From NCBI RefSeq assembly GCF_003610635.1, contig NZ_RAQJ01000004.1:124001-188000 (forward strand): a DNA stretch of 64,000 nucleotides. The letters run 5' to 3'. Source of the stretch: Ichthyenterobacterium magnum (GTDB taxonomy: Bacteria; Bacteroidota; Bacteroidia; Flavobacteriales; Flavobacteriaceae). The translations under genes were made by a program, and so were the position numbers. The notes beneath the pieces are model-generated. The model was given only the letters and a program-made list of their open reading frames with translations. It was not told the DNA's origin and ran no database searches. Below are positions 1 through 64,000 of the stretch, one piece after another; position 1 is the stretch's first letter, and every line of letters begins with the position of its first letter.

Positions 1-405
1 AAAGCTTCAAATTTTGATTATACGGGTTTAGATAAAGCCAAAGTAAAACTCAATTTAACAGCAAATACTTCAAAAATAGAACTAAGTGGTAGTAATAAAT
101 TAGACGCACTTATAAATTCACCTCAATTAACAGTAGATCTATATCAGCGTGCAAATGCAAACATAGAAGGTACAAGTGACACCATTAAACTTAGAGCAGA
201 TAATAACTCGCAGTTTAATGGTAAAAACTTTACTACTAATACATGTGAGCTTGTTTCAGAAATAGCAAGTGATGTTTATATAGAAGTAACAGAAGCTATT
301 AGCATAGAAGCTTCAGGAAGTAGTGAAATTTATTTATATAACAATCCAAAAATCACAATAAGCAAGTTTTTAGATACTGTAAAACTTCAAAAGAAAACTA
401 AATAA
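1..405 (+). CDS. C-terminal part of a head-GIN-like (DUF2807) protein
   Basis: An open frame enters from the left edge and stops with TAA at 403-405, leaving about 134 residues. The translated part alternates short beta-strand-like stretches rich in Ser, Asn, Thr and Leu, with recurring patterns such as 'KIELSGSNKL' and 'SIEASGSSEI'. This is the look of the right-handed beta-helix 'putative auto-transporter adhesin head GIN' domain (DUF2807), common in Bacteroidota envelope proteins. The start and any signal peptide lie outside the window, so length and localisation cannot be judged. The M2 peptidase gene follows after 19 bases on the same strand. The family assignment is inferred from composition and pattern only. 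Confidence 0.55.
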   Translation, partial: KASNFDYTGLDKAKVKLNLTANTSKIELSGSNKLDALINSPQLTVDLYQRANANIEGTSDTIKLRADNNSQFNGKNFTTNTCELVSEIASDVYIEVTEAISIEASGSSEIYLYNNPKITISKFLDTVKLQKKTK

Positions 406-424
406 CAACCCTAATAATTTTTTA

Positions 425-2233
425 ATGAAAAAACTAATCGTATTACTTACTGTTCTTTTTTTAGCAAACGCTTGTAAAAAAGAAAATGAAACTAATGATG
501 CTTTTAAAGCTGAAGCTCAAACCTTTTTAGACGAATACACAAAAACCTATACAAAACTATATAACGATGCTTCTCTAGCAGAATGGGATGCAAATACAAA
601 AATTGTTGCAGGTGATACTATGAACGCATATAATGTGCAAAAAGCTGGTGAAGCCTATGCAAAGTTTACTGGTAGCACAGAGGTTATAGATAAGACAAGA
701 CAATTTTTAGAAGGCAAAGACAAGCTAGATACAGTACAGGTAAGGCAACTAAACACTATACTATATGCAGCTGCAAATAACCCAGAAATAGCTTCAGATT
801 TAGTAAAAGAACGAATTGCTGCAGAAAACGCACAAAACGAAGCTCTTTTTGGTTATGATTTTCAAGTTGCCGGTAAGTCTGTAACAACTGGAGATATTGA
901 TAAGGTTTTAAGAGAATCAAATAATGAAGCAGAACGATTAGCAAATTGGGAAGCTTCAAAAGGTGTTGGTAAAAACTTAAAAGATGGCTTAGAAAATCTT
1001 CGTAAACTACGTAACGAAACTGTTGGTGCATTAGGCTATGATGACTATTTCTCATACCAAGTTTCTAGCTACGGAATGACACGTCAAGAAATGCTCGACG
1101 AAATGAATAAAATGGTAAAAGAAGTTTGGCCGCTTTATAGAGAGTTACATACCTGGGCACGTTATGAATTAGCAAAAAAGTATAACGCTAAAGTACCTGA
1201 TTATCTGCCTGCACACTGGTTACCAAATCGTTGGGGACAAGATTGGAGTGCCTTAGTAAATGTAGAAGGTTTAGATATAGATGCCGCTTTAAAAGACAAA
1301 GATCCAGAATGGATAGTAAAAGAAGGAGAAAACTTTTATAAGAGTATTGGTTTTGATGCATTACCAGTTAGTTTTTATGAAAAATCAAGTATGTATCCGC
1401 TACCAGCTGATGCTGACTACAAAAAGAACAATCATGCTTCTGCTTGGCATATGGATTTAGAAAACGATTTACGTTGTTTAATGAGTGTTGAACCAACAGC
1501 AGATTATTATGAAACTATTCATCATGAGTTAGGACATATATATTACTATCAAGCATACACAAATCCAAATGTGCCGCCATTACTTCGAGAAGGCGCTAAT
1601 AGAGGTTACCATGAAGCTATAGGAAGTTTATTGGGCTTTGCGGCAATGCAAAAGCCTTTTCTTGCAGGAAAAGGATTAGTAGATGCAGATGCTAAAATAG
1701 ACGAAACTCAAAACCTTTTAAAAGAAGCCTTAAGTAATATTGTCTTTTTACCGTTTTCGGCTGGAGTAATGACAGAATTTGAAAATGCATTATATGCAGA
1801 AAATTTACCAAAAGAGCAATACAACAAAAAATGGTGGGAATTAGCTAAAAAGTATCAAGGTATGGTTCCTCCTTCAAAAAGAGGTGAAGAATTTTGCGAT
1901 GCCGCTTCTAAAACACATATCAATAATGATGCAGCTCAATATTATGATTATGCTGTATCTTATATTCTATTGTTTCAATTCCACGATCATATAGCAAAAA
2001 ACATATTAAAGCAAGATCCTCATGCAACTAATTACTTTGGCAGTAAAGATGTAGGAACCTTTATTAGAGGTATTCTTGAGACTGGTGCAAATAATGATTG
2101 GAGAGAACTACTTAAAGAAAGTGTTGGCAGCGAAATGAGTGCTAAACCAATGCTAGAATATTTTGAACCTTTAATGAAATACTTAAAAGAACAAAATAAA
2201 GATAAAAAATACACTTTACCGAAAACTCTTTAA
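425..2233 (+). CDS. M2 family (ACE-like) zinc metallopeptidase, lipoprotein
   Basis: A 602-residue protein of the peptidyl-dipeptidase A (angiotensin-converting-enzyme) family, which removes C-terminal dipeptides from oligopeptides using one zinc ion. The zinc-binding HELGH is at residues 367-371, and the third ligand is Glu397 in 'GYHEAIG', the arrangement of M2 enzymes. The length matches bacterial single-domain ACE homologues. The N-terminus is a lipoprotein signal with Cys17 in 'LANAC' followed by 'KKEN', so the enzyme is probably anchored in the envelope. It starts at the first ATG, 19 bases after the preceding gene. A strong hairpin terminator follows, so transcription probably ends here. 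Role inferred: peptide scavenging in the periplasm or on the surface. Confidence 0.93.
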   Translation: MKKLIVLLTVLFLANACKKENETNDAFKAEAQTFLDEYTKTYTKLYNDASLAEWDANTKIVAGDTMNAYNVQKAGEAYAKFTGSTEVIDKTRQFLEGKDKLDTVQVRQLNTILYAAANNPEIASDLVKERIAAENAQNEALFGYDFQVAGKSVTTGDIDKVLRESNNEAERLANWEASKGVGKNLKDGLENLRKLRNETVGALGYDDYFSYQVSSYGMTRQEMLDEMNKMVKEVWPLYRELHTWARYELAKKYNAKVPDYLPAHWLPNRWGQDWSALVNVEGLDIDAALKDKDPEWIVKEGENFYKSIGFDALPVSFYEKSSMYPLPADADYKKNNHASAWHMDLENDLRCLMSVEPTADYYETIHHELGHIYYYQAYTNPNVPPLLREGANRGYHEAIGSLLGFAAMQKPFLAGKGLVDADAKIDETQNLLKEALSNIVFLPFSAGVMTEFENALYAENLPKEQYNKKWWELAKKYQGMVPPSKRGEEFCDAASKTHINNDAAQYYDYAVSYILLFQFHDHIAKNILKQDPHATNYFGSKDVGTFIRGILETGANNDWRELLKESVGSEMSAKPMLEYFEPLMKYLKEQNKDKKYTLPKTL

Positions 2234-2250
2234 GTTTATAGAATTAAATA

Positions 2251-2282
2251 AAAAAACCGAAGTGATATACTTCGGTTTTTTT
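2251..2282 (+). terminator. Rho-independent terminator after the M2 peptidase gene
   Basis: A perfect hairpin with AAAACCGAAGT on the left and ACTTCGGTTTT on the right, a 5-base loop and a T run. It begins 17 bases after the stop codon. Confidence 0.9.
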
Positions 2283-2369
2283 ATATTTACAATATAAGTT
2301 ATAGTGTTAAACTTGACTAAAACAAGTGCCTAGTAACATATTACAAATGACTTATGAAAAATATTTACT

Positions 2370-5300
2370 ATGAACAAAATTGTCTACACCCTACTCACTT
2401 TTCTAATAATAAGCTCTTGTGCTGAAAACAAAAAGGAAAATTTAATTACTAAAAGCAAAGAAGATGCTAAGCTATTTAGTCTAATAAAACCTACACAAAG
2501 TAACATAACCTTTTCAAATAATTTAAAAGAGACTTATGAGTTTAACTTTCTTGTATATCCGTATATCTATATTGGCGGAGGTGTTGCGGTAGGTGATATA
2601 AATAATGATGGGTTACAGGACATTTATTTTACATCTAACCAAAATTCAAACAAACTATATTTAAACAAAGGTGATTTAAAATTTGATGACATCACAATAG
2701 CATCTAATACTAGTGATAGCGATGGTTGGAGTACAGGAACTTCAATGATTGATATAAATAATGACGGTTACTTAGATATTTATGTTTGTAAATCAGCATC
2801 CTTGAAAAATAAGGAAGCCAGAAGGAATAAGCTATATATAAATCAAAAAGACAATAGCTTTAAAGAAAGTGCAAAATCATATGGTTTAGATCATCCTGGA
2901 TTCTCAACGCAATCATACTTTTTTGATTACGATAAAGATGGTGATTTAGATATGTATTTAGTAAATCACAGACCAGATTTTAAAAATAACACAAAGATAT
3001 CTTCAGAAATACAAAGTAAAATTTATGATGAAAGTTCTGATCATTTATTTCGAAACGATGGAAATACTTTTACAAAAGTATCGGCATCTGCGGGTATAAT
3101 CAACAAAGCTTGGGGACTAAGCGCTTCTATTGGAGATTTTAATAATGATAATTGGCCAGATATTTATGTAGCAAATGATTATTTAGAACCAGATATGTTA
3201 TATATAAATAACAAAAATGGATCCTTTAAAAATGAAATACTAGATAGAGTCAAGCATATTTCATTTAATTCAATGGGATCTGATTTTGCTGATATTAATA
3301 ACGACTTACTTCCAGACCTTATAACTTTAGATATGCTAGCCGAAGACCATAGTAGGGGAAAAGAAAATATGGCAACTATGAGTACTGAAAATTTCAACAA
3401 CATTGTAAAAGTTGGTTATCATCATCAGTACATGGCAAATACTATGCAATTAAATAATGGTAATGGAAGCTTTAGTGATATTGGGCAACTATCTGGTATT
3501 TCTAAAACCGATTGGAGTTGGGCGCCATTAATTGCTGATTTTGATAATGACGGACTAAAAGATGTCTTCATAACTAACGGAATTGAAAAAGATTTTGCTA
3601 ATCAAGATTTTAGAAGAAACATAAAAAAGCTAAATCAACAAAATAAAGCTATGAAACTTGAAGATGTTTTAAACATGCTTCCTGCTGCAAAATTAGCTAA
3701 CTATATTTTCAAAAATAATGGTGATTTAACTTTTTCTAACCAACAAAAAAATTGGGGCTTAGACCAGAAGGTTAATTCTAATGGGGCAGCCTATGCAGAT
3801 TTTGACAACGATGGTGATTTAGACTTAATCGTTAATAATGAAAATGCTATAGCATCACTATATCAAAATAATTCAACAAATAATTACTTAAACATTAAAC
3901 TTAACGGAAATGACAAAAATAAATTTGCTATAGGAACAACTGTTAAAATCACTACCAATAAAGGACAACAATTACAACAATTATATACTAACAGAGGTTT
4001 TCAATCATCAGTTACTAATATTCTAAATTTTGGGATAGGCAATCAAAAAAGCATTAAATCATTAGAGGTTATTTGGCCAGATGGTAAAATTAGCAATTTA
4101 AACAATATTGATGCTAATCAATTGGTTGAGATAGATTATACTTCTGCTAAAAACAAAAACACAGCTAACAGTAAAAGTAATAATAACCTTTTTGCAGCTA
4201 TTAATTCATCAACATTGAGCATCAATTATAAGCATGATGAAAATTTGTTTGATGACTACTCTAAGCAATTACTTTTACCAAATAAACAATCCACTCAAGG
4301 ACCTTGTTTAAGTGTAGCAGATGTAAATGGTGATGGTTTAGATGATTTTTATGTAGGAGGTGCACACAAACAAAGTGCCCAATTATACATTCAATCTCAA
4401 GATAAGACTTTTAAACTTACAAATAATAGCGCCCTTATAAAAGACAAAAACTACGAAGATGTAGAATCTTTATTTTTTGACTCAGACAATGATGGTGATT
4501 TAGATTTATATGTTTGTAGCAGTGGTTATGAATTGAATGAAAACGACAGTTTACTCCAAGATCGCTTATACCTTAACGATGGTAAAGGTAATTTAACGCG
4601 AAGCAATAAGCTTCCAAAAATGTTATCAAGTACAAAAGCAGTTAAACCTATAGATTATGATGATGATGGTGATTTAGATTTAATTGTTGGAGGAAGAGTT
4701 ATTCCTGGTAAATATCCATTAGCTCCTCAATCATATATACTTAAAAACGATAATGGTACATTTAGTGATGTAACTAATGTTATTGCTCCTGATTTTAAAA
4801 CCATAGGAATGGTAACAGATATTGAAATCACAGATTATAATAATGATAAAAATTTAGATGTGATAATTGTTGGGCAATGGATGCCTATAACCCTATTTTC
4901 AATTGAAAATAACAAATTTATTAAACAAAATATTAAAGCATTTGAAAAAACAGAAGGTTGGTACAATTCTATCTCTGCTTCAGATTTTGACAATGATGGT
5001 GACATAGACTACATAATTGGTAATTTAGGAAGTAATAATAAGTTTCACCCAACTTTAGAAAAACCTTTACATATTTTTAGTTCAAATTTTGATAACAACC
5101 AAAGTTATGATATTGCACTAAGCAAATATTACAAAGGTCAATTAGTACCGGTAAGAGGCAAACAATGTTCATCTGAACAAACACCTTTTTTAAATGAAAA
5201 AATAGGATCATATAAAGAATTTGCATCTTTAAATATTGAAGGTGTTTATGGTAGTGATGCTATAGCAGATTCAAATCATATGATAGCTTATAATTTTAAA

Positions 5301-5651
5301 ACTCTTTATTTAAAAAATGAAGCTGGTAATTTTAGCATTTCATATTTGCCAAATGTTGCTCAAATAAGTCCTACTCAAGATTTTGAAATATTAGATCTAA
5401 ACAATGACGGCTTTTTAGATATTGTTGGTATAGGCAACTTATACGATGCTGAAGTAGAAACCATTAGGTATGATGCTTCACATGGCTATGCGCTGTTAAA
5501 TGACGGGAAAGGTCATTTTAATGCATTAAAGAATAGCGGCTTATTTTGTGATAAAGATATGCGTCAAGTTTCAAAAATAAAAATTGACAACACTCCTCAT
5601 ATTATTATTGCTAGCAACAATGATTCATTATCGATTTTTAAATTAAAATAA
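2370..5651 (+). CDS. Large VCBS/FG-GAP repeat lipoprotein with ASPIC/UnbV domain
   Basis: A 1093-residue surface protein of the CRTAC1-like family. The N-terminus is a lipoprotein signal ending in 'ISSC'. At least a dozen Asp-rich calcium-loop repeats follow (for example 'DINNDGLQDIYF', 'DYDKDGDLDMYL', 'DFDNDGDLDLIV'), typical of FG-GAP/VCBS beta-propeller blades. Between the two propeller-like halves, roughly residues 510-590, is an ASPIC/UnbV domain ending in 'VIWPDGKISNL'. Such proteins are common in Bacteroidota and are often encoded near SusC/SusD genes, but none is visible here. No catalytic motif is seen. Likely role: calcium-stabilised binding or adhesion at the outer membrane. The gene stands alone between two terminators. 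Confidence 0.85.
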   Translation: MNKIVYTLLTFLIISSCAENKKENLITKSKEDAKLFSLIKPTQSNITFSNNLKETYEFNFLVYPYIYIGGGVAVGDINNDGLQDIYFTSNQNSNKLYLNKGDLKFDDITIASNTSDSDGWSTGTSMIDINNDGYLDIYVCKSASLKNKEARRNKLYINQKDNSFKESAKSYGLDHPGFSTQSYFFDYDKDGDLDMYLVNHRPDFKNNTKISSEIQSKIYDESSDHLFRNDGNTFTKVSASAGIINKAWGLSASIGDFNNDNWPDIYVANDYLEPDMLYINNKNGSFKNEILDRVKHISFNSMGSDFADINNDLLPDLITLDMLAEDHSRGKENMATMSTENFNNIVKVGYHHQYMANTMQLNNGNGSFSDIGQLSGISKTDWSWAPLIADFDNDGLKDVFITNGIEKDFANQDFRRNIKKLNQQNKAMKLEDVLNMLPAAKLANYIFKNNGDLTFSNQQKNWGLDQKVNSNGAAYADFDNDGDLDLIVNNENAIASLYQNNSTNNYLNIKLNGNDKNKFAIGTTVKITTNKGQQLQQLYTNRGFQSSVTNILNFGIGNQKSIKSLEVIWPDGKISNLNNIDANQLVEIDYTSAKNKNTANSKSNNNLFAAINSSTLSINYKHDENLFDDYSKQLLLPNKQSTQGPCLSVADVNGDGLDDFYVGGAHKQSAQLYIQSQDKTFKLTNNSALIKDKNYEDVESLFFDSDNDGDLDLYVCSSGYELNENDSLLQDRLYLNDGKGNLTRSNKLPKMLSSTKAVKPIDYDDDGDLDLIVGGRVIPGKYPLAPQSYILKNDNGTFSDVTNVIAPDFKTIGMVTDIEITDYNNDKNLDVIIVGQWMPITLFSIENNKFIKQNIKAFEKTEGWYNSISASDFDNDGDIDYIIGNLGSNNKFHPTLEKPLHIFSSNFDNNQSYDIALSKYYKGQLVPVRGKQCSSEQTPFLNEKIGSYKEFASLNIEGVYGSDAIADSNHMIAYNFKTLYLKNEAGNFSISYLPNVAQISPTQDFEILDLNNDGFLDIVGIGNLYDAEVETIRYDASHGYALLNDGKGHFNALKNSGLFCDKDMRQVSKIKIDNTPHIIIASNNDSLSIFKLK

Positions 5652-5682
5652 AAAAGCCGAAGTAAAGTTCCCTCGGCTTTTT
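5651..5682. terminator. Shared bidirectional terminator between converging genes
   Basis: The hairpin AAAAAGCCGA / TCGGCTTTTT has an A run on one side and a T run on the other. It lies between the stop of the VCBS lipoprotein gene (+) and the stop of trxB (-), so it can end both transcripts. Confidence 0.85.
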
Positions 5683-5698
5683 CAATTAAATAGTACTC

Positions 5699-6679
5699 TT
5701 AATTGTAAGTAGAAGTACTTACTTCAAAAACAGAATCTTTTGCTGCTAAATAACGTTCAGCATCAAGAGCTGCCATGCATCCAGTACCAGCAGCTGTAAC
5801 TGCTTGTCTATACACATGATCTGCTGCATCACCACTTACAAATACTCCATCTATGTTTGTTTTAGAAGTTCCTGGCACATTAATAATATAACCTGTTTCA
5901 TCTAAATCTAAAAAGCCTTTAAAAATATCTGTATTAGGTTTATGACCAATAGCAACAAAAAATCCAGTAGCAGGAATTTCATGCTTTTTGTTTGTTTTAT
6001 TATTAAAAACTCTAACACCAGTTACCACTTGACCATCACCTAAAACCTCATCAGTTTCGGTATTGAATAGTATTTCAATATTTTCAGTATTCTTCACTCT
6101 TGCTGCCATTATTTTAGACGCTCTAAACTCATCACGTCTAACCAACATAGTAACTTTTTTACAAAGCTTAGATAAATAATGCGCCTCTTCACAAGCACTA
6201 TCTCCTGCTCCAACAATTACGACTTCCTGATTTCTGTAAAAGAAACCATCACAAACAGCACAAGCAGAAACACCTCCTCCAAGCTTCAAGTATTTTTGCT
6301 CAGACTCTAAACCTAAATATTTAGCCGATGCTCCTGTTGAAATAATTACAGTTTCACAATGAATTTCTTTTGTGTCATTAACCCAAACTTTATGGATATC
6401 ACCAGAAAAATCAACCTTAGTAATCCAACCATCTCGAACATCAGTTCCAAAACGCTCAGCTTGTTTTTGAAGTTCAATCATCATTTCTGGTCCAGTAATT
6501 CCATCTGGATATCCTGGAAAATTCTCCACATCATTTGTTGTTGTTAATTGTCCACCTGGCTGAGTCCCTTGATATAATACTGGAAACATATTTGCTCTTG
6601 AAGCATAAATTGCAGCTGTATATCCTGCAGGTCCAGAGCCTATTATTAGGCATTTAACTTTTTCAATTGTATCTGACAT
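5699..6679 (-). CDS. trxB: Thioredoxin reductase (NADPH)
   Basis: A 326-residue flavoprotein that passes electrons from NADPH through FAD to thioredoxin in the cytoplasm. The FAD-binding GSGPAG is at residues 14-19, the redox-active CAVC at 140-143, and the NADPH-binding GAGDSA at about 157-162. A C-terminal FAD motif 'GVFVSGDAAD' is also present. Length and order of motifs are those of low-molecular-weight bacterial TrxB. The ATG start lies about 20 bases downstream of a TACTTTTG box that resembles the Bacteroidota -7 element. It is the last core gene before the integrative element. The original tRNA-Pro terminator still lies upstream of it. Confidence 0.97.
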   Translation of the reverse strand: MSDTIEKVKCLIIGSGPAGYTAAIYASRANMFPVLYQGTQPGGQLTTTNDVENFPGYPDGITGPEMMIELQKQAERFGTDVRDGWITKVDFSGDIHKVWVNDTKEIHCETVIISTGASAKYLGLESEQKYLKLGGGVSACAVCDGFFYRNQEVVIVGAGDSACEEAHYLSKLCKKVTMLVRRDEFRASKIMAARVKNTENIEILFNTETDEVLGDGQVVTGVRVFNNKTNKKHEIPATGFFVAIGHKPNTDIFKGFLDLDETGYIINVPGTSKTNIDGVFVSGDAADHVYRQAVTAAGTGCMAALDAERYLAAKDSVFEVSTSTYN

Positions 6680-6699
6680 TTAGTTATATTTTTATTAAA

Positions 6700-6707
6700 C
6701 AAAAGTA
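6700..6707 (-). promoter_or_regulatory. Candidate -7 box of the trxB promoter
   Basis: TACTTTTG on the minus strand matches the Bacteroidota -7 consensus TAnnTTTG and lies about 20 bases before the trxB ATG. No clear TTTG at -33 was found, so this is a partial match. Confidence 0.4.
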
Positions 6708-6774
6708 GGTTTTTTGATAGAAAACTTACAGCTAAGTTATCAACAGTTATTATCAAAATATAAAATAAACTTAT

Positions 6775-6801
6775 AAAAAAAGCTCAACATAAGTTGAGCT
6801 T
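6775..6801 (-). terminator. Original tRNA-Pro terminator, displaced by the element
   Basis: The hairpin AAGCTCAAC / GTTGAGCTT is followed on the minus strand by a T run. It lies directly beyond the displaced tRNA 3' fragment at 6807-6822, where the terminator of the tRNA-Pro transcript would have been before insertion. Confidence 0.7.
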
Positions 6802-6806
6802 AAAAA

Positions 6807-6822
6807 GTCGGGGTGGCAGGAT
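6807..6822. repeat. Left attachment site (att) of the integrative element
   Basis: A 16-base sequence, GTCGGGGTGGCAGGAT, identical to 34586-34601, which overlaps the 3' end of the tRNA-Pro gene. Only this piece of tRNA is present here. It is therefore the 3' fragment displaced when the element inserted. Confidence 0.9.
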
Positions 6823-6880
6823 GATAACTAAACCACCACTATGCAGTAAAATCAATACTTTCAGAAGTAGACTAAAACAG

Positions 6881-6893
6881 TGTGAACCGAATT
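6881..6893 (+). repeat. Candidate integrase arm-type site, left end
   Basis: TGTGAACCGAATT occurs once here, 58 bases inside the left att site, and three times at the right end (34432-34487). Shared words near both ends of an element are typical of arm sites bound by the N-terminal domain of the integrase. The rest of the 6680-7000 gap holds only the terminator, the att site and AT-rich sequence with no visible gene. Confidence 0.65.
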
Positions 6894-7000
6894 GTAGACC
6901 TATCTGTTAGTTTGAAATAGTATTATTTATCTGAACGTCTTACTACAAATTTACAATTTTAACTCCATTAAAACCAGTCAATTTGTGTCAAATATTATGA

Positions 7001-7198
7001 TTAATCCATTAAATATTTGTCGACAATTTCCTCTTCTATTCCACTGTATTCAACGAATTCTTTAATTGTAACAAATTGGTGAGATTCCTTTCCAAAGTAG
7101 TTTCTAATATCATTTAAAAGCTTACGACCATAGCGTTCACTACGTCCTGTTATACGCTGAATATCCTTTGGGTATATGCAAGCTCTTTTTGGGGTCAT
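7001..7198 (-). CDS. Small helix-turn-helix-like protein
   Basis: 65 residues, basic at the N-terminus. The segment from 'KDIQRITGRS' to 'RKLLNDIR' has the spacing of a helix-turn-helix, followed by 'FVTIKEFVEYSGI', a second possible helical segment. Proteins of this kind appear in flavobacterial mobile elements next to cassettes like the one at 7419-8997, but I cannot name the family with certainty. It is the leftmost gene of the element and diverges from the 251-residue protein gene. The 220 bases between them carry a short hairpin (7281-7299, GGAAACCC/GGGTTTTC) and could hold promoters for both. Likely role: local regulator. Confidence 0.6.
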   Translation of the reverse strand: MTPKRACIYPKDIQRITGRSERYGRKLLNDIRNYFGKESHQFVTIKEFVEYSGIEEEIVDKYLMD

Positions 7199-7418
7199 GA
7201 TACTTTATCTATGCTTTATCCATACTTAAACCATACTACATGGATTTATGATGGTGGTGGTGATGCGTTGTTAAAATGTTGGAAACCCGAAAGGGTTTTC
7301 AATATTTTAATGACGTTTTTGGTTTTATCGGAATGGATGACCAAAAACGGAATATTCTTTTTTATTGCAAGCTATAAAGTTACGTGATTTGAAATATTAA
7401 ATCAAAAAACGAATTATT

Positions 7419-8174
7419 ATGGCAAAACAAACTGGTATTATTAAACTAAAAGGAACTATCGGTGGTATTTCCTTTTATAAAACTAGTGATGGACATCTAG
7501 CACGCGAAAAAGGTGGTGTTGATGCCAATCGTATTGCGAATGACCCAGCGTTTCAGAGAACGCGCGAAAATGGGTCTGAATTTGGACGTGCTGGCAAAGG
7601 TGGTAAAGTATTACGAAATGCTATTCGTATTCTTTTGCAGAATGCAAAAGATAAACGTGTAGTTTCTCGTTTAACCAAGGACCTATTGGCTATCATAAAA
7701 ACTGATACTACCAATGAGAGAGGTTTAAGGACTCTAACTGATGGTGATATGAACCTTTTATTAGGATTTGAGTTTAACCTCAACGGTAAATTAGGAACTA
7801 CCCTATTTGCTCCATTTGTGAATGCATTTGACCGTGTATCTGGTGATGCTACTTTAAATCTTGACCCCTTTTCTCCTACTTTAAGAATTGCTGCTCCAAC
7901 AGGAACTACGCATTTTAAAGTGGTTATGGGTGCAGCAGAATTGGATTTCGCCAATGAAGCCTCTGTTTTTGAAAGTGACGAAACTGCCATTCTTCCTTAC
8001 ACAGCTGCAGATACTGCTGCTATTGCTTTAACTGCTTCAATTACTGCAAACTCTACTGTTGACGTTATTCAAGTATTGGGTATTGAGTTTTATCAAGAGG
8101 TAAACGGACAAATGTACGAGCTTAAGAACGGTGCTTACAACGCTTTAGCTGTTGTTACTGTTGACACTCCATAA
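7419..8174 (+). CDS. Conserved element protein of unknown function (possible structural protein)
   Basis: 251 residues starting 'MAKQTGIIKLKG', with a Gly- and Lys-rich first 60 residues ('GTIGGISFYKTSDG', 'FGRAGKGGKVLR'). The last 100 residues are rich in Ala, Thr and Val and look beta-stranded, as in a beta-sandwich. There is no signal peptide, membrane segment or catalytic motif. It heads a tight operon with a DUF5675 protein (2-base gap) and two tiny membrane proteins. The basic N-terminus plus beta-rich body would suit a nucleic-acid-packaging or capsid-like protein, but that is inference only. I do not recognise an established family. Confidence 0.75.
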   Translation: MAKQTGIIKLKGTIGGISFYKTSDGHLAREKGGVDANRIANDPAFQRTRENGSEFGRAGKGGKVLRNAIRILLQNAKDKRVVSRLTKDLLAIIKTDTTNERGLRTLTDGDMNLLLGFEFNLNGKLGTTLFAPFVNAFDRVSGDATLNLDPFSPTLRIAAPTGTTHFKVVMGAAELDFANEASVFESDETAILPYTAADTAAIALTASITANSTVDVIQVLGIEFYQEVNGQMYELKNGAYNALAVVTVDTP

Positions 8175-8176
8175 TC

Positions 8177-8599
8177 ATGGAATTAGTATTGCATAGAGCT
8201 TATTTTGAAGAGGGTACCAATGGTACTCTCTTTAATTCTAACAAGTTCCTTTGTTATACCATCGAATTGCCCTGGAACAATAACAAACGTAATATTTCTT
8301 GTGTTTCTGAAGGTTGCTATGAAATTGAACCTCGCTTTTCAAAACGATTTAAGCATCATTTGATTTTGAAGGATGTTAAAGGTAGAAGTTTTATTCTTTT
8401 TCATCCTGCAAACAATGCTCAAAAAGAACTTGAAGGTTGTATTGCTCCAGTAACATATTTAAGTGGTATAGGAAAAGGCGTTTACTCTAAAAATGCTATG
8501 CAAAAACTACTGTCTTTGGTGTATCAAGCTAAAGACCGAAAGGAAACAATTTTATTAACTATTAAATCTCAAAATCATGAACATTGTAGAACGTTATAA
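8177..8599 (+). CDS. DUF5675 family protein, possible cell-wall enzyme
   Basis: 140 residues resembling DUF5675 proteins found in phages and Bacteroidota elements. The central part reads 'FILFHPANNA' followed about 8 residues later by 'EGCIAP'. The His...Gly-Cys arrangement recalls the HGxx...SxGC(I/V)R active site of YkuD-type L,D-transpeptidases, so a peptidoglycan-acting role is possible. That link is my inference. It follows the 251-residue protein by 2 bases and overlaps the next gene by 23 bases, so the three are co-expressed. Having holin-like proteins immediately downstream strengthens the lysis idea. There is no signal peptide. Confidence 0.7.
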   Translation: MELVLHRAYFEEGTNGTLFNSNKFLCYTIELPWNNNKRNISCVSEGCYEIEPRFSKRFKHHLILKDVKGRSFILFHPANNAQKELEGCIAPVTYLSGIGKGVYSKNAMQKLLSLVYQAKDRKETILLTIKSQNHEHCRTL

Positions 8600-8816
8600 A
8601 AAACCAACTCCGAAGTTTTTCAAAACTTTACGAAACATTGGCATCGCTTTGGCAACAGCTGGTGGTGCTATTATAGCTGCTCCTGTTAGTATGCCTGCCA
8701 TTGTAGTCACTATTGCTACTTATATGACTGTTGCCGGAACTGTAGCCACAGCTGTAAGTCAAGCCGTTGTAAAAGATGAAGATAATACAGAAACTGATGA
8801 GGCTAACAATGGATAG
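8577..8816 (+). CDS. Small membrane protein, holin-like
   Basis: 79 residues. A basic N-terminus ('ERYKKPTPKFFKTLR') leads into two hydrophobic stretches (about residues 23-43 and 44-65) rich in Ala, Gly, Val and Thr, with an acidic tail 'KDEDNTETDE'. Size and topology are those of small phage holins, but the family is not recognisable. It overlaps the DUF5675 gene by 23 bases and the next gene by 8 bases (ATGGATAG), which indicates translational coupling. Confidence 0.65.
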   Translation: MNIVERYKKPTPKFFKTLRNIGIALATAGGAIIAAPVSMPAIVVTIATYMTVAGTVATAVSQAVVKDEDNTETDEANNG

Positions 8817-8997
8817 CAATACCAAATCTGCCATTATTGGTGGTACTTTCTTTTCATCAATTATGAATATTGGTGTTGAAGATTTAATTACTACTATTGT
8901 TTTGGCTGTTGTTGGTGCTATCGTTAGTTTCTTCGTTTCATTACTTCTTAAAAAGGTTATCACTTTTCTCGGGGCAAAGTGTCGTAGGTGGAAGTGA
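8809..8997 (+). CDS. Small membrane protein, holin-like
   Basis: 62 residues from the ATG at 8809. This start is preferred over an ATG 33 bases upstream because it overlaps the previous stop codon in the ATGGATAG arrangement. One or two hydrophobic segments ('ITTIVLAVVGAIVSFFVSLL') are followed by a basic tail 'KCRRWK'. Together with the preceding 79-residue protein it makes a pair of tiny membrane proteins, like the holin pairs found beside phage endolysins. It ends the cassette; a terminator follows 32 bases downstream. Confidence 0.6.
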   Translation: MDSNTKSAIIGGTFFSSIMNIGVEDLITTIVLAVVGAIVSFFVSLLLKKVITFLGAKCRRWK

Positions 8998-9029
8998 TTA
9001 TTGATGTTAAGCGGTTGGAAAGATAAATA

Positions 9030-9060
9030 AAGGGCATTTTCAGAAAAATGCTCTTTTTTT
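9030..9060 (+). terminator. Terminator of the 7419-8997 cassette
   Basis: The hairpin AGGGCATTTT / AAAAATGCTCT (one G-U pair) is followed by a run of eight T. It lies 32 bases after the last gene of the cassette. Confidence 0.85.
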
Positions 9061-9308
9061 ATGCGCAGTGTTGAGGTGGGTAAGTGAAAAGAGTGATTCC
9101 CTGATAAGGGATTGAACGAATGGAATGCACCCTACCGCAGACAAAAGGCGAACATTAATAATTGCTGTAACCTACACCGTTGAAATGGGTGGTGGGGAAA
9201 AGATGGAAAAATTGTGGGCTCTAAATTTCAATGTCAGTTCTGAATTGAGCGTGGGGAATGTCGGATATTTAGTTCGCCACGTTTCTATTGTTTTAGAAGT
9301 GCTCATGA

Positions 9309-9360
9309 ATATCGGCTGTTAAATTTTAGCACCTATTTGAGGGCAAAGGCTAGCCGATAT
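9309..9360. repeat. Stem-loop 1 of 4
   Basis: The arms ATATCGGCT (9309-9317) and AGCCGATAT (9352-9360) pair perfectly over 9 bases around a 34-base loop. Confidence 0.75.
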
Positions 9361-9424
9361 TTTACATAATGGCGTTATAGTACAGAAAGTGAATGAATGC
9401 TACTATAACTGCGCATTATGTAAA
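9361..9424. repeat. Stem-loop 2 of 4
   Basis: The outer arms TTTACATAATG / CATTATGTAAA (9361-9371, 9414-9424) and inner arms TTATAGTA / TACTATAA (9375-9382, 9401-9408) form a two-part stem of 19 pairs with a small internal loop. It abuts stem-loop 1 directly. Confidence 0.85.
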
Positions 9425-9433
9425 TATAGCGGG

Positions 9434-9546
9434 ATAGCGTTTAAATTATTTGCTTTTGGCATTGTGCAGCTCTTTGCAGTTGTGTAATGAGGCACGAATG
9501 AAACAAGCTGTAATGTGCTGCAAAAGTGTGGCAATTTAAACGCTAT
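9434..9546. repeat. Stem-loop 3 of 4
   Basis: A perfect 14-base inverted repeat, ATAGCGTTTAAATT (9434-9447) and AATTTAAACGCTAT (9533-9546). The interior has further complementary pieces (CTTTTG/CAAAAG, CAGCT/AGCTG), which suggests one long branched hairpin. Confidence 0.85.
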
Positions 9547-9564
9547 AAAGGGATGGCGAGGGGA

Positions 9565-9618
9565 ACAAACTAAAAGACAGAGGATTTTGAGGAACGAAAA
9601 AACTGGGTTTTAGTTTGT
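9565..9618. repeat. Stem-loop 4 of 4
   Basis: The arms ACAAACTAAAA (9565-9575) and TTTTAGTTTGT (9608-9618) pair perfectly over 11 bases, with a purine-rich loop. Confidence 0.8.
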
Positions 9619-9632
9619 GGGGGTTATAACAT

Positions 9633-11540
9633 CTATAACTTATTATCAGTAATGTTATACTTGTTAAGTAAAAATTTATTGATCGCGCTTTTTCTTTTCA
9701 AATTCATAAAATATGTTTTTTCAGAAGTAGTAAATTCAGGAATACTAAAATTTTTAATATAATTTTTTGCTAAAGCATAATAGTTACTTGAATATGGCTT
9801 ACTTGTATGCTTTATATAATACCAAAATACTTCTGTTTTAAGTATTTTTTGAATAAATTTCAAATCATCTTCAGAATCAGATACTATAGCATAACCATTG
9901 TAAAACAATAAGTCTTCATTATTAGTAAAAACAAAATATGGCTTATCAGATATATACGGGAAAAGTAGTTTAAGACCAGGAATATTCAAAGCTTGACTCC
10001 TACCATAAGCAAACCATGTTTCATAATCTCTTTGACCTTTGTCTCTTTTAGATAACTCTTCTCTACAAGTATTTAAGTAGTTATATGCATTTGGAAAATT
10101 ACGTTCAAAAATACCAGGATCAAGCACACGAATCAATCGATTAGATTGTTGTTCAAATAAATCGTCATTGGTCTGTTCTATAACTTGATAAGGAAAAATG
10201 AGTTTTTCATTAAATACTTCCAAGTCTGTTTCGTCTTTTAAAATGTTAGGTTTAATTGCATTTCTACAAATTGCCCTTTCAACTTTAAACCTTTTTGAAT
10301 CTTTTTCAAGATAATAGAAATGTTCATCTTCATCAATTGGTTTAAATAAATATATTTTATTTCGAAGCGTTGCAAAGCCATTCCTAATATTAAACAAGTC
10401 TCCTAATTTTTTTCCAGAATTTTCTAGCCTCTTCAAAGCTAGCTGCGTTTGTGCATCATCTAATTGCCAACCATCAAAATCATTTAGACTTGAATACTCA
10501 AAATCTATAAAATCTGAATTAGTTAATTTATCTATTTTATGGGGCGTAGAACTTGTATAAGATAGGTTACCTGTTGACTTTGTGATTTGACAGATACAAG
10601 TATATGTTAATCTAGATTTGAATACTTGTTCACTTCCGAAGTCTATGAGTTTAAATTTAAAACTATTACTAGAAAAATAACTCCTTAACGCCCTTCCATT
10701 CAAACTTCTATAAAAATTATTTACAGTAATATAACCTAAAACTCCTTCTTCTTTTAACCATTTTAAGCCAATCTCAAAAAAAGGAATGTATAAATCCAAT
10801 TTTCCTGTAGATGTCACAGACCAATTTTTCATTAAGCTTTTTGTGTTTTCATCTAAATTCGATGAACCCACATAAGGTGGATTACTGAACACAAAGTCAA
10901 AACCTTCGTTGTTTCGTATTACTTGTGAGTTTTCAAACCAATCAAACTCAAGAGAATCACCTTTAAAGAGATTAAAATTAATATATTCGGGATCTTCTCC
11001 ATTATATAAAGCTAGTAGTGATAATAATATTCTTGTTCTTTCTATGCTATATTCTGTAATATCAATTCCATATAGATTTTCTTCAATAATTTGAGCGAAA
11101 CCTTTATTTGTTAACTCATGAACCTTTAAGGCGTATTCAAATAAAAAACCACCACATCCACAAGCTACATCACATACAGTTTTTAAATCTATATCATCTG
11201 CTAAAATGATTGAATTTGAGACTATAAAATCCCTAATATATTTAGGTGTATAGACAGCACCATTAACAATTTTATCACTTGGTGATATCACAAACTCAAA
11301 CAACTCAATCAAACATTCAAAATCAAAGGTTTGATTGTTCTCTCTAAAAAGTTTAGCAAAATTATTCAATGCTAAATAATCAGAATCTTCTTCCCCTATA
11401 AGCATTTCTAACAATAGTCTATTATTATTAACTACTAAAGAATTTTCATTACAAAAGGTAGTAACAATAAAACTATTTATTTTTTCAACTTTAAATGAAC
11501 TTGTTTCTAAAAACGAAAGTATTTTTTTATCTATGCTCAT
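9633..11540 (-). CDS. Adenine-specific DNA methyltransferase (Eco57I-like), with specificity region
   Basis: 635 residues. 'GAVYTPKYIRDFI' (about 94-106), as in HsdM/Eco57I enzymes, precedes SAM-binding motif I 'DVACGCGG' (124-131). The catalytic motif IV NPPY is at 220-223, so the target base is N6-adenine. The C-terminal half, from about residue 370, looks like a TaqI/Eco57I-type target-recognition region. I see no PD-(D/E)xK nuclease motif in the short N-terminus and no neighbouring nuclease gene, so a complete Type IIG enzyme is not supported. It is the last gene of the minus-strand run, 6 bases after the 262-residue protein gene. It may mark self DNA for the upstream genes or act as the output of the signalling pair. 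Confidence 0.9.
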   Translation of the reverse strand: MSIDKKILSFLETSSFKVEKINSFIVTTFCNENSLVVNNNRLLLEMLIGEEDSDYLALNNFAKLFRENNQTFDFECLIELFEFVISPSDKIVNGAVYTPKYIRDFIVSNSIILADDIDLKTVCDVACGCGGFLFEYALKVHELTNKGFAQIIEENLYGIDITEYSIERTRILLSLLALYNGEDPEYINFNLFKGDSLEFDWFENSQVIRNNEGFDFVFSNPPYVGSSNLDENTKSLMKNWSVTSTGKLDLYIPFFEIGLKWLKEEGVLGYITVNNFYRSLNGRALRSYFSSNSFKFKLIDFGSEQVFKSRLTYTCICQITKSTGNLSYTSSTPHKIDKLTNSDFIDFEYSSLNDFDGWQLDDAQTQLALKRLENSGKKLGDLFNIRNGFATLRNKIYLFKPIDEDEHFYYLEKDSKRFKVERAICRNAIKPNILKDETDLEVFNEKLIFPYQVIEQTNDDLFEQQSNRLIRVLDPGIFERNFPNAYNYLNTCREELSKRDKGQRDYETWFAYGRSQALNIPGLKLLFPYISDKPYFVFTNNEDLLFYNGYAIVSDSEDDLKFIQKILKTEVFWYYIKHTSKPYSSNYYALAKNYIKNFSIPEFTTSEKTYFMNLKRKSAINKFLLNKYNITDNKL

Positions 11541-11546
11541 TAATTA

Positions 11547-12335
11547 TTATATGATTTGAGGGCAAATTGAAATAGGGTTCCAATTAATTTGTGAGCCATT
11601 TAAAACTCTCCTATCCCAATGACTAGCAAAATTAATTGCATAAGGTTTTAAAAAAAGTCCTTGATATTTTTCTACTATAGCATTATACTCATCATTATTC
11701 TGCGTTAAGTTCCTCCAATTTAAAGGCAAGAAATTAGACAATAAGAAATCTATACCTAAAATTAAATCCATTGGATAGTGGGAAATTCTTGGAGGATTCA
11801 AAAAAAGTATTCCACCAGAATCAATTTCTTTTCCATGTTCATCAATCATTTTCTTTCCTCCAAATTGAAAGTGATAGCAAGGGTGTGCTTCTAGTGATTC
11901 ATTATCACCTTCTTTGTAAATATGTCTATCTAGATGATATGATGTCAGCATTTTTTTTTCTTTATGTTCTGCTTTTATAATTACATCAAAAGCGAGACTC
12001 TCTAGAGGATCATTAAAAGTCTGTAAGTGTTCTGTTTTACCTCTTATTTGAATTGTAAATAATAATTCAACGCTTTTGAGAGGGTGTGGTTTCGATTTTT
12101 CTGGCATTTTGGGAAACCTGAAAAGCACATCTGGAGCATCATATCCCCAAATATCTGGATCTGTAGGTTTATCATAAACTTGAGGTATGTATTTAGCATT
12201 ATATAAGTCTGAAATTGCTGATTGTATACCAGAAAAATTACTGTTTGGTAATTCTATAGATATAATTTGTAAAAAATTGCTAATATCTTTAGCTAATTCT
12301 TTTCTCTTTTTAAAAACTGCTTTCGGTATAACCAT
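11547..12335 (-). CDS. Unknown 262-residue protein of the putative defence operon
   Basis: I do not recognise this family. It is a soluble protein without signal peptide or membrane segment. Visible features are a central His-rich part ('SYHLDRHIY', then 'AHPCYHFQFGGKK'), a Pro-rich 'FRFPKMPEKSKPHP', and 'ILFLNPPRISHYPMDLILGID'. The clustered His and Asp residues could form a metal or catalytic site, but no known motif fits. It sits 2 bases after the receiver-domain gene and 6 bases before the methylase gene, so it almost certainly works with them. It is the most likely candidate for an unassigned effector or adaptor in the cluster. Confidence 0.8.
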   Translation of the reverse strand: MVIPKAVFKKRKELAKDISNFLQIISIELPNSNFSGIQSAISDLYNAKYIPQVYDKPTDPDIWGYDAPDVLFRFPKMPEKSKPHPLKSVELLFTIQIRGKTEHLQTFNDPLESLAFDVIIKAEHKEKKMLTSYHLDRHIYKEGDNESLEAHPCYHFQFGGKKMIDEHGKEIDSGGILFLNPPRISHYPMDLILGIDFLLSNFLPLNWRNLTQNNDEYNAIVEKYQGLFLKPYAINFASHWDRRVLNGSQINWNPISICPQII

Positions 12336-12337
12336 AA

Positions 12338-13429
12338 TTAATAGCCCTCTTTAAGATCATTGACCCTGTCTATCTCTGATGGATGAATTGAAATCTTTTT
12401 TCCTTTATAATCTCTCTCTAAAATTGATTCTAAAGAAATATACATTTTATCATGCCAAGGTTCTGAATCTAACATCTCTATTAAAATTCCATCTCTTACA
12501 TCTAAAGGTTTGTTATAAACTTTACAGACAGTCCAAAACTTACTACCACTTGCTTTTTCAATAGGCGTAGCAGGTTTTAATTCTGGTAGATTATATTGTT
12601 TCTTTATAATTTCAACTCTTTCTGTAGCATTCAAACTAATTAAAGGAGGGGATTTTGGAAAAACTTCTCTCCAATAGCTAACAAGTTTATGACTCCACCA
12701 CCGATTCCAAACTTGAGAATAAATACCATCATATTTAATATGCTTAAAAAAAACCTTAAGTTGTTCCCAATCTTGGGAAGCTTCAATATCTACCCCTAAT
12801 CTAGCAGCTAGAACCTCCTCGGAAATTAAAATGCCTTGTCTTAATACAATCTTTTTCAATACAAATTTTGATATGTCGTAAACTGAAGCAGAGTCTGAAT
12901 CATAAAACTTTGAGGGTAAGTTTACATTAATTAAACCACTTAAATCAACCTTCAAAATAGAATTCATTTTTTTTCCCTCTTCTTTAATTGTTTTATAAGC
13001 ATCTAATATTGAAATTATCTTTTGAGGATAATTATTAACTTCTCCGAGTTTTTGTTTAAAAAAAAGAAAATCAAACAAATCATGACTTGTTAAATCATAC
13101 TTATAATACTTCTCTAAATTATCTTGTGATGTCAAAAGAAAAATTGGAAATTCATTTTTGAAATTATTCTCCACAATTTTAGATCTTATTGCAGTAGCTA
13201 AACTCGGTGCTGTATAGTCAGCTGTATTTTCTTCATATTTTACTCCATCCAGTTTTAAATCCAGAATAACTCCATCTAATTCTTGATTACTAAAAATGAG
13301 ATCGCGTGTTTCTCCCAAATTAGATGGAGAATATGATTTTATCTCTAAATCAGAATTATCTGTTAAACTATCGGCAAAAGCATCACGCTTACCAATTTCG
13401 TCATCTATATATATTAAATTATAAGCCAT
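12338..13429 (-). CDS. Receiver-domain (response-regulator-like) protein with unknown C-terminal domain
   Basis: 363 residues from the ATG at 13429. An in-frame ATG at 13447 would add six residues but overlap the upstream gene by 29 bases. The first 140 residues look like a phosphoreceiver: the acidic pair and Glu of 'YIDDE' (numbering from the longer start, 15-17), the phospho-acceptor Asp63 in 'VILDLKLDG', Thr106 in 'FLLTS' and Lys131 in 'FFKQKL'. The remaining 220 residues have no DNA-binding motif I recognise, so the output is probably not ordinary transcription. The start overlaps the end of the dual-ATPase gene, so the two are coupled and probably form a kinase-regulator pair. Inserted residues around 'KYEENTADYTAPS' make the receiver unusual. 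Confidence 0.8.
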   Translation of the reverse strand: MAYNLIYIDDEIGKRDAFADSLTDNSDLEIKSYSPSNLGETRDLIFSNQELDGVILDLKLDGVKYEENTADYTAPSLATAIRSKIVENNFKNEFPIFLLTSQDNLEKYYKYDLTSHDLFDFLFFKQKLGEVNNYPQKIISILDAYKTIKEEGKKMNSILKVDLSGLINVNLPSKFYDSDSASVYDISKFVLKKIVLRQGILISEEVLAARLGVDIEASQDWEQLKVFFKHIKYDGIYSQVWNRWWSHKLVSYWREVFPKSPPLISLNATERVEIIKKQYNLPELKPATPIEKASGSKFWTVCKVYNKPLDVRDGILIEMLDSEPWHDKMYISLESILERDYKGKKISIHPSEIDRVNDLKEGY

Positions 13430-15767
13430 ATTCGTTAATTTCTTCATCTGTTGCTACTGGTAATTCAATTATAAAATTAGTTGAATAGTCGTCTATTTCA
13501 TTGCCAAGAGAGATATCTCCATTATAACTTCCAAGTATATCACTCAAAATTTTAAGTCCTAATCCCGTACCAGATAATTCATTTTTCATATTAGTTTTAT
13601 GCCCTTTAGGTGAAGAGGTAGTAAAAAATGCTGTAAAAATTTTATCACGATTTTCAGCAGGAATACCATCTCCATTATCTTGAAATTCTAAATATACTTT
13701 TTCTTCATCTTTATAAGCTTTAATAAAAATTTTGCCAACTTTGTTTGATCTCTTGATTGCCTTTTTTGCGTTACTATATAGGTTAAACAGAATAGAACTC
13801 CATTCTGAAACATGCATTTTACATGTAAATAAATCATAACCTTTATAATCCGTCTCTAGTGTTATATTATTCCTTTTTAGATCTGGACCTACTGATTTCA
13901 CAAAGGGTTTAATAACATCTCTCAATTCTATCGGTTTTAATTCTCTATTGACATTTTGTGAGATTGTTTCATCAAAATATGACGTATAGACTTCAAAAGA
14001 AGAAAAAGTTTCTTTAAGACGTACTGCTCTTTTGTACTCTTCTGTTGACTTTTTTAGATTGTCAATTAAAAATTTAGAATCTATTTTAAAAGCAGATAAG
14101 TATTGCATTATTTCATGGGTAAACTCTCCAATAATTAAACCAAGACCAGCTAAAACGCGAAGCATATTAAATTCTTCAATTCTCTCAACTGCATCCCTAA
14201 TACTTTTGGCTTTGTCTCTAATTTTTTTTGCCTTTTCTTTTTGTTTGGCATTTTCTTCTTCTTTTTTCTTGTTTTTAGAATCATCTTGATTATCAGACTC
14301 ATCTTTAGTATCTTCAGTACTATCAGCAATTTCGTCTAAATCGTCTGCTAATTTTTCTAAATCATCTGCTGCATCTAATAATGCTTCTTTAGGATTTCTA
14401 GAGTATTTAGCATCCCAATCCTTTTGGTCTGTAGTTATTTTAACACCTCTTTCTCTACCTACTCTAATTATTGCAGCAATCAACACTTTATATGAAAAGT
14501 CAATTAACTCATCATAAGCTTCATTTCGAAATAAGCCTTCTCTACTTGAAAGCTCTTGGAAGTTTTTATTTTTATCTTCAATCTGAATGAAACCAAAAAA
14601 GTTATTGTTACCATGAACAGGTAGGACTTTCCTTTTTCTTACTGACTCATCTAGTCCAAGCCAATCATTTTGCTTTTCTCCATAAGGAAGCACTCTAAAC
14701 CCATTTCTATACAGACGAATACCACCCTGTTCATCAGTTGCACTTCTTATATAACTCTCTATTTGTTTCGGGATTAAGTTCACATTAAAAACAAAATAAA
14801 ATGCTTTAAGTTGAATTCCCTTTAAATACACATATTTTTGAGCGTGATTATCATTATCATCAAATATGATTTGAGGTTTTTTTGTCTCTACATCATCTAG
14901 CTTACTATTGTTTATTTCCCAAAAAGCGTGACCATTATCATCAACATAACCATAAATTTCAGCCAATGCATGTTCAAAAAACATTGATTTTTCGTTAGCA
15001 ATAACATTATTATTTTTTTTACAAATGATTTTAAATCCTGAATCTGCTATTTTGTTATCAATAATTTTCTTTTTTGAAATTGGGAAAGGTTGTATTACAT
15101 CTAAAGCGTACCTATATACTCTTTTTATCATAGCTTCAGACCACCAATCTCTTAAGTTTTCTATTATTAACGTCGTACCGCTAACAATGTCTTTGTTTTT
15201 TGGGATTTCAATGATTTTATTTTGAATTAAAAATAACTCCTCATCCATTGCATATTTATTCCAATCTACAACAACTTTAAGTGCGTTTTTGTAATTAGAT
15301 GTTTGAGTAACTATGGTCAATTTGTCTCCCAATCTTTGGGCTGAAAAACGACCAATTCCTTTTTTACCAGCTCTTTTACGCTTATATACTGGTGAAACCG
15401 GCTCGTGAATTTTATCAGATGAAGAAATTCGCATAAAACCATTCACAAGTTGATTTCGTGACATTCCATTTCCGTTGTCTTCAACAGTTAAAGTTCCTCC
15501 AATACTATCAACATTTGCGAAATTTAATGTAGCCACTGTAGCATCGGCATCATAAGAATTTTTTATTAGTTCAGAAACAGCTGTTTCGTGTCTTGCAACT
15601 AGTTCTTTTCCTAATCTATCTATAACACCAGCGTCTACAGAAAAACGTACATTATCTTTATCCAAACTAGCAAGTTTATTTGTTAGCTTAAGGATTTTGT
15701 TAATATTATTAGGTTCGTCTGAAACTGCCTTCTGTAATTGTTCTTGTATTTCTTCTTTAGTGCTCAT
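13419..15767 (-). CDS. Protein with MORC/Hsp90-like and histidine-kinase-like ATPase domains
   Basis: 782 residues with two GHKL ATPase modules. The N-terminal one (about 40-200) has the N-box 'SELIKNSYDADA' (65-76), 'DNGNGM' (97-102) and the Gly-rich lid 'GKKGIGRFSAQRLG' (134-147), as in HSP90/MORC-type ATPases. A 250-residue middle region follows, then a charged coiled coil (about 465-535, many Lys/Glu/Asp). Next is an H-box-like 'GEFTHEIMQYL' with His551. The C-terminal ATPase has 'NLYSNAKKAI' (662-671), 'DNGDGI' (697-702) and 'GTGLGLKIL' (733-741), as in sensor kinases. There is no membrane segment. Followed by a receiver protein with overlapping ends, it looks like a cytoplasmic sensor kinase whose input is the MORC-like domain. 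Such double-ATPase proteins tend to occur in defence islands; its exact function is unknown. Confidence 0.85.
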   Translation of the reverse strand: MSTKEEIQEQLQKAVSDEPNNINKILKLTNKLASLDKDNVRFSVDAGVIDRLGKELVARHETAVSELIKNSYDADATVATLNFANVDSIGGTLTVEDNGNGMSRNQLVNGFMRISSSDKIHEPVSPVYKRKRAGKKGIGRFSAQRLGDKLTIVTQTSNYKNALKVVVDWNKYAMDEELFLIQNKIIEIPKNKDIVSGTTLIIENLRDWWSEAMIKRVYRYALDVIQPFPISKKKIIDNKIADSGFKIICKKNNNVIANEKSMFFEHALAEIYGYVDDNGHAFWEINNSKLDDVETKKPQIIFDDNDNHAQKYVYLKGIQLKAFYFVFNVNLIPKQIESYIRSATDEQGGIRLYRNGFRVLPYGEKQNDWLGLDESVRKRKVLPVHGNNNFFGFIQIEDKNKNFQELSSREGLFRNEAYDELIDFSYKVLIAAIIRVGRERGVKITTDQKDWDAKYSRNPKEALLDAADDLEKLADDLDEIADSTEDTKDESDNQDDSKNKKKEEENAKQKEKAKKIRDKAKSIRDAVERIEEFNMLRVLAGLGLIIGEFTHEIMQYLSAFKIDSKFLIDNLKKSTEEYKRAVRLKETFSSFEVYTSYFDETISQNVNRELKPIELRDVIKPFVKSVGPDLKRNNITLETDYKGYDLFTCKMHVSEWSSILFNLYSNAKKAIKRSNKVGKIFIKAYKDEEKVYLEFQDNGDGIPAENRDKIFTAFFTTSSPKGHKTNMKNELSGTGLGLKILSDILGSYNGDISLGNEIDDYSTNFIIELPVATDEEINEYGL

Positions 15768-15789
15768 AATATTTTAATCAATCGTTACA

Positions 15790-17154
15790 CTATTCTTGTT
15801 TTATTATTGCATTTCTTAACCTAAATAAAGGTTCCAAAATTACTTGTTTATTACCTATAGCTTGTTCTTGGGATAAGCCAGTATATTTATAATCGTCTAT
15901 AAATGTTATATTCTCGTTAACAACTTTCAACATTAGTTCTACTTCTTCATCGCTATAACTTATAAAGCTATCATTGCTTTTCAATTTGTCTTTTATATCC
16001 AATAAGGAATCCTCACCTGAATAACTTCCTTCCCTACCTCTATAATGGTCAATAGCTACAATAAGTGCTTTCGATTCTTGATTTGTAAGTACCAAATTGG
16101 TCCTAATAAATATTGAAACTGTAATATACCAATAGAAAAACGCTTCTGGATTGCTTTTCTTTAGCTTATTCAATTTATTGAACTGTTGGTTTTCAATCAC
16201 CCAATCTTTTACCTGTTCTGGATGGCTATATTTTTCTAGACTTACAATTTTCTCGTTTTTTAAAACTTCAGAAAGATAGGCTGTTTTTGAAGCTGCAGTT
16301 ATAGCTTCATCAATATTGAACCGTGAAATTGTGAAGTTTGTAAAATTGCTAATTCCTAATTGTAAATGTTTAAACTCTTCTGAATTCCTATCTCTTGTAG
16401 CTAATACATAACAGGCTTCTTGAGTGTCTTCTAATACCTGATTAGCAGAAACCTCTAATTTTCTGAATTTTATTTCTTCGTCAACTACTTTACTATAACT
16501 CTTCCTTACTACATTTAATTCTGACATATTATCCATTAAAAAGGATACATCAAATAACTGTTTAATGATTTCAACTGGTCTGTTTTTACTATATAGAATT
16601 CCAGTTGTTTTTGGGGCAAAAGCCGTTAGCTTATCTCCTAGTATAGCGTCAAATGTTGGTATTGGAACTGTTGTAATTGTTCCTGTTGTTTGAATCCAAT
16701 CATGTGCTATTGGTATTTCCATTAATTCCGGATATGGATTAGGGGTATATAATATATCCAACAATATTGGTTCTATGCTACCATCAACATTACTTGAGTA
16801 GTACATTTTAAAATGTCCTATTGGTGCATCTGGTGTATGTTTTCTATCATTGTCATCTTCCCAATGTGTAAATACACTTTCTTTACTTATTTTTTCTAAA
16901 ATAGCTTCTATTTCTTTTTGGGATTGCTCTGTGATTATATCAATATCTATTGAAAAGCGTTTCGGTTCTTTTGTAGCCAATAATAGTGCTGTTCCTCCCT
17001 TAAAAATAAAATCCAATCCATTTAATTTTAATTGCTCCAGAAACACTAATGCATAAATTACCTTCTCAATTAATTTAGGGTCAAACTTCTTTTTCCCTAA
17101 ATTTCTTTTGATTTCATAAATCCATTCTGGATGGTATGTTGTTGACTCTATCAT
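15790..17154 (-). CDS. AbiEii-type nucleotidyltransferase toxin
   Basis: 454 residues. The N-terminus has the nucleotidyltransferase signature of the AbiEii/AbiGii toxin family: 'FKGGTALLLA' (51-60) followed by 'SIDIDII', with the two catalytic aspartates Asp70 and Asp72. AbiEii toxins stop growth by transferring nucleotides to RNA targets and serve in phage abortive infection and element maintenance. The protein is longer than the classical toxin of about 300 residues, with a helical C-terminal extension. It follows the antitoxin gene by 21 bases and precedes the dual-ATPase gene by 22 bases, so a single transcript could cover both systems. Confidence 0.88.
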   Translation of the reverse strand: MIESTTYHPEWIYEIKRNLGKKKFDPKLIEKVIYALVFLEQLKLNGLDFIFKGGTALLLATKEPKRFSIDIDIITEQSQKEIEAILEKISKESVFTHWEDDNDRKHTPDAPIGHFKMYYSSNVDGSIEPILLDILYTPNPYPELMEIPIAHDWIQTTGTITTVPIPTFDAILGDKLTAFAPKTTGILYSKNRPVEIIKQLFDVSFLMDNMSELNVVRKSYSKVVDEEIKFRKLEVSANQVLEDTQEACYVLATRDRNSEEFKHLQLGISNFTNFTISRFNIDEAITAASKTAYLSEVLKNEKIVSLEKYSHPEQVKDWVIENQQFNKLNKLKKSNPEAFFYWYITVSIFIRTNLVLTNQESKALIVAIDHYRGREGSYSGEDSLLDIKDKLKSNDSFISYSDEEVELMLKVVNENITFIDDYKYTGLSQEQAIGNKQVILEPLFRLRNAIIKQE

Positions 17155-17163
17155 TAGTAATTA

Positions 17164-17197
17164 AGTTTTGGCAAATTATTCAATTTTTGCCAAAGTT
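17164..17197. promoter_or_regulatory. Operator-like palindrome between antitoxin and toxin
   Basis: TTTGGCAAA (17167-17175) and TTTGCCAAA (17186-17194) are separated by 10 bases. The spacing and arms match those of the palindrome at 17923-17958. It overlaps the antitoxin stop codon and the start region of the toxin gene, so it could control the toxin and downstream genes separately. Confidence 0.65.
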
Positions 17198-17934
17198 AAA
17201 TTAGTTAAATTTCCTACTTCATTTTCTCTATTGCGTCTATATGCGTAGCGCTTCATTTTATTTTTATTTACTTCATACTTCTCAAACACATTGAGATAAA
17301 TAGAATTAATTTCTCCTTGTTGTGCTGCATATACTTTAGCATCAATAGTCATATCGACCAATAATTTCTCCAGTGTGGGCACGGTTATTTTGTCTATTTC
17401 TTGAAGTGGTGCTTCAGATATTAAATGTTTTAAAATAATTACATCTTCGCTATTGCTGATATACAAATTGAATATTTCGGCATCAGGCTCTATGTAAACT
17501 TGCTTTCCTTGTTCTTTTAGTGCATGAAATACCGATTCTGTAACATCTTTATCCAACTCTAAAATGGTATAGAATTTAAATGGTTGATGTCTCATAAATT
17601 CGTTTAACCACTTTGTGTCCCAAACACAAAACTCTGCAAATGGGTATTCTTTTTTTATTTTATTATGTAAACGCTTTAACTTATTATCAATGGTAGGATG
17701 ATATGTTTTTTTTCCTTTTAGCGCATAAATTCCTCTTGATGGATTATTAATAATTCCCTCTTTTTTTAACCGAGATAAATATACATTTATAGTACTTTCC
17801 TTGAGTTCTGGAAAATCTGAAGTAATACAATCAACTAATTTAGCTTTTGAAATTGTTGATTGCTCTTCTAAATATGAAATTATTTTATCTTTTAAGAAAG
17901 TATCCACTGTTTTATACTGATTAAACTTTGGCAA
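17176..17934 (-). CDS. AbiEi-like antitoxin/transcriptional repressor
   Basis: 252 residues. The first 75 form a winged-helix-like DNA-binding domain ('STISKAKLVDCITSD', then 'STINVYLSRLKKEGII' and 'RGIYALKG'), the arrangement seen in AbiEi and DUF6577 antitoxins. The remaining part is the usual alpha/beta antitoxin domain. The frame begins at TTG 17934. There is no ATG nearby, and a GTG at 17907 is an alternative start. It lies directly upstream of the AbiEii-type toxin gene. The palindrome TTTGGCAAA-N10-TTTGCCAAA covers its start, and a second copy covers its end, so autorepression is very likely. Confidence 0.82.
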   Translation of the reverse strand: MPKFNQYKTVDTFLKDKIISYLEEQSTISKAKLVDCITSDFPELKESTINVYLSRLKKEGIINNPSRGIYALKGKKTYHPTIDNKLKRLHNKIKKEYPFAEFCVWDTKWLNEFMRHQPFKFYTILELDKDVTESVFHALKEQGKQVYIEPDAEIFNLYISNSEDVIILKHLISEAPLQEIDKITVPTLEKLLVDMTIDAKVYAAQQGEINSIYLNVFEKYEVNKNKMKRYAYRRNRENEVGNLTNLTLAKIE

Positions 17935-17958
17935 ATTACATAATTTTTGCCAAAGTTT
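17923..17958. promoter_or_regulatory. Operator-like palindrome upstream of the antitoxin gene
   Basis: TTTGGCAAA (17927-17935) and TTTGCCAAA (17946-17954) are separated by 10 bases, with outer bases AAAC/GTTT also paired. It lies at the start of the antitoxin gene, where an AbiEi-like repressor would bind. Confidence 0.75.
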
Positions 17959-17975
17959 AATTTGTTTTAATGTAT

Positions 17976-18659
17976 TTATTTTCTCTTATCAACACTTTCT
18001 TTATCAAATGCAATCAAATTAAAGAGTTGACGCATTCTGGAACGTACTCTGTTTCCGTATATTTCTTCCAGTTCTTGAGCATTGAGATTAGTGGTTGCGT
18101 GTGTTTTGACCCCTCGACTGCGCTCGGGGTGACTGGTTCTTACAAATAAATCGTAACGTGATAAAAGGATTTCACCCATGACATTACAGTCTTTACCAAA
18201 ATGTCTTCCGGTTGTTTCTACACCTAAATCGTCAAAACAATAGAAGCTGCTGTTTCCATATTCTTGAATAGTTTTATAACCAATGTTATTAAAAGCAAAC
18301 GTGATGTTTCTTGCTGGAATTAATTCGTAAGATTTTTGATGCGGTACAATGTGCCTTAAAAGCTTCATTAAACTGGTTTTGCCACAACCTACAGGACCAG
18401 ATAACAGAACTCCTTTGTTTGGATCGATATTTAGTTTTTCGCAAGCTTCAAAATCGCGAATAAAATAGATGCACAGCTTGTAAAGCACCACCTCATCTTC
18501 TTCATAAATCTTGAAGTTTTTGCCAAATAGCAACTTTCCTTTAGCGTCGAGATAAATCAGCATCTTATTGAAATCATACAGGATGTGATTGTCTTTAAGC
18601 TCGCCTAGGTGAAATTGGACGCCTTTTTCTATGATTATGTGAGGTTGATTTGTATTCAT
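17976..18659 (-). CDS. DnaC/IstB-like P-loop ATPase of the element
   Basis: 227 residues. Walker A 'GPVGCGKT' is at 88-95, Walker B 'FYCFDDLG' at 139-146, and an arginine-finger-like 'RVRSRMR' at 204-210. This is the pattern of small helicase loaders (DnaC, IstB). In Bacteroidota integrative elements such a gene commonly follows an HTH protein and a winged-helix protein, as here, and probably serves element replication. Odd feature: residues 175-184 ('TSHPERSRGV') are encoded by a palindromic REP-like sequence (18108-18133) inserted in frame just before the conserved 'THATTNL'. The insert may be tolerated in a surface loop or may weaken the protein. Confidence 0.82.
   Translation of the reverse strand: MNTNQPHIIIEKGVQFHLGELKDNHILYDFNKMLIYLDAKGKLLFGKNFKIYEEDEVVLYKLCIYFIRDFEACEKLNIDPNKGVLLSGPVGCGKTSLMKLLRHIVPHQKSYELIPARNITFAFNNIGYKTIQEYGNSSFYCFDDLGVETTGRHFGKDCNVMGEILLSRYDLFVRTSHPERSRGVKTHATTNLNAQELEEIYGNRVRSRMRQLFNLIAFDKESVDKRK
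18108..18133. repeat. REP-like palindrome inside the ATPase gene
   Basis: GACCCCTCGACTGCGCTCGG followed by GGTGAC. The ends are complementary (ACCCC/GGGGT) around CTCGACTGCGCTC, a well-known interspersed repeat type in Bacteroidota genomes. It is far more GC-rich than the gene around it and keeps the reading frame. Confidence 0.8.
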
Positions 18660-18671
18660 GTTTCTATTGAT

Positions 18672-18698
18672 GAGAATCCTGCCTTCGCAGGAATGACA
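18672..18698. repeat. Second REP-like palindrome, between two element genes
   Basis: The core is AATCCTGCCTTCGCAGGAAT, with arms TCCTG/CAGGA. It resembles another interspersed repeat type of flavobacterial genomes. It lies between the DnaC-like ATPase gene and the winged-helix gene. Confidence 0.7.
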
Positions 18699-18705
18699 AA
18701 ACTCT

Positions 18706-19242
18706 TTATAGAGGTTCGTTGTAATTTTTGTTTTTAGTTGTTTTTAGGTTGTTCGCATTTGGGGCACTGCTATTTCGTTTTGAATTGTTTTCAAAATCAT
18801 TAAAATCTGAATTTTTATAATTTCCCTGTTTATTAATGTTTTTGTTTTCTATAGTTTGTATATGTTTATATATAGGTACCAATGCTTGTCCATTGCTTGT
18901 ATCATTTTTGGGACTGTTATGTACCAATGCTTGTCCAGTACTTGTCTCGAATTTGAGCATCTTAATTTTACTGCCTTTATAAGGGTTGTGTGATGGTAAA
19001 TATATAATATAATTCCAGTGACTCAATTCTTTGATGCATCTGTGATAAGTAGATTTTGAGCCTATTTTGGAATACTTCATAACTTCTTCTCTGTTGATGT
19101 AAAATTCTTCCGGAAAGCGGTTGGTATTCCATAATTGGAATAATGCGACATAGAGACTTATGTGTGTTGGATTTAGTCTAGTGTCTTTTGAGAACTGTAA
19201 AAAGGCACCGTTTAGGTGTTTGATGTAATTAATAGCTTGCAT
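18706..19242 (-). CDS. Winged-helix-like replication or regulatory protein
   Basis: 178 residues from the ATG at 19242 ('MQAINYIKHLNG'). A longer frame to 19284 would begin 'MSLREAKRRGN', which is only the translation of a REP-like repeat, so I reject that start. The conserved part 'LNPTHISLYVALFQLW' followed by 'REEVMKYSKIGSKSTYHRCI' looks like a winged-helix DNA-binding domain. Similar proteins commonly lie upstream of a DnaC-like ATPase in Bacteroidota elements and may act as replication initiators. The C-terminal 60 residues are low-complexity and Asn/Lys-rich. It belongs to one minus-strand operon with the HTH gene and the ATPase gene. Confidence 0.75.
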   Translation of the reverse strand: MQAINYIKHLNGAFLQFSKDTRLNPTHISLYVALFQLWNTNRFPEEFYINREEVMKYSKIGSKSTYHRCIKELSHWNYIIYLPSHNPYKGSKIKMLKFETSTGQALVHNSPKNDTSNGQALVPIYKHIQTIENKNINKQGNYKNSDFNDFENNSKRNSSAPNANNLKTTKNKNYNEPL

Positions 19243-19245
19243 AAT

Positions 19246-19284
19246 GATGAGATTGCCACGTCGCTTCGCTTCTCGCAATGACAA
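19246..19284. repeat. Third REP-like palindrome, between two element genes
   Basis: The arms ATTGC (19252-19256) and GCAAT (19275-19279) surround a Cys/Thr-coding-like core CACGTCGCTTCGCTTCTC. It matches a widespread interspersed repeat type. It fills the whole gap between the 178-residue gene and the HTH gene and creates a false upstream start for the former. Confidence 0.75.
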
Positions 19285-19563
19285 CTAAAACTTATTATGA
19301 ATACGGTTATCTTCCATTACTTTTAAGATTTCTTCATAATCATAATAGATAACGCCACCAACTTTAGTATATGGTAATGTGCCATTGATGCGAAGATTTT
19401 GTAATGTTCCTGGTGAAATACTTAAAAGCTCGCGAACTTCTGGTGATTTGAGCCATTTTTTAGGCGCAAAACCTGATTGATGGTTAATGATTGCTTTGAT
19501 GTCTTCTAATAATTCTAATTTGAATTCTCGAAGATCTTCTGTAGTGATAATTGTTGCTGCCAT
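19285..19563 (-). CDS. Helix-turn-helix (excisionase/MerR-like) protein
   Basis: 92 residues. A helical N-terminus ('LREFKLELLEDIKAII') precedes a MerR-like/HTH_17 domain: 'WLKSPEVRELLSISPGTLQNL' with the wing 'LPYTKVGGVIYYDYEEI'. Proteins of this type are excisionase-like DNA-binding factors, standard in Bacteroidota integrative elements. It heads the operon with the winged-helix and DnaC-like genes. Its upstream region shares a 15-base word with the integrase upstream region, which may indicate common regulation. Confidence 0.85.
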   Translation of the reverse strand: MAATIITTEDLREFKLELLEDIKAIINHQSGFAPKKWLKSPEVRELLSISPGTLQNLRINGTLPYTKVGGVIYYDYEEILKVMEDNRIHNKF

Positions 19564-19839
19564 ATTTAACGATGTTAGGTTAAAATAGCTACCATATCAA
19601 ACTTTCGTTATCAATGGCAGCTATTAATTTGATTTGACTTTCGTTTGGCAAATATGTGGTAGTTTATCTGGTATTCTTCAATAGACAGCACCACCTTGGG
19701 TGATTTTAGTTACTCATTTTTAATAGGTTACATTAATTCAATTTGGGTCACTACTTTTTAATAGAGCAATCAAAGCACAACAAATATTATTATAAACTTC
19801 ATTTGTATTAGATTTCCCAAGTTGGGTACATCTATGGTA
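19564..19839. promoter_or_regulatory. Regulatory region between the RteC-like and HTH genes
   Basis: No gene here. It holds the word TGATTTGACTTTCGT (19630-19644), also found upstream of the integrase gene. A partial copy AACTTTCGTTAT is at 19600-19611. Two similar stretches, TACTCATTTTTAATAGG (19711-19727) and ACTACTTTTTAATAGAG (19750-19766), are spaced 39 bases apart. TTGGGT-type words occur near 19696, 19743 and 19822. These could be operator or iteron-like sites. Confidence 0.4.
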
Positions 19840-20568
19840 TTATTCGTCTGACTCTTCCATGCGTTTAAGTAAGGATTCTTTAAGCTTATCTATAAATTTT
19901 GTGCTATTCGTTTTACGAGCCCTTATTTCAATAAATGTGTGATAATAGTTACCTAATTCAATATTAAATACTTGCTCACACATTGATGCAACTTCCTTAA
20001 TATCAGCTGTGCCACTATTAATTACTCCACTACTATGAAGTGCGTAAATAAGTTCGATTAAATCTGTTTTGTTACCTGTCCAAAATAATTTGGATTGATT
20101 TTGAAATGGATTAATTGTTGTTTCCATATTATTGCTATTAATTAATTTATCAATTTCTTTCTTCAAATGAATTATAAGCATATCATAAGCAAGTATGGTA
20201 GCCACAGTTGTATCATGACTTGTAGAAAATTGAGGATCTGTAAAAAAGTGAAATGTATCTGGATGCAAACGAATATCTGCCTTTCCTCTTAAAAAATATT
20301 GCTCATCTAGAAACGTTGCACTTGTGCGATAATAATGATAGAACTCTAAATTATCATTAAAAAACACTTGTAGCTTGTTAATATAATTGTTGAGGTATTT
20401 GATTTGAGATTTACTGCTCCCACGAGGTCTTTTGCTTTCAACATTAAACAATTTGACATTATAAATAAGCCTACTATATATTTTAGGTTTGACATTTTTA
20501 AAAAAATAGATTTCATGTTCCTTATTCTTAAACTTAACATCCGCTACTAGATTTCTAATTTCTTGCAA
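19840..20568 (-). CDS. RteC-like element regulator, start codon uncertain
   Basis: 242 residues from a TTG at 20568. The C-terminal part ('WTGNKTDLIELIYALHSSG', 'DIKEVASMCEQVFNI', 'IRARKTNSTKFIDKL') is characteristic of RteC, the regulator that promotes excision of CTnDOT-type elements. The reading frame stays open 40 codons further upstream, to a TAG at 20689-20691. That part ('KYKQILSKLDNTLDNLEIEI') reads like the usual RteC N-terminus, yet it holds no ATG, GTG or TTG that would include it all. So either a non-standard start is used, or the start codon has been lost and the protein is shortened or dead. It lies upstream of the HTH operon, consistent with a role in controlling the element. 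Confidence 0.8.
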   Translation of the reverse strand: MQEIRNLVADVKFKNKEHEIYFFKNVKPKIYSRLIYNVKLFNVESKRPRGSSKSQIKYLNNYINKLQVFFNDNLEFYHYYRTSATFLDEQYFLRGKADIRLHPDTFHFFTDPQFSTSHDTTVATILAYDMLIIHLKKEIDKLINSNNMETTINPFQNQSKLFWTGNKTDLIELIYALHSSGVINSGTADIKEVASMCEQVFNIELGNYYHTFIEIRARKTNSTKFIDKLKESLLKRMEESDE

Positions 20569-20830
20569 CGTTGAAATAACTATCTTAATTCCTTTTTCTG
20601 ATTTAAGAAGTATATCATCAATTTCTATTTCAAGATTATCTAATGTATTATCTAATTTTGACAGAATCTGTTTGTATTTTTCAAGATGCTAATGTTGTAG
20701 GTTAAATAATGGTGGATGGCAAAAATTATTACACACCCACCAAAGCATAATCAATTACTAGGGAATTAATTTAATTGACGTAATTAGGGGATAAATTGAT
20801 TTAATTATTAATTCAAAACATATATAAATT

Positions 20831-21520
20831 TTATAAAGTTTTATGCCCAATTAAATACATAATCTTACCACCTCTGCCATTATCTTTTTTACCAAATTCC
20901 CATTTATAATTTCCAATAATTATATCTGAAGTTAATTCTTCTAAATCTTTAGGATTATAAAGTTTTAATAGCGCTATACAGCCATCTATCATTATAACGA
21001 ATGGTAAGATTGGAATTAAATAAGTAAACAGTATTCTTGACCAACGAAAAGGTTTTACAAAAGGAGACATTATTAAGACTGATAATGGAACAAAAAATGT
21101 CATACCAACAATTTGCCATAAACTATCATTATTCCCTTCTAAAATGACTACTGGGTTTTGGCTTATTGCTATTTGAGTTAACACCTGTTTTGCTTCTTCC
21201 TGGTTCAATTGATGAAAGCTGTTAATACATGTGTATAAACCATTCTTTTCAGTATTAAATTTTTTAATTTTAAGGTTTTCAGTACTTAATTCTGCATCTA
21301 AAAATGGGGTTACCGTTTTAATGCCAGCTCCAAGGTTAAAATCTATATTAACAATATTCTTGTTTTTAGTATAACTTAAGCCTTCTTCAATAATGGGTAT
21401 GAATGGTTTTGTTGCATTCACTTTTAAAACAAACCAATCTAAAAACTCACGAATATTGCTTTTTAGAAAAGATGGGAACCACTTTGTATTTATAAACTGT
21501 TTCACTTGTTTTCGTCTCAT
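20831..21520 (-). CDS. Membrane protein of unknown function
   Basis: 229 residues. About residues 135-190 contain two hydrophobic segments ('IVGMTFFVPLSVLIM' and 'ILFTYLIPILPFVIMIDG') separated by 'KPFRWSR'. The C-terminal part ends 'YKWEFGKKDNGRGGKIMYLIG'. A similar hydrophobic block and 'ELTSDI...YKWEFG' ending occurs in a group of Bacteroidota SAM-methyltransferase-like proteins, but the SAM-binding motif is not evident here, so I give no function. Its start is 2 bases from the end of the serine hydrolase gene, so the two form an operon. Confidence 0.6.
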   Translation of the reverse strand: MRRKQVKQFINTKWFPSFLKSNIREFLDWFVLKVNATKPFIPIIEEGLSYTKNKNIVNIDFNLGAGIKTVTPFLDAELSTENLKIKKFNTEKNGLYTCINSFHQLNQEEAKQVLTQIAISQNPVVILEGNNDSLWQIVGMTFFVPLSVLIMSPFVKPFRWSRILFTYLIPILPFVIMIDGCIALLKLYNPKDLEELTSDIIIGNYKWEFGKKDNGRGGKIMYLIGHKTL

Positions 21521-21522
21521 GA

Positions 21523-22842
21523 TTATTCTCTCGTTAGTTTGTATTTCATTCCACTTTGTTTAAAATCCATTTGATTTTTTTGTGGGTAAAATTGAAAAAC
21601 AGCTCCAGCCTGATCAAACTTAAACACATGGTTATCAAAAGCTACAAGTGGAAGTTGAGATTGTCCTGTAGCTTGAACCATTAGCGTATTATCTGATTTT
21701 GTAATACTGAATTTTATAGGTAATTCATTACAAGAATATGTTCCTACATATTTATCCAAATCTTCTGATGTTAATTCAACAGTTTTGAAAGAAGGTATAT
21801 CAAAAGCTTTATTGAAAATACTATTTAATAATGTGATTATGATTTCATTAGTCTCATAATTTAATCCGTTTGAGGTTAATGCGAACCCAATATTTTCTTC
21901 TGGAAAATAGCCAAATGAAGAATTAAACCCATCAATCATTCCGTTATGTCCATAAGAGATATGATCATAGAATGGGATCTTGATTAATCCAAATCCGTAG
22001 CCTTTATTTATAGTTGTCATTGTATTAAGGCTTTCCTTTGATACAATTTCCTCTTTAAATAGCGCATCAATAAAAGTTGCTAAATCTGTTGAAGTTGACA
22101 CAATACTTCCCGCTCCCATTGGGATTGATGTATCTGTTTCATTTTGTATTTGCCAATCTCCAAGATAGCGATAGGAGTAATTCTCATCATTTGCTAGATT
22201 AATTGTACTACCAAAATAAGTGTCCTTTAAATGCAGTGGCTTTGTGATTTTTTGATATAGAATCTCGCCAAAGCTTTGATTGTAAACCTTCTGTAAAATA
22301 TAGGATAAGAGCACATAATTAGTGTTGCTATACGCCGATTTAGTATTGGGTTCAAAATCACTTTCCATGTCGCTAAATAGCTCTAGCATTTCGGCTTCAC
22401 TTTTTTTAGTCATGTAGTATTGCACATAATTTTTTTCTGTTGTGAAATTATGGATACCACTACTATGATTTAACAAGTTTTCAACTGTAATCTTATCTGC
22501 ATTTTTAATTTTTGAAAAAAACGCATCTATAGTTTGGTTCAAACTCAATACATCGTCTTCTACTGCTTTCATGATTAATGTTGACGTAAAGGTTTTTGAT
22601 ATGGAGCCTACTCTATATTTAGTTTTATCAGTATTCGTTTTATTGGCCTCTACATTTGAGAATCCAACAGAATTTTGATAAATTATTTCACCATTTTTAA
22701 TAATGGCAATACTTCCCATAAATTTGTTATTCTCTTCTAAAACTTGAAAGTATTCATTGAGCTTTTCACTGTGTATTGTTTGAGACTGTCCACTTTGTAT
22801 CGCTAGAATGACACAGATTATTATAAAAATTAGAGGTTTCAT
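21523..22842 (-). CDS. Secreted serine hydrolase (class C beta-lactamase/PBP fold)
   Basis: 439 residues with a signal peptide (residues 1 to about 20, ending 'GQSQT'). The serine-hydrolase motifs are Ser80-x-x-Lys83 in 'GSISKTFTS', a Tyr-x-Asn in 'AYSNTNYVLLSY', and 'GHNGMIDGF' as the third motif. Family members act on D-amino-acid peptides, peptidoglycan fragments or esters; the substrate cannot be read from the sequence. A C-terminal lipocalin-like or beta-barrel extension (about 350-439) is usual in the larger members. It shares an operon with the downstream membrane protein. Confidence 0.87.
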   Translation of the reverse strand: MKPLIFIIICVILAIQSGQSQTIHSEKLNEYFQVLEENNKFMGSIAIIKNGEIIYQNSVGFSNVEANKTNTDKTKYRVGSISKTFTSTLIMKAVEDDVLSLNQTIDAFFSKIKNADKITVENLLNHSSGIHNFTTEKNYVQYYMTKKSEAEMLELFSDMESDFEPNTKSAYSNTNYVLLSYILQKVYNQSFGEILYQKITKPLHLKDTYFGSTINLANDENYSYRYLGDWQIQNETDTSIPMGAGSIVSTSTDLATFIDALFKEEIVSKESLNTMTTINKGYGFGLIKIPFYDHISYGHNGMIDGFNSSFGYFPEENIGFALTSNGLNYETNEIIITLLNSIFNKAFDIPSFKTVELTSEDLDKYVGTYSCNELPIKFSITKSDNTLMVQATGQSQLPLVAFDNHVFKFDQAGAVFQFYPQKNQMDFKQSGMKYKLTRE

Positions 22843-22878
22843 TTTATTGGTTTAAATGGTTAAACTAAAGATCTTTAA

Positions 22879-24495
22879 TTAGTTTGCTAACTGTATTAAT
22901 TTCGATTCAATAACTTCTAATCTAGATTCTAAATCGGCCATATCTTTCGATTGTCTATTATTTCTTTTTTGTTGTGAGTCAATAATAATTTGTTGCTCTT
23001 GAATGGCCTTAATTAACACAGGAATTAGTTCCGTATAACTTACACCATACTTGTCTTGCTTTTCATCATAAGTCACTACATTTTTAATGACTTCATTTAC
23101 TTCTTGAGCAATAAGACCCAATGATTTATTTTCTTGAGTTCTTTCTTTCCAAAAGTATTCAGTTGGGCGTAATTGCAGTACCTCATTTAATCCATAAGAA
23201 ATATCATTAATATCTCTTTTTAAACGTTTGTCTGATGCATGAACCACAGCATTACCAACATACACATCGCCTCCGTTTTGTTGCAGAAATAAAATTGAAG
23301 CAGATCCATTACTTCTGGCTTGAATTTCATTTTTATCCATAATAAGATTATCACCATTTACGGTTCCTAATAACAATTGACCAGAGTTCGCACTTAAATC
23401 AGCATCTGTTCCATCTACCACATTTAAAGGCGCTTCTGGGTTCTGTGTACCAATACCCACTTTTGCATTAAATCCTAATAAATTACTCATAAAATCACCA
23501 TAAATTAGTGGTGTTTGAGTTGTACTATTATGAATATATAGTTTATGACTTCCCATCTCTTGAGCTCCAGCTCCATTTCCTAAAAACACATTTCTTGTAC
23601 CATTTACATTTTGCCACCCTGCATTAGCTCCAATAACGACGTTTGACCCTGCCGAATTATTATTCATAAGAGCACCTTTACCTATTGCAACATTAGTGAT
23701 ACCAGAAGTGTTAGTCATTAAAGCATCTTTTCCAAGAGCTATATTTGAAAAACCAGTATTAACACTATTCAATGCATTATCTCCTATAGCAATGTTATGC
23801 GAACCTGTAGAATTATTAAATAAAGTTCCTTTTCCAATTGCCACATTATTTTCTCCGGATATATTACTATATATAGCATTCAAACCTAAAGCTATATTAT
23901 TAACCCCTTCGAGGTTGTGATATAAGGCATCTGCACCAATTGCAACATTTGAAACGCCTACAGTGTTTTTATTCAACGCTCCAGACCCAAAACCTATATT
24001 TGCTCTAATGCCAGTTAAGTCTTCATTGAAACCTGCATTTTGACCAATATAAATAGATCCTGCTGTACCAATTGGTGTCAACCCATTTTTATCTGCTTGA
24101 AACTTGCCTATGGAAAGAGTATAAGGTACACTTGTAAACTGCGTGGTTCCAACTTCTGTTCCATTTAACCAAACGTTTAAAAAATGACTTCCTGCAGGCC
24201 AATAAACAAAATTGAATGTATTAAACGTTGGTGTTCCTTGCCCAATAACTAATGAAAAAACACCATGTGCATCTGTTGTAATGTTATGCGTTTCTGAATA
24301 TCTAGTTTCTCCATCGGGTGTTTCTTCATTGATGTTAATGTCTATTGTAATTTCTGTATCGACAATTAAGTCACCATTTGCGTCTCTAGCTACACCTTGG
24401 TAATTGATGCCTTCTTGTGCAAATATTGACACAGTTAGCATTAAAAGAATTGCAGTAATTGCTGTTTTAAATGATACGTTTATTATTGTTTTCAT
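22879..24495 (-). CDS. Secreted YadA-head-like protein with C-terminal peptidase S74 chaperone domain
   Basis: 538 residues with a signal peptide ending near 'IFAQEG'. The first 140 residues are a beta-sandwich-like module ('INYQGVARDANGDLI', 'GVFSLVIGQG'). Residues of about 160-330 are a series of roughly 23-residue repeats of the form 'NIALGxxAL..N.SG', as in YadA/trimeric-autotransporter heads. The C-terminus is an intramolecular chaperone (peptidase S74), with the Ser-x4-Lys dyad in 'SDKRLKRDI', 'GLIAQEV' and 'SYTELIPVLIKAI', then a short coiled coil. Such proteins trimerise and cleave themselves. It is a paralogue of the next gene, with almost identical C-terminal regions, probably a surface fibre of the host cell or the element. 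Confidence 0.88.
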   Translation of the reverse strand: MKTIINVSFKTAITAILLMLTVSIFAQEGINYQGVARDANGDLIVDTEITIDININEETPDGETRYSETHNITTDAHGVFSLVIGQGTPTFNTFNFVYWPAGSHFLNVWLNGTEVGTTQFTSVPYTLSIGKFQADKNGLTPIGTAGSIYIGQNAGFNEDLTGIRANIGFGSGALNKNTVGVSNVAIGADALYHNLEGVNNIALGLNAIYSNISGENNVAIGKGTLFNNSTGSHNIAIGDNALNSVNTGFSNIALGKDALMTNTSGITNVAIGKGALMNNNSAGSNVVIGANAGWQNVNGTRNVFLGNGAGAQEMGSHKLYIHNSTTQTPLIYGDFMSNLLGFNAKVGIGTQNPEAPLNVVDGTDADLSANSGQLLLGTVNGDNLIMDKNEIQARSNGSASILFLQQNGGDVYVGNAVVHASDKRLKRDINDISYGLNEVLQLRPTEYFWKERTQENKSLGLIAQEVNEVIKNVVTYDEKQDKYGVSYTELIPVLIKAIQEQQIIIDSQQKRNNRQSKDMADLESRLEVIESKLIQLAN

Positions 24496-24517
24496 AATGA
24501 TTGTTTTTAGTATTCAA

Positions 24518-26374
24518 TTATTTTGAAGTTTTTAGTGTATTAACTTCAGCTTTAAGCTCACTAATAATGTCTTGTTGGTTTTTCTGATTAGATTGAAGAT
24601 GCTCAATAATTTCTTGTTGTTCTTGTAAAGCTTTGATTAATACAGGAATTAACTCGGTGTAACTTACACCGTATTTATCCTGCTTTTCATCATACGTCAC
24701 TACATTTTTAATGACTTGATCTACTTCTTGAGCAATAAGACCTAATGATTTATGTTCTTGAGTTCTTTCTTTCCAAAAGTATTCAGTTGGGCGTAGTTGT
24801 AGAATCTCATTTAAGCCATAAGAGATATCATTAATATCTCTTTTTAAACGTCTGTCTGATGCATGAACCACAGCATTACCAACATACACATCACCTCCAT
24901 TTTGTTGCAGAAACAAAATTGAAGCAGCTCCATTACTTCGCGCTTGAATTTCGTTTTTATCAAGAACAAGATTGTCACTATCAACTTCTCCTAATAGTAA
25001 TTGACCAGAGTAATTACTCAAGTTAGCATCTGTGCCATTAACCACATGCAATGGTGCTTTAGGGAAACGTGTTCCTACTGCTACTTTTGCATTAAAATTT
25101 AATATAGCATCATCAAATTCACCATATATTAAAGGCGTATGTCCTTCTGACACATAACTTCCAATATATAATTTATTGCTACTTGTTTCACTCCATCCTG
25201 CAAATGATCCTAAAAACACATTATTATTTCCAGACACATTATTAGCACCTGCATTTCTACCTATTGCTATATTATTATCTCCAGTTTGAACATCTGATAG
25301 CGTATTTAGCCCTAAAGCGATATTTAGAATTCCGTTAGACACGCTCTCTAGCGTAGATTTCCCTATCGCAATATTATAACTCCCTTCAGTATTAATTGCC
25401 AAAGCACTACGTCCTAAAGCGATATTGTATTCACCAATAGTATTCCCATAAAGCGCATATGCACCGTTGGCAATATTATTATTTCCTGTCGTATTGTGCA
25501 GTAATGCCTGATATCCAAAAGCGGTATTATATTCTCCTTCTGTGTTAGAATACAAAGATTGATAACCCGTAGCTATATTATAACTTCCAGTTGTATTATA
25601 ATACAATGTTTCGTGACCATAAGCATGATTTAGAAGTCCAGTAGAATTACTATACAAAGATTTATAACCCATTGCGATATTGTGATTTCCAGTTCCACTT
25701 TCACGCATTGCTTTATTCCCTATAGCTATATTATTGGAACCTGAAGAATTATTTTCCATGGTTTGTTCACCTATTGCTATATTTCTAATACCTTCAGAAC
25801 TAAATTTTAAGGCCTCTTTACCTAAAGCAATATTGCTTTCTCCTGTAGTATTCCTCATTATGGCATTCTTACCAATTCCTATATTATGGTTATCAGTGAA
25901 GTCGTCTAATTCACCTGCACTTTCACCTATGTAAATAGAACCACCTGTTGATTTTGAAGTTACTCCATTTTTATGTGCTTGCCACTTACCTACAGCTTGC
26001 GAATAAGGTACTGAAGAGAATTGAGTCGTTCCTATTTCTTCGCCATCTAACCAGACATTTAAAAAATGTTGATCTTCAGCCCAATTAATGTCTTCAAAAA
26101 GATTTAGACTTGGTGTACCTTGACCAATGACCAATGAGAACACACCGTTAGCATCTGTAAAAAGATTATGCGTTTCGGAATACACGGTTTCTCCATCTGC
26201 ACTGATTTTATTGATGTTTATGTCTAATGTAATTTCGGTGTCTAAAATTAATTCGCCTTCTGCATTTCTAGCAACGCCTTGATAATTGATGCCTTCTTGA
26301 GCAAAACTAAATGCTCCTAACAGTATGAATAATACCGTTATGTTCAATTTAATAAAAAGTAATAACTGTTTCAT
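24518..26374 (-). CDS. Secreted YadA-head-like protein with C-terminal peptidase S74 chaperone domain, longer paralogue
   Basis: 618 residues with the same plan as the gene downstream: signal peptide, N-terminal beta module ('INYQGVARNAEGELI'), a longer run of ten or more YadA-like repeats ('NIAIGxxAMxxSGTG', 'NTAFGYQALLHNTTG') and an S74 domain with Ser-x4-Lys in 'SDRRLKRDI'. It has more head repeats than its neighbour, so the two fibres differ in length while keeping nearly the same chaperone. The gap between the two genes is 22 bases. Tandem duplication followed by change of repeat number is the simplest explanation. Confidence 0.88.
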   Translation of the reverse strand: MKQLLLFIKLNITVLFILLGAFSFAQEGINYQGVARNAEGELILDTEITLDININKISADGETVYSETHNLFTDANGVFSLVIGQGTPSLNLFEDINWAEDQHFLNVWLDGEEIGTTQFSSVPYSQAVGKWQAHKNGVTSKSTGGSIYIGESAGELDDFTDNHNIGIGKNAIMRNTTGESNIALGKEALKFSSEGIRNIAIGEQTMENNSSGSNNIAIGNKAMRESGTGNHNIAMGYKSLYSNSTGLLNHAYGHETLYYNTTGSYNIATGYQSLYSNTEGEYNTAFGYQALLHNTTGNNNIANGAYALYGNTIGEYNIALGRSALAINTEGSYNIAIGKSTLESVSNGILNIALGLNTLSDVQTGDNNIAIGRNAGANNVSGNNNVFLGSFAGWSETSSNKLYIGSYVSEGHTPLIYGEFDDAILNFNAKVAVGTRFPKAPLHVVNGTDANLSNYSGQLLLGEVDSDNLVLDKNEIQARSNGAASILFLQQNGGDVYVGNAVVHASDRRLKRDINDISYGLNEILQLRPTEYFWKERTQEHKSLGLIAQEVDQVIKNVVTYDEKQDKYGVSYTELIPVLIKALQEQQEIIEHLQSNQKNQQDIISELKAEVNTLKTSK

Positions 26375-26379
26375 GATAT

Positions 26380-26874
26380 TTATTTTTTAATGATTTTAAA
26401 TGATTGTTTATAATTTGAAGATTTTTCCTTTAGCACCAATAGGTACATTCCTCCTGGCAAATGGCTTATATCCATTTTAGTTTCGTTACCAATAGCGTGT
26501 TCTTTAATATGGTATAACTGTTTCCCAGTTATATCATAAAGTGTTGTTTGAAAATTATTAGCGTTTTCATTGTAACTAACTTTAATAAAGCTCGTAGCAG
26601 GGTTAGGAAATACACTTATCTGATTTGTGTTTGATAAAGGTGTTTCAATACCTAGAGTGGTTTCCTCTGACATATTTGCCCAAAATCCTTGATGAATAGC
26701 TTCATCACTCTGTATTAATCCTACAATTGTTTCACCAACAGTAAAATTTATTGTGTGTGTGCCATTCGATATGACTAATCCGGAACTTCCAATAACTTGT
26801 TTAGAAATTGACTGCGCATTTGTAATATATGTTGCGATAAATAGCAACAAAAGGCTTAATAATAGTTTTTTCAT
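26380..26874 (-). CDS. Small T9SS-sorted secreted protein
   Basis: 164 residues: a signal peptide ('LLLFIATYITNAQS'), a short middle part ('SGLVISNGTHTINFTVGE'), then a C-terminal type IX secretion sorting domain beginning 'VFPNPATSFIKVSY' and ending 'SFKIIKK'. The sorting domain directs export by the type IX system of Bacteroidota. There is little room for an enzymatic domain. It is the first gene of the operon with the two S74 fibre genes (5-base gap), so it may help display or anchor them. Confidence 0.85.
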   Translation of the reverse strand: MKKLLLSLLLLFIATYITNAQSISKQVIGSSGLVISNGTHTINFTVGETIVGLIQSDEAIHQGFWANMSEETTLGIETPLSNTNQISVFPNPATSFIKVSYNENANNFQTTLYDITGKQLYHIKEHAIGNETKMDISHLPGGMYLLVLKEKSSNYKQSFKIIKK

Positions 26875-26899
26875 AACGTATATATTTGTTTTTATACGC

Positions 26900-26907
26900 C
26901 AAAACTA
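26900..26907 (-). promoter_or_regulatory. Candidate -7 box of the fibre-gene operon
   Basis: TAGTTTTG on the minus strand matches TAnnTTTG and lies about 25 bases before the ATG of the T9SS protein. No clear -33 box was found. Confidence 0.4.
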
Positions 26908-27092
26908 CTGTTGCAATACCTACTAAAAAATAGTGTTTTGATAGATGGTAGTGAATCTTTGATAAATGGTTATAGTCAAGGAAATCCGTTATCTACAAGT
27001 GGATTATGAATTTAAAATAGGGTTCTGCTGCAAAACATCAAACTTATAATACCATTCATCAAAAGCATCTTTTAATAATGCCTCCTTGGTTA

Positions 27093-27100
27093 TACGTTTG
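27093..27100 (+). promoter_or_regulatory. Candidate -7 box of the lipoprotein gene
   Basis: TACGTTTG matches TAnnTTTG and lies 30 bases before the chosen ATG at 27131. It overlaps the start of the longer open frame, which supports the later start. Confidence 0.45.
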
Positions 27101-27130
27101 TCCCAACAAATTTTAAAAAATAATAAAATT

Positions 27131-28165
27131 ATGAAACCATTGAACAAACATTTAGAACAACCTATTCTTGAAAAAAACAATTTCAGACATAAAATAGGTT
27201 ATTATGCCATGTGTGCGGCTGTTGTGTCTTATATAGCTTTAGCATTGTTTACTCTCTCAAGTTGTAGTAGTGATGATGACTCATCAACCTCAAATCCTAC
27301 AATTCAACAACCTTCTTTATCGTTACTTTCCGGTGATACAGGATTACATCAAGGCGTTATAGGAAGTCCTGAATCAGGATCTTTGCAGTATTCTGTAAAA
27401 GCTATTGCACCTGAAGGCTTTAATCAATTAGTTATCCAAAAAGTTGTTGACGGTATTGCTACAGAATACGAAACTATTAATGTTAATCATCCAAACTACA
27501 TAGCAGGTAGTAATACTTTTACATACAATTTAAATTACATATTGAATATAAATGATGTTGATAAAGATTTAAGCTTTAAAGCAATAGTTACTGATGCCAA
27601 CGATAATACAACATCATTAGATTTTGCTGAAGCTGAAGTAAAGCAATCTTTACAATTTGTGGAATCGCTTTTTATTCAAACAAAATTACCAATTGAGCCA
27701 TTTAATGTTAACGTAAATCATTTTTTGCGAGTAGATGGAGATACCGTTGAAAATGCAAACTTGGGTGATGTTGTAAACCTTCAAATTAACGAAAAAGTTG
27801 CAGCTGTTTTTAGCCTTAATGACGCTTATGGTTATTATTTATCTTCACCAAACGCTGTAATAGAAACTGATTTTGTTATCGAAATCCAGGATAAAGCAAC
27901 TACGAAATTTAAAGAGATAGATTCAGAATCGGTAAACTTTGATGAGTTGAACATTTATGACACCTATGAAATTGAGACAATTTATAATAATGCTTCATTT
28001 AATACACATCAGCAAAGAGCAACACAATTAGAACAAGGAAAACTATTTAGCATGCTCACCGATGATGGGAAAATAGCATTATTTAAAATCACATATTTTA
28101 ATGTAGAAGGAGGAAATGTTTATGCTGGATTAGAAATGTACATCTCAAAATTACCAACCGATTAA
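27131..28165 (+). CDS. Lipoprotein of unknown function
   Basis: 344 residues from the ATG at 27131. A longer frame from 27086 would run through a promoter-like box. The N-terminus is unusual for a lipoprotein: about 30 charged residues precede the hydrophobic segment 'YIALALFTLSSC', and the lipobox Cys is followed by 'SSDDDSS', an acidic Ser-rich linker typical of surface-exposed lipoproteins. The rest looks beta-rich and has no motif I recognise. It reads divergently from the fibre genes and ends with a terminator. Confidence 0.75.
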   Translation: MKPLNKHLEQPILEKNNFRHKIGYYAMCAAVVSYIALALFTLSSCSSDDDSSTSNPTIQQPSLSLLSGDTGLHQGVIGSPESGSLQYSVKAIAPEGFNQLVIQKVVDGIATEYETINVNHPNYIAGSNTFTYNLNYILNINDVDKDLSFKAIVTDANDNTTSLDFAEAEVKQSLQFVESLFIQTKLPIEPFNVNVNHFLRVDGDTVENANLGDVVNLQINEKVAAVFSLNDAYGYYLSSPNAVIETDFVIEIQDKATTKFKEIDSESVNFDELNIYDTYEIETIYNNASFNTHQQRATQLEQGKLFSMLTDDGKIALFKITYFNVEGGNVYAGLEMYISKLPTD

Positions 28166-28175
28166 TTAATCCAAT

Positions 28176-28210
28176 AAAGCACCTTTGTAAATTTTACGCA
28201 AAGGTGTTTT
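28176..28210 (+). terminator. Terminator after the lipoprotein gene
   Basis: The hairpin CACCTTTG (28180-28187) / CAAAGGTG (28199-28206) is followed by TTTT. It lies 14 bases after the stop codon. Confidence 0.75.
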
Positions 28211-28251
28211 GCTATTAACTGATTAAAACCAAACAAACAATAAAACTAATT

Positions 28252-29454
28252 TTGCAACAAAGCATACCACATACAGCGTTTAACAATGAAGAGTTTGAAA
28301 ACACCCTCATTTACTTCTCCAAATCCTTATTAGGTAAGGATAGTGAAGATGATATTTTATGGGATTTAGCACAGAACTGTATTGCCAAATTAGGCTTTGA
28401 AGATTGTGTTATCTATTTAATAAACCATAAAACTAACTCATTAATTCAAAAAGCTGCATTTGGACCAAAAAACAAAAAAAACGAGCATATTTATAAACCT
28501 GTTAGTGTTAAACTAGGTGAAGGAATTTCTGGGTATGTAGCACAATCCGGAGTTGCTGAAATTGTTAACAATACGTCTGAAGATTCTAGATATATTGTTG
28601 ATGATGCTATTAGATTATCTGAAATAGCAGTCCCTATCTCTTCTTCTGATTATATCTATGGTGTGATAGACTGCGAACATCCACACAAAAATTATTTCAC
28701 AAAACAGCATTTACGCATTTTATCTGCAGTAGCCTCAATTTGTGCTATTAAAATAAAAAACATTAGAAACCAAAAGACTGTTTTAGAAAAACATAAAAAG
28801 GTATTACAACTAAAAGAAGAGCTTGTTGATTTAAAACTAAAAGCGTTAAGTTCACAACTAAATCCTCATTTTGTTTTTAACGCACTCAATAGTATTCAGT
28901 ATTTTATAACTTCGGAGCAAAAAAAGTTAGCCGTTGTTTATTTATCCACTTTTAGCAAACTAATACGCTTCCATTTAAAGTATTTAGGAAAAGATGCCGT
29001 TTGTCTTAAAGAAGAAATAAATATGATTCATTGGTATCTATCATTACAGCGTTTGCGATATAGTAATCAATTTACGTTCGATATAAATGCACCAGCCAAT
29101 AAACATTTTGAAAACGCCAAAATCCCTTCGTTTATATTACAAACCTTATTAGAAAATAGTGTAGAGCATTCTATTTTTAATCAACATAAAAATCAGACAA
29201 TTGATATAAAATTCTTGGCAAACGATGACTATATAAATATTCATATTACCTATCTTCACGATGCCAATTGTCCTTCAAAAACTCAATATACTCCAGAGTA
29301 TAGAAAGAGTATTATGGATTGGCAGGATCAAATAAAATTACTGAATTCCGTAAAAAATTATGATATTAAGAAAAAAATAACTTTCATTAAAAAGAGTGAT
29401 AAAACCAATGGAAGTATTGTAAATTTAAAACTGCCAAATTTAACAAGTCTTTGA
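28252..29454 (+). CDS. GAF-domain LytS-type histidine kinase, ATPase part degenerate
   Basis: 400 residues starting at TTG 28252; no ATG lies near. Residues of about 20-170 form a GAF sensor domain ('VKLGEGISGYVAQSG'). A helical linker follows, then the LytS-type phosphorylation region 'SQLNPHFVFNALNSIQYFI', whose His is the expected acceptor. The C-terminal ATPase keeps the N-box 'LLENSVEHSIF' but lacks the DxGxG loop: where the partner kinase has 'DNGIG', this protein reads 'LHDANC'. It may therefore not bind ATP normally and may work as a partner or receiver for the next kinase. The stop overlaps the TTG start of that gene. Confidence 0.82.
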   Translation: MQQSIPHTAFNNEEFENTLIYFSKSLLGKDSEDDILWDLAQNCIAKLGFEDCVIYLINHKTNSLIQKAAFGPKNKKNEHIYKPVSVKLGEGISGYVAQSGVAEIVNNTSEDSRYIVDDAIRLSEIAVPISSSDYIYGVIDCEHPHKNYFTKQHLRILSAVASICAIKIKNIRNQKTVLEKHKKVLQLKEELVDLKLKALSSQLNPHFVFNALNSIQYFITSEQKKLAVVYLSTFSKLIRFHLKYLGKDAVCLKEEINMIHWYLSLQRLRYSNQFTFDINAPANKHFENAKIPSFILQTLLENSVEHSIFNQHKNQTIDIKFLANDDYINIHITYLHDANCPSKTQYTPEYRKSIMDWQDQIKLLNSVKNYDIKKKITFIKKSDKTNGSIVNLKLPNLTSL

Positions 29455-31298
29455 TATTTAAATTAAAACATACTGTATTACTCGCTTTTACTTTTATTGT
29501 TGGCTTCACTTCGTATACTCAAAACACCTCTGTAATTGATGATTACAAAGTTGTTCCTTTTACTATTCACATTACAAATAACCCAAACACTTCTATTGAT
29601 TCAATTGCAAATTCGAAAACTATTTTTAAACAGCCTGACACCTTTGCAAGAAATACACATCCAAATGAAACGTATTGGTTAAGAATTGATTTTATAAATG
29701 AGTTTAGTATTATTAAAAAAGATAGCATCTGGCAATTGCAATTCAGAAATTTTGAGCTTGCCTCTTTATTTAGCGAGCAGAATGGTAGGATTGTAGAAAA
29801 AAAGTTTGGGCGATTTAATATTAATAAAGAAAAACATTCAATAGTACAACGTTATGATGTAGAATTTAATAGTAATAACTTAATAGATAATAGATATTTA
29901 TACCTTAAGTTAAAACATGTAACGGCTCTTGATTATATATCTAGATGGTATATCACTTATGGAAATTCATCTTATAACAATTCAAATAAAACTCTTTATA
30001 CCTATGAAGATATAAAGACTTTAATTCCTTTATATATTTTTTCAGGAATAAGCCTCGTAGTTTTCTTGATAACCATTACATTTTTTTTCTATTCTAAAAG
30101 AAGAGAATACCTATTCTATGCGACTTATGTATTATTTATTTTCCTGTTCTTAACCACAGATAATTTTGGTTTATTAGATATTCTTATAGACCAATTTGGT
30201 GTAAATAACTATGCTATAATTCAAATAATAACAGTATTGGCTAATATTTTTTATACCCTTTTTATTTTATTCTATTTAAATACAAAATTGGAGTATCCAA
30301 AATTGTATAAAGGGTTGAAATTATTAGTTTATATTAACTGTATTATATTTATTATAGATGTTTTTTTTATACTATTTGACTTTTATTATCAACATATATA
30401 CATATTATTATTTCAACGACTTATAACATCTAGCTTTTGTGTTATAGGGATGATTTATTTACTATTTACAACCAAAACAAAGTTAAGTTATTTTGTAATT
30501 ATTGGTACATTTTTCTATTTAGTTGGAGCTTTCTCGCTGTTCTTTTTTAACAACGAATTAGGAATGATTACAGGTGCTTGTTTTGAATTATTAGTATTCT
30601 CTTATGGATTAACTTATAAACGACAATTAGAATACAACGAGAAAATTAAGTTCCAAAAAGAATCTTTCAGTAATAAAAACAAAGCCTTAAGAGCGCAAAT
30701 GAATCCTCATTTTATTTTTAATTCACTCAACTCCATTCAGTATTTAATTACAAAAAAAGATAATACTTCGGCATTAAAGTATTTATCAAAATTTAGTCGC
30801 TTTACACGTAATATATTAGAAAGCTCTATTGAAACTGATATTTTACTTTCAGAAGAAATTGCCATGCTTAAAGATTATTTAGAATTAGAATCGCTGCGTT
30901 TTAAAGATGTATTTTCATATACCATTAACGTGTCTGATGATATAGATCCTGACGCCATTGAAATTCCTCTTTTAGTTATTCAACCCTTTGTAGAAAATGC
31001 AATTCTTCATGGCTTTATAAACAAAAAAATTGGGGCAAATAGTTTGGATATCAACTTTTACAAAAGAGACGGTTTTCTAATATGTGAGATTGATGATAAT
31101 GGCATTGGTAGAGAAAACTCTAAAAGTATTAAATCTATCCGCAAAAAAAGATCTCGAGGTTTAGAAGTTACAAAAGAGCGTTTATATCTATTTAATCAAT
31201 TAAATAACGAAACCAATAATATTACTATTGTTGACAAGAAAAATGATGATGGAGACTCATTAGGAACTAAAGTGATTATAAAAATTCTTATTCATTAA
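29451..31298 (+). CDS. 7TM (7TMR-DISM-like) LytS-type sensor histidine kinase
   Basis: 615 residues, starting with TTG in a TTGA overlap with the preceding stop. The signal peptide is followed by an extracytoplasmic beta domain with 'TYWLRIDF' (7TMR-DISM type), a series of about seven membrane helices (about 185-385), then the cytoplasmic kinase part. That part has 'AQMNPHFIFNSLNSIQYLI' and an intact ATPase domain ('ENAILHGF', 'DDNGIG'). It senses an extracellular signal and should phosphorylate the LytTR regulator encoded next. Neighbours on both sides are parts of the same signalling operon. Confidence 0.88.
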   Translation: MIFKLKHTVLLAFTFIVGFTSYTQNTSVIDDYKVVPFTIHITNNPNTSIDSIANSKTIFKQPDTFARNTHPNETYWLRIDFINEFSIIKKDSIWQLQFRNFELASLFSEQNGRIVEKKFGRFNINKEKHSIVQRYDVEFNSNNLIDNRYLYLKLKHVTALDYISRWYITYGNSSYNNSNKTLYTYEDIKTLIPLYIFSGISLVVFLITITFFFYSKRREYLFYATYVLFIFLFLTTDNFGLLDILIDQFGVNNYAIIQIITVLANIFYTLFILFYLNTKLEYPKLYKGLKLLVYINCIIFIIDVFFILFDFYYQHIYILLFQRLITSSFCVIGMIYLLFTTKTKLSYFVIIGTFFYLVGAFSLFFFNNELGMITGACFELLVFSYGLTYKRQLEYNEKIKFQKESFSNKNKALRAQMNPHFIFNSLNSIQYLITKKDNTSALKYLSKFSRFTRNILESSIETDILLSEEIAMLKDYLELESLRFKDVFSYTINVSDDIDPDAIEIPLLVIQPFVENAILHGFINKKIGANSLDINFYKRDGFLICEIDDNGIGRENSKSIKSIRKKRSRGLEVTKERLYLFNQLNNETNNITIVDKKNDDGDSLGTKVIIKILIH

Positions 31299-31309
31299 AA
31301 AAAAAGACT

Positions 31310-32071
31310 ATGGATTTAAGAGCTGTAATAATTGAAGATGAAGAAAATAGCAGAAAGATTCTGAAGAATATTTTAGAAGAATTTTGCATTAACATAACTG
31401 TTGTTGGTATGGCAGATGAAGTCCAGGAAGCAGTATCAGTAATATCAAAGGAGAAACCAGATGTTGTGTTTTTAGATATTGAAATAAAATCCGGTACTGG
31501 TTTTGATGTTTTAAACTTATTACCAAATTTTAACTTTGAAGTTATCTTTACAACAGCATTTGACCAATATGCCATTAAAGCGATGAAATTTAGCTCGCTT
31601 GATTATTTGCTTAAGCCTATAGATTTAGATGAATTACATAACGCTATTGAAAAAGCTAGAAAGCGAAAAAATCAAGAACTTTATAGAAAACAGCTAGAGA
31701 ATTTAATGTATAATCTCAAGCAAGAAAAACCAAAACTAAATAAAATATGCCTATCTACTTCTGACGGTTTAGATTTTATTGAAGTGGACACTATACTTTA
31801 TTGTAAAGCTAGCGGCTCGTATACTTCTTTTGTATTGGAGAATAAAAAGGAAATTCTTGTTAGCAGACATCTAAAGGAATACGTTAATCTATTTATCGAT
31901 CATGATTTTATGCGCGTGCATAATAGTTTTTTGGTTAACCTAAAAAACATTGACAAATTTGTTCGTAATGATGGTGGTTATATTATTATGAAAAATGGTG
32001 ATCGTGTTAATATATCCAGATCTAAAAAAGATGAATTTGTACAAGCTATGAATTTATTGATAGGGAACTAA
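31310..32071 (+). CDS. LytTR-family response regulator
   Basis: 253 residues. The N-terminal receiver has acidic residues in 'VIIEDEE', the phospho-acceptor Asp56 in 'VFLDIEI', 'FTTAFDQYA' and Lys in 'LLKPID'. The C-terminal LytTR DNA-binding domain begins near residue 145 ('LSTSDGLDFI') and contains 'RVHNSFLVNL' and 'SRSKKDEF'. It lies 11 bases after the 7TM kinase gene and is the likely phosphorylation target of both kinases. Its targets are unknown; the nearby surface genes of the element are plausible. Confidence 0.92.
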   Translation: MDLRAVIIEDEENSRKILKNILEEFCINITVVGMADEVQEAVSVISKEKPDVVFLDIEIKSGTGFDVLNLLPNFNFEVIFTTAFDQYAIKAMKFSSLDYLLKPIDLDELHNAIEKARKRKNQELYRKQLENLMYNLKQEKPKLNKICLSTSDGLDFIEVDTILYCKASGSYTSFVLENKKEILVSRHLKEYVNLFIDHDFMRVHNSFLVNLKNIDKFVRNDGGYIIMKNGDRVNISRSKKDEFVQAMNLLIGN

Positions 32072-32117
32072 TTTTTACATCTTCCAATTAATGAGACGAC
32101 TACATTATTTGCTTTTA

Positions 32118-32999
32118 TTAAAAGATATTCTGTATTCCCCAAAGATTAGTTCCATGTATTAATACAGAAGGTATCATAGATTTGAATTTTTCTGTAAGGT
32201 AACCCCAAAATAAACCCAATGGAAAAATACCAATGGCACTTATAAAAGCACCTAAATAATCCTGTGTTTGATTACTGAATATAAAAATATGCCCCATGGC
32301 CCAAATAAAAGACGCTATAAACCATCCTAGACCTCTATTTGAAAGCACTTTCCCTAAACGCGTTTGAAATAACAATCTTGTAAATTCTTCAGGAATAGCA
32401 GCTGTTAAAAAACCTAAAGTTATAAGAGAAAGCACACCTTTCTCCTCTATTATATCACCAAATTGAATTTTATCTGGCATTATTCCAAACGCTACTATGG
32501 CGAACATAATTATTATAGGAAAGGCAACCCAAAAGCATTTCCAATTTCCAAATCCGATTTCTTTTAGTTTATAATTTTTTAATCTTAAAAAATAAAAAGC
32601 TAAAAAAACAGGGTAGATAAATAACCCAACAAAAACCATAAGTGCAATTTTTATTGATTTATCTGTGGCTTGAAAATCATCAATAACAAGAAACCGTATG
32701 GCCAAAATACAGTATGAAATAAATATGCAAAACATGACCATTATATTTTCTTGCCGGGCTTTTTTAATTAGCCATTCTTTCTTTATAGGTCTTATAAACG
32801 TATAAAATTCAATAAGTAAAACGCATAATAATAAAACTCCTAAATAAGCTGTTGAATTAGTAACATTGCCATTGTAAAAGGATAACATCTCAATTGTTAA
32901 CCCTAATATTAGGATCAGAAGGAATGTAATTTTATTGTTAGAAACCTTAATATAAAGATGCTTAAGGAAGAGTTTATAATCGCTTAACATGTTAACCAA
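32118..32999 (-). CDS. CPBP-family (CAAX protease-like) membrane protein
   Basis: 293 residues with about eight hydrophobic segments. The first conserved motif appears as 'PEEFTRLLF', followed by His in 'WAMGHIFIF' and 'SVLIHGTNLWG', the pattern of Abi/CPBP intramembrane proteases. The motif has two residues between the Glu pair and the Arg, where EExxxR is usual, so catalytic activity is uncertain. Family members process CAAX-type or bacteriocin-related substrates, and their function here is unknown. It converges with the LytTR operon and lies 100 bases from the integrase gene. Confidence 0.8.
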   Translation of the reverse strand: MVNMLSDYKLFLKHLYIKVSNNKITFLLILILGLTIEMLSFYNGNVTNSTAYLGVLLLCVLLIEFYTFIRPIKKEWLIKKARQENIMVMFCIFISYCILAIRFLVIDDFQATDKSIKIALMVFVGLFIYPVFLAFYFLRLKNYKLKEIGFGNWKCFWVAFPIIIMFAIVAFGIMPDKIQFGDIIEEKGVLSLITLGFLTAAIPEEFTRLLFQTRLGKVLSNRGLGWFIASFIWAMGHIFIFSNQTQDYLGAFISAIGIFPLGLFWGYLTEKFKSMIPSVLIHGTNLWGIQNIF

Positions 33000-33101
33000 A
33001 TTTTTAATTTATGTAAAACTATTCACTTTTTAACTGAATTCAATTGTTCTTTTGATGAATGGCAGAGATTATTTGATAGCTGACACCATTCTGAAAATAT
33101 T

Positions 33102-34355
33102 TTAAATAACATGACTTTTTGTTAAATCTTCTTTACCATTGGATAATTGCATTTTTAATGCTTTCATATCATCACTCACTTTTCTTTCAATCACCCTAGC
33201 ATAAATTTGAGTCGTAACAATTTTGGTATGCCCCAAAAGTTTCGATACCGTTTCTATTGGTACACCATTACTCAATGTTATTGTCGTAGCAAATGTATGT
33301 CTGGCAATATGAAAGGTCAGATTCTTTTTAATACCACATAAATCAGCAATTTCTTTTAGATATGAATTTAGTTTTTGATTTGAAATATTCGGAAACAAAG
33401 TCTTTGTTTTCTTGGTTTTGATATGTCCTTTATATTTTTCAATAAGTTCTTCAGCTATAGGAAGTATTGGAATTTTTACTTTATTATTTGTTTTTTGTCT
33501 GTTAGTGATAATCCAACGACCACCATCAATGCCAAAAGTGATATTGTCTTCGTTGAGGCTCATAACATCTATATATGATAAGCCAGTATAGCAACTGAAT
33601 ACAAATAAATCTTTAACCAAAGTCAATCTATCTATTTCAAATTCTTTTTCGATAATACTTTGTAATTCATCTTCTCTTAAAAACTCTCGTTCATTTTTAA
33701 TATAAGTGGGCTTGAATTTAATGAAAGGATCTTTATCTATCCATTCCATTTTATATGCCAATGTGACCATTTTTCGAAGCCGTTGAATGTGCTTCATTAC
33801 CGTATTGTTTTCCATTTTTTTCTGATGGTCCTCCGGAACATAGGAGCGCAAAAACTTTTCAAAGTCCACTAAAAACCGAAACGTCAATTGAGATAAATAA
33901 ATGTCTTGTGCTTTCTTTTTGGTTAGAAATAGCTTGATATATTTTTGAGTAGTGAAATAATTTTTTAAAGTACCATAGGTTAATGATTCACTCATTTGTG
34001 TATTATGATAATCTACTAATGTTAATAAAGAATACTCTTCGCTGTCTTCGCCTAAAAAGCGAGCTTTTATAGATTGGGCACAAATAAAAGTTTTCTCTTT
34101 TACAAGCTCATCGTGAGCTTCATAAATTCTATTTTTAACCAGGTCTAAATATCTGTTGAGTAAACGTGATTCTTGTTTGTTACCTCTTGCTTTTCCTTTT
34201 TTGGAATCCCATTCGGATAAAACTACTTTTCGTTTTAAACTGATATTTGCTCGTTTACCATTTACAGTTACTCTTGCGAAAACTGAAACTAGATTATTTT
34301 TTACTCGTGTGGCATTAACCCAAAATGATAGGGTAAAGGTGGTTTGTGATTGCAT
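33102..34355 (-). CDS. Tyrosine recombinase (integrase) of the element
   Basis: 417 residues. The N-terminal arm-binding domain (about 1-95) is of the Bacteroidota type ('SVFARVTVNGKRANISLK'). A SAM-like core-binding domain spans about 105-205 and the catalytic domain about 220-400. Catalytic residues visible are Lys288, His349 and Arg352 in 'FHIARH', His376 in 'LLGH' and the nucleophile Tyr385 in 'IYARV'. Where the first catalytic Arg is expected, the motif reads 'CYTGLSYID' with Ser260, as known for IntDOT. The gene starts 231 bases from the right att site and is read inwards. It integrates the element into the tRNA-Pro 3' end. Confidence 0.95.
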   Translation of the reverse strand: MQSQTTFTLSFWVNATRVKNNLVSVFARVTVNGKRANISLKRKVVLSEWDSKKGKARGNKQESRLLNRYLDLVKNRIYEAHDELVKEKTFICAQSIKARFLGEDSEEYSLLTLVDYHNTQMSESLTYGTLKNYFTTQKYIKLFLTKKKAQDIYLSQLTFRFLVDFEKFLRSYVPEDHQKKMENNTVMKHIQRLRKMVTLAYKMEWIDKDPFIKFKPTYIKNEREFLREDELQSIIEKEFEIDRLTLVKDLFVFSCYTGLSYIDVMSLNEDNITFGIDGGRWIITNRQKTNNKVKIPILPIAEELIEKYKGHIKTKKTKTLFPNISNQKLNSYLKEIADLCGIKKNLTFHIARHTFATTITLSNGVPIETVSKLLGHTKIVTTQIYARVIERKVSDDMKALKMQLSNGKEDLTKSHVI

Positions 34356-34431
34356 AGTTGTCGTCTTTTAGTTAAACATTCATCTAGACGAAAGTCAAAT
34401 CAACTATTTCAATTACAGAGTTTTAAGTATC

Positions 34432-34487
34432 AATTCGGTTCACACTTTTTGTGTTTTAAAACTGTGAACCGAATTGTGAACCGAATT
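34432..34487. repeat. Candidate integrase arm-type sites, right end
   Basis: The word TGTGAACCGAATT occurs at 34463-34475 and 34475-34487 in direct orientation and as its complement at 34432-34444. The same word occurs once near the left end at 6881-6893. Confidence 0.75.
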
Positions 34488-34528
34488 AAACCATATTAAT
34501 TCAATTCTTATGATAACCCAAAAACCAT

Positions 34529-34562
34529 AAAACCTTGTAAATCATACGATTTACAAGGTTTT
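34529..34562 (-). terminator. Element-supplied terminator for the tRNA-Pro transcript
   Basis: A perfect hairpin, AAAACCTTGTAAATC / GATTTACAAGGTTTT with a 4-base loop, lies just inside the right att site, downstream of the tRNA on the minus strand. It takes the place of the original terminator now stranded at 6775-6801. Confidence 0.75.
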
Positions 34563-34585
34563 AGTTTCTATTAGTATTAATTTTT

Positions 34586-34601
34586 GTCGGGGTGGCAGGA
34601 T
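34586..34601. repeat. Right attachment site (att), overlapping the tRNA-Pro 3' end
   Basis: Identical over 16 bases to 6807-6822. The tRNA gene is complete on this side, so the element supplied this copy of the tRNA 3' end. Confidence 0.9.
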
Positions 34602-34661
34602 TCGAACCTGCGGCCTCCACGTCCCAAACGTGGCGCGATAACCGGGCTACGCTACACCCCG
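34587..34661 (-). tRNA. tRNA-Pro (anticodon UGG)
   Basis: A 75-base cloverleaf on the minus strand. The acceptor stem CGGGGTG/CACCCCG has discriminator A, the anticodon arm is CCACG-TTTGGGA-CGTGG with anticodon TGG, and the T arm carries GGTTCGAATCC. No CCA is encoded. The gene is the insertion site of the element, and its last bases lie within the att repeat. Confidence 0.97.
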
Positions 34662-34780
34662 AATTAGTTATCTAATTAAATTTCACGAAAACTCATGAAA
34701 TTCGAGGTGCAAATATATAGCTTTTCTTTATAATTTAAGTGTTTTTATTTCTAAATTTAAAGACTAAAGGTATATTAAAA

Positions 34781-35887
34781 ATGAAAACCAAAAATCTACT
34801 TCTTTCTTATATAATTTTACTAAGTTTTTTTGCATGTGCGCAAGATAAAAACCCAGTAAACAAAAAGCATTCTTATGAGCTTGTTGTTTCAGATTTAAAC
34901 AATCCTTGGGGTTTCACTTTTTTACCTGACAATTCTATTTTAATAACTGAAAAAGCTGGACAGCTAATCCATTTTAAGAATAACACAAAAACTAATATCA
35001 AAGGATTACCAGAAATTGAAGTTTTAGGTCAAGGCGGTTTAATGGATATTGAATTACATCCAAACTACAAAACTAATGGATGGATATACATATCATATGC
35101 ATCACCTGAAGGTGAAGAAAAAGGTGCTCATACTGCCATAATGCGTTGTAAACTACAAAACAATACTTTAGTAAATAAAGAAATATTATATAAAGCATCA
35201 CCAAATACTAGTGCTGGCCAACATTTTGGTTCTCGTATTGTTTTAGACAATGAAAATTACTTATTTTTCACCATTGGTGATCGAGGAGAAAGAGATATAA
35301 ACCCTCAAGATATCACTCGTGATGGTGGGAAAATTTATCGCTTACATGACAATGGTAAAATCCCTAAAGACAATCCTTTTGCAAACAACCCAAATGCAAA
35401 AAAAGCGATATACTCTTATGGACATCGTAATCCTCAAGGCATGGTTATTCACCCAAAAACTGGTGATATTTGGATCCATGAACATGGCCCAAGAGGAGGC
35501 GACGAAATTAATATCATTAAATCTGGAAAAAACTATGGCTGGCCAGTAATAACTTATGGCATTAACTATCACGGCACAAAAATCACCAACAAAACACACT
35601 TACCAGGAATGGAACAACCATTACATTATTGGGTTCCATCTATTGCGCCTAGTGGAATGGCATTTATTACAAGTGATAAATATCCAGATTGGAAAGGAAA
35701 CCTTTTAGTAGGCTCATTAAAATTTAGCTATGTAGATAATTGTTATCTTAAAGACAATAACGTTGAAAAAGAAGAACGTTTATTAGATGGATTAGGTCGT
35801 GCTCGCTCTATTAAACAAAGTCCAGATGGCTATATTTATGTTGGTATAGAAAATTTAGGAATTGTTAAAATTATTCCGAAGAAATAA
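34781..35887 (+). CDS. PQQ-dependent aldose/sorbosone dehydrogenase-type lipoprotein
   Basis: 368 residues from the ATG at 34781, which opens a lipoprotein signal ('SYIILLSFFACAQ'); the longer frame adds 14 residues of no signal character. The six-bladed beta-propeller of soluble glucose/sorbosone dehydrogenases is recognisable by 'NNPWGFTFLPD', 'GGLMDIELHP', 'GQHFGSRIV', 'GHRNPQGMV', 'WIHEHGPRGGDEIN' and 'NYGWPVITYG'. The family oxidises sugars with PQQ in the periplasm. The true substrate is unknown. It is the first core gene after the tRNA. Confidence 0.9.
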   Translation: MKTKNLLLSYIILLSFFACAQDKNPVNKKHSYELVVSDLNNPWGFTFLPDNSILITEKAGQLIHFKNNTKTNIKGLPEIEVLGQGGLMDIELHPNYKTNGWIYISYASPEGEEKGAHTAIMRCKLQNNTLVNKEILYKASPNTSAGQHFGSRIVLDNENYLFFTIGDRGERDINPQDITRDGGKIYRLHDNGKIPKDNPFANNPNAKKAIYSYGHRNPQGMVIHPKTGDIWIHEHGPRGGDEINIIKSGKNYGWPVITYGINYHGTKITNKTHLPGMEQPLHYWVPSIAPSGMAFITSDKYPDWKGNLLVGSLKFSYVDNCYLKDNNVEKEERLLDGLGRARSIKQSPDGYIYVGIENLGIVKIIPKK

Positions 35888-35921
35888 TCTTAAATTTGTC
35901 ACATCAAATTAAATAAAAAAT

Positions 35922-36527
35922 ATGCTTATAATAGGAATTGCTGGAGGAACTGGTTGCGGTAAAACTACAGTTGTTAATCAAATTTTAAACGAACTTCCAG
36001 AAGGTGAAGTTGGTGTTATTTCTCAAGATTCTTATTATACAGACACATCACATTTAAGTTATGATGAGAGAGTTGCCATTAATTTTGATCATCCAAGGTC
36101 TATAGATTTTGAATTATTAGAACAACACCTAAAAGAACTTAAAAAAGGGAATACTATCGAGCAACCTGTGTATTCTTTTGTTAAGCACAACAGAACAGGA
36201 GATACTATTTTAACCAAGCCTCGAAAAGTTATGATTGTTGAAGGTATTTTAATTCTTACCAATCCTGAATTGAGAGATATGTTTGATATTAAAATATTTG
36301 TACATGCAGATAGTGATGAGCGTTTAATTAGACGATTAAAGCGAGATATTACAGAACGCGGTAGAGATATAGACGAGGTTTTAAATCGTTATCAAAATAC
36401 GCTTAAACCTATGCATCAGCAGTTTATTGAACCAATGAAAGAGTATGCAGATATTATTATACCAAACAACAAATACAATACTGTTGCAGTTGATATAGTT
36501 AAAACTATAATTAACCAACGTTTATAA
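35922..36527 (+). CDS. udk: Uridine kinase
   Basis: 201 residues. It phosphorylates uridine and cytidine in the pyrimidine salvage pathway in the cytoplasm. The P-loop 'GGTGCGKTT' is near the N-terminus. 'SQDSYYTD', 'NFDHPRSIDFELL' and 'VEGILIL' are the substrate and Walker B regions, and 'RLIRRLKRDITERGR' is the lid. Length and motifs fit bacterial Udk. The ftsB-like gene follows after one base, so the two are in an operon with the methylmalonyl-CoA mutase genes. Confidence 0.95.
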   Translation: MLIIGIAGGTGCGKTTVVNQILNELPEGEVGVISQDSYYTDTSHLSYDERVAINFDHPRSIDFELLEQHLKELKKGNTIEQPVYSFVKHNRTGDTILTKPRKVMIVEGILILTNPELRDMFDIKIFVHADSDERLIRRLKRDITERGRDIDEVLNRYQNTLKPMHQQFIEPMKEYADIIIPNNKYNTVAVDIVKTIINQRL

Positions 36528-36528
36528 T

Positions 36529-36855
36529 ATGCCCAAAAGCAAAACAAAATATTTAAAACCTTTTAAAAATCTATTTGTAATTATACTAATAGTCTTTGCA
36601 GTATGGATGCTTTTTTTTGATGCAAATTCATGGCTAATTCATCATGAACTAAATACAGATATTGAAGATTTAGAAAACGAAAAAGACTATTATAAAAAGG
36701 AAATTAAAAAAGATAAAAAAGAAATTAAAGAATTAAGCACAAACGATGGTATTGAAAAATTAGCAAGAGAAAAATACTATATGAAAAAAGACAACGAAGA
36801 TATTTACATTATTGAATACCAAGACAGTATTCCTAAAAAGAAAGAAGATGAGTAA
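36529..36855 (+). CDS. FtsB/DivIC-type septum formation initiator
   Basis: 108 residues with one membrane helix (about 14-32), then a coiled coil ('IEDLENEKDYYKKEIKKDKK') and the conserved 'LAREKYYMKKDNEDIYII', the signature of FtsB/DivIC. It belongs to the division-site complex with FtsL and FtsQ. It sits between udk and the mutase small-subunit gene and overlaps the latter by 8 bases (ATGAGTAA). Confidence 0.88.
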   Translation: MPKSKTKYLKPFKNLFVIILIVFAVWMLFFDANSWLIHHELNTDIEDLENEKDYYKKEIKKDKKEIKELSTNDGIEKLAREKYYMKKDNEDIYIIEYQDSIPKKKEDE

Positions 36856-38212
36856 ACCGTTGTTTAATGAATTTGAAAGTGTTTCATCTAAAGAATGGAA
36901 ACAGAAAATACAAGTCGACTTAAAAGGCGCAGACTATAACGACACACTAATTTGGAAAACTAATGAAGACATTGATGTAAAACCCTTTTATCATCAAGAC
37001 GACTTTAAATCATTACCAGAACAATCTGATTCTAAAGCAACTGAATGGAAAATTTGTCAATCCATTTTTGTTGCCAATGTCGAAAAATCTAATGCAAAAG
37101 CAATAGATGCTTTACAAAGAGGAGCAGAAAGCATACAATTTATTATTCCTTCAGAGGATATTTCAATACAAAATTTGCTAAGTAATATTGACAACTCTAC
37201 TACTCCAATCTATTTTAAATTACAATTTTTATCACCAAATTATGTAGGGCAAATCTTATCAGTAAATAAACAAGCTCAAATTTTTATAGATATAATAGGC
37301 AACCTTACAAAATCTGGCAATTGGTTTTCGTCACTAAAAAGTGATCATAAAAACTTTGAAACTATTATAAAAAAGACCAATGCTTTTAGTATAGATTTGT
37401 CTTTATATCAAAATGCTGGAGCAACAAATAGTCAACAATTAGCTTACGGATTAGCACATGCAAATGAATATTTAAACCATTTAGATTCTATCATTTCAAG
37501 CGAAGCAAAACAAACACTTAGCATTACTTTTAAAGTCTCTGTTGGTACGAATTACTTTTTTGAGATTGCAAAACTTAGAGCCTTACGTATACTTTGGAAA
37601 ACTTTAGCTTCAGAATATAATATTAATACAAAATGCCACATTGTTGCTACTCCAACAAAGCGTAATAAAACGATTTATGATTATAACACCAATATGCTTC
37701 GTACAACAACAGAATGTATGAGTGCTGTACTTGGTGGAGCAAATACAATTTGCAATTTACCTTATGATGCTATTTATCATAAAGACAATGAATTTGGAGA
37801 GCGTATTTCTAGAAATCAATTACTCGTTTTAAAGCATGAAAGCTATTTTGACAAAGTAGACAATCCTTCAGATGGCGCATATTACATAGAAGATTTAACA
37901 CAACAGCTTTCAGAAAAAGCATTAAACCTTTTTAAAGAGATAGAAACTAATGGCGGTTTTTTAAAACAGCTTAAAGAAGGAACTATACAACGAAAAATTA
38001 AAGAAAGCGCAAATAAAGAACAAGAGCAATTTAATGCAAATGAGGAGATATTATTAGGAACTAACAAACATCCAAACCCTAATGATAAAATGAAAGATAG
38101 TTTAGAGCTTTATCCTTTTGTAAAAACGAATTCAATAAAAACATTAATAGAACCAATAATAGAAAAGCGTCTAGCTGAAACTTTAGAACAAAATAGATTA
38201 AAAACCGAATAA
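36848..38212 (+). CDS. mutA: Methylmalonyl-CoA mutase, small (beta) subunit
   Basis: 454 residues from the ATG at 36848, which overlaps the preceding stop; a longer frame from 36812 is not needed. The protein resembles the substrate-binding TIM barrel of the mutase large subunit but is shorter and has no C-terminal B12-binding DxHxxG, as expected of the non-catalytic subunit. Motifs shared with the large subunit include 'NMLRTTTECMSAVLGGANTI' and 'SDGAYYIEDLTQQL'. With the large subunit it converts methylmalonyl-CoA and succinyl-CoA. The partner gene lies one gene downstream. Confidence 0.92.
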   Translation: MSKPLFNEFESVSSKEWKQKIQVDLKGADYNDTLIWKTNEDIDVKPFYHQDDFKSLPEQSDSKATEWKICQSIFVANVEKSNAKAIDALQRGAESIQFIIPSEDISIQNLLSNIDNSTTPIYFKLQFLSPNYVGQILSVNKQAQIFIDIIGNLTKSGNWFSSLKSDHKNFETIIKKTNAFSIDLSLYQNAGATNSQQLAYGLAHANEYLNHLDSIISSEAKQTLSITFKVSVGTNYFFEIAKLRALRILWKTLASEYNINTKCHIVATPTKRNKTIYDYNTNMLRTTTECMSAVLGGANTICNLPYDAIYHKDNEFGERISRNQLLVLKHESYFDKVDNPSDGAYYIEDLTQQLSEKALNLFKEIETNGGFLKQLKEGTIQRKIKESANKEQEQFNANEEILLGTNKHPNPNDKMKDSLELYPFVKTNSIKTLIEPIIEKRLAETLEQNRLKTE

Positions 38213-38223
38213 ACATATAACAC

Positions 38224-38892
38224 ATGAAATCAACAATCATCAAAATCTCTTTAGCAATTTTAATGCTAAATACATTAAGTTGTAACAAACAAACAACAAC
38301 ATTTAATGACTTTAAGTTTGCAAGTGAAACTCCAATTATTAATTGTGGTGTAGAAAATGATAAACTTTTAAGTGAAGCTGTTCTTTCGTTTGAAAATGAT
38401 ATAACAAATCATTATGATGCTACTAATAAAAATTTATCTAGAGCCTATAATGTCTTTATTAGAGATGCTTTTGCAAAAAGAGTATCAAACACAGATATTG
38501 TTTCAGATCATACTATCAAAGTACTTAATGCTTTAAAAAACACTGATATATTTAAAGACAACAAATTAGATTATAATTCGGCAGTCGTTAAATGTCTTGC
38601 GCAGAATATGAATGATAGTGGTATGAAAACAACATTTAATGCGCTACTATCTACCAACAGTATGAAAAAGAAAACCTTTGGTTCACCTTTGCGATCTTCA
38701 GTAATGCAAATAACTAAAGACAAATACTTATCAACTTATGTTGCCCTAGATTATTTTTACTCAGAGCTATTAAACATAGACTTAAATAATGTTAAGCCAA
38801 AAGAAGCAATTAAAAAAGAAGACCCAAAAATACAACCACTTGTAAAGCCTGTTGCAAAAGAAAAAGATCCTCATGCTGGACATAATCATTAA
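38224..38892 (+). CDS. Lipoprotein of unknown function in the mutase locus
   Basis: 222 residues with a lipoprotein signal ending 'LNTLSC'. The mature part is mostly helical-looking with no known motif. The tail is Lys/Pro-rich and ends 'DPHAGHNH', a small His-containing end that might bind a metal. It sits 11 bases after the mutase small-subunit gene and before the large-subunit gene. I see no sign that it takes part in the mutase reaction. Confidence 0.8.
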   Translation: MKSTIIKISLAILMLNTLSCNKQTTTFNDFKFASETPIINCGVENDKLLSEAVLSFENDITNHYDATNKNLSRAYNVFIRDAFAKRVSNTDIVSDHTIKVLNALKNTDIFKDNKLDYNSAVVKCLAQNMNDSGMKTTFNALLSTNSMKKKTFGSPLRSSVMQITKDKYLSTYVALDYFYSELLNIDLNNVKPKEAIKKEDPKIQPLVKPVAKEKDPHAGHNH

Positions 38893-38922
38893 TAGCTAAC
38901 ATAAAACAACTTATACCGTTTA

Positions 38923-41043
38923 ATGCGAAAAATTCTCCAACATATATCATTAAAATCACAAGCCAAAAGCCAAAAACTCGAAGCTGAAAAGATTTTTACT
39001 ACTGCCGAGAATATTGATGTAAAATCGTCATACTCAAAAACAGATATCAAAAATCTTGAGCATATAAATTTTGCTGCAGGTATATCTCCAAATCTTCGTG
39101 GCCCATACTCAACAATGTATGTGCGTCGACCTTGGACCATACGTCAATATGCTGGATTTTCGACCGCTGAAGAAAGTAATGCCTTTTACAGACGTAATCT
39201 TGCTGCTGGCCAAAAAGGACTTTCTGTGGCATTTGATTTAGCAACACATCGCGGTTATGATTCTGACCACGAACGCGTTGTAGGTGATGTTGGTAAAGCT
39301 GGTGTAGCTATAGATAGTGTAGAAGATATGAAGGTGCTCTTCGACCAAATTCCTTTAGATAAAATGTCGGTATCTATGACCATGAATGGTGCTGTACTTC
39401 CAATTATGGCATTTTATATTGTTGCTGCAGAAGAACAAGGTGTAAAACCTGAGCAACTTGCAGGAACCATCCAAAATGATATCCTTAAGGAATTTATGGT
39501 ACGTAACACGTACATCTATCCGCCTACGCCATCAATGAAAATTATTTCAGATATTTTCCAGTACACTAGTAAAAACATGCCAAAATTTAATAGCATTAGT
39601 ATTTCTGGCTACCACATGCAAGAAGCTGGAGCTACTTGTGATATTGAGCTCGCATACACTCTTGCAGATGGTCTAGAATATATACGTAAAGGCTTAGCTG
39701 CCGGAATGGATATAGACACCTTTGCGCCTCGCCTATCGTTCTTTTGGGCCATAGGTATGAATCATTTTATGGAAATTGCCAAAATGAGAGCAGCCAGAAT
39801 GCTTTGGGCAAAACTGGTAAAACAATTTAATCCAAAAAACCCAAAATCATTAGCATTACGTACACATTGCCAAACCTCAGGATGGAGTTTAACAGAGCAA
39901 GATCCTTTTAACAATGTAGCAAGAACAACTATTGAAGCTGCTGCTGCTGCTTTTGGCGGCACACAATCGCTGCATACCAATGCTTTAGATGAAGCTATTG
40001 CCTTACCAACAGATTTTTCTGCCCGTATTGCTAGAAATACACAGATTTATTTACAAGAAGAAACTAAGATTACAAAAACAGTAGATCCTTGGGCTGGAAG
40101 TTATTATGTAGAAAAACTAACACACGGTATTGCTCAAAAAGCTTGGCAACTTATTGAAGAAGTTGAAGAACTTGGCGGAATGACTAAAGCCATTGAAGCT
40201 GGTATCCCAAAAATTAGAATTGAAGAAGCTGCGGCTCGTAAGCAAGCACGCATTGATTCTGGTCAAGATATAATTGTTGGTGTTAATAAATATAGATTAG
40301 ATCAAGAAGATCCAATACAAACTCTAGAGGTCGATAACCAAACAGTAAGAAACCAGCAAATAGAAAGTTTAAATACCATTAAAGCCCAAAGGAATACAGA
40401 AAAAGTTAATGTTGCGCTTTCAAATTTAACTGAAGCTGCACGCTCAGGAAACGAAAATTTATTAGCTTTAGCAGTTCAAGCAGCTAGAGAACGCGCTACA
40501 TTAGGTGAAATTAGTGATGCTCTTGAAGCAGAATTTGGACGTTATAAAGCACAAATAAAATCATTTTCAGGCGTGTATAGTAAAGAAATTAAAGACGATA
40601 AATCCTTTAAAAAAGCTAGAGAATTAGCAGATCAATTTGCAGAACAAGATGGTCGTAGACCACGTATTATGATTGCAAAAATGGGGCAAGATGGCCATGA
40701 TCGTGGTGCAAAAGTTGTGGCTACTGGTTATGCCGATGTTGGTTTTGATGTCGATATTGGCCCATTATTTCAAACACCACAAGAAGCTGCAAAACAAGCT
40801 GTAGAAAACGATGTACATATACTTGGCGTATCATCACTTGCCGCAGGACACAAAACCTTAGTACCACAAGTTATCGAGGAACTTAAAAACTATGGTCGCG
40901 AAGATATTATGGTTATTGTTGGTGGTGTAATCCCAAAACAAGACTACCAATATTTATTTGATGCAGGTGCTGTAGCTGTATTTGGCCCAGGCACAAAAAT
41001 TAGTGATGCCGCAATTAAAATCTTGGAGATTCTAATTGATTAA
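38923..41043 (+). CDS. scpA: Methylmalonyl-CoA mutase, large (alpha) subunit
   Basis: 706 residues. The N-terminal TIM barrel begins near '[23 protein letters not shown]' in the usual form and includes '[16 protein letters not shown]' and '[14 protein letters not shown]'. The C-terminal cobalamin-binding domain (about 570-706) has the B12-ligand motif in '[16 protein letters not shown]' and '[12 protein letters not shown]'. It isomerises methylmalonyl-CoA and succinyl-CoA using adenosylcobalamin. Size is that of the catalytic subunit. It completes the two-subunit enzyme with the gene at 36848. Confidence 0.96.
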
Positions 41044-41090
41044 TAATATACTATTAAACAATAGCTGCGCAACATTAACAAAAACCTCAA

Positions 41091-41741
41091 ATGACAAATA
41101 AAATTACATTTTTTAGATTTTCTAACTCAAAATCTTACTTCGACCACGAATTAAGAAATGAACAAATTAAAGAAAAAGAAAGTCTAGAAGACCTACAAAA
41201 CTATTTAGATAGTCACCCAAATAGAAAATATAGAACATTAAACGAAGACGAAAACCTAGCTCTAAATAAATATAATCAAGTAAAAAATGAGTTTAAAACT
41301 CAATTATCATTAAAAGATAAAAACATTCTAGACATTAATAATATTGACAAACGATTATTAAAGTCGGAATTAAACAATAACTCGATAAAACAACGTCTTC
41401 ACATTAAAATTGCTTCAGAATTTAATCTAGAAGAACTTAACGAGTTAATCTTGCAAAAAGAATACAACTATTGTTTTAAGAGATATGAAAAAAGTAAAAA
41501 ACTAGTCGAACAAACCAATTTACATGAAAGAATAGAAATAGATGACTTGAACGAACTCAATAGTATAATTTCTGACATGAATAATAATGGCTGGTCTATA
41601 AAACAAATAGAAGGAATACAATCTGGAAGTTCTTATATTTCATGTGGAATGCATGAAGTTGGCGGTGGTGGCTATGGATATGGATTTACGCAAGGAATTA
41701 TGATAGTTTGGGAAAATAATATTATACAAAAACATGTCTAA
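41091..41741 (+). CDS. Protein of unknown function
   Basis: 216 residues, soluble. The first 130 residues are helical and charged with two possible coiled coils. The C-terminal part ('ISDMNNNGWSIKQIEGIQSG', then 'HEVGGGGYGYGFTQGIMIVWE') has a Gly-rich segment followed by a beta strand. No known family is recognised. It stands 47 bases after the mutase gene and is not obviously in the same unit. Confidence 0.6.
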   Translation: MTNKITFFRFSNSKSYFDHELRNEQIKEKESLEDLQNYLDSHPNRKYRTLNEDENLALNKYNQVKNEFKTQLSLKDKNILDINNIDKRLLKSELNNNSIKQRLHIKIASEFNLEELNELILQKEYNYCFKRYEKSKKLVEQTNLHERIEIDDLNELNSIISDMNNNGWSIKQIEGIQSGSSYISCGMHEVGGGGYGYGFTQGIMIVWENNIIQKHV

Positions 41742-41900
41742 TTAATTGCTAGTAATTGTCTACTTACGAAAATCCTCACAGACTTTCTATCTATTGCTTA
41801 TTTGCTAAATTTAGTACTTAACCATACAACAAAACCCATACACAATCACGTAAGCACTATATTAGATAAAAACAAAATATAACATATTTTCAAACCACGA

Positions 41901-42437
41901 ATGAATCCTATACCTAATCTAATCGAAAAAATAAATGCTCAAAAGCTATGGGATAAAAAACTAGAGCTAAAAAGAAATGAATATTTAAAAGTAAAAGGTA
42001 CTATAGACACTAACCTTTACTTAATACTCAATGGTAGCCTGAGAATTTTTGTTGTAGACCAATATGAAGAACACACTATTAGATTTGGTTATAGAGATAA
42101 TTTAATTGCAGCTCTCGATTCTTTTTTAAGTGACCAACCATCAGAATTATACATTCAAGCACTAAAAAAAACTACATTAAAGGTAATAAGCAAATCTGCT
42201 TATAAAGCATTTATAGCGTCTACAGATGAAAACAGAAAACTGTGGGAAACCATTTTAGAAAGCTTCGCTTTACAACAAATGGAACGTGAAAGAGACATAT
42301 TAACCACATCACCTTTAGAGCGTTATAATAGAGTGTTAAAGCGTAGTCCGCAATTATTTCAAGAAATACCAAATAAATACATTGCCTCTTATTTACGAAT
42401 GACACCAGAAACACTTTCGAGAATTAAAAAATCTTAA
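41901..42437 (+). CDS. Crp/Fnr-family cyclic-nucleotide-binding regulator
   Basis: 178 residues with the cNMP-binding beta roll (about 20-120, 'LELKRNEYLKVKGTIDTNLY', 'GSLRIFVVD', 'RFGYRDNLIAALDSFLS'), and a C-terminal helix-turn-helix ('RSPQLFQEIPNKYIASYLRM', 'TPETLSRIKKS'). This is the compact Crp/Fnr type of Bacteroidota. It is expected to activate or repress nearby genes in response to a small ligand. The DinB-like gene follows 56 bases downstream and may be a target. Confidence 0.87.
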   Translation: MNPIPNLIEKINAQKLWDKKLELKRNEYLKVKGTIDTNLYLILNGSLRIFVVDQYEEHTIRFGYRDNLIAALDSFLSDQPSELYIQALKKTTLKVISKSAYKAFIASTDENRKLWETILESFALQQMERERDILTTSPLERYNRVLKRSPQLFQEIPNKYIASYLRMTPETLSRIKKS

Positions 42438-42493
42438 TTTCAATCAATGTTTTAAAATGAAAAAACATTGACTTTTGTAAAAAGCAAATAGAT

Positions 42494-43042
42494 ATGACAT
42501 CAAAAGATTTAATTCAAGATTTATTAGAGGCAACAAGAAAAAACATCAACCAGGTTGAAGCCTACAACCAATTATCACTAGAGATACTAAATTGGAAATC
42601 TACCCCTGAAAGTTGGAGTGTTTTAGAATGTATAGAACATTTAAATAGATATAGTGATTTTTATATTCCTGAAATAGAAAAACAAATTGATGCATCAAAA
42701 CATAAAGCTTCAGAAGTTTTTAAAAGCGGATGGTTAGGCAACTATTTTGCAAAAAACATGCTGCCAAAAGAAAAGTTGAATACTATGAAAACGTTTAAAT
42801 CAATGAATCCTTTAGGTAGTAACTTAAGCAAAGGTGTTTTAACTAAGTTTATAGATCAGCAACATAAACTTCTTAATTTATTAGATAAATCAAAAAAAGT
42901 AAATCTTACCAAAACAAAAACAGCTATTTCAATTTCTAAATTAATTAAGCTAAGATTAGGAGATACGTTTAGGGTTGTTATCTATCACAACCAAAGACAT
43001 ATTGTTCAAGCAGAAAAAAACATTTTAAAAGCTAAACTTTAA
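42494..43042 (+). CDS. DinB superfamily protein
   Basis: 182 residues of the four-helix DinB/DUF664 fold. 'NWKSTPESWSVLECIEHLNR' carries the first His ligand, and 'YHNQRHIVQAEKNI' is the C-terminal HxxxH-type metal site. Proteins of this family bind a divalent metal and some act as thiol-dependent transferases; the substrate is unknown here. It follows the Crp/Fnr gene. Confidence 0.82.
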   Translation: MTSKDLIQDLLEATRKNINQVEAYNQLSLEILNWKSTPESWSVLECIEHLNRYSDFYIPEIEKQIDASKHKASEVFKSGWLGNYFAKNMLPKEKLNTMKTFKSMNPLGSNLSKGVLTKFIDQQHKLLNLLDKSKKVNLTKTKTAISISKLIKLRLGDTFRVVIYHNQRHIVQAEKNILKAKL

Positions 43043-43111
43043 AAATAGATACAATCCTTTTTGCTAACTTAGTCCAATTCAAAAAATAAAATAGTACTAA
43101 AAACTAACTTT

Positions 43112-43474
43112 ATGGACATAGCAATAAAAACAGTAATTGGATTGGTAGCTTTTATTCACTGTTACATTTTATGGTTCGAGATGTTTGCATGGGAAACTCG
43201 AGGACCAAAAGTATTTAGACATTTCCCTAAAGATTTATTTGCCCCAACCAAAAACCTAGCTGCTAATCAAGGTCTTTATAATGGGTTTCTTGCTGCAGGT
43301 TTAATCTGGACTTTCTTTATTGAAAATAGCGAATGGCAAACCAACGTGGCACTTTTCTTTTTAGGCTGTGTTGCTGTTGCTGGTATCTACGGTACGTTAA
43401 CCGCTTCAAAAAAAATATTTTTTGTACAAGCCTTACCAGCAATCATTGGTATACTCTTAGTTATAATAAAGTAA
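43112..43474 (+). CDS. DUF1304 family membrane protein
   Basis: 120 residues with about four membrane helices. The DUF1304 pattern is present: 'HCYILWFEMFAWETRGPKVF' and 'NQGLYNGFLAAGLIW', then 'VAGIYGTLTASKKI' and 'FVQALPAIIGILL'. The function of the family is unknown. It is 42 bases upstream of the dienoyl-CoA reductase-like gene. Confidence 0.88.
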   Translation: MDIAIKTVIGLVAFIHCYILWFEMFAWETRGPKVFRHFPKDLFAPTKNLAANQGLYNGFLAAGLIWTFFIENSEWQTNVALFFLGCVAVAGIYGTLTASKKIFFVQALPAIIGILLVIIK

Positions 43475-43516
43475 TTATTTTCAAACAAAACATTTAATCT
43501 AACTTTTAAAATACAT

Positions 43517-44401
43517 ATGAATTATTCAGCAAAAATGCTTCGTGATGATGCGCTAAAAGGAAAAACTATAGTAGTAACTGGTGGCGGAAGTGGTCTTGGA
43601 AAAGCCATGAGTAAGTATTTTTTAGAGCTTGGTGCAAACGTTGCTATTACATCAAGAAATTTAGAGAAACTTAAAAATACAGCTCAAGAGCTAGAAACAG
43701 AAACTGGAGGCACTTGTCTCCCACTTCAATGCGATGTACGTCATTATGATGAGGTAGAAAAAATGCATCAAGCAGTTATTGATAAATTTGGTCAAGTAGA
43801 TGTATTATTAAATAATGCTGCTGGGAATTTCATTTCTCCAACCGAACGCTTATCAGCAAACGCATTTGATACCATTATAGATATAGTGCTTAAAGGCACA
43901 AAAAACTGTACGCTAGCTTTTGGGAAACATTGGATAGATACAAAACAAACTAATACTACTGTTTTAAATATTGTAACTACATATTCATGGACAGGTTCTG
44001 CATATGTTGTACCAAGTGCTGCAGCAAAAGCTGGTGTTTTGGCTATGACTAGAAGTTTAGCTGTTGAATGGGCAAAATATGGTATGCGTTTTAATGCCAT
44101 TGCTCCAGGTCCATTTCCTACAAAAGGTGCTTGGGATCGGTTATTGCCTGGCGATTTAAAAGATAAGTTTGATATGGCCAAAAAAGTACCTTTAAAACGT
44201 GTAGGTGTACACCAAGAATTAGCAAATTTAGCCGCTTATTTAGTATCTGATTTTTCAGCTTATGTTAATGGAGAAGTTATTACCATAGATGGTGGCGAAT
44301 GGCTAAAAGGTGCTGGAGAATTTAATCTCTTAGAAGACATTCCTCAAAACATGTGGAATCAATTAGAAGCTATGATTCGTTCAAAGAAAAGTAAAAAATA
44401 A
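43517..44401 (+). CDS. SDR oxidoreductase, 2,4-dienoyl-CoA reductase type
   Basis: 294 residues with the Rossmann motif 'TGGGSGLGKAMSKYF' and 'NNAAGNF'. The usual YxxxK is replaced by 'PSAAAKAG', the arrangement of mitochondrial-type 2,4-dienoyl-CoA reductases, and 'GMRFNAIAPGPFPTKGAWDRL' closely fits that subfamily. The enzyme reduces dienoyl-CoA intermediates with NADPH during oxidation of unsaturated fatty acids. It is cytoplasmic. The mutase nearby is compatible with odd-chain and propionyl-CoA use. Confidence 0.88.
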   Translation: MNYSAKMLRDDALKGKTIVVTGGGSGLGKAMSKYFLELGANVAITSRNLEKLKNTAQELETETGGTCLPLQCDVRHYDEVEKMHQAVIDKFGQVDVLLNNAAGNFISPTERLSANAFDTIIDIVLKGTKNCTLAFGKHWIDTKQTNTTVLNIVTTYSWTGSAYVVPSAAAKAGVLAMTRSLAVEWAKYGMRFNAIAPGPFPTKGAWDRLLPGDLKDKFDMAKKVPLKRVGVHQELANLAAYLVSDFSAYVNGEVITIDGGEWLKGAGEFNLLEDIPQNMWNQLEAMIRSKKSKK

Positions 44402-44538
44402 CGAAATCAACGCTCTAAAAATCAAATATTTGAACATTTTTTTTTAAGAAAAATATTACATTTATACAATATCCAACTAAAAATTTAGTTATTTTTGTTG
44501 TTAACAACAATTATAAATCAAAAACAACTTTAAACATT

Positions 44539-47367
44539 ATGCTAAAAACATTAAAACTAATGTTCTTTGCACTTACTTTCGTAACTACAAGTTATGCACA
44601 AGAAGTCCTCGAACAAAAAACTACAATTGCTCCCGAAGAAAAAATTCCATTTAATCCTGAAGTAAAGATTGGGAAACTAAGTAATGGTCTCACCTACTAC
44701 ATTAAAAATAACGGAAAACCAGAAAACAAAGTCGAACTAAGACTTGTTATAAATGCTGGTTCAATTCTTGAAGATGACGACCAAGTAGGTCTTGCCCATT
44801 TCATGGAACACATGTGTTTTAATGGTACCAAAAACTTCAAAAAAAATGAGCTTGTAGATTACCTTCAAGGTATAGGCGTAAAATTTGGAGCCCACTTAAA
44901 TGCTTATACAAGTTTTGATGAAACGGTTTATATACTTCCAATTCCTAGTGATGACCCAGAAAAATTAGAGCAAGGATTTCAAATTATAGAAGATTGGGCG
45001 CACAATGCACTTTTAACGGATGAAGAAATTGATAACGAACGTGGTGTAGTACTTGAAGAATACCGTTTAGGTAAAGGTGCTAATGAACGTATGATGCAAA
45101 AATATTTACCAAAAATCTTATATGGTTCTAAATATGCAGAACGTTTACCAATTGGTACAAAAGAGAACTTAGAAACGTTTGATTACGAAAGTATTAAACG
45201 TTATTATAAAGATTGGTACAGACCAGATTTAATGGCAGTTATGGCTGTTGGTGATATTGATATTGCAACTTTAGAAGCAAAAATAAAGTCGCACTTCGGA
45301 AGTATTCCTGCTGCAAAAAACCCAAGACCAAGACCTGTTTTTGAATTACCCAACCACAAAGAAACTTTAATTGCAATTGAGTCTGACAAAGAAGCTTCAT
45401 TCTCTAATGTGCAGATAATGTTTAAAGATACTGATAACGCAAAAGCTGATGTGACTGTTGAAGATTACAGAAAATCTATTGTAGAATCGCTTTTCTCTCA
45501 AATGATAAACAACCGTTTAGACGAACTTAGAAATGGAGAAAATCCTCCTTTTGTTTATGGCTATAGTTTTCATGGAGGCACTTGGGCAAGAACTAAAAAT
45601 GCATACCAATCATTTGCTATGACTAGCGAAACTGGTCAATTAAATGCTTTAAAAATACTACTTGAAGAAAATGAACGTGTAAAGAAATATGGTTTTTATG
45701 AAGGTGAATTTGACCGAGCAAAAAAAGACATTCTAGCGCGTATGGAAAAGTCTTTTAAAGATAAAGACAAAACCGAATCTAATAGAATAATTGGTGAATA
45801 TGTAAGACATTTTTTAGAAAATGAATCTATGCCTGGAATTGAATGGGAATATAACTATTACAAACAAGAATTACCAAAAATCACATTAGACGAAATAAAC
45901 AGTTTAATCTCAAACTATATTAGAGAAGATAACAGAGTTGTTGTAATTACTGGTCCAGAAAAAGAAGGTGTTACTAAAGTTACAGAAGATGAGGTAAAAA
46001 CACTTTTAGAAACTGTAAAAAATGCTGATTTAAAACCATATGAAGATAAAGCAGTAGCAGCTTCTTTAATGAGTGATTTACCAGAAATGGGTAGCATTGT
46101 CGATTATAAAAAAGATGATGTATTAGGCACAACGAAATTAACACTTAGTAATAATGCAACAGTGACCTATAAAGTAACCGATTTTAAAAACGATGAGATT
46201 TTATTTGATGCCTTTAGTTATGGAGGAAACTCATTATACACCGATGAAGAATATAAAGCAACAACTTTCGCAAATGGAGGCTTAGCAGAAGCTGGTGTAA
46301 ATAATTTTAATAAAGTTGAATTAAGTAAGATTCTTTCTGGTAAAATTGTGAGTGTTAGACCAAGTATTGGCACCTATAGTGAAGGACTCTCTGGTAACAC
46401 AACACCAAAAGATTTTGAAGAGCTTTTTCAATTAATTCATTTATATTTTACATCATTAAATAAAGATCAAAAAGCATTCAATTCCTTTAAAGAAAAACAA
46501 AAAGCTTTTGTTGGTAACCTAATGGCTAGTCCTCAATTTTACTTTCAAAACGAAATGGGTAAATTTATATATGGTGACAATCCAAGATATATGGGCTTCC
46601 CAACTGCTGAAGCTATGGACAAAGCAGATTACGATTTAGCTTACCAAAAATACCAAGAACGTTTTGCAGATGCAAGTGACTTTAAGTTTTACTTTGTAGG
46701 TAATATTGAAGAGAAAATGTTATTAAAATATGTAATGACATACATTGCTAGTTTACCTTCAAGTAACTCAAGAGAAGATTATAAAGTATCAAATTTTAGA
46801 CCAAGAACAGGAAGCCATACTAAAATAATTGAGAAAGGTGAAGATGAAAAAAGTGCAGTAAGAATAACGTATCAAGGTGCAACAGCATATAATAAAAAAG
46901 AAGCGCATGCTTTTAAAAGCTTAGCAGAAGTATTATCAATTAAGCTTATAGAAAAACTTAGAGAAGAAGAAGGTGGTGTTTATGGTGCTGGAGCAAGAGC
47001 AAGTATAAGAAAAATGCCTTATGGATGGTATTCCTTTAATATAAACTTTCCTTGTGGACCAGAAAATGTTGAAAAACTAAAAACAGCAGCTTTAGCAGAA
47101 GTTGATAAGCTAATAGCTAACGGACCAACAGATAAAGATTTAGCTAAAATTAAAGAAGCTCAAATTTTAGAGTATAAAGAGAACATGAAAAAGAATAGGT
47201 TTTGGTTAAGAACTTTAAAAAATGCTGATTACCAAAACAAAGATGCTTCAAAGATTTTTGAATTCGAAAAGAGTGTTAATAGCCTTACAAAAGAAGATTT
47301 ACAAAACGTGGCTAAAAAATATTTAACTAAAGGATTCATCTTAGGAATTCATAATCCTGAAAAATAA
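44539..47367 (+). CDS. M16 family (pitrilysin/insulinase-type) zinc peptidase
   Basis: 942 residues with a signal peptide ending 'SYAQE'. The inverted zinc motif HxxEH is His87-Phe-Met-Glu90-His91 in 'AHFMEHMCFNG', and the downstream Glu is in 'ERGVVLEEYR'. The protein holds two M16 repeats, only the first with the active site; the second ('GEDEKSAVRITYQG', 'GGVYGAGARASIRK') is the inactive partner that closes the chamber. It degrades peptides in the periplasm. A TATTTTTG box at 44490-44497, about 40 bases before the ATG, may be the -7 element. A terminator follows the gene. Confidence 0.93.
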   Translation: MLKTLKLMFFALTFVTTSYAQEVLEQKTTIAPEEKIPFNPEVKIGKLSNGLTYYIKNNGKPENKVELRLVINAGSILEDDDQVGLAHFMEHMCFNGTKNFKKNELVDYLQGIGVKFGAHLNAYTSFDETVYILPIPSDDPEKLEQGFQIIEDWAHNALLTDEEIDNERGVVLEEYRLGKGANERMMQKYLPKILYGSKYAERLPIGTKENLETFDYESIKRYYKDWYRPDLMAVMAVGDIDIATLEAKIKSHFGSIPAAKNPRPRPVFELPNHKETLIAIESDKEASFSNVQIMFKDTDNAKADVTVEDYRKSIVESLFSQMINNRLDELRNGENPPFVYGYSFHGGTWARTKNAYQSFAMTSETGQLNALKILLEENERVKKYGFYEGEFDRAKKDILARMEKSFKDKDKTESNRIIGEYVRHFLENESMPGIEWEYNYYKQELPKITLDEINSLISNYIREDNRVVVITGPEKEGVTKVTEDEVKTLLETVKNADLKPYEDKAVAASLMSDLPEMGSIVDYKKDDVLGTTKLTLSNNATVTYKVTDFKNDEILFDAFSYGGNSLYTDEEYKATTFANGGLAEAGVNNFNKVELSKILSGKIVSVRPSIGTYSEGLSGNTTPKDFEELFQLIHLYFTSLNKDQKAFNSFKEKQKAFVGNLMASPQFYFQNEMGKFIYGDNPRYMGFPTAEAMDKADYDLAYQKYQERFADASDFKFYFVGNIEEKMLLKYVMTYIASLPSSNSREDYKVSNFRPRTGSHTKIIEKGEDEKSAVRITYQGATAYNKKEAHAFKSLAEVLSIKLIEKLREEEGGVYGAGARASIRKMPYGWYSFNINFPCGPENVEKLKTAALAEVDKLIANGPTDKDLAKIKEAQILEYKENMKKNRFWLRTLKNADYQNKDASKIFEFEKSVNSLTKEDLQNVAKKYLTKGFILGIHNPEK

Positions 47368-47387
47368 ATATTATAAAATATTGTTTA

Positions 47388-47420
47388 CTAAAGAGCAGCT
47401 ATAAAAGGCTGCTCTTTTAC
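47388..47420 (+). terminator. Terminator after the M16 peptidase gene
   Basis: The hairpin AAAGAGCAGC / GCTGCTCTTT has an 8-base loop and a following T run. Confidence 0.85.
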
Positions 47421-47497
47421 TATATATTGTTAACAACTTACGTTTTCTAAACTCGTAAATAATTGTATTTTTACGCGTATTAAAACCAAATCATTTA

Positions 47498-48262
47498 ATG
47501 GGTAAAATCATTGCAATAGCTAATCAAAAAGGAGGTGTAGGTAAAACGACCACATCTGTAAATTTAGCTGCTTCTTTAGGTGTTCTAGAAAAAAAAGTAT
47601 TATTAATTGATGCCGATCCTCAAGCTAACGCAACTTCTGGATTAGGTCTTATTGTAGAACAAGTTGAAGTAGGTACCTATCAATTATTAGAGCATACTGT
47701 ATCTGCAGAAGAGTCTATTGTAAAAACAGATTCCCCAAATGTAGATATTATTCCTGCACATATAGACTTAGTAGCAATTGAGATTGAATTAGTAGACAAA
47801 GATGAACGTGAGTATATGTTAAAAAATGCAATAGCTCACTTAAAATCATCTTACGACTATATTTTAATTGATTGTGCGCCTTCATTAGGTTTATTAACAT
47901 TAAATGCATTAACAGCTTCTGATGCTGTAATCATTCCTATACAATGTGAGTATTTTGCACTTGAAGGTCTTGGTAAATTGTTAAACACCGTAAAGAGTGT
48001 ACAGAAAATTCATAACCAAGAGTTAGACATTGAAGGCTTACTTTTAACAATGTATGATTCTCGTTTACGATTATCTAATCAAGTGGTAGAAGAAGTACAA
48101 AAGCATTTTAGTGATATGGTTTTTGAAACTATTATACAACGAAATGTTAGACTTGGTGAAGCACCTAGTTATGGAGAAAGTATTATTAAGTATGATGTAA
48201 GCAGTAAAGGCGCATCAAACTATTTAAGTCTAGCTGAAGAAATTATTAAAAAGAATATCTAA
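47498..48262 (+). CDS. parA: Chromosome-partition ATPase ParA
   Basis: 254 residues. The deviant Walker A 'KGGVGKT' is at 11-17, followed by 'LLIDADPQANATSGLG' and 'LIDCAPSLGLLTLNAL', the signatures of ParA/Soj. It moves ParB-bound origin regions apart using ATP. The stop overlaps the ParB start by one base, so they form an operon. With dapB and lepB downstream this is the usual flavobacterial order. Confidence 0.97.
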   Translation: MGKIIAIANQKGGVGKTTTSVNLAASLGVLEKKVLLIDADPQANATSGLGLIVEQVEVGTYQLLEHTVSAEESIVKTDSPNVDIIPAHIDLVAIEIELVDKDEREYMLKNAIAHLKSSYDYILIDCAPSLGLLTLNALTASDAVIIPIQCEYFALEGLGKLLNTVKSVQKIHNQELDIEGLLLTMYDSRLRLSNQVVEEVQKHFSDMVFETIIQRNVRLGEAPSYGESIIKYDVSSKGASNYLSLAEEIIKKNI

Positions 48263-49161
48263 TGGCTAAAGCAACAAAAAAACAAGCATTAGGAAGAGGC
48301 TTATCTGCACTTTTAAAAGATCCTGCAAATGATATCGCTTCGGTTCAAGATAAAAATGCCGATAAGGTTATTGGTAGTATTGTAGAATTAGATATTAATA
48401 CAATAGAAATCAATCCGTTTCAACCACGAACAAGTTTTAACGAAGAAGCTTTAAGAGAACTAGCTTCTTCAATAAAAGAACTAGGTGTTATACAACCCAT
48501 TACTGTTAGAAAATTAGATTTTAATAAATTTCAATTAGTCTCTGGTGAACGTCGTTTTAGAGCTTCCAAATTAATTGGGCTAACTACAATTCCGTCATAT
48601 ATAAGAATTGCTAATGACCAAGAGTCTCTAGAAATGGCTTTGGTCGAAAATATTCAACGTCAAGATTTAGACCCAATTGAGATTGCATTATCTTATCAAC
48701 GATTAATTGACGAAATTGCTCTTACACAAGAGCAAATGAGTGAGCGTGTTGGCAAAAAACGGTCTACAATTGCAAACTACTTACGTTTATTAAAGCTTGA
48801 TCCAATTATTCAAACCGGAATGCGAGATGGTTTTATTTCTATGGGTCATGGTAGAGCAATTATAAATATTGAAGATCAAAATATTCAACTAGATATTTAC
48901 GAAAAAATTATTACTAATAAACTATCTGTTAGAGCAACAGAAGCTTTGGTTAAAAATTATCATACAGACAAAACAGTTTCTGTTCCAAAACCTAAAGAAC
49001 TTCCTAAGTACATAAAAAAAGGTGTTAAAGAATTTTCAGAATACTTTGGACACAAAATTAGCGTTAAAGTATCTAAAAATGGGAAAGGAAATATTACCAT
49101 TCCTTTTCATTCTGAAGAAGATTTTAATCGTATAAAAAAACTTGTTAAGAGTGCCAAATAA
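48262..49161 (+). CDS. parB: Chromosome-partition protein ParB
   Basis: 299 residues. The N-terminal 'ALGRGLSALL' is the ParA-contacting start typical of chromosomal ParB. The CTP-binding domain has 'NPFQPRTSFNEEALREL' and 'GERRFRASKLIG', and the helix-turn-helix 'LTQEQMSERVGKKRSTIANY' binds parS. A C-terminal dimerisation region follows. Loads at parS near the origin. I did not find an obvious parS site in the window. The DUF5683 gene overlaps its end by 11 bases. Confidence 0.96.
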   Translation: MAKATKKQALGRGLSALLKDPANDIASVQDKNADKVIGSIVELDINTIEINPFQPRTSFNEEALRELASSIKELGVIQPITVRKLDFNKFQLVSGERRFRASKLIGLTTIPSYIRIANDQESLEMALVENIQRQDLDPIEIALSYQRLIDEIALTQEQMSERVGKKRSTIANYLRLLKLDPIIQTGMRDGFISMGHGRAIINIEDQNIQLDIYEKIITNKLSVRATEALVKNYHTDKTVSVPKPKELPKYIKKGVKEFSEYFGHKISVKVSKNGKGNITIPFHSEEDFNRIKKLVKSAK

Positions 49162-49738
49162 ATATTTTCATACTATCCTTTTTACTTTACTATTTGCATG
49201 TCTTGGGTTTTCACAAGTAGATGACACTTTAAAAGAAGTGAATACAGATTTAATGGTCGTAAAAGACTCTATCTCTATGAAGAGAGAGCCTATTAATCTT
49301 TTAGCACCATCAAGAGCAGCATTTTACTCTGCTGTTTTACCAGGCTTAGGACAAGCACACAATAAAAAGTACTGGAAAATTCCTTTAGTTTATGCAGCTA
49401 TCGGTATTCCTGTGTATTTCTATATTGATAATAATAATGAGTTTAAGCGCTACAGAAATGCTTACAAAAGACGTCTTGCTGGTTTTAAAGATGATGAGTT
49501 CTTTGGTACAGTCTCAGATGAAGGACTTATAAATGCTCAAGAATCATTAAGGCGCAATAAAGAACTTTCATTGTTAATAGCTATTGGTGCTTATGCTTTA
49601 AATATTATAGATGCCAATGTTGATGCGCATTTATTACAATATAATGTCGATGAAAATCTAGCCATAAAACCCCATTTTAAATATAACGAGCGAGAAAACT
49701 CTTCTGATTTAGGACTTACGTTAAACTTTAAATTTTAA
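49151..49738 (+). CDS. DUF5683 family membrane protein
   Basis: 195 residues from GTG 49151 ('MPNKYFHTILFTLLF'); a TTG nine bases upstream is the alternative start. An N-terminal signal-like hydrophobic stretch is followed by the DUF5683 motif 'APSRAAFYSAVLPGLGQAHNKKYWK' in its usual form and 'DNNNEFKRYRNAYKRR', with one further membrane segment near 'LSLLIAIGAYALNIIDA'. Function unknown. It is tightly placed between parB and dapB. Confidence 0.85.
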   Translation: MPNKYFHTILFTLLFACLGFSQVDDTLKEVNTDLMVVKDSISMKREPINLLAPSRAAFYSAVLPGLGQAHNKKYWKIPLVYAAIGIPVYFYIDNNNEFKRYRNAYKRRLAGFKDDEFFGTVSDEGLINAQESLRRNKELSLLIAIGAYALNIIDANVDAHLLQYNVDENLAIKPHFKYNERENSSDLGLTLNFKF

Positions 49739-49741
49739 AGC

Positions 49742-50443
49742 ATGAAAATAGCTTTACTTGGCTACGGAAAAATGGGTAAAGCCATTGAAACTATTGCATT
49801 ACAAAGAGGGCATTCTATTGAATTAAAAGTAACTAGTAAAACTTCTAATTTTAATCTTGATAATATAGATTTAGCTATTGATTTTAGTTTACCATCAACT
49901 GCTGTTAGTAATATCACTTCTTGTATCAACCATCAAGTTCCGGTTATTTCAGGCACTACAGGTTGGCTAAAATCTTATGAAGAAATTACTGCTTTATGTA
50001 ACGAAAAAAATGGTACGTTTTTATATGCATCTAACTTTAGTTTAGGAGTAAACATTTTTTTTGAAGTTAATAGAAATCTTGCAAAACTAATGAAAGCCTT
50101 ACCAGAATACAAAGCGTCTATTAAAGAAATTCATCATACGCAAAAATTAGATGCGCCAAGTGGGACAGCAATTACATTAGCAGAAGACATTATAAAAGAA
50201 TCTAAGTATAAAAACTGGACTTTAAACACTCCAGAACAAGACGAAATAAAAATTAATGCAGAACGTATAGAAAATGTACCTGGAACGCATGAAATAACTT
50301 ATAAATCTAACGTAGATACATTACAAATTAAACATGCAGCACATAACAGACAAGGCTTTGCTTTAGGTGCCATAATTGCCGCAGAATGGATACAACACAA
50401 AAAAGGTGTCTTTTCTATGAAAGATGTGTTAAACATAGGTTAA
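49742..50443 (+). CDS. dapB: 4-hydroxy-tetrahydrodipicolinate reductase
   Basis: 233 residues. It uses NAD(P)H in lysine and diaminopimelate synthesis. The N-terminal nucleotide-binding motif is 'ALLGYGKMGKAIE'. The catalytic region 'EIHHTQKLDAPSGTAITLAE' contains the His pair and the Lys. It is slightly shorter than the enzyme of Escherichia coli (about 270), as usual in Bacteroidota. It starts 3 bases after the preceding stop. Confidence 0.96.
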   Translation: MKIALLGYGKMGKAIETIALQRGHSIELKVTSKTSNFNLDNIDLAIDFSLPSTAVSNITSCINHQVPVISGTTGWLKSYEEITALCNEKNGTFLYASNFSLGVNIFFEVNRNLAKLMKALPEYKASIKEIHHTQKLDAPSGTAITLAEDIIKESKYKNWTLNTPEQDEIKINAERIENVPGTHEITYKSNVDTLQIKHAAHNRQGFALGAIIAAEWIQHKKGVFSMKDVLNIG

Positions 50444-50503
50444 TTTAGCATTTTTGATGTAACGTTTAAAAAAGAACTTCTACTCACAACAAAGACAAAA
50501 ATT

Positions 50504-52189
50504 ATGACAATACAACAGTGGTTATTATTTTTCTTAATCATACAAGTAATTCACGGACTTGGTACATGGAAATTATATGTAAAAGCTGGTAGACAAGCTT
50601 GGGAAGCATTCGTACCTGTATACAATGCAGTAGTTTTAATGAAAATAATTAATCGGCCTTGGTGGTGGACTATTTTATTATTTGTTCCTATAGTTAATCT
50701 TATTATGTTTCCTGTAGTTTGGGTAGAAACAGCAAGAAGCTTTGGCAAGAATAGCAATATAGACACTTTTCTAGCACTTATAACATTAGGGTTTTATAAC
50801 TATTATTTAAACTATGCTACTGATGTAGCTCATGTAGAAAACAGAGATTTACATCCAAAAACTGCTTTAGGCGATTGGGTAAGTTCAATTTTATTTGCCA
50901 TTGTTGCTGCCACTTTAGTCCATACTTATTTTATTCAACCTTATACCATACCTACATCATCACTAGAAAAAACACTTCTTGTTGGTGATTTTTTGTTTGT
51001 TAGCAAGTTTCATTATGGAGCAAGAACACCAATAACAACTGTTGCAGCACCAATGGTACATGACACCATTCCGGTTGCAAAAGTAAAATCTTATCTACCA
51101 AAATTTGAATTACCTTACTTTAGGCTTCCTGGTTTTGAAAACATTGAACGTAATGATATTGTTGTTTTTAATTGGCCAGTAGATACCTTATACAATATGT
51201 ATAAACCTGCCGATAAAAAACACTATAAACCAATTGATAAAAGAACAAATTATGTAAAACGTTGTGTTGGTATACCAGGAGATTCTTTAGAGGTTAGAAA
51301 TGGTTATGTTTACATTAATGGAAAACAAAATGAGCTACCAGAAAGAGCTAAACTGCAGTTTTTCTATACCATACAAACTAAAAATCAGATTAGCCAAGAA
51401 TTTCTAGACAAATACGGAATTACAGAATATACTGGCGTTTATGCTTTACCAACAAATGTTTGGGAAGATACTAGAATTCAAGAGTATTTAAGAAAAAACA
51501 ATATAAACCTTCAAGCTGTATCTAAAGATTCTTTAACGGTTGAACTTTCAGGAAATCTTTCTGAAAAAGCATACAAACAATTAAAATTTGAATCCTCGGT
51601 TAAGTTAAATGTGAATCTTACAGATGAGTTAGCAAATAAAATGAAAACAGACCCAAATATTGTTTCAATACAAAAACAAGAAGCAACTTCTTGGGATCCA
51701 AGCATTTTTCCTAGAGATCCTTCTTATGCATGGAACAACGATAATTTTGGACCTATCTATATGCCAGAAGCAGGAAAAACAATCCAACTAAATATTGATG
51801 TTTTACCTATCTATAAACGTATTATCACAGAATATGAAGGTCATAAACTTTCAGTAAACGGCAATCAAATTAGTATTGACGGTAAACCTGCAGATACTTA
51901 TACCTTTGATCAAGATTATTATTGGATGATGGGAGATAATCGCCATAACTCACTAGATGCAAGGTCTTGGGGATTTGTTCCTTTTGACCACGTAGTTGGT
52001 AAACCTGTTTTTGTTTGGATGAGTTGGGATACAAGAGGTGAAGGTTTCTTTAATAAAATACGTTGGGAACGTCTTTTCACTACTGTTGGTGGATCGGGAA
52101 AACCTACGTCTTATTTTATTCCGTTTTTAGTACTTCTTTTTGGTTGGTTTGGATTTAATGCTTGGCGAAAACGAAAGAAAGCTAAATAA
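50504..52189 (+). CDS. lepB: Signal peptidase I (long Bacteroidota form)
   Basis: 561 residues, much longer than typical LepB. The first 110 residues form a multi-helix membrane module ('RPWWWTILLFVPIVNLIMF'). The S26 active site follows: Ser153 in 'IPTSSLEKTL' and Lys252 in 'YVKRCVGIPGDSLEV', and the C-terminal 'MGDNRHNSLDARSWGFVP' box. A long insertion lies between the last two motifs, and another helix near the C-terminus. It removes signal peptides at the outer face of the inner membrane. The insertion and the N-terminal module are usual for flavobacterial LepB. Confidence 0.95.
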   Translation: MTIQQWLLFFLIIQVIHGLGTWKLYVKAGRQAWEAFVPVYNAVVLMKIINRPWWWTILLFVPIVNLIMFPVVWVETARSFGKNSNIDTFLALITLGFYNYYLNYATDVAHVENRDLHPKTALGDWVSSILFAIVAATLVHTYFIQPYTIPTSSLEKTLLVGDFLFVSKFHYGARTPITTVAAPMVHDTIPVAKVKSYLPKFELPYFRLPGFENIERNDIVVFNWPVDTLYNMYKPADKKHYKPIDKRTNYVKRCVGIPGDSLEVRNGYVYINGKQNELPERAKLQFFYTIQTKNQISQEFLDKYGITEYTGVYALPTNVWEDTRIQEYLRKNNINLQAVSKDSLTVELSGNLSEKAYKQLKFESSVKLNVNLTDELANKMKTDPNIVSIQKQEATSWDPSIFPRDPSYAWNNDNFGPIYMPEAGKTIQLNIDVLPIYKRIITEYEGHKLSVNGNQISIDGKPADTYTFDQDYYWMMGDNRHNSLDARSWGFVPFDHVVGKPVFVWMSWDTRGEGFFNKIRWERLFTTVGGSGKPTSYFIPFLVLLFGWFGFNAWRKRKKAK

Positions 52190-52204
52190 TTTAATTTTAG
52201 CTAA

Positions 52205-52825
52205 ATGAACGTTTTATTACATCCAACTTACTGTCCTAGCATTGCTAGTTTTGTAGCAATTGCAAATGCAAAGGTAGTTACTTATGAAGGCTGTGATAAC
52301 TATCAAAAACAAACCTATAGAAACAGAACATATATCTATGGAGCAAATGGGAAGCTACTACTTAACATACCTGTAGTCCATTCTCAAAAAAACAGACAAC
52401 TTTACAAAGATATTATTATTGCTAATGAAACCAATTGGCAAGATTTACATTGGAAATCTATACAATCTGCATATAGTGGTTCTCCTTTTTTTGAGTTTTA
52501 CGAAGATGACTTTAGACCGCTTTTTAAAACACCTTTCACGCATCTTTTTGATTTTAATATAAAGTGTTTAGAAGTGATTTATGATTGTTTAGAATTACCT
52601 TTTAAATTTAAAATGTCTGAAGGTTTTGAAAAAACAAAAAAAGACCAAACAGACTATAGAATATTAGTAAACAGTAAAAAGGAGCAACCACAAAATCTTA
52701 AAAAATACGTTCAAGTTTTCGATGATAAACATGGTTTTATTCCTAATTTAAGTATTATAGATTTAATTTTTAATGAAGGTCCAAATGCTTTAATGTATCT
52801 CGAAGCTCATCAATTAAAACTCTAA
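52205..52825 (+). CDS. WbqC family protein
   Basis: 206 residues. The N-terminus 'HPTYCPSIASFVAIA' is a variant of the WbqC start 'QPxYxPxxxYF', with 'NYQKQTYRNRTYI', 'LLNIPVVHS', 'NWQDLHWKSIQSAYSGSPFF' and 'YEDDF' following, as in the family. WbqC-like proteins occur in polysaccharide loci and elsewhere, and their reaction is not certain. The DUF6122 gene begins at its stop. Confidence 0.88.
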   Translation: MNVLLHPTYCPSIASFVAIANAKVVTYEGCDNYQKQTYRNRTYIYGANGKLLLNIPVVHSQKNRQLYKDIIIANETNWQDLHWKSIQSAYSGSPFFEFYEDDFRPLFKTPFTHLFDFNIKCLEVIYDCLELPFKFKMSEGFEKTKKDQTDYRILVNSKKEQPQNLKKYVQVFDDKHGFIPNLSIIDLIFNEGPNALMYLEAHQLKL

Positions 52826-53133
52826 TGTTACAGCCTATACTTCATTATTCTATACACATAGGTTTACCACTTGTTGTCGCTTTACTGTTTTTTAAATCTA
52901 ATTGGAAAACTGCTTTTTTAATTATGATTGCGACTATGGCTATAGATTTAGACCACCTGATTGCAAATCCGATTTTTGACCCAAATAGATGCAGTATAAA
53001 TTTTCATCCGCTACATACTTACTACGCCATGGTTGTATACGCACTTTTGTTATGCTTTAAAAAAACTAGAATTGTAGGTATTGGTTTATGTATTCACATG
53101 CTTGCAGATGCAACAGATTGCTTACTTATGTAG
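52825..53133 (+). CDS. DUF6122 family membrane protein
   Basis: 102 residues with three or four helices. Conserved charged residues lie at membrane borders: 'DLDHLIANPIFDPNRCSIN' and 'FHPLHTY', then 'IHMLADATDCLLM'. The Asp/His set could bind a metal, and the pattern resembles membrane-bound metal-dependent hydrolases of the YdjM type. Function unknown. It overlaps the converging endonuclease/phosphatase gene by 12 bases. Confidence 0.8.
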   Translation: MLQPILHYSIHIGLPLVVALLFFKSNWKTAFLIMIATMAIDLDHLIANPIFDPNRCSINFHPLHTYYAMVVYALLLCFKKTRIVGIGLCIHMLADATDCLLM

Positions 53134-54144
53134 TTTTACTTTAGCAAGTATTGGATAATGATCTGATAACTTAACATCATAAGTTTTAAAACTATTAATT
53201 TTAAAATCTTTATCTGCTAAAATGAAATCAATTCTCACAGGAAAAAACTTAAAATCAAACGTACGTCCAAAACCATTACCTGCTTCTTCAAAAGCATCTT
53301 GTAAATCACCTTTTATTTCTTTATAAACATAAGAATAAGCTGTGTTATTAAAATCGCCAGCAACAATCATTTTATAAGGACATTGCTTTTTATGCATCAT
53401 AAACAGTTCTGTTTGAAATTGCTGCATTTTAAAAGTCTTACTTACGCGTTTAAAAAGATTTTCAGACGTTTCTGTAGATAACTTTTCTACAGTTGGATCT
53501 ATTCCTGAAGACTGTAAATGCACATTATAAATTCTTATAGTATCACTTCCTTTAACCATATCTGCATAAATGGCATTATTTGAAGTATTAGGAAACTCGA
53601 TTGAACCCGACTTAATTATAGGAAACTTTGAAAAAATAGCTTGACCATTTTTCACTTTCTTTCCTGACAATTCTTCGTATTTATAATACGATTTTAATTG
53701 AATGGCTCCATCTGGTCTGTATTCTTGAATACATAAAATGTCTGGCTTTTCTTCAGAAATAAAACTAACTATATTTTCATTTACAGATTCATCTTCAATC
53801 CAACCAAATACATTAAACAAACGCACATTATAATTCATAACAGAGATATTCTCACTATCATCAATATCTTTTGAAGATGAAAACTTATACAATGATGATA
53901 AGTAAGAATAACCAATAATCAGTACTATTAAAGATATTAGCAACTGCTTTTTAACTCTTAACAGCCAATACACAACAAATAGGATATTAACTATAATTAA
54001 AAACGGAACAGCTAAACTTAAAACTGAAAGAAATGCAAATTTTTTAGGTTCTATATAAGGTAATATGTAAGACAAAAGCAAGGCAAATGCCACCAAAGAA
54101 TTGATGAAAACAATTAATTTATCTAGAAGATTAAGTTTCTTCAT
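53122..54144 (-). CDS. Endonuclease/exonuclease/phosphatase-family membrane-anchored protein
   Basis: 340 residues with three N-terminal membrane helices (about 10-90), then an EEP domain: 'SVMNYNVRLFN', 'DILCIQEYR', 'NVHLQSSGID', 'MIVAGDFNNT' and 'FILADKDF...LSDHYPILAKV'. The Glu, Asp, Asn and His positions of the catalytic site are present. Possible substrates are nucleic acids, phosphoinositide-like lipids or phosphodiesters. The helices place the domain at the membrane. It follows the first rhomboid gene by 5 bases. Confidence 0.9.
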   Translation of the reverse strand: MKKLNLLDKLIVFINSLVAFALLLSYILPYIEPKKFAFLSVLSLAVPFLIIVNILFVVYWLLRVKKQLLISLIVLIIGYSYLSSLYKFSSSKDIDDSENISVMNYNVRLFNVFGWIEDESVNENIVSFISEEKPDILCIQEYRPDGAIQLKSYYKYEELSGKKVKNGQAIFSKFPIIKSGSIEFPNTSNNAIYADMVKGSDTIRIYNVHLQSSGIDPTVEKLSTETSENLFKRVSKTFKMQQFQTELFMMHKKQCPYKMIVAGDFNNTAYSYVYKEIKGDLQDAFEEAGNGFGRTFDFKFFPVRIDFILADKDFKINSFKTYDVKLSDHYPILAKVKLHK

Positions 54145-54149
54145 ACGTA

Positions 54150-55025
54150 TTAATCCTTTCCTGCTTTAAACAGAAATGCTTTTTCTTCTTTGGTTAAACT
54201 CTCGTAACCACTTTTACTAATTTTATCTAAAATAAGGTCTATTCGTTTTTGCTTATTAAACTCACTAAAATCAGTTTTAGTATGACCCGCAAAGGTTTTC
54301 TTTTTGTTTTTGTGTACTGTTTTTAAAGGTGAATTTCTTTTAAAAATACTAGATATTGAATCCATAAAACGTTCAAACCCTTTACCAATATCTTTTCCTT
54401 TTAATAGTTGTGTCGCATAAAGATAACCCAATAAACTTCCGCCCAAATGCGCTACATTTCCACCTTGATTCCCACCTAATAAACCTAAAATATCTATAGC
54501 AACAATGGCAGCTCCAATATACCAAAGCTTAATTTTAAAAGTCAATAGACTTACATCTCTATTAGGCATATACGCACATAAAAAGATTAACAAAGCTCTA
54601 ATACCAGCAGATGCTCCAACAAGTGAACCTATAGCTTTTGTACTCTCATTTGGCAAAATATTATATACTAGCAAATAAGATAAAGCACCAGCCAAAATCC
54701 CTAAAAAATAGATATTAAGCGCTTGTTTTACATTAAAGAGATTTAAAATAATTCTAGATATAAAATAAAGCCATAAGAGATTAAAGAGAATATGTATAAA
54801 ATCATAATGCGCAAAACCATAGGTAAAAATTGACCAAGGTTTAACAAGAACATCAAAAAAATCTTTAGGTAATTCTAACCAACTAAGACTTGTGCCTTTA
54901 GGCAGGTTTTGAGTTATTCGGAGTATAAAACCAATAGCATATATAATAATATTGACACCAATAATTTTTTCAAAAACATTGAGGTTTTTTAATTTCTCTT
55001 GTATGTCATAATTGAGTGATGTCAT
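54150..55025 (-). CDS. Rhomboid family intramembrane serine protease (first of two)
   Basis: 291 residues from the ATG at 55025. A TTG 12 bases upstream is possible but would overlap the neighbouring gene. About six membrane helices are present. The catalytic Ser is in 'LVGASAGIRALL', and the His in 'VAHLGGSLLGYL', both as in rhomboids. It has a basic cytoplasmic tail ('KRNSPLKTVHKNKKKTFAG'). The adjacent gene encodes a second rhomboid; tandem rhomboids in this place are common in Flavobacteriia. Substrates unknown. Confidence 0.9.
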   Translation of the reverse strand: MTSLNYDIQEKLKNLNVFEKIIGVNIIIYAIGFILRITQNLPKGTSLSWLELPKDFFDVLVKPWSIFTYGFAHYDFIHILFNLLWLYFISRIILNLFNVKQALNIYFLGILAGALSYLLVYNILPNESTKAIGSLVGASAGIRALLIFLCAYMPNRDVSLLTFKIKLWYIGAAIVAIDILGLLGGNQGGNVAHLGGSLLGYLYATQLLKGKDIGKGFERFMDSISSIFKRNSPLKTVHKNKKKTFAGHTKTDFSEFNKQKRIDLILDKISKSGYESLTKEEKAFLFKAGKD

Positions 55026-55027
55026 TT

Positions 55028-55801
55028 TTAATCCCAACGATTTTTATTGAATTGCGTTTTTTTCCAATACCACATAATAATAAAACCAGTAAGCGCGCCA
55101 CCAACGTGAGCCATATAAGCTGTATTACTTGGGCTGAAAAATGATTGACCACTTACAGCAGATATAATATCTAAAAGGATAATACCAGGAATAAAATATT
55201 TAGCTTTAATAGGGATAGGAAGAAATATTAACATCAGTTTTGCTTCTGGGTTCATCATACCAAAAGCGGCTAAAACACCCATAATGCAACCTGAAGCTCC
55301 TACCATAGAGGCATTATAAACTTGAAAAGCATCATTTAACTGTGCTTCTTGCAAATCTGTAGTTTGAAAGTTCCAGCGTCCAGTTTTCATAATATCAATA
55401 ATTGCTTCACTCGATAAACCCGAAGCTTGCAATTCTGAAAACGTAGGTAAATATTGAAAGTAATAGTATCCTAACTGAAATAATACCGCGCCAAGACCAG
55501 CAGATATATAAATAAATAAAAACTTTTTTGCGCCTAGTTGTTGTTCTACGGCTGTACCAAACATCCATAAAGCAAACATGTTAAATCCAATATGCATCAA
55601 ACTTAGATTCTGTAAATTAGCTCCTCCATGCATAAACATATGCGTAAAAATTTGCCAAGGTTGAAACAGTTCATTCTTTGGAAAATATAACGCAAACCAT
55701 TCATAAAACAATTGTCCTTGTCCAATGAACAAAGTTCCTATAAACATTATCACATTTATAATAATTAAATGCTTAACCGTATCTGTAATTCCTCTCATCA
55801 T
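55028..55801 (-). CDS. Rhomboid family intramembrane serine protease (second of two)
   Basis: 257 residues with about six helices. The 'HMFMHGGANLQNLSLMHIGFNMFAL' region carries the first conserved His and the Asn, the nucleophile Ser is in 'MVGASGCIMGVLAAF', and the catalytic His in 'AHVGGALTGFI'. It lies 2 bases before the other rhomboid gene and 9 bases after mutL, so these four genes (mutL, two rhomboids, EEP protein) form one operon. Confidence 0.93.
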   Translation of the reverse strand: MMRGITDTVKHLIIINVIMFIGTLFIGQGQLFYEWFALYFPKNELFQPWQIFTHMFMHGGANLQNLSLMHIGFNMFALWMFGTAVEQQLGAKKFLFIYISAGLGAVLFQLGYYYFQYLPTFSELQASGLSSEAIIDIMKTGRWNFQTTDLQEAQLNDAFQVYNASMVGASGCIMGVLAAFGMMNPEAKLMLIFLPIPIKAKYFIPGIILLDIISAVSGQSFFSPSNTAYMAHVGGALTGFIIMWYWKKTQFNKNRWD

Positions 55802-55810
55802 ATCTTCTAA

Positions 55811-57667
55811 TTACATAAATTGTTTATCTATATCATCAACACTCATTGTAATAAATGTAGCTCTATTAGTTGGAGATATAGAAGGCTCTTTACAAGCAAA
55901 CAAACTATTTACTAAATGTTCTTGCTCTAATCTTGTTAATGATTGTCCTGTTTTTATTGCTAAACTTTTAGCCATAGATTTAGCTAATAAGTCTGTTGCA
56001 CTAAAATTACTATCTGGCACTTCTTGTTGCACATCACTTATAAGTTGCTCTAATATAATTGATACTTCACTTTCTTGAACATTTACCGGAACTCCAGTAA
56101 TCTCTAAAGTTTCATCATTAAAACCAGAAAACACAAAACCTGTATGTTCTAAATCTTCTTTTAATTGCGAAATTATAGGCATTTCATTTGACGAAAACTG
56201 CAACTTTAAAGGAAACAAGAGTTGTTGACTTATCGTTTCTTTAAGCGTCATATTTTTTAACAAGCCTTCATACAACACACGTTGATGCGCTCTATGTTGA
56301 TCTATCATTAACATACCAGACTTAATAGTACTTACAATATATTTATTTTGAAACTGATATGTAGAATGTGTATCTTCTACATGCTTATCGTCTTTAAATA
56401 AAGATGCTGTTTGTTCTTCACTTTCAAACTCTAGAGCACTAAAATCATGCTCGGTTTTTGTGCCTTTAGATTCTAATCCAACATACAAACCTTCCCAACT
56501 TTGAGCAGGTTCTTTTTTATAACTCACAGATGAAAACCCTTTAGATGATTTCTCTTCTGTAAAAGGATTAAATAGTCGATCTACTTCAACTATTGGTGCA
56601 GAAGCTTGGCTTTTGTCTTTATAATTATAAGGTGTATCTAAATTTTTATCGTGTTCAAAATCTAAAACTGGCGCAATATTGAATTGCCCTAAACTATGCT
56701 TTACAGATGAACGTAAAATTGCATATAACGTATGCTCATCATCAAACTTAATTTCTGTTTTTGTTGGATGTATATTTATATCTATAGATTTAGGGTCTAC
56801 AGTAAGGTTTAAAAAATAACTTGGATGACTACCTTCTTTTACTAAGCCTTCAAATGCTGAATTTATAGCATGATTAAGGTATGGGCTTTTTATAAATCTA
56901 TTATTTACAAAGAAAAACTGCTCTGTTTTTGTTCGTTTAGCAAATTCAGGTTTACCTACAAATCCTGATATTTTTAAAATTTCTGTTTCTTCTTCTACAG
57001 GCACTAACTTTTCGTTAGTTTTTCCTCCAAAAATATTAACAACACGTTGTCTGTAATTGCTATTAGGCAGATTAAATGTTTCGCTTCCGTTATGGTACAT
57101 TGCAAAAGCAATATCTGGATGCGCTAAAGCAACACGATGAAACTCATCAATAATATGCCTTAGTTCGACATTGTTCGATTTTAAAAAATTACGTCGCGCA
57201 GGAATATTAAAAAACAAGTGTTTAACTGCAATTGAAGTTCCTTTAGGTGTCACAACAATATCTTGAGTTATTACTTCACTACCTTCTAAAGTAATTTGAG
57301 TTCCTAACTCGTCATTATCTCGTTTCGTTTTTAACTCTACATGTGCAATGGCTGCAATACTTGCCAAAGCTTCTCCTCTAAATCCTTTGGTGTGAAGATC
57401 AAATAAATCTTCGGCAGAACGTATTTTTGATGTGGCATGACGTTCAAAACTTAAACGTGCATCTGTAGCGCTCATTCCTTTGCCATCATCGATAACTTGA
57501 ATGAGTGTTTTACCTGCATCTTTTATAATTAACTTTATTGAAGTAGCATTTGCATCAATAGCATTTTCCATTAACTCTTTAACCACTGATGCTGGTCTTT
57601 GCACAACTTCTCCAGCTGCAATTTGATTAGCAACATGATCTGGTAATAATTGAATAATGTCTGTCAT
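55811..57667 (-). CDS. mutL: DNA mismatch repair protein MutL
   Basis: 618 residues. GHKL ATPase motifs: 'ELMENAIDANA', 'DDGKGM', 'RHATSKI' and 'GFRGEALASIA'. The C-terminal dimerisation domain has 'MIDQHRAHQRVLYE'. In nicking MutL proteins the motif is DQHAxxExxxxE; here the middle Glu is replaced by Gln, so the endonuclease function needs checking. The frame starts at ATG 57667, sharing one base with the upstream small membrane protein gene. Confidence 0.96.
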   Translation of the reverse strand: MTDIIQLLPDHVANQIAAGEVVQRPASVVKELMENAIDANATSIKLIIKDAGKTLIQVIDDGKGMSATDARLSFERHATSKIRSAEDLFDLHTKGFRGEALASIAAIAHVELKTKRDNDELGTQITLEGSEVITQDIVVTPKGTSIAVKHLFFNIPARRNFLKSNNVELRHIIDEFHRVALAHPDIAFAMYHNGSETFNLPNSNYRQRVVNIFGGKTNEKLVPVEEETEILKISGFVGKPEFAKRTKTEQFFFVNNRFIKSPYLNHAINSAFEGLVKEGSHPSYFLNLTVDPKSIDINIHPTKTEIKFDDEHTLYAILRSSVKHSLGQFNIAPVLDFEHDKNLDTPYNYKDKSQASAPIVEVDRLFNPFTEEKSSKGFSSVSYKKEPAQSWEGLYVGLESKGTKTEHDFSALEFESEEQTASLFKDDKHVEDTHSTYQFQNKYIVSTIKSGMLMIDQHRAHQRVLYEGLLKNMTLKETISQQLLFPLKLQFSSNEMPIISQLKEDLEHTGFVFSGFNDETLEITGVPVNVQESEVSIILEQLISDVQQEVPDSNFSATDLLAKSMAKSLAIKTGQSLTRLEQEHLVNSLFACKEPSISPTNRATFITMSVDDIDKQFM

Positions 57668-57954
57668 TAGCGTTTTGGAAAGAAAATAGACAAGTCGAAA
57701 TCTATTAAAAATAAAAACAGGACTATTAAAACACCAACAATTATTAAAACACGCTTATTAGCTCCACCTCTATCTGGATTGTGTTTATAATCATCAACAG
57801 CTTTTACAAACTTTGTTTTTATGCCTTTGTTATTACCTACAGTCGAACGAAAATCGTCAAACTTATGTTTTATTTCATAAGGACTTTTTTCACCTTTATA
57901 ATAACGAGGTGTGTATTCAAATTTTTTGTTTTTTCGTGTTCCAAAGGCTCCCAT
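57667..57954 (-). CDS. Small membrane protein upstream of mutL
   Basis: 95 residues: a basic, aromatic N-terminus ('GTRKNKKFEYTPRYYKGEKS'), a charged middle, and one C-terminal membrane helix ('VLIIVGVLIVLFLFLIDFDL'). It is paralogous in plan to the next gene (73 residues), which begins with a similar 'KQRKNKHFNYTPRH'. Small proteins of this type precede mutL in flavobacterial genomes. Function unknown. Confidence 0.75.
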   Translation of the reverse strand: MGAFGTRKNKKFEYTPRYYKGEKSPYEIKHKFDDFRSTVGNNKGIKTKFVKAVDDYKHNPDRGGANKRVLIIVGVLIVLFLFLIDFDLSIFFPKR

Positions 57955-57960
57955 AATTTC

Positions 57961-58182
57961 TTAAGATTCATAGTTACTTAACACATACCAAAGTACAATT
58001 ATCATACCTAAAATTAAAAGCAGTATCGGTAATGTAATTATCTTTTTACCACGAGATTTCCCTGTTTGTCTTAAGAGTTCCCATTGCGCTTGTAACTTTT
58101 CGTCGCTTTGGTTTTGTTCTTTTCTAAGATGTCTAGGTGTATAATTAAAGTGCTTGTTTTTTCGCTGCTTAAATAAACTCAC
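57961..58182 (-). CDS. Small membrane protein, paralogue of its neighbour
   Basis: 73 residues with 'KQRKNKHFNYTPRHLRKEQN' at the N-terminus and one C-terminal membrane helix ('LPILLLILGMIIVLWYVL'). The shared 'RKNKxFxYTPR' with the 95-residue protein suggests tandem duplication. The gap between them is 6 bases, so they are co-transcribed with mutL. Confidence 0.72.
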   Translation of the reverse strand: MSLFKQRKNKHFNYTPRHLRKEQNQSDEKLQAQWELLRQTGKSRGKKIITLPILLLILGMIIVLWYVLSNYES

Positions 58183-58293
58183 TATAAAAGGTCTCTTTGA
58201 TATGCTTCAAATGTACTTAATTTACTAACAAAAAGAGCCTGTGAAGTGCTAAAAATTGTTAACAAAACTCAGGTTAATAATTAATGAAAGATT

Positions 58294-58779
58294 TTAAGAA
58301 TTCTTTCTTAGCTGTGCCATTTTTATAGCTGCAACTGCTGCTTCAACACCTTTGTTACCATGTTTTCCTCCAGAACGGTCAACGGCTTGCTGCATATTGT
58401 TATCTGTAAGCACACAAAAAATAACTGGTGTATCTGTAGTTACATTTAAATCTTTTATGCCTTGAGAAACAGCTTCACAAACAAAATCAAAATGTTTAGT
58501 TTCACCTTGTATAACACTACCAATAGCAATAACGGCATCAAGCTTTTGTTCAATCATTTTTTTTGAACCATAAATAAGTTCGTAACTACCAGGAACTTGC
58601 CAGTGTATAATATTGCTTGCTAAAGTGCCATGCTCAATTAATGTATCATAGGCGCCTTTAAACAGACCATCTGTTACATTAGCATTCCACTCAGAAACAA
58701 CAATCCCAAACCGAAAATCTTTCGCGTTTGGGATTGTGTTTTTATCGTAATCTGATAGGTTATTATTTACTGTTGCCAT
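58294..58779 (-). CDS. ribH: 6,7-dimethyl-8-ribityllumazine synthase
   Basis: 161 residues. It makes the lumazine precursor of riboflavin from the pyrimidine and a 3,4-dihydroxybutanone phosphate. Typical parts are 'FGIVVSEWNANVTDGL', 'VPGSYELIYGSK', 'AVIAIGSVIQGETKHFDFVC' and 'PVIFCVLTDNNMQQAVDRSGGKHGN' in its usual form. The enzyme forms pentamers or 60-subunit shells. It lies 2 bases after the TPR-protein gene. Confidence 0.96.
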   Translation of the reverse strand: MATVNNNLSDYDKNTIPNAKDFRFGIVVSEWNANVTDGLFKGAYDTLIEHGTLASNIIHWQVPGSYELIYGSKKMIEQKLDAVIAIGSVIQGETKHFDFVCEAVSQGIKDLNVTTDTPVIFCVLTDNNMQQAVDRSGGKHGNKGVEAAVAAIKMAQLRKNS

Positions 58780-58781
58780 AA

Positions 58782-59546
58782 TTACATTCCTGCTTCAGCT
58801 TTTCCTATAAATACGTCTATATTATTTGCTTCAGAAGATGAAGAAAATTCGTTTTTAATACGTTTAAAATAGTTTAATGCTTTAGCTCCATCACCTAATT
58901 TTAAAGCAATATTAGCTGCTTTAAACAAATACATTGGCGTTGTAAATTCGTTTTTAGAAACTGCTAAAGCTTTTTCGTAATACTCTAAAGCGTCTTCTGG
59001 CTGATTTAATTGTACAAAAGCATCTCCAATACCACCTTTTGCAATTGGAGCCAACATTTCGTCATTACTAGAAAAGTTTCCTAAATGCTTAACAGCATTA
59101 GTATAATCTTTAGTATTTAAGTAAGCCATTCCTGCATAGTAGCTTGCTAAATTTGCAGCAGGCGTTCCGCTATATTCTTCAATGATATCTAACATTCCAA
59201 ATTTACCTTCACCTCCATTAAGCGCTAAAGTATATAATGAATCTTTTGCTGTACCTGTTACTGCTTCATCAAAATATTTTTGAGCTGTGAACATTTCGTT
59301 CATTGCCTCGTCAGCTTTTGGTTCTGCTATAAATTTATTATAACCTAAATACCCTAAAACAATTGCTGCAGCTAAACCTACAATTACAAAAATGTATTTT
59401 TGGTTTTTAACTGCCCACTCTTCAGTTTTAGAAGCCGATTCATCTAAGGTATTAAAAACCTCAGCTGTTGTTGAGTTATCTTCAATAGCTTCAACCTTTT
59501 CAGCTTTTGTTTTTGGTTTATATCCTCTTTTCTTATAAGTTGCCAT
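58782..59546 (-). CDS. TPR-repeat membrane protein (YfgM-like)
   Basis: 254 residues from the ATG at 59546 ('MATYKKRGYKPK'), preferred over a frame eight codons longer. A basic and acidic N-terminal tail is followed by one membrane helix ('IFVIVGLAAAIVLGYLGYNK') and four TPR-like repeats ('ASYYAGMAYLNTKDYTNAVKH' class). The plan resembles YfgM, an ancillary SecYEG protein, though YfgM-type assignments by TPR are tentative. It starts the operon with ribH and reads divergently from recF. Confidence 0.85.
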   Translation of the reverse strand: MATYKKRGYKPKTKAEKVEAIEDNSTTAEVFNTLDESASKTEEWAVKNQKYIFVIVGLAAAIVLGYLGYNKFIAEPKADEAMNEMFTAQKYFDEAVTGTAKDSLYTLALNGGEGKFGMLDIIEEYSGTPAANLASYYAGMAYLNTKDYTNAVKHLGNFSSNDEMLAPIAKGGIGDAFVQLNQPEDALEYYEKALAVSKNEFTTPMYLFKAANIALKLGDGAKALNYFKRIKNEFSSSSEANNIDVFIGKAEAGM

Positions 59547-59680
59547 ATATTCTCTATTTGTGCGCCGCAAAAATAAAATTTTTATTGGGATTTAAAAGGT
59601 AAATTATTTGTTATTTTTCAATATTTTGCACATCCTTTTGCTTTATTAACAACTAAAGCAAGTATCTCTTAAGTAGTTTT

Positions 59681-60760
59681 ATGGTTTTAAATACACTATC
59701 GTTAATCAATTATAAAAATTTTGAAAGTCAATCTTATACATTTGACAACAAGATTAATTGCTTTGTAGGATCTAATGGTGTAGGAAAAACGAATGTGTTA
59801 GATGCGATCTATCATTTATCGTTTGGGAAGAGTTATTTTAATCCTGTAGCGACTCAAAACATTAAACATAACGAAGATTTTTTTGTTATTGATGGGTTGT
59901 TTGAACGAAACGAACGTTCAGAAAAAATTATAGTTTCTTTAAAACGTGGTCAGAAAAAAATTATAAAACGCAACGGAAAAGCATATGAAAAATTTAGTGA
60001 CCATATTGGTTTTTTACCGCTTGTCATAATTTCTCCTGCAGATAGAAACTTAATTATTGAAGGTAGCGATACAAGAAGAAAATTTATTGATAGTGTTATC
60101 TCGCAAAGCGATAAAATGTATCTCAATAACCTAATTAGCTACAATAAAGTTTTATCGCAACGCAACGCATTACTTAAATATTTTGCGCTTAACAATACTT
60201 TTAATGCTCAAACACTTGAAGTTTATAATGAACAACTACAAAGGTATGGAGCAGATATCTTTAAAATCCGTGAAGCTTTTTTAAATGCATTTATACCCAT
60301 TTTTAAATCACGATATAATGCCATTAGCAATAATAATGAAACGGTTAACTTAAGTTATAAAAGTGATTTATTTGAAAATGACCTTAACACGTTATTAAAT
60401 AAAAACATCAATAAAGATAAAGCCTTACAATATACGAGTGTTGGAATACATAAAGATGATTTAAATTTTGAAATTGAAAATTACCCTATAAAAAAGTTTG
60501 GTAGCCAAGGACAACAAAAATCGTTTTTAGTTGCTTTAAAATTAGCTCAATTCGATTTTATAAAACAAGAAAGTGGCGTTGCTCCTATTTTATTGCTAGA
60601 TGATATTTTTGATAAATTAGATGAACAACGTGTTGCACAAATTATAAGCTTGGTAGACAATGAAGATTTTGGGCAATTATTTATTAGCGATACACATGCT
60701 GAAAGAACCGAAAATGTAATAAAACAAATTCACCAATCTTATAAAATATTTAAATTATGA
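59681..60760 (+). CDS. recF: DNA replication and repair protein RecF
   Basis: 359 residues. Walker A is 'GSNGVGKTN' (30-38), '[20 protein letters not shown]' is the RecF signature region, and the C-terminal ABC signature '[18 protein letters not shown]' and Walker B '[13 protein letters not shown]' are present. It helps load RecA at gaps. Length is normal. The following small lipoprotein gene overlaps its stop. Confidence 0.96.
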
Positions 60761-61173
60761 AGCGGTTACTATTTTTACTTACCTCTTTACTTTTTATAAA
60801 CTGTTCTAAAAACCCAGAAACATTTATTAAACATTTAAATGGTTATTGGGAAATAGAAGAGGTTACACTTAATGATGGTTCAAAAAAGCAATACAACTAT
60901 AACGATACTATAGATTATATAAATGTTACAGACAGTTTATCTGGTATTCGAAAAAAGCTCAAACCAAATTTTGAAGGCACTTATAAGACTTCAAATAATG
61001 CAGAAAACTTTAAAATCGTAATTGAGAATGATAGTTTAAATTTATACTATTCAACCCCTTTTACCAAATGGAAAGAAACCATTTTAAATGCAAGCCAAGA
61101 TCAGCTTTTAGTTATCAACTCCAATAAAGATATGTATCTTTACAAACGTTACCAACCTATAATTATTGAGTAA
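60757..61173 (+). CDS. Small lipoprotein of unknown function
   Basis: 138 residues with a lipoprotein signal ending 'LLFINC'. The mature part looks like a lipocalin-like barrel ('[20 protein letters not shown]', '[20 protein letters not shown]'). It overlaps recF by 4 bases and shares its last base with the next gene's start, so it is co-expressed in the recF operon. Confidence 0.8.
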
Positions 61174-61469
61174 TGGCAAAACGTAATAGTGAACATCAAC
61201 CCATAAGTGACATCCTAAAAGAATTTGTAGATGCTAACAAATTACAAAAAGGTTTAGATAAAGTAAACGTACGTGAAGCTTGGTCTACTATGATGGGAAA
61301 TGGTGTTAACAACTATACAACAAATATTCAGTTAGAGCGAGAAACTTTATATGTACAACTAAGTTCAAGTGTGCTGCGTGAAGAATTAAGTTACGGAAAA
61401 GATAAAATTATAGCCATGTTAAATGAAGCTATTGGTAAGGAAGTTATTAAAAAATTAGTATTACGCTAA
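61173..61469 (+). CDS. DUF721 (DciA-like) family protein
   Basis: 98 residues. 'ISDILKEFVDANKLQKGLDK' and 'VREAWSTMMGNGVNNYTT', then 'LYVQLSSSVLREELSYGKDK' are typical of the DUF721/DciA family, whose members include the ancestral helicase-loading protein DciA. The gene lies in the recF operon, which suits a replication role. Confidence 0.85.
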   Translation: MAKRNSEHQPISDILKEFVDANKLQKGLDKVNVREAWSTMMGNGVNNYTTNIQLERETLYVQLSSSVLREELSYGKDKIIAMLNEAIGKEVIKKLVLR

Positions 61470-61545
61470 TTACTTAAGTTTAAAGCAATGTAATTTATGG
61501 CATGCTAATTGCCTTATACATACTAATTAATTTAATATTTAAACA

Positions 61546-61740
61546 ATGAATACAGGAACAGTAAAATTCTTCAATGACACCAAAGGTTTTGGTTTTATTA
61601 CTGAAGAAGGTTCAGACAAAGAACATTTTGTACACATCTCAGGATTAATCGACGAAATTCGTGAAGGAGATCAAGTAGAGTTCGATTTAACTGAAGGTAA
61701 AAAAGGATTAAACGCAGTAAACGTAAAAGTAATTTCATAG
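61546..61740 (+). CDS. Cold-shock protein (CspA family)
   Basis: 64 residues forming one cold-shock domain. RNP1 'KGFGFITEE' and RNP2 'HFVHISGL' are present. It binds single-stranded RNA or DNA as a chaperone. It is monocistronic, with a terminator 20 bases downstream. Confidence 0.96.
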   Translation: MNTGTVKFFNDTKGFGFITEEGSDKEHFVHISGLIDEIREGDQVEFDLTEGKKGLNAVNVKVIS

Positions 61741-61760
61741 ATACTCAACTTTTTTAAAAC

Positions 61761-61792
61761 AAAAACCCACAACATAATGTTGTGGGTTTTTT
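61761..61792. terminator. Terminator between cspA-like and M4 peptidase genes
   Basis: The hairpin AAAACCCACAAC / GTTGTGGGTTTT has a 5-base loop with A and T runs on either side. It lies between converging genes and can serve both. Confidence 0.9.
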
Positions 61793-61812
61793 ATTTGATA
61801 AAATTATTAAGC

Positions 61813-64000
61813 CTATTGTTTTACTAGCTTTAAAGTTTCTTTTGTGTTTTTAGTAGCAATCTCAATAAAATAAATTCCAGAAGCAACATTTGTTAAATCT
61901 ATTTCTTTATTCAATTGCATTTTAGAAAGATTAACACCTTTAATAAATCGTCCGTTAATATCATAAATTTTCGCATCCTCTAAACTAATATTAGAAGCTT
62001 TTTGTAAAGTGAACAATCCTTGAGATGGATTTGGAAAAATCTTAATACTATTTTTTATACTAAACTCGTCTGTAGATAAAACTTCAGCTGAACAGTTATA
62101 AACCACTATGTCATCTACATACCAACCTATTCTCCCATTACAACCATCTGTACCAAACTCCCATCTAAATTGAATTTCAGAATTGGCAACAACTCCCAAA
62201 GCAGATAAATTTACAACACTCGTTCCCCAACTTCCTAATAAAGAACCTTCATCAAATCCCGTAAATGCGTCTTCACCCTGCATTGGGTTATTATTTCCTT
62301 CTCCTGTTGTATTTAAGCTTCTATTATATGCGTTCACTAAAAATGCAGATGCAGGAACTAAAAGCCACTCACCTCCATCTACACTAAACTTTATGTTTCC
62401 TCCATCCCAATCTGTTTCAGTTGCTACATAATGGTCAAATGCCAAATCAAAAGTCCCAACTACTATATTAGGCATTGTAATTATTGGGCTTTCTAAACGC
62501 ATGATACCATTTTCTAAATCAGTATTGCAATTTCCTATAACTGGATCTACTGCAAATATGGCACTTCCAACTCTACTATCTGGTAATTGAGTATCAAGCA
62601 CCCAATCTCTAGACGACCAAGTAGCAGCATTTGTTGGTAATTGACTAAAAGACCAACCATCTGTACCAGATTCCCAATCTTCATAAAAAATTCTTCCCGT
62701 AGTTGCAGCAGCACATAATGGGTCTGAAACTCCTAAAACTGGAGTAAAGCCACAGGCATCTGGATCTAATCTCATTTCTACAGCTAATATTGCTTTTGCT
62801 ACTTGCAAACAATCGGCAGTGTTAATAACTTCACCTGAAGGTCCAGAAGCAACACTTGTTGTCGATAACCCTTCTAGGTTAATGCCTATTAAATCATTAC
62901 ATGAAGCTTCTAACGCATCAGCTAGAACAGCAAAATCACTTGTTGATGTTAAGTAGGCACTTTGGGCTCTCCAAAAAATATGAGCTGCTTTGGTAAAACC
63001 AATGGCATTAATTATTTGTCCGTTATAAGTTCCACCATCTACAAGAAGTGCGTAAGCATGATTAGGTATTCCTGAGTTAGAATGCACACCACCATTATCA
63101 TTAAAAGCAAAATCACAAGCATATTGCACGTCTGTTACTTTCCCTGGATCTCCATTACACGTTGGATCCCACATATCTCTAATTGGGTTTCCAAAAGCAT
63201 TGGCATCTTCACCCATTCTCCAACGAACAGAACTGGAGCAACCCGTTCTTAACGATAAATCTTCACCTAAATCTTCATAGTTATTTAAGAGATCTACTGT
63301 TTCTCCCCAAATATCTGAATACGATTCATTAATTGCGCCAGACTGATATGCATAAACTAAACCGCTAGTATATTGCGTATAAGCATGTCCCCATTCATGT
63401 GCAACCACATCATCTGAAGCTGTGCCAGTACAATAGTTAGCTGTAACACCATTCCAGCTTGCATTAGGACAATTTATATTTGGATTATTATTTATAGTTC
63501 TCATTATTGCATCTGCTCCATCATAAGATGCATAATTAAAAGTATTGTTAAATAAATTATACATATGTGCAGAAGCTTCAATTTCATTCTGTTGCCATTG
63601 GTCTAGTGCGCCAGGAAATTGATTTCCTTCTTGCCAAATTAAATTAGATGTATCGTTTTCATAAAGCTCTCTACTTAAAGCATGGGCTATACCAGTAAAC
63701 TGTTCAACCAAATTACCTGTATGCGCATCTATAAATAAAAACTCCCTTACATCAATATTGTTTCTTACTTCAACTTCATAAACTAAATGTTTTGATTCTA
63801 CATAACCCTGAGCTAAACCTTTTGGAAACACATAAAGTTTTGTACTATAAACTTCAATTTGAGTACCAGAATTATTAATATTTTGATTATTAACATAATT
63901 CAAGGCTTTATTGCTTGCTTCTACACTATTTATTTGAGGCACTGAATTGAGTTTTATATTATCTATAAAATTTCCATTTACTGCTGTTAGTTTATTTTCT
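61813..64000 (-). CDS. Secreted M4 (thermolysin-like) metallopeptidase with T9SS sorting domain, partial
   Basis: About 728 residues are visible; the frame is open to the right edge, so the start and signal peptide are outside the window. The propeptide part ('VYEVEVRNNIDVREFLFIDA') is followed by the M4 catalytic domain with zinc motif HEWGH in 'VVAHEWGHAYTQYTSGLVY' and the third ligand in 'GAINESYSDIWGE'. The later 'GVHSNSGIPNHAYALL' holds the catalytic His of M4_C. Near residues 430-640 of the visible part is a jelly-roll-like region, and the C-terminal 'IFPNPSQGLFTL' begins a type IX sorting domain. It is exported to the surface as a general protease. Confidence 0.93.
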   Translation of the reverse strand, partial: ENKLTAVNGNFIDNIKLNSVPQINSVEASNKALNYVNNQNINNSGTQIEVYSTKLYVFPKGLAQGYVESKHLVYEVEVRNNIDVREFLFIDAHTGNLVEQFTGIAHALSRELYENDTSNLIWQEGNQFPGALDQWQQNEIEASAHMYNLFNNTFNYASYDGADAIMRTINNNPNINCPNASWNGVTANYCTGTASDDVVAHEWGHAYTQYTSGLVYAYQSGAINESYSDIWGETVDLLNNYEDLGEDLSLRTGCSSSVRWRMGEDANAFGNPIRDMWDPTCNGDPGKVTDVQYACDFAFNDNGGVHSNSGIPNHAYALLVDGGTYNGQIINAIGFTKAAHIFWRAQSAYLTSTSDFAVLADALEASCNDLIGINLEGLSTTSVASGPSGEVINTADCLQVAKAILAVEMRLDPDACGFTPVLGVSDPLCAAATTGRIFYEDWESGTDGWSFSQLPTNAATWSSRDWVLDTQLPDSRVGSAIFAVDPVIGNCNTDLENGIMRLESPIITMPNIVVGTFDLAFDHYVATETDWDGGNIKFSVDGGEWLLVPASAFLVNAYNRSLNTTGEGNNNPMQGEDAFTGFDEGSLLGSWGTSVVNLSALGVVANSEIQFRWEFGTDGCNGRIGWYVDDIVVYNCSAEVLSTDEFSIKNSIKIFPNPSQGLFTLQKASNISLEDAKIYDINGRFIKGVNLSKMQLNKEIDLTNVASGIYFIEIATKNTKETLKLVKQ

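Follow-up and report, generated by a model that had tools for sequence, protein, structure and literature searches.

A recurrent gene cassette with predicted lysis functions at the edge of tRNA-integrated islands in Bacteroidota

For many defence islands, the way in which they move between cells is not known. The question is raised here by a compact set of genes in Ichthyenterobacterium magnum, located at 7419-8997 of the window (the whole 64,000-nt stretch of DNA that was analysed). A preliminary description had taken this set for a possible virion or lysis module and had considered a small non-tailed virus or satellite conceivable. Here we ask whether these genes form a unit, what kind of element carries them and whether they would build a particle, open the cell or serve some other purpose.

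Composition and recurrence of the cassette

The four open reading frames claimed for this interval were all found. The first, P251 (7419-8174, + strand; 251 aa), is modelled with a basic helical N terminus and an Ig/FN3-like C-terminal sandwich; it is followed by DUF5675 (8177-8599, +; 140 aa) and by two genes for small membrane proteins, TM79 (8577-8816, +; 79 aa) and TM73 (+). TM73 is open from 8776 to 8997 (73 aa), and alignment indicates that it probably starts at ATG 8809, giving a protein of 62 aa and an overlap with the TM79 stop as ATGGATAG. The strong terminator proposed after these genes is borne out by an intrinsic terminator stem at 9029-9056 (+), the region of which folds at -14.8 kcal/mol (z = -4.6). 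On the 3' side of the cassette, ~550 bp are non-coding and contain palindromes (9060-9620); a 65-aa open reading frame in this stretch (9125-9322) is matched in a further element (L224).

Relatives of P251 were sought in 84,980 species genomes and found at 261 loci, of which the best 80 (74-94% identity), all from genomes other than the host's, were read. Among these 80 relatives and the window itself, DUF5675 and TM79 were each present in 79 of 81 loci and TM73 in 78, and the order was the same. Gene order is conserved across many genera, and the genes co-occur far above chance. The preliminary description had called for this check, and the four-gene cassette passes it as a real and recurrent unit, with the amendment that a fifth gene, HTH65, belongs to the set; leaving aside loci truncated by a contig end, most of the 81 carry it. 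Within a set of 198 host relatives, 39 carry P251, and at 25 loci a DUF6943 gene is found close to the P251 cassette. PADLOC gave no defence match for the cassette genes, and no Rfam family reached the gathering score in the region.

HTH65 (7001-7198, - strand; 65 aa) is predicted to be a divergent small HTH-like regulator and has no significant Pfam match. Three phased 11-bp direct repeats (7200-7232; consensus ATRCTTTATCY), a putative operator or iterons, lie at its start codon. All of the 18 loci that were tested have two to four copies, mostly in exact 11-bp phase, compared with 0.15-0.33 for shuffled sequence. The repeats are present at most cassette loci, including that of a Cytophagia plasmid, and are rare or nearly absent where P251 occurs as a solo gene; the natural reading is that they form a putative operator for HTH65. 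The leader between HTH65 and P251 also contains a long hairpin of 20 pairs (7269-7312), which is kept in the group of elements at tRNA-Pro and absent in others.

A tRNA-integrated island and its movement

The cassette belongs to an island of 27.8 kb (6807-34601), in which it lies just inside attL, with the integrase at the opposite end. The attL site (6807-6822) is a 16-bp repeat, GTCGGGGTGGCAGGAT, corresponding to the 3' end of tRNA-Pro, and an exact copy forms attR (34586-34601) at the 3' end of the tRNA-Pro gene itself (34586-34661). In two related genomes (G005 and G008) the site is empty, and trxB, tRNA-Pro and the right-hand neighbour stand side by side. A 15-bp repeat, TGTGAACCGAATTGT, at 6881-6895 has copies near attR at 34463 and 34475 and is a putative arm-type integrase repeat.

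This arrangement is not confined to the window. The attL site occupies the same position relative to the cassette in >20 other loci, and in many loci the cassette lies ~170-220 bp inside a tRNA 3'-end fragment (tRNA-Pro, Arg, Ser and others). With the 21 tRNA sequences used, tRNA 3' ends were found in the left flank of 35 of 75 loci compared with 2 of 75 for a control stretch; further tRNA-like ends, recognised by eye at other loci, stand outside this count. Direct att repeats also bound elements of 16.7 kb at the same site (G029), 19 kb (G049) and 26.8 kb (G085).

Ten elements were read at length, and most of them share one backbone order: HTH65-P251-DUF5675-TM79-TM73, cargo, DnaC-like, DnaD-like, HTH_17, RteC, cargo and integrase. 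In the window the backbone genes beyond the cassette all lie on the - strand and comprise a DnaC-like helicase loader (17976-18659; phrog_50, E=4.6e-20), a predicted winged-helix/DnaD-like replication protein with no family match (18706-19284), an HTH_17 excisionase-like protein (19285-19563; PF12728), an RteC-family regulator (19840-20568; PF09357, E=8.7e-84) and a tyrosine integrase (33102-34355). The DnaD-like gene adjoins DnaC in 16 loci. Orthologues of the integrase in G029 and G049 are 84-91% identical, and the one in G029 has Phage_integrase, SAM-like and Arm domains.

The first cargo region is defence in both elements that were examined closely. In the window (9633-17934, - strand) PADLOC identifies a type II methyltransferase, a GHKL/restriction-like ATPase, AbiEii and AbiEi; in G029 the defence set is Wadjet-like. 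The cargo of the G029 element (L112, 5031-11201 and 14128-17516) further includes a UvrA-like ABC protein, a TetR-like protein and a RibD_C gene. Judging by sequence only, the second cargo region of the window (20831-32999) encodes sensor kinases along with a LytR-type regulator, a protein resembling serine beta-lactamases, and two large proteins whose ends look like endosialidase chaperones.

Two observations bear on mobility. Copies in Polaribacter marinus and Tenacibaculum haliotis share 99.99% identity across the 9.3 kb that were retrieved; the match sets in within a few bases of attL and continues as far as the retrieved sequence reaches, while the flanks are unrelated, which indicates recent transfer between genera of marine Flavobacteria. 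The only PLSDB record with P251, Marivirga p1, is a 25.3-kb circular 'plasmid' in which the integrase lies directly beside HTH65, as expected of an excised circle; several genes are broken in this record. The relaxase PF03432 is absent from the whole genome of the window, so the earlier statement that conjugation genes are lacking holds as far as this family goes. Because of the backbone, the tRNA att sites, the replication genes and the recent intergenus transfer, a satellite-like status is plausible for the island. Of the preliminary suggestion of a small virus or satellite, the satellite-like part is thus plausible, but no packaging gene or helper phage was found.

With phage satellites (P4-like, PICI and PLE) the island shares a tRNA att site, a tyrosine integrase, an HTH excisionase-like gene, a replication module, defence cargo and a lack of detected conjugation genes. 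It differs from them in having no recognised capsid-hijacking or packaging gene, none of these and no cos/pac site being recognised in the compact 16.7-kb G029 element, and in carrying its own lysis genes. Ordinary phage satellites normally use the lysis genes of the helper phage, which counts against reading the cassette as a release module. The Bacteroides NBU/IME and CTnDOT-type elements likewise have an RteC-family regulator, a tyrosine integrase and an excisionase-like HTH protein, but the island has no detected relaxase (PF03432) and does have a lysis cassette and DnaC/DnaD-like genes. The Charybdis elements, 4.6-kb archaeal circles, are also virus-like and mobile without hallmark genes (PMC12324425); compared by description, their genes differ from those of the island. 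In the literature searched, which covered only a minority of subscription papers, no description of this element or of DUF6266, a family discussed below, was found.

Predicted endolysin and holin-like proteins

The assignment of the second gene to DUF5675, made in the preliminary description, agrees with a match to the PF18925 profile of 103 bits (curated cut-off 26.7; E = 1.1e-29). When an AlphaFold2 model (pLDDT 85) was compared by VIA-align, every chain with Z > 3 was an L,D-transpeptidase-fold enzyme, and the next row scored 2.7. The closest structures were DpaA (Z 9.0), Pgp2 (8.9), Bd1075 (8.6), YkuD (8.5) and Csd6 (8.3), followed by Tlde1a (7.6) and Ldt enzymes (6-8); Foldseek alone did not make the YkuD fold convincing and placed Csd6 at rank 4. 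The L,D-transpeptidase-like His...GlyCys arrangement noted earlier corresponds to His76, Gly87 and Cys88, which are invariant in 31 DUF5675 sequences. The prediction that DUF5675 is a YkuD-fold, L,D-transpeptidase-like enzyme active on peptidoglycan is supported by this model. The protein has no signal peptide and no transmembrane or hydrophobic segment. Such a build is typical of a holin-dependent endolysin and not of cellular L,D-transpeptidases, and we infer that DUF5675 would depend on a holin for access to the wall. In several viral contigs and prophages DUF5675 adjoins holins (GTA_holin_3TM, Phage_holin_4_1, Phage_holin_3_3) or Rz-like genes, and in crAss-like phages it is annotated as a 'transpeptidase catalytic domain protein'. 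A microvirus (L165, MH992181.1) also has a DUF5675-like gene (3024-3380), flanked by the genes for the major capsid protein and the DNA pilot protein and possibly serving in lysis.

Hydropathy shows two hydrophobic segments in TM79 and one or two, with a basic tail, in TM73. Relatives of TM79 were found in 185 contigs of IMG/VR. In 20 non-redundant viral loci, its neighbours included 5 Amidase_2 proteins, ~5 M15 peptidases and 3 CHAP proteins, and a peptidoglycan hydrolase lay just 3' of TM79 in about 12 or more of the 20. Most of these loci also have a membrane/coiled-coil protein just 5' of TM79, and a protein built in the same way accompanies TM79 in P251 cassettes of another family (L139 and L223). 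This context supports the prediction that the TM79 family is holin-like.

The cassette resembles the holin-endolysin cassettes of Bacteroidota phages, in which a homologous TM79 is followed by a peptidoglycan hydrolase, the enzyme has no signal peptide, and DUF5675 can stand beside holins and Rz-like genes. It differs from them in that its enzyme is of the YkuD fold, P251 comes first and phage structural genes are not recognisable in the island. In 160 viral loci we found only the cassette family that had been used as query, and DUF5675, TM79 and TM73 never occurred together. As none of these viral loci had two cassette families, the combination does not reproduce any one known phage cassette. 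Of the two halves of the preliminary reading, virion or lysis module, the lysis half is supported by the YkuD fold and by the synteny with phages, and we consider a lysis function of the cassette somewhat probable. Several points weigh against it. Phages do not usually employ YkuD enzymes as endolysins, and some members of this group remodel the wall rather than destroy it; no spanin was recognised among the five cassette genes; and the three lysis genes were together in none of the viral loci.

P251 and competing readings of the cassette

P251 had no match above the cut-off in Pfam, NCBIfam or PHROG, and so did not prove to be a known non-viral enzyme. Judged by sequence comparison, it is a widespread Bacteroidota family without a Pfam entry. 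It has no signal peptide and no transmembrane segment. In the window, the helical N-terminal half carries a charge of +12 and the C-terminal half one of -13, and this contrast of a basic and an acidic half is kept in most of the family. Comparison of divergent elements places P251 with the best-conserved backbone proteins; in G113, for example, its identity is 83%, compared with 43% for the integrase. Distant relatives of P251, solo or with an HTH65-like gene, are common and lack lysis genes, which indicates that P251 has a role outside lysis. The solo relatives of ~40% identity (one in the host genome, G000:C1:57432-58169, and others at L132-L138) usually have an HTH65-like gene, and several of them lie within clusters for polysaccharide biosynthesis or in variable regions of other kinds.

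A second family recalls this one. DUF6266 (PF19781) resembles P251 in length and in an N-terminal Gly-rich motif, and it likewise occurs with DUF6943 and small HTH genes. Membership of P251 in DUF6266, prompted by the N-terminal motif, is not supported by profile comparison (hhalign probability 0.3 of 100; no Pfam match). Together with DUF6943 and a small HTH gene, DUF6266 makes up another recurrent set (L425-L430; C8:20139 and C3:162831 in the host), which frequently adjoins clusters for heavy-metal resistance. At the edges of islands, the roles of P251 and DUF6266 may be comparable.

The island and its cassette are best read as an integrative, satellite-like element that carries a lysis module of its own, derived from phages. 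That the cassette is the release module of integrative, satellite-like Bacteroidota elements seems to us slightly on the probable side of even. HTH65 would repress the operon through the 11-bp phased repeats. Upon induction, the integrase would excise a circle, arranged like that of Marivirga p1, to which the DnaC/DnaD-like proteins may recruit the host replisome, and P251, DUF5675, TM79 and TM73 would be expressed. TM79 and TM73 would then permeabilise the inner membrane, allowing the signal-less DUF5675 to reach and cut the peptidoglycan; judging from the fold and the phage synteny, the cell would lyse and release the element. Our best guess for P251, as a product of the same operon, is that it accompanies the released element out of the cell, or coats or protects it. 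The DNA might exit packaged, by way of a helper phage or naked, or the outcome might be release of P251. The common solo P251 genes without lysis genes count against this release reading.

The last of these outcomes leads to the first rival, a unit similar to type 10 secretion, in which the lysis genes would free P251 from a subpopulation of cells and transfer of the element would be incidental. Type 10 secretion is a case of phage-derived lysis genes serving protein release (PMC10847048). An Ig-domain protein without signal peptide or transmembrane segment, placed first in the operon and among the best-conserved of the backbone, would suit such a cargo. However, P251 lacks the variability expected of a secreted weapon, the cassette goes together with an integrative element, and solo P251 genes lack lysis genes; we regard this explanation as unlikely. 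Slightly less likely again is that the cassette is a persistence or wall-remodelling module, in which DUF5675 and the membrane proteins, under control of HTH65, would alter the envelope (surface exclusion or stress tolerance) without lysis. Here the closest YkuD structures, which include the cell-shape and wall-editing enzymes DpaA, Pgp2 and Csd6, and the solo HTH-P251 pairs in polysaccharide loci are consistent with remodelling, whereas the missing signal peptide of DUF5675 and the synteny of TM79 with phage endolysins argue against it.

Whether P251 could instead form a particle was addressed by fold and virus searches. The P251 model is moderate (pLDDT 68), and its C-terminal domain is a generic Ig/FN3/C2-like sandwich. 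Searches with this model against the PDB gave only such generic sandwiches at Z <= 7.6, a level reached by unrelated models; BFVD gave E-values no better than 4.8e-3, and the fold matches of this moderate model included no capsid protein. No relatives of P251 were found in viruses in three IMG/VR scans or in INPHARED. An undescribed small non-tailed Bacteroidota virus or satellite, with P251 as a particle or DNA-coating protein, defence cargo, replication as a circle and exit by its own lysis module, is improbable, and a true virion a little more so. Least probable is that the cassette is the virion module of such a new virus or satellite with P251 as its particle protein, for although the basic and acidic halves, the adjoining lysis genes and the lack of any other detected transfer gene would fit, the virion half of the preliminary reading is not supported, as P251 has no viral relative by sequence and no informative match of its moderate model in BFVD or the PDB, no packaging ATPase was seen, and solo copies occur in many genomes.

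In summary, we describe a recurring family of islands, integrated at tRNA genes and with sharp boundaries, that combines integration, replication and a phage-derived lysis set, and in which no conjugation gene was found. Functions are proposed for DUF5675, as a YkuD-fold endolysin, and for the TM79 family, as holin-like proteins, and P251 is singled out. Our results suggest that a non-conjugative island family may leave its host by breaking the cell open. If the lysis set releases the element, this would be a transfer route in which the island supplies its own exit from the host and, if true, a test case for the spread of AbiE and Wadjet defence genes between genera.
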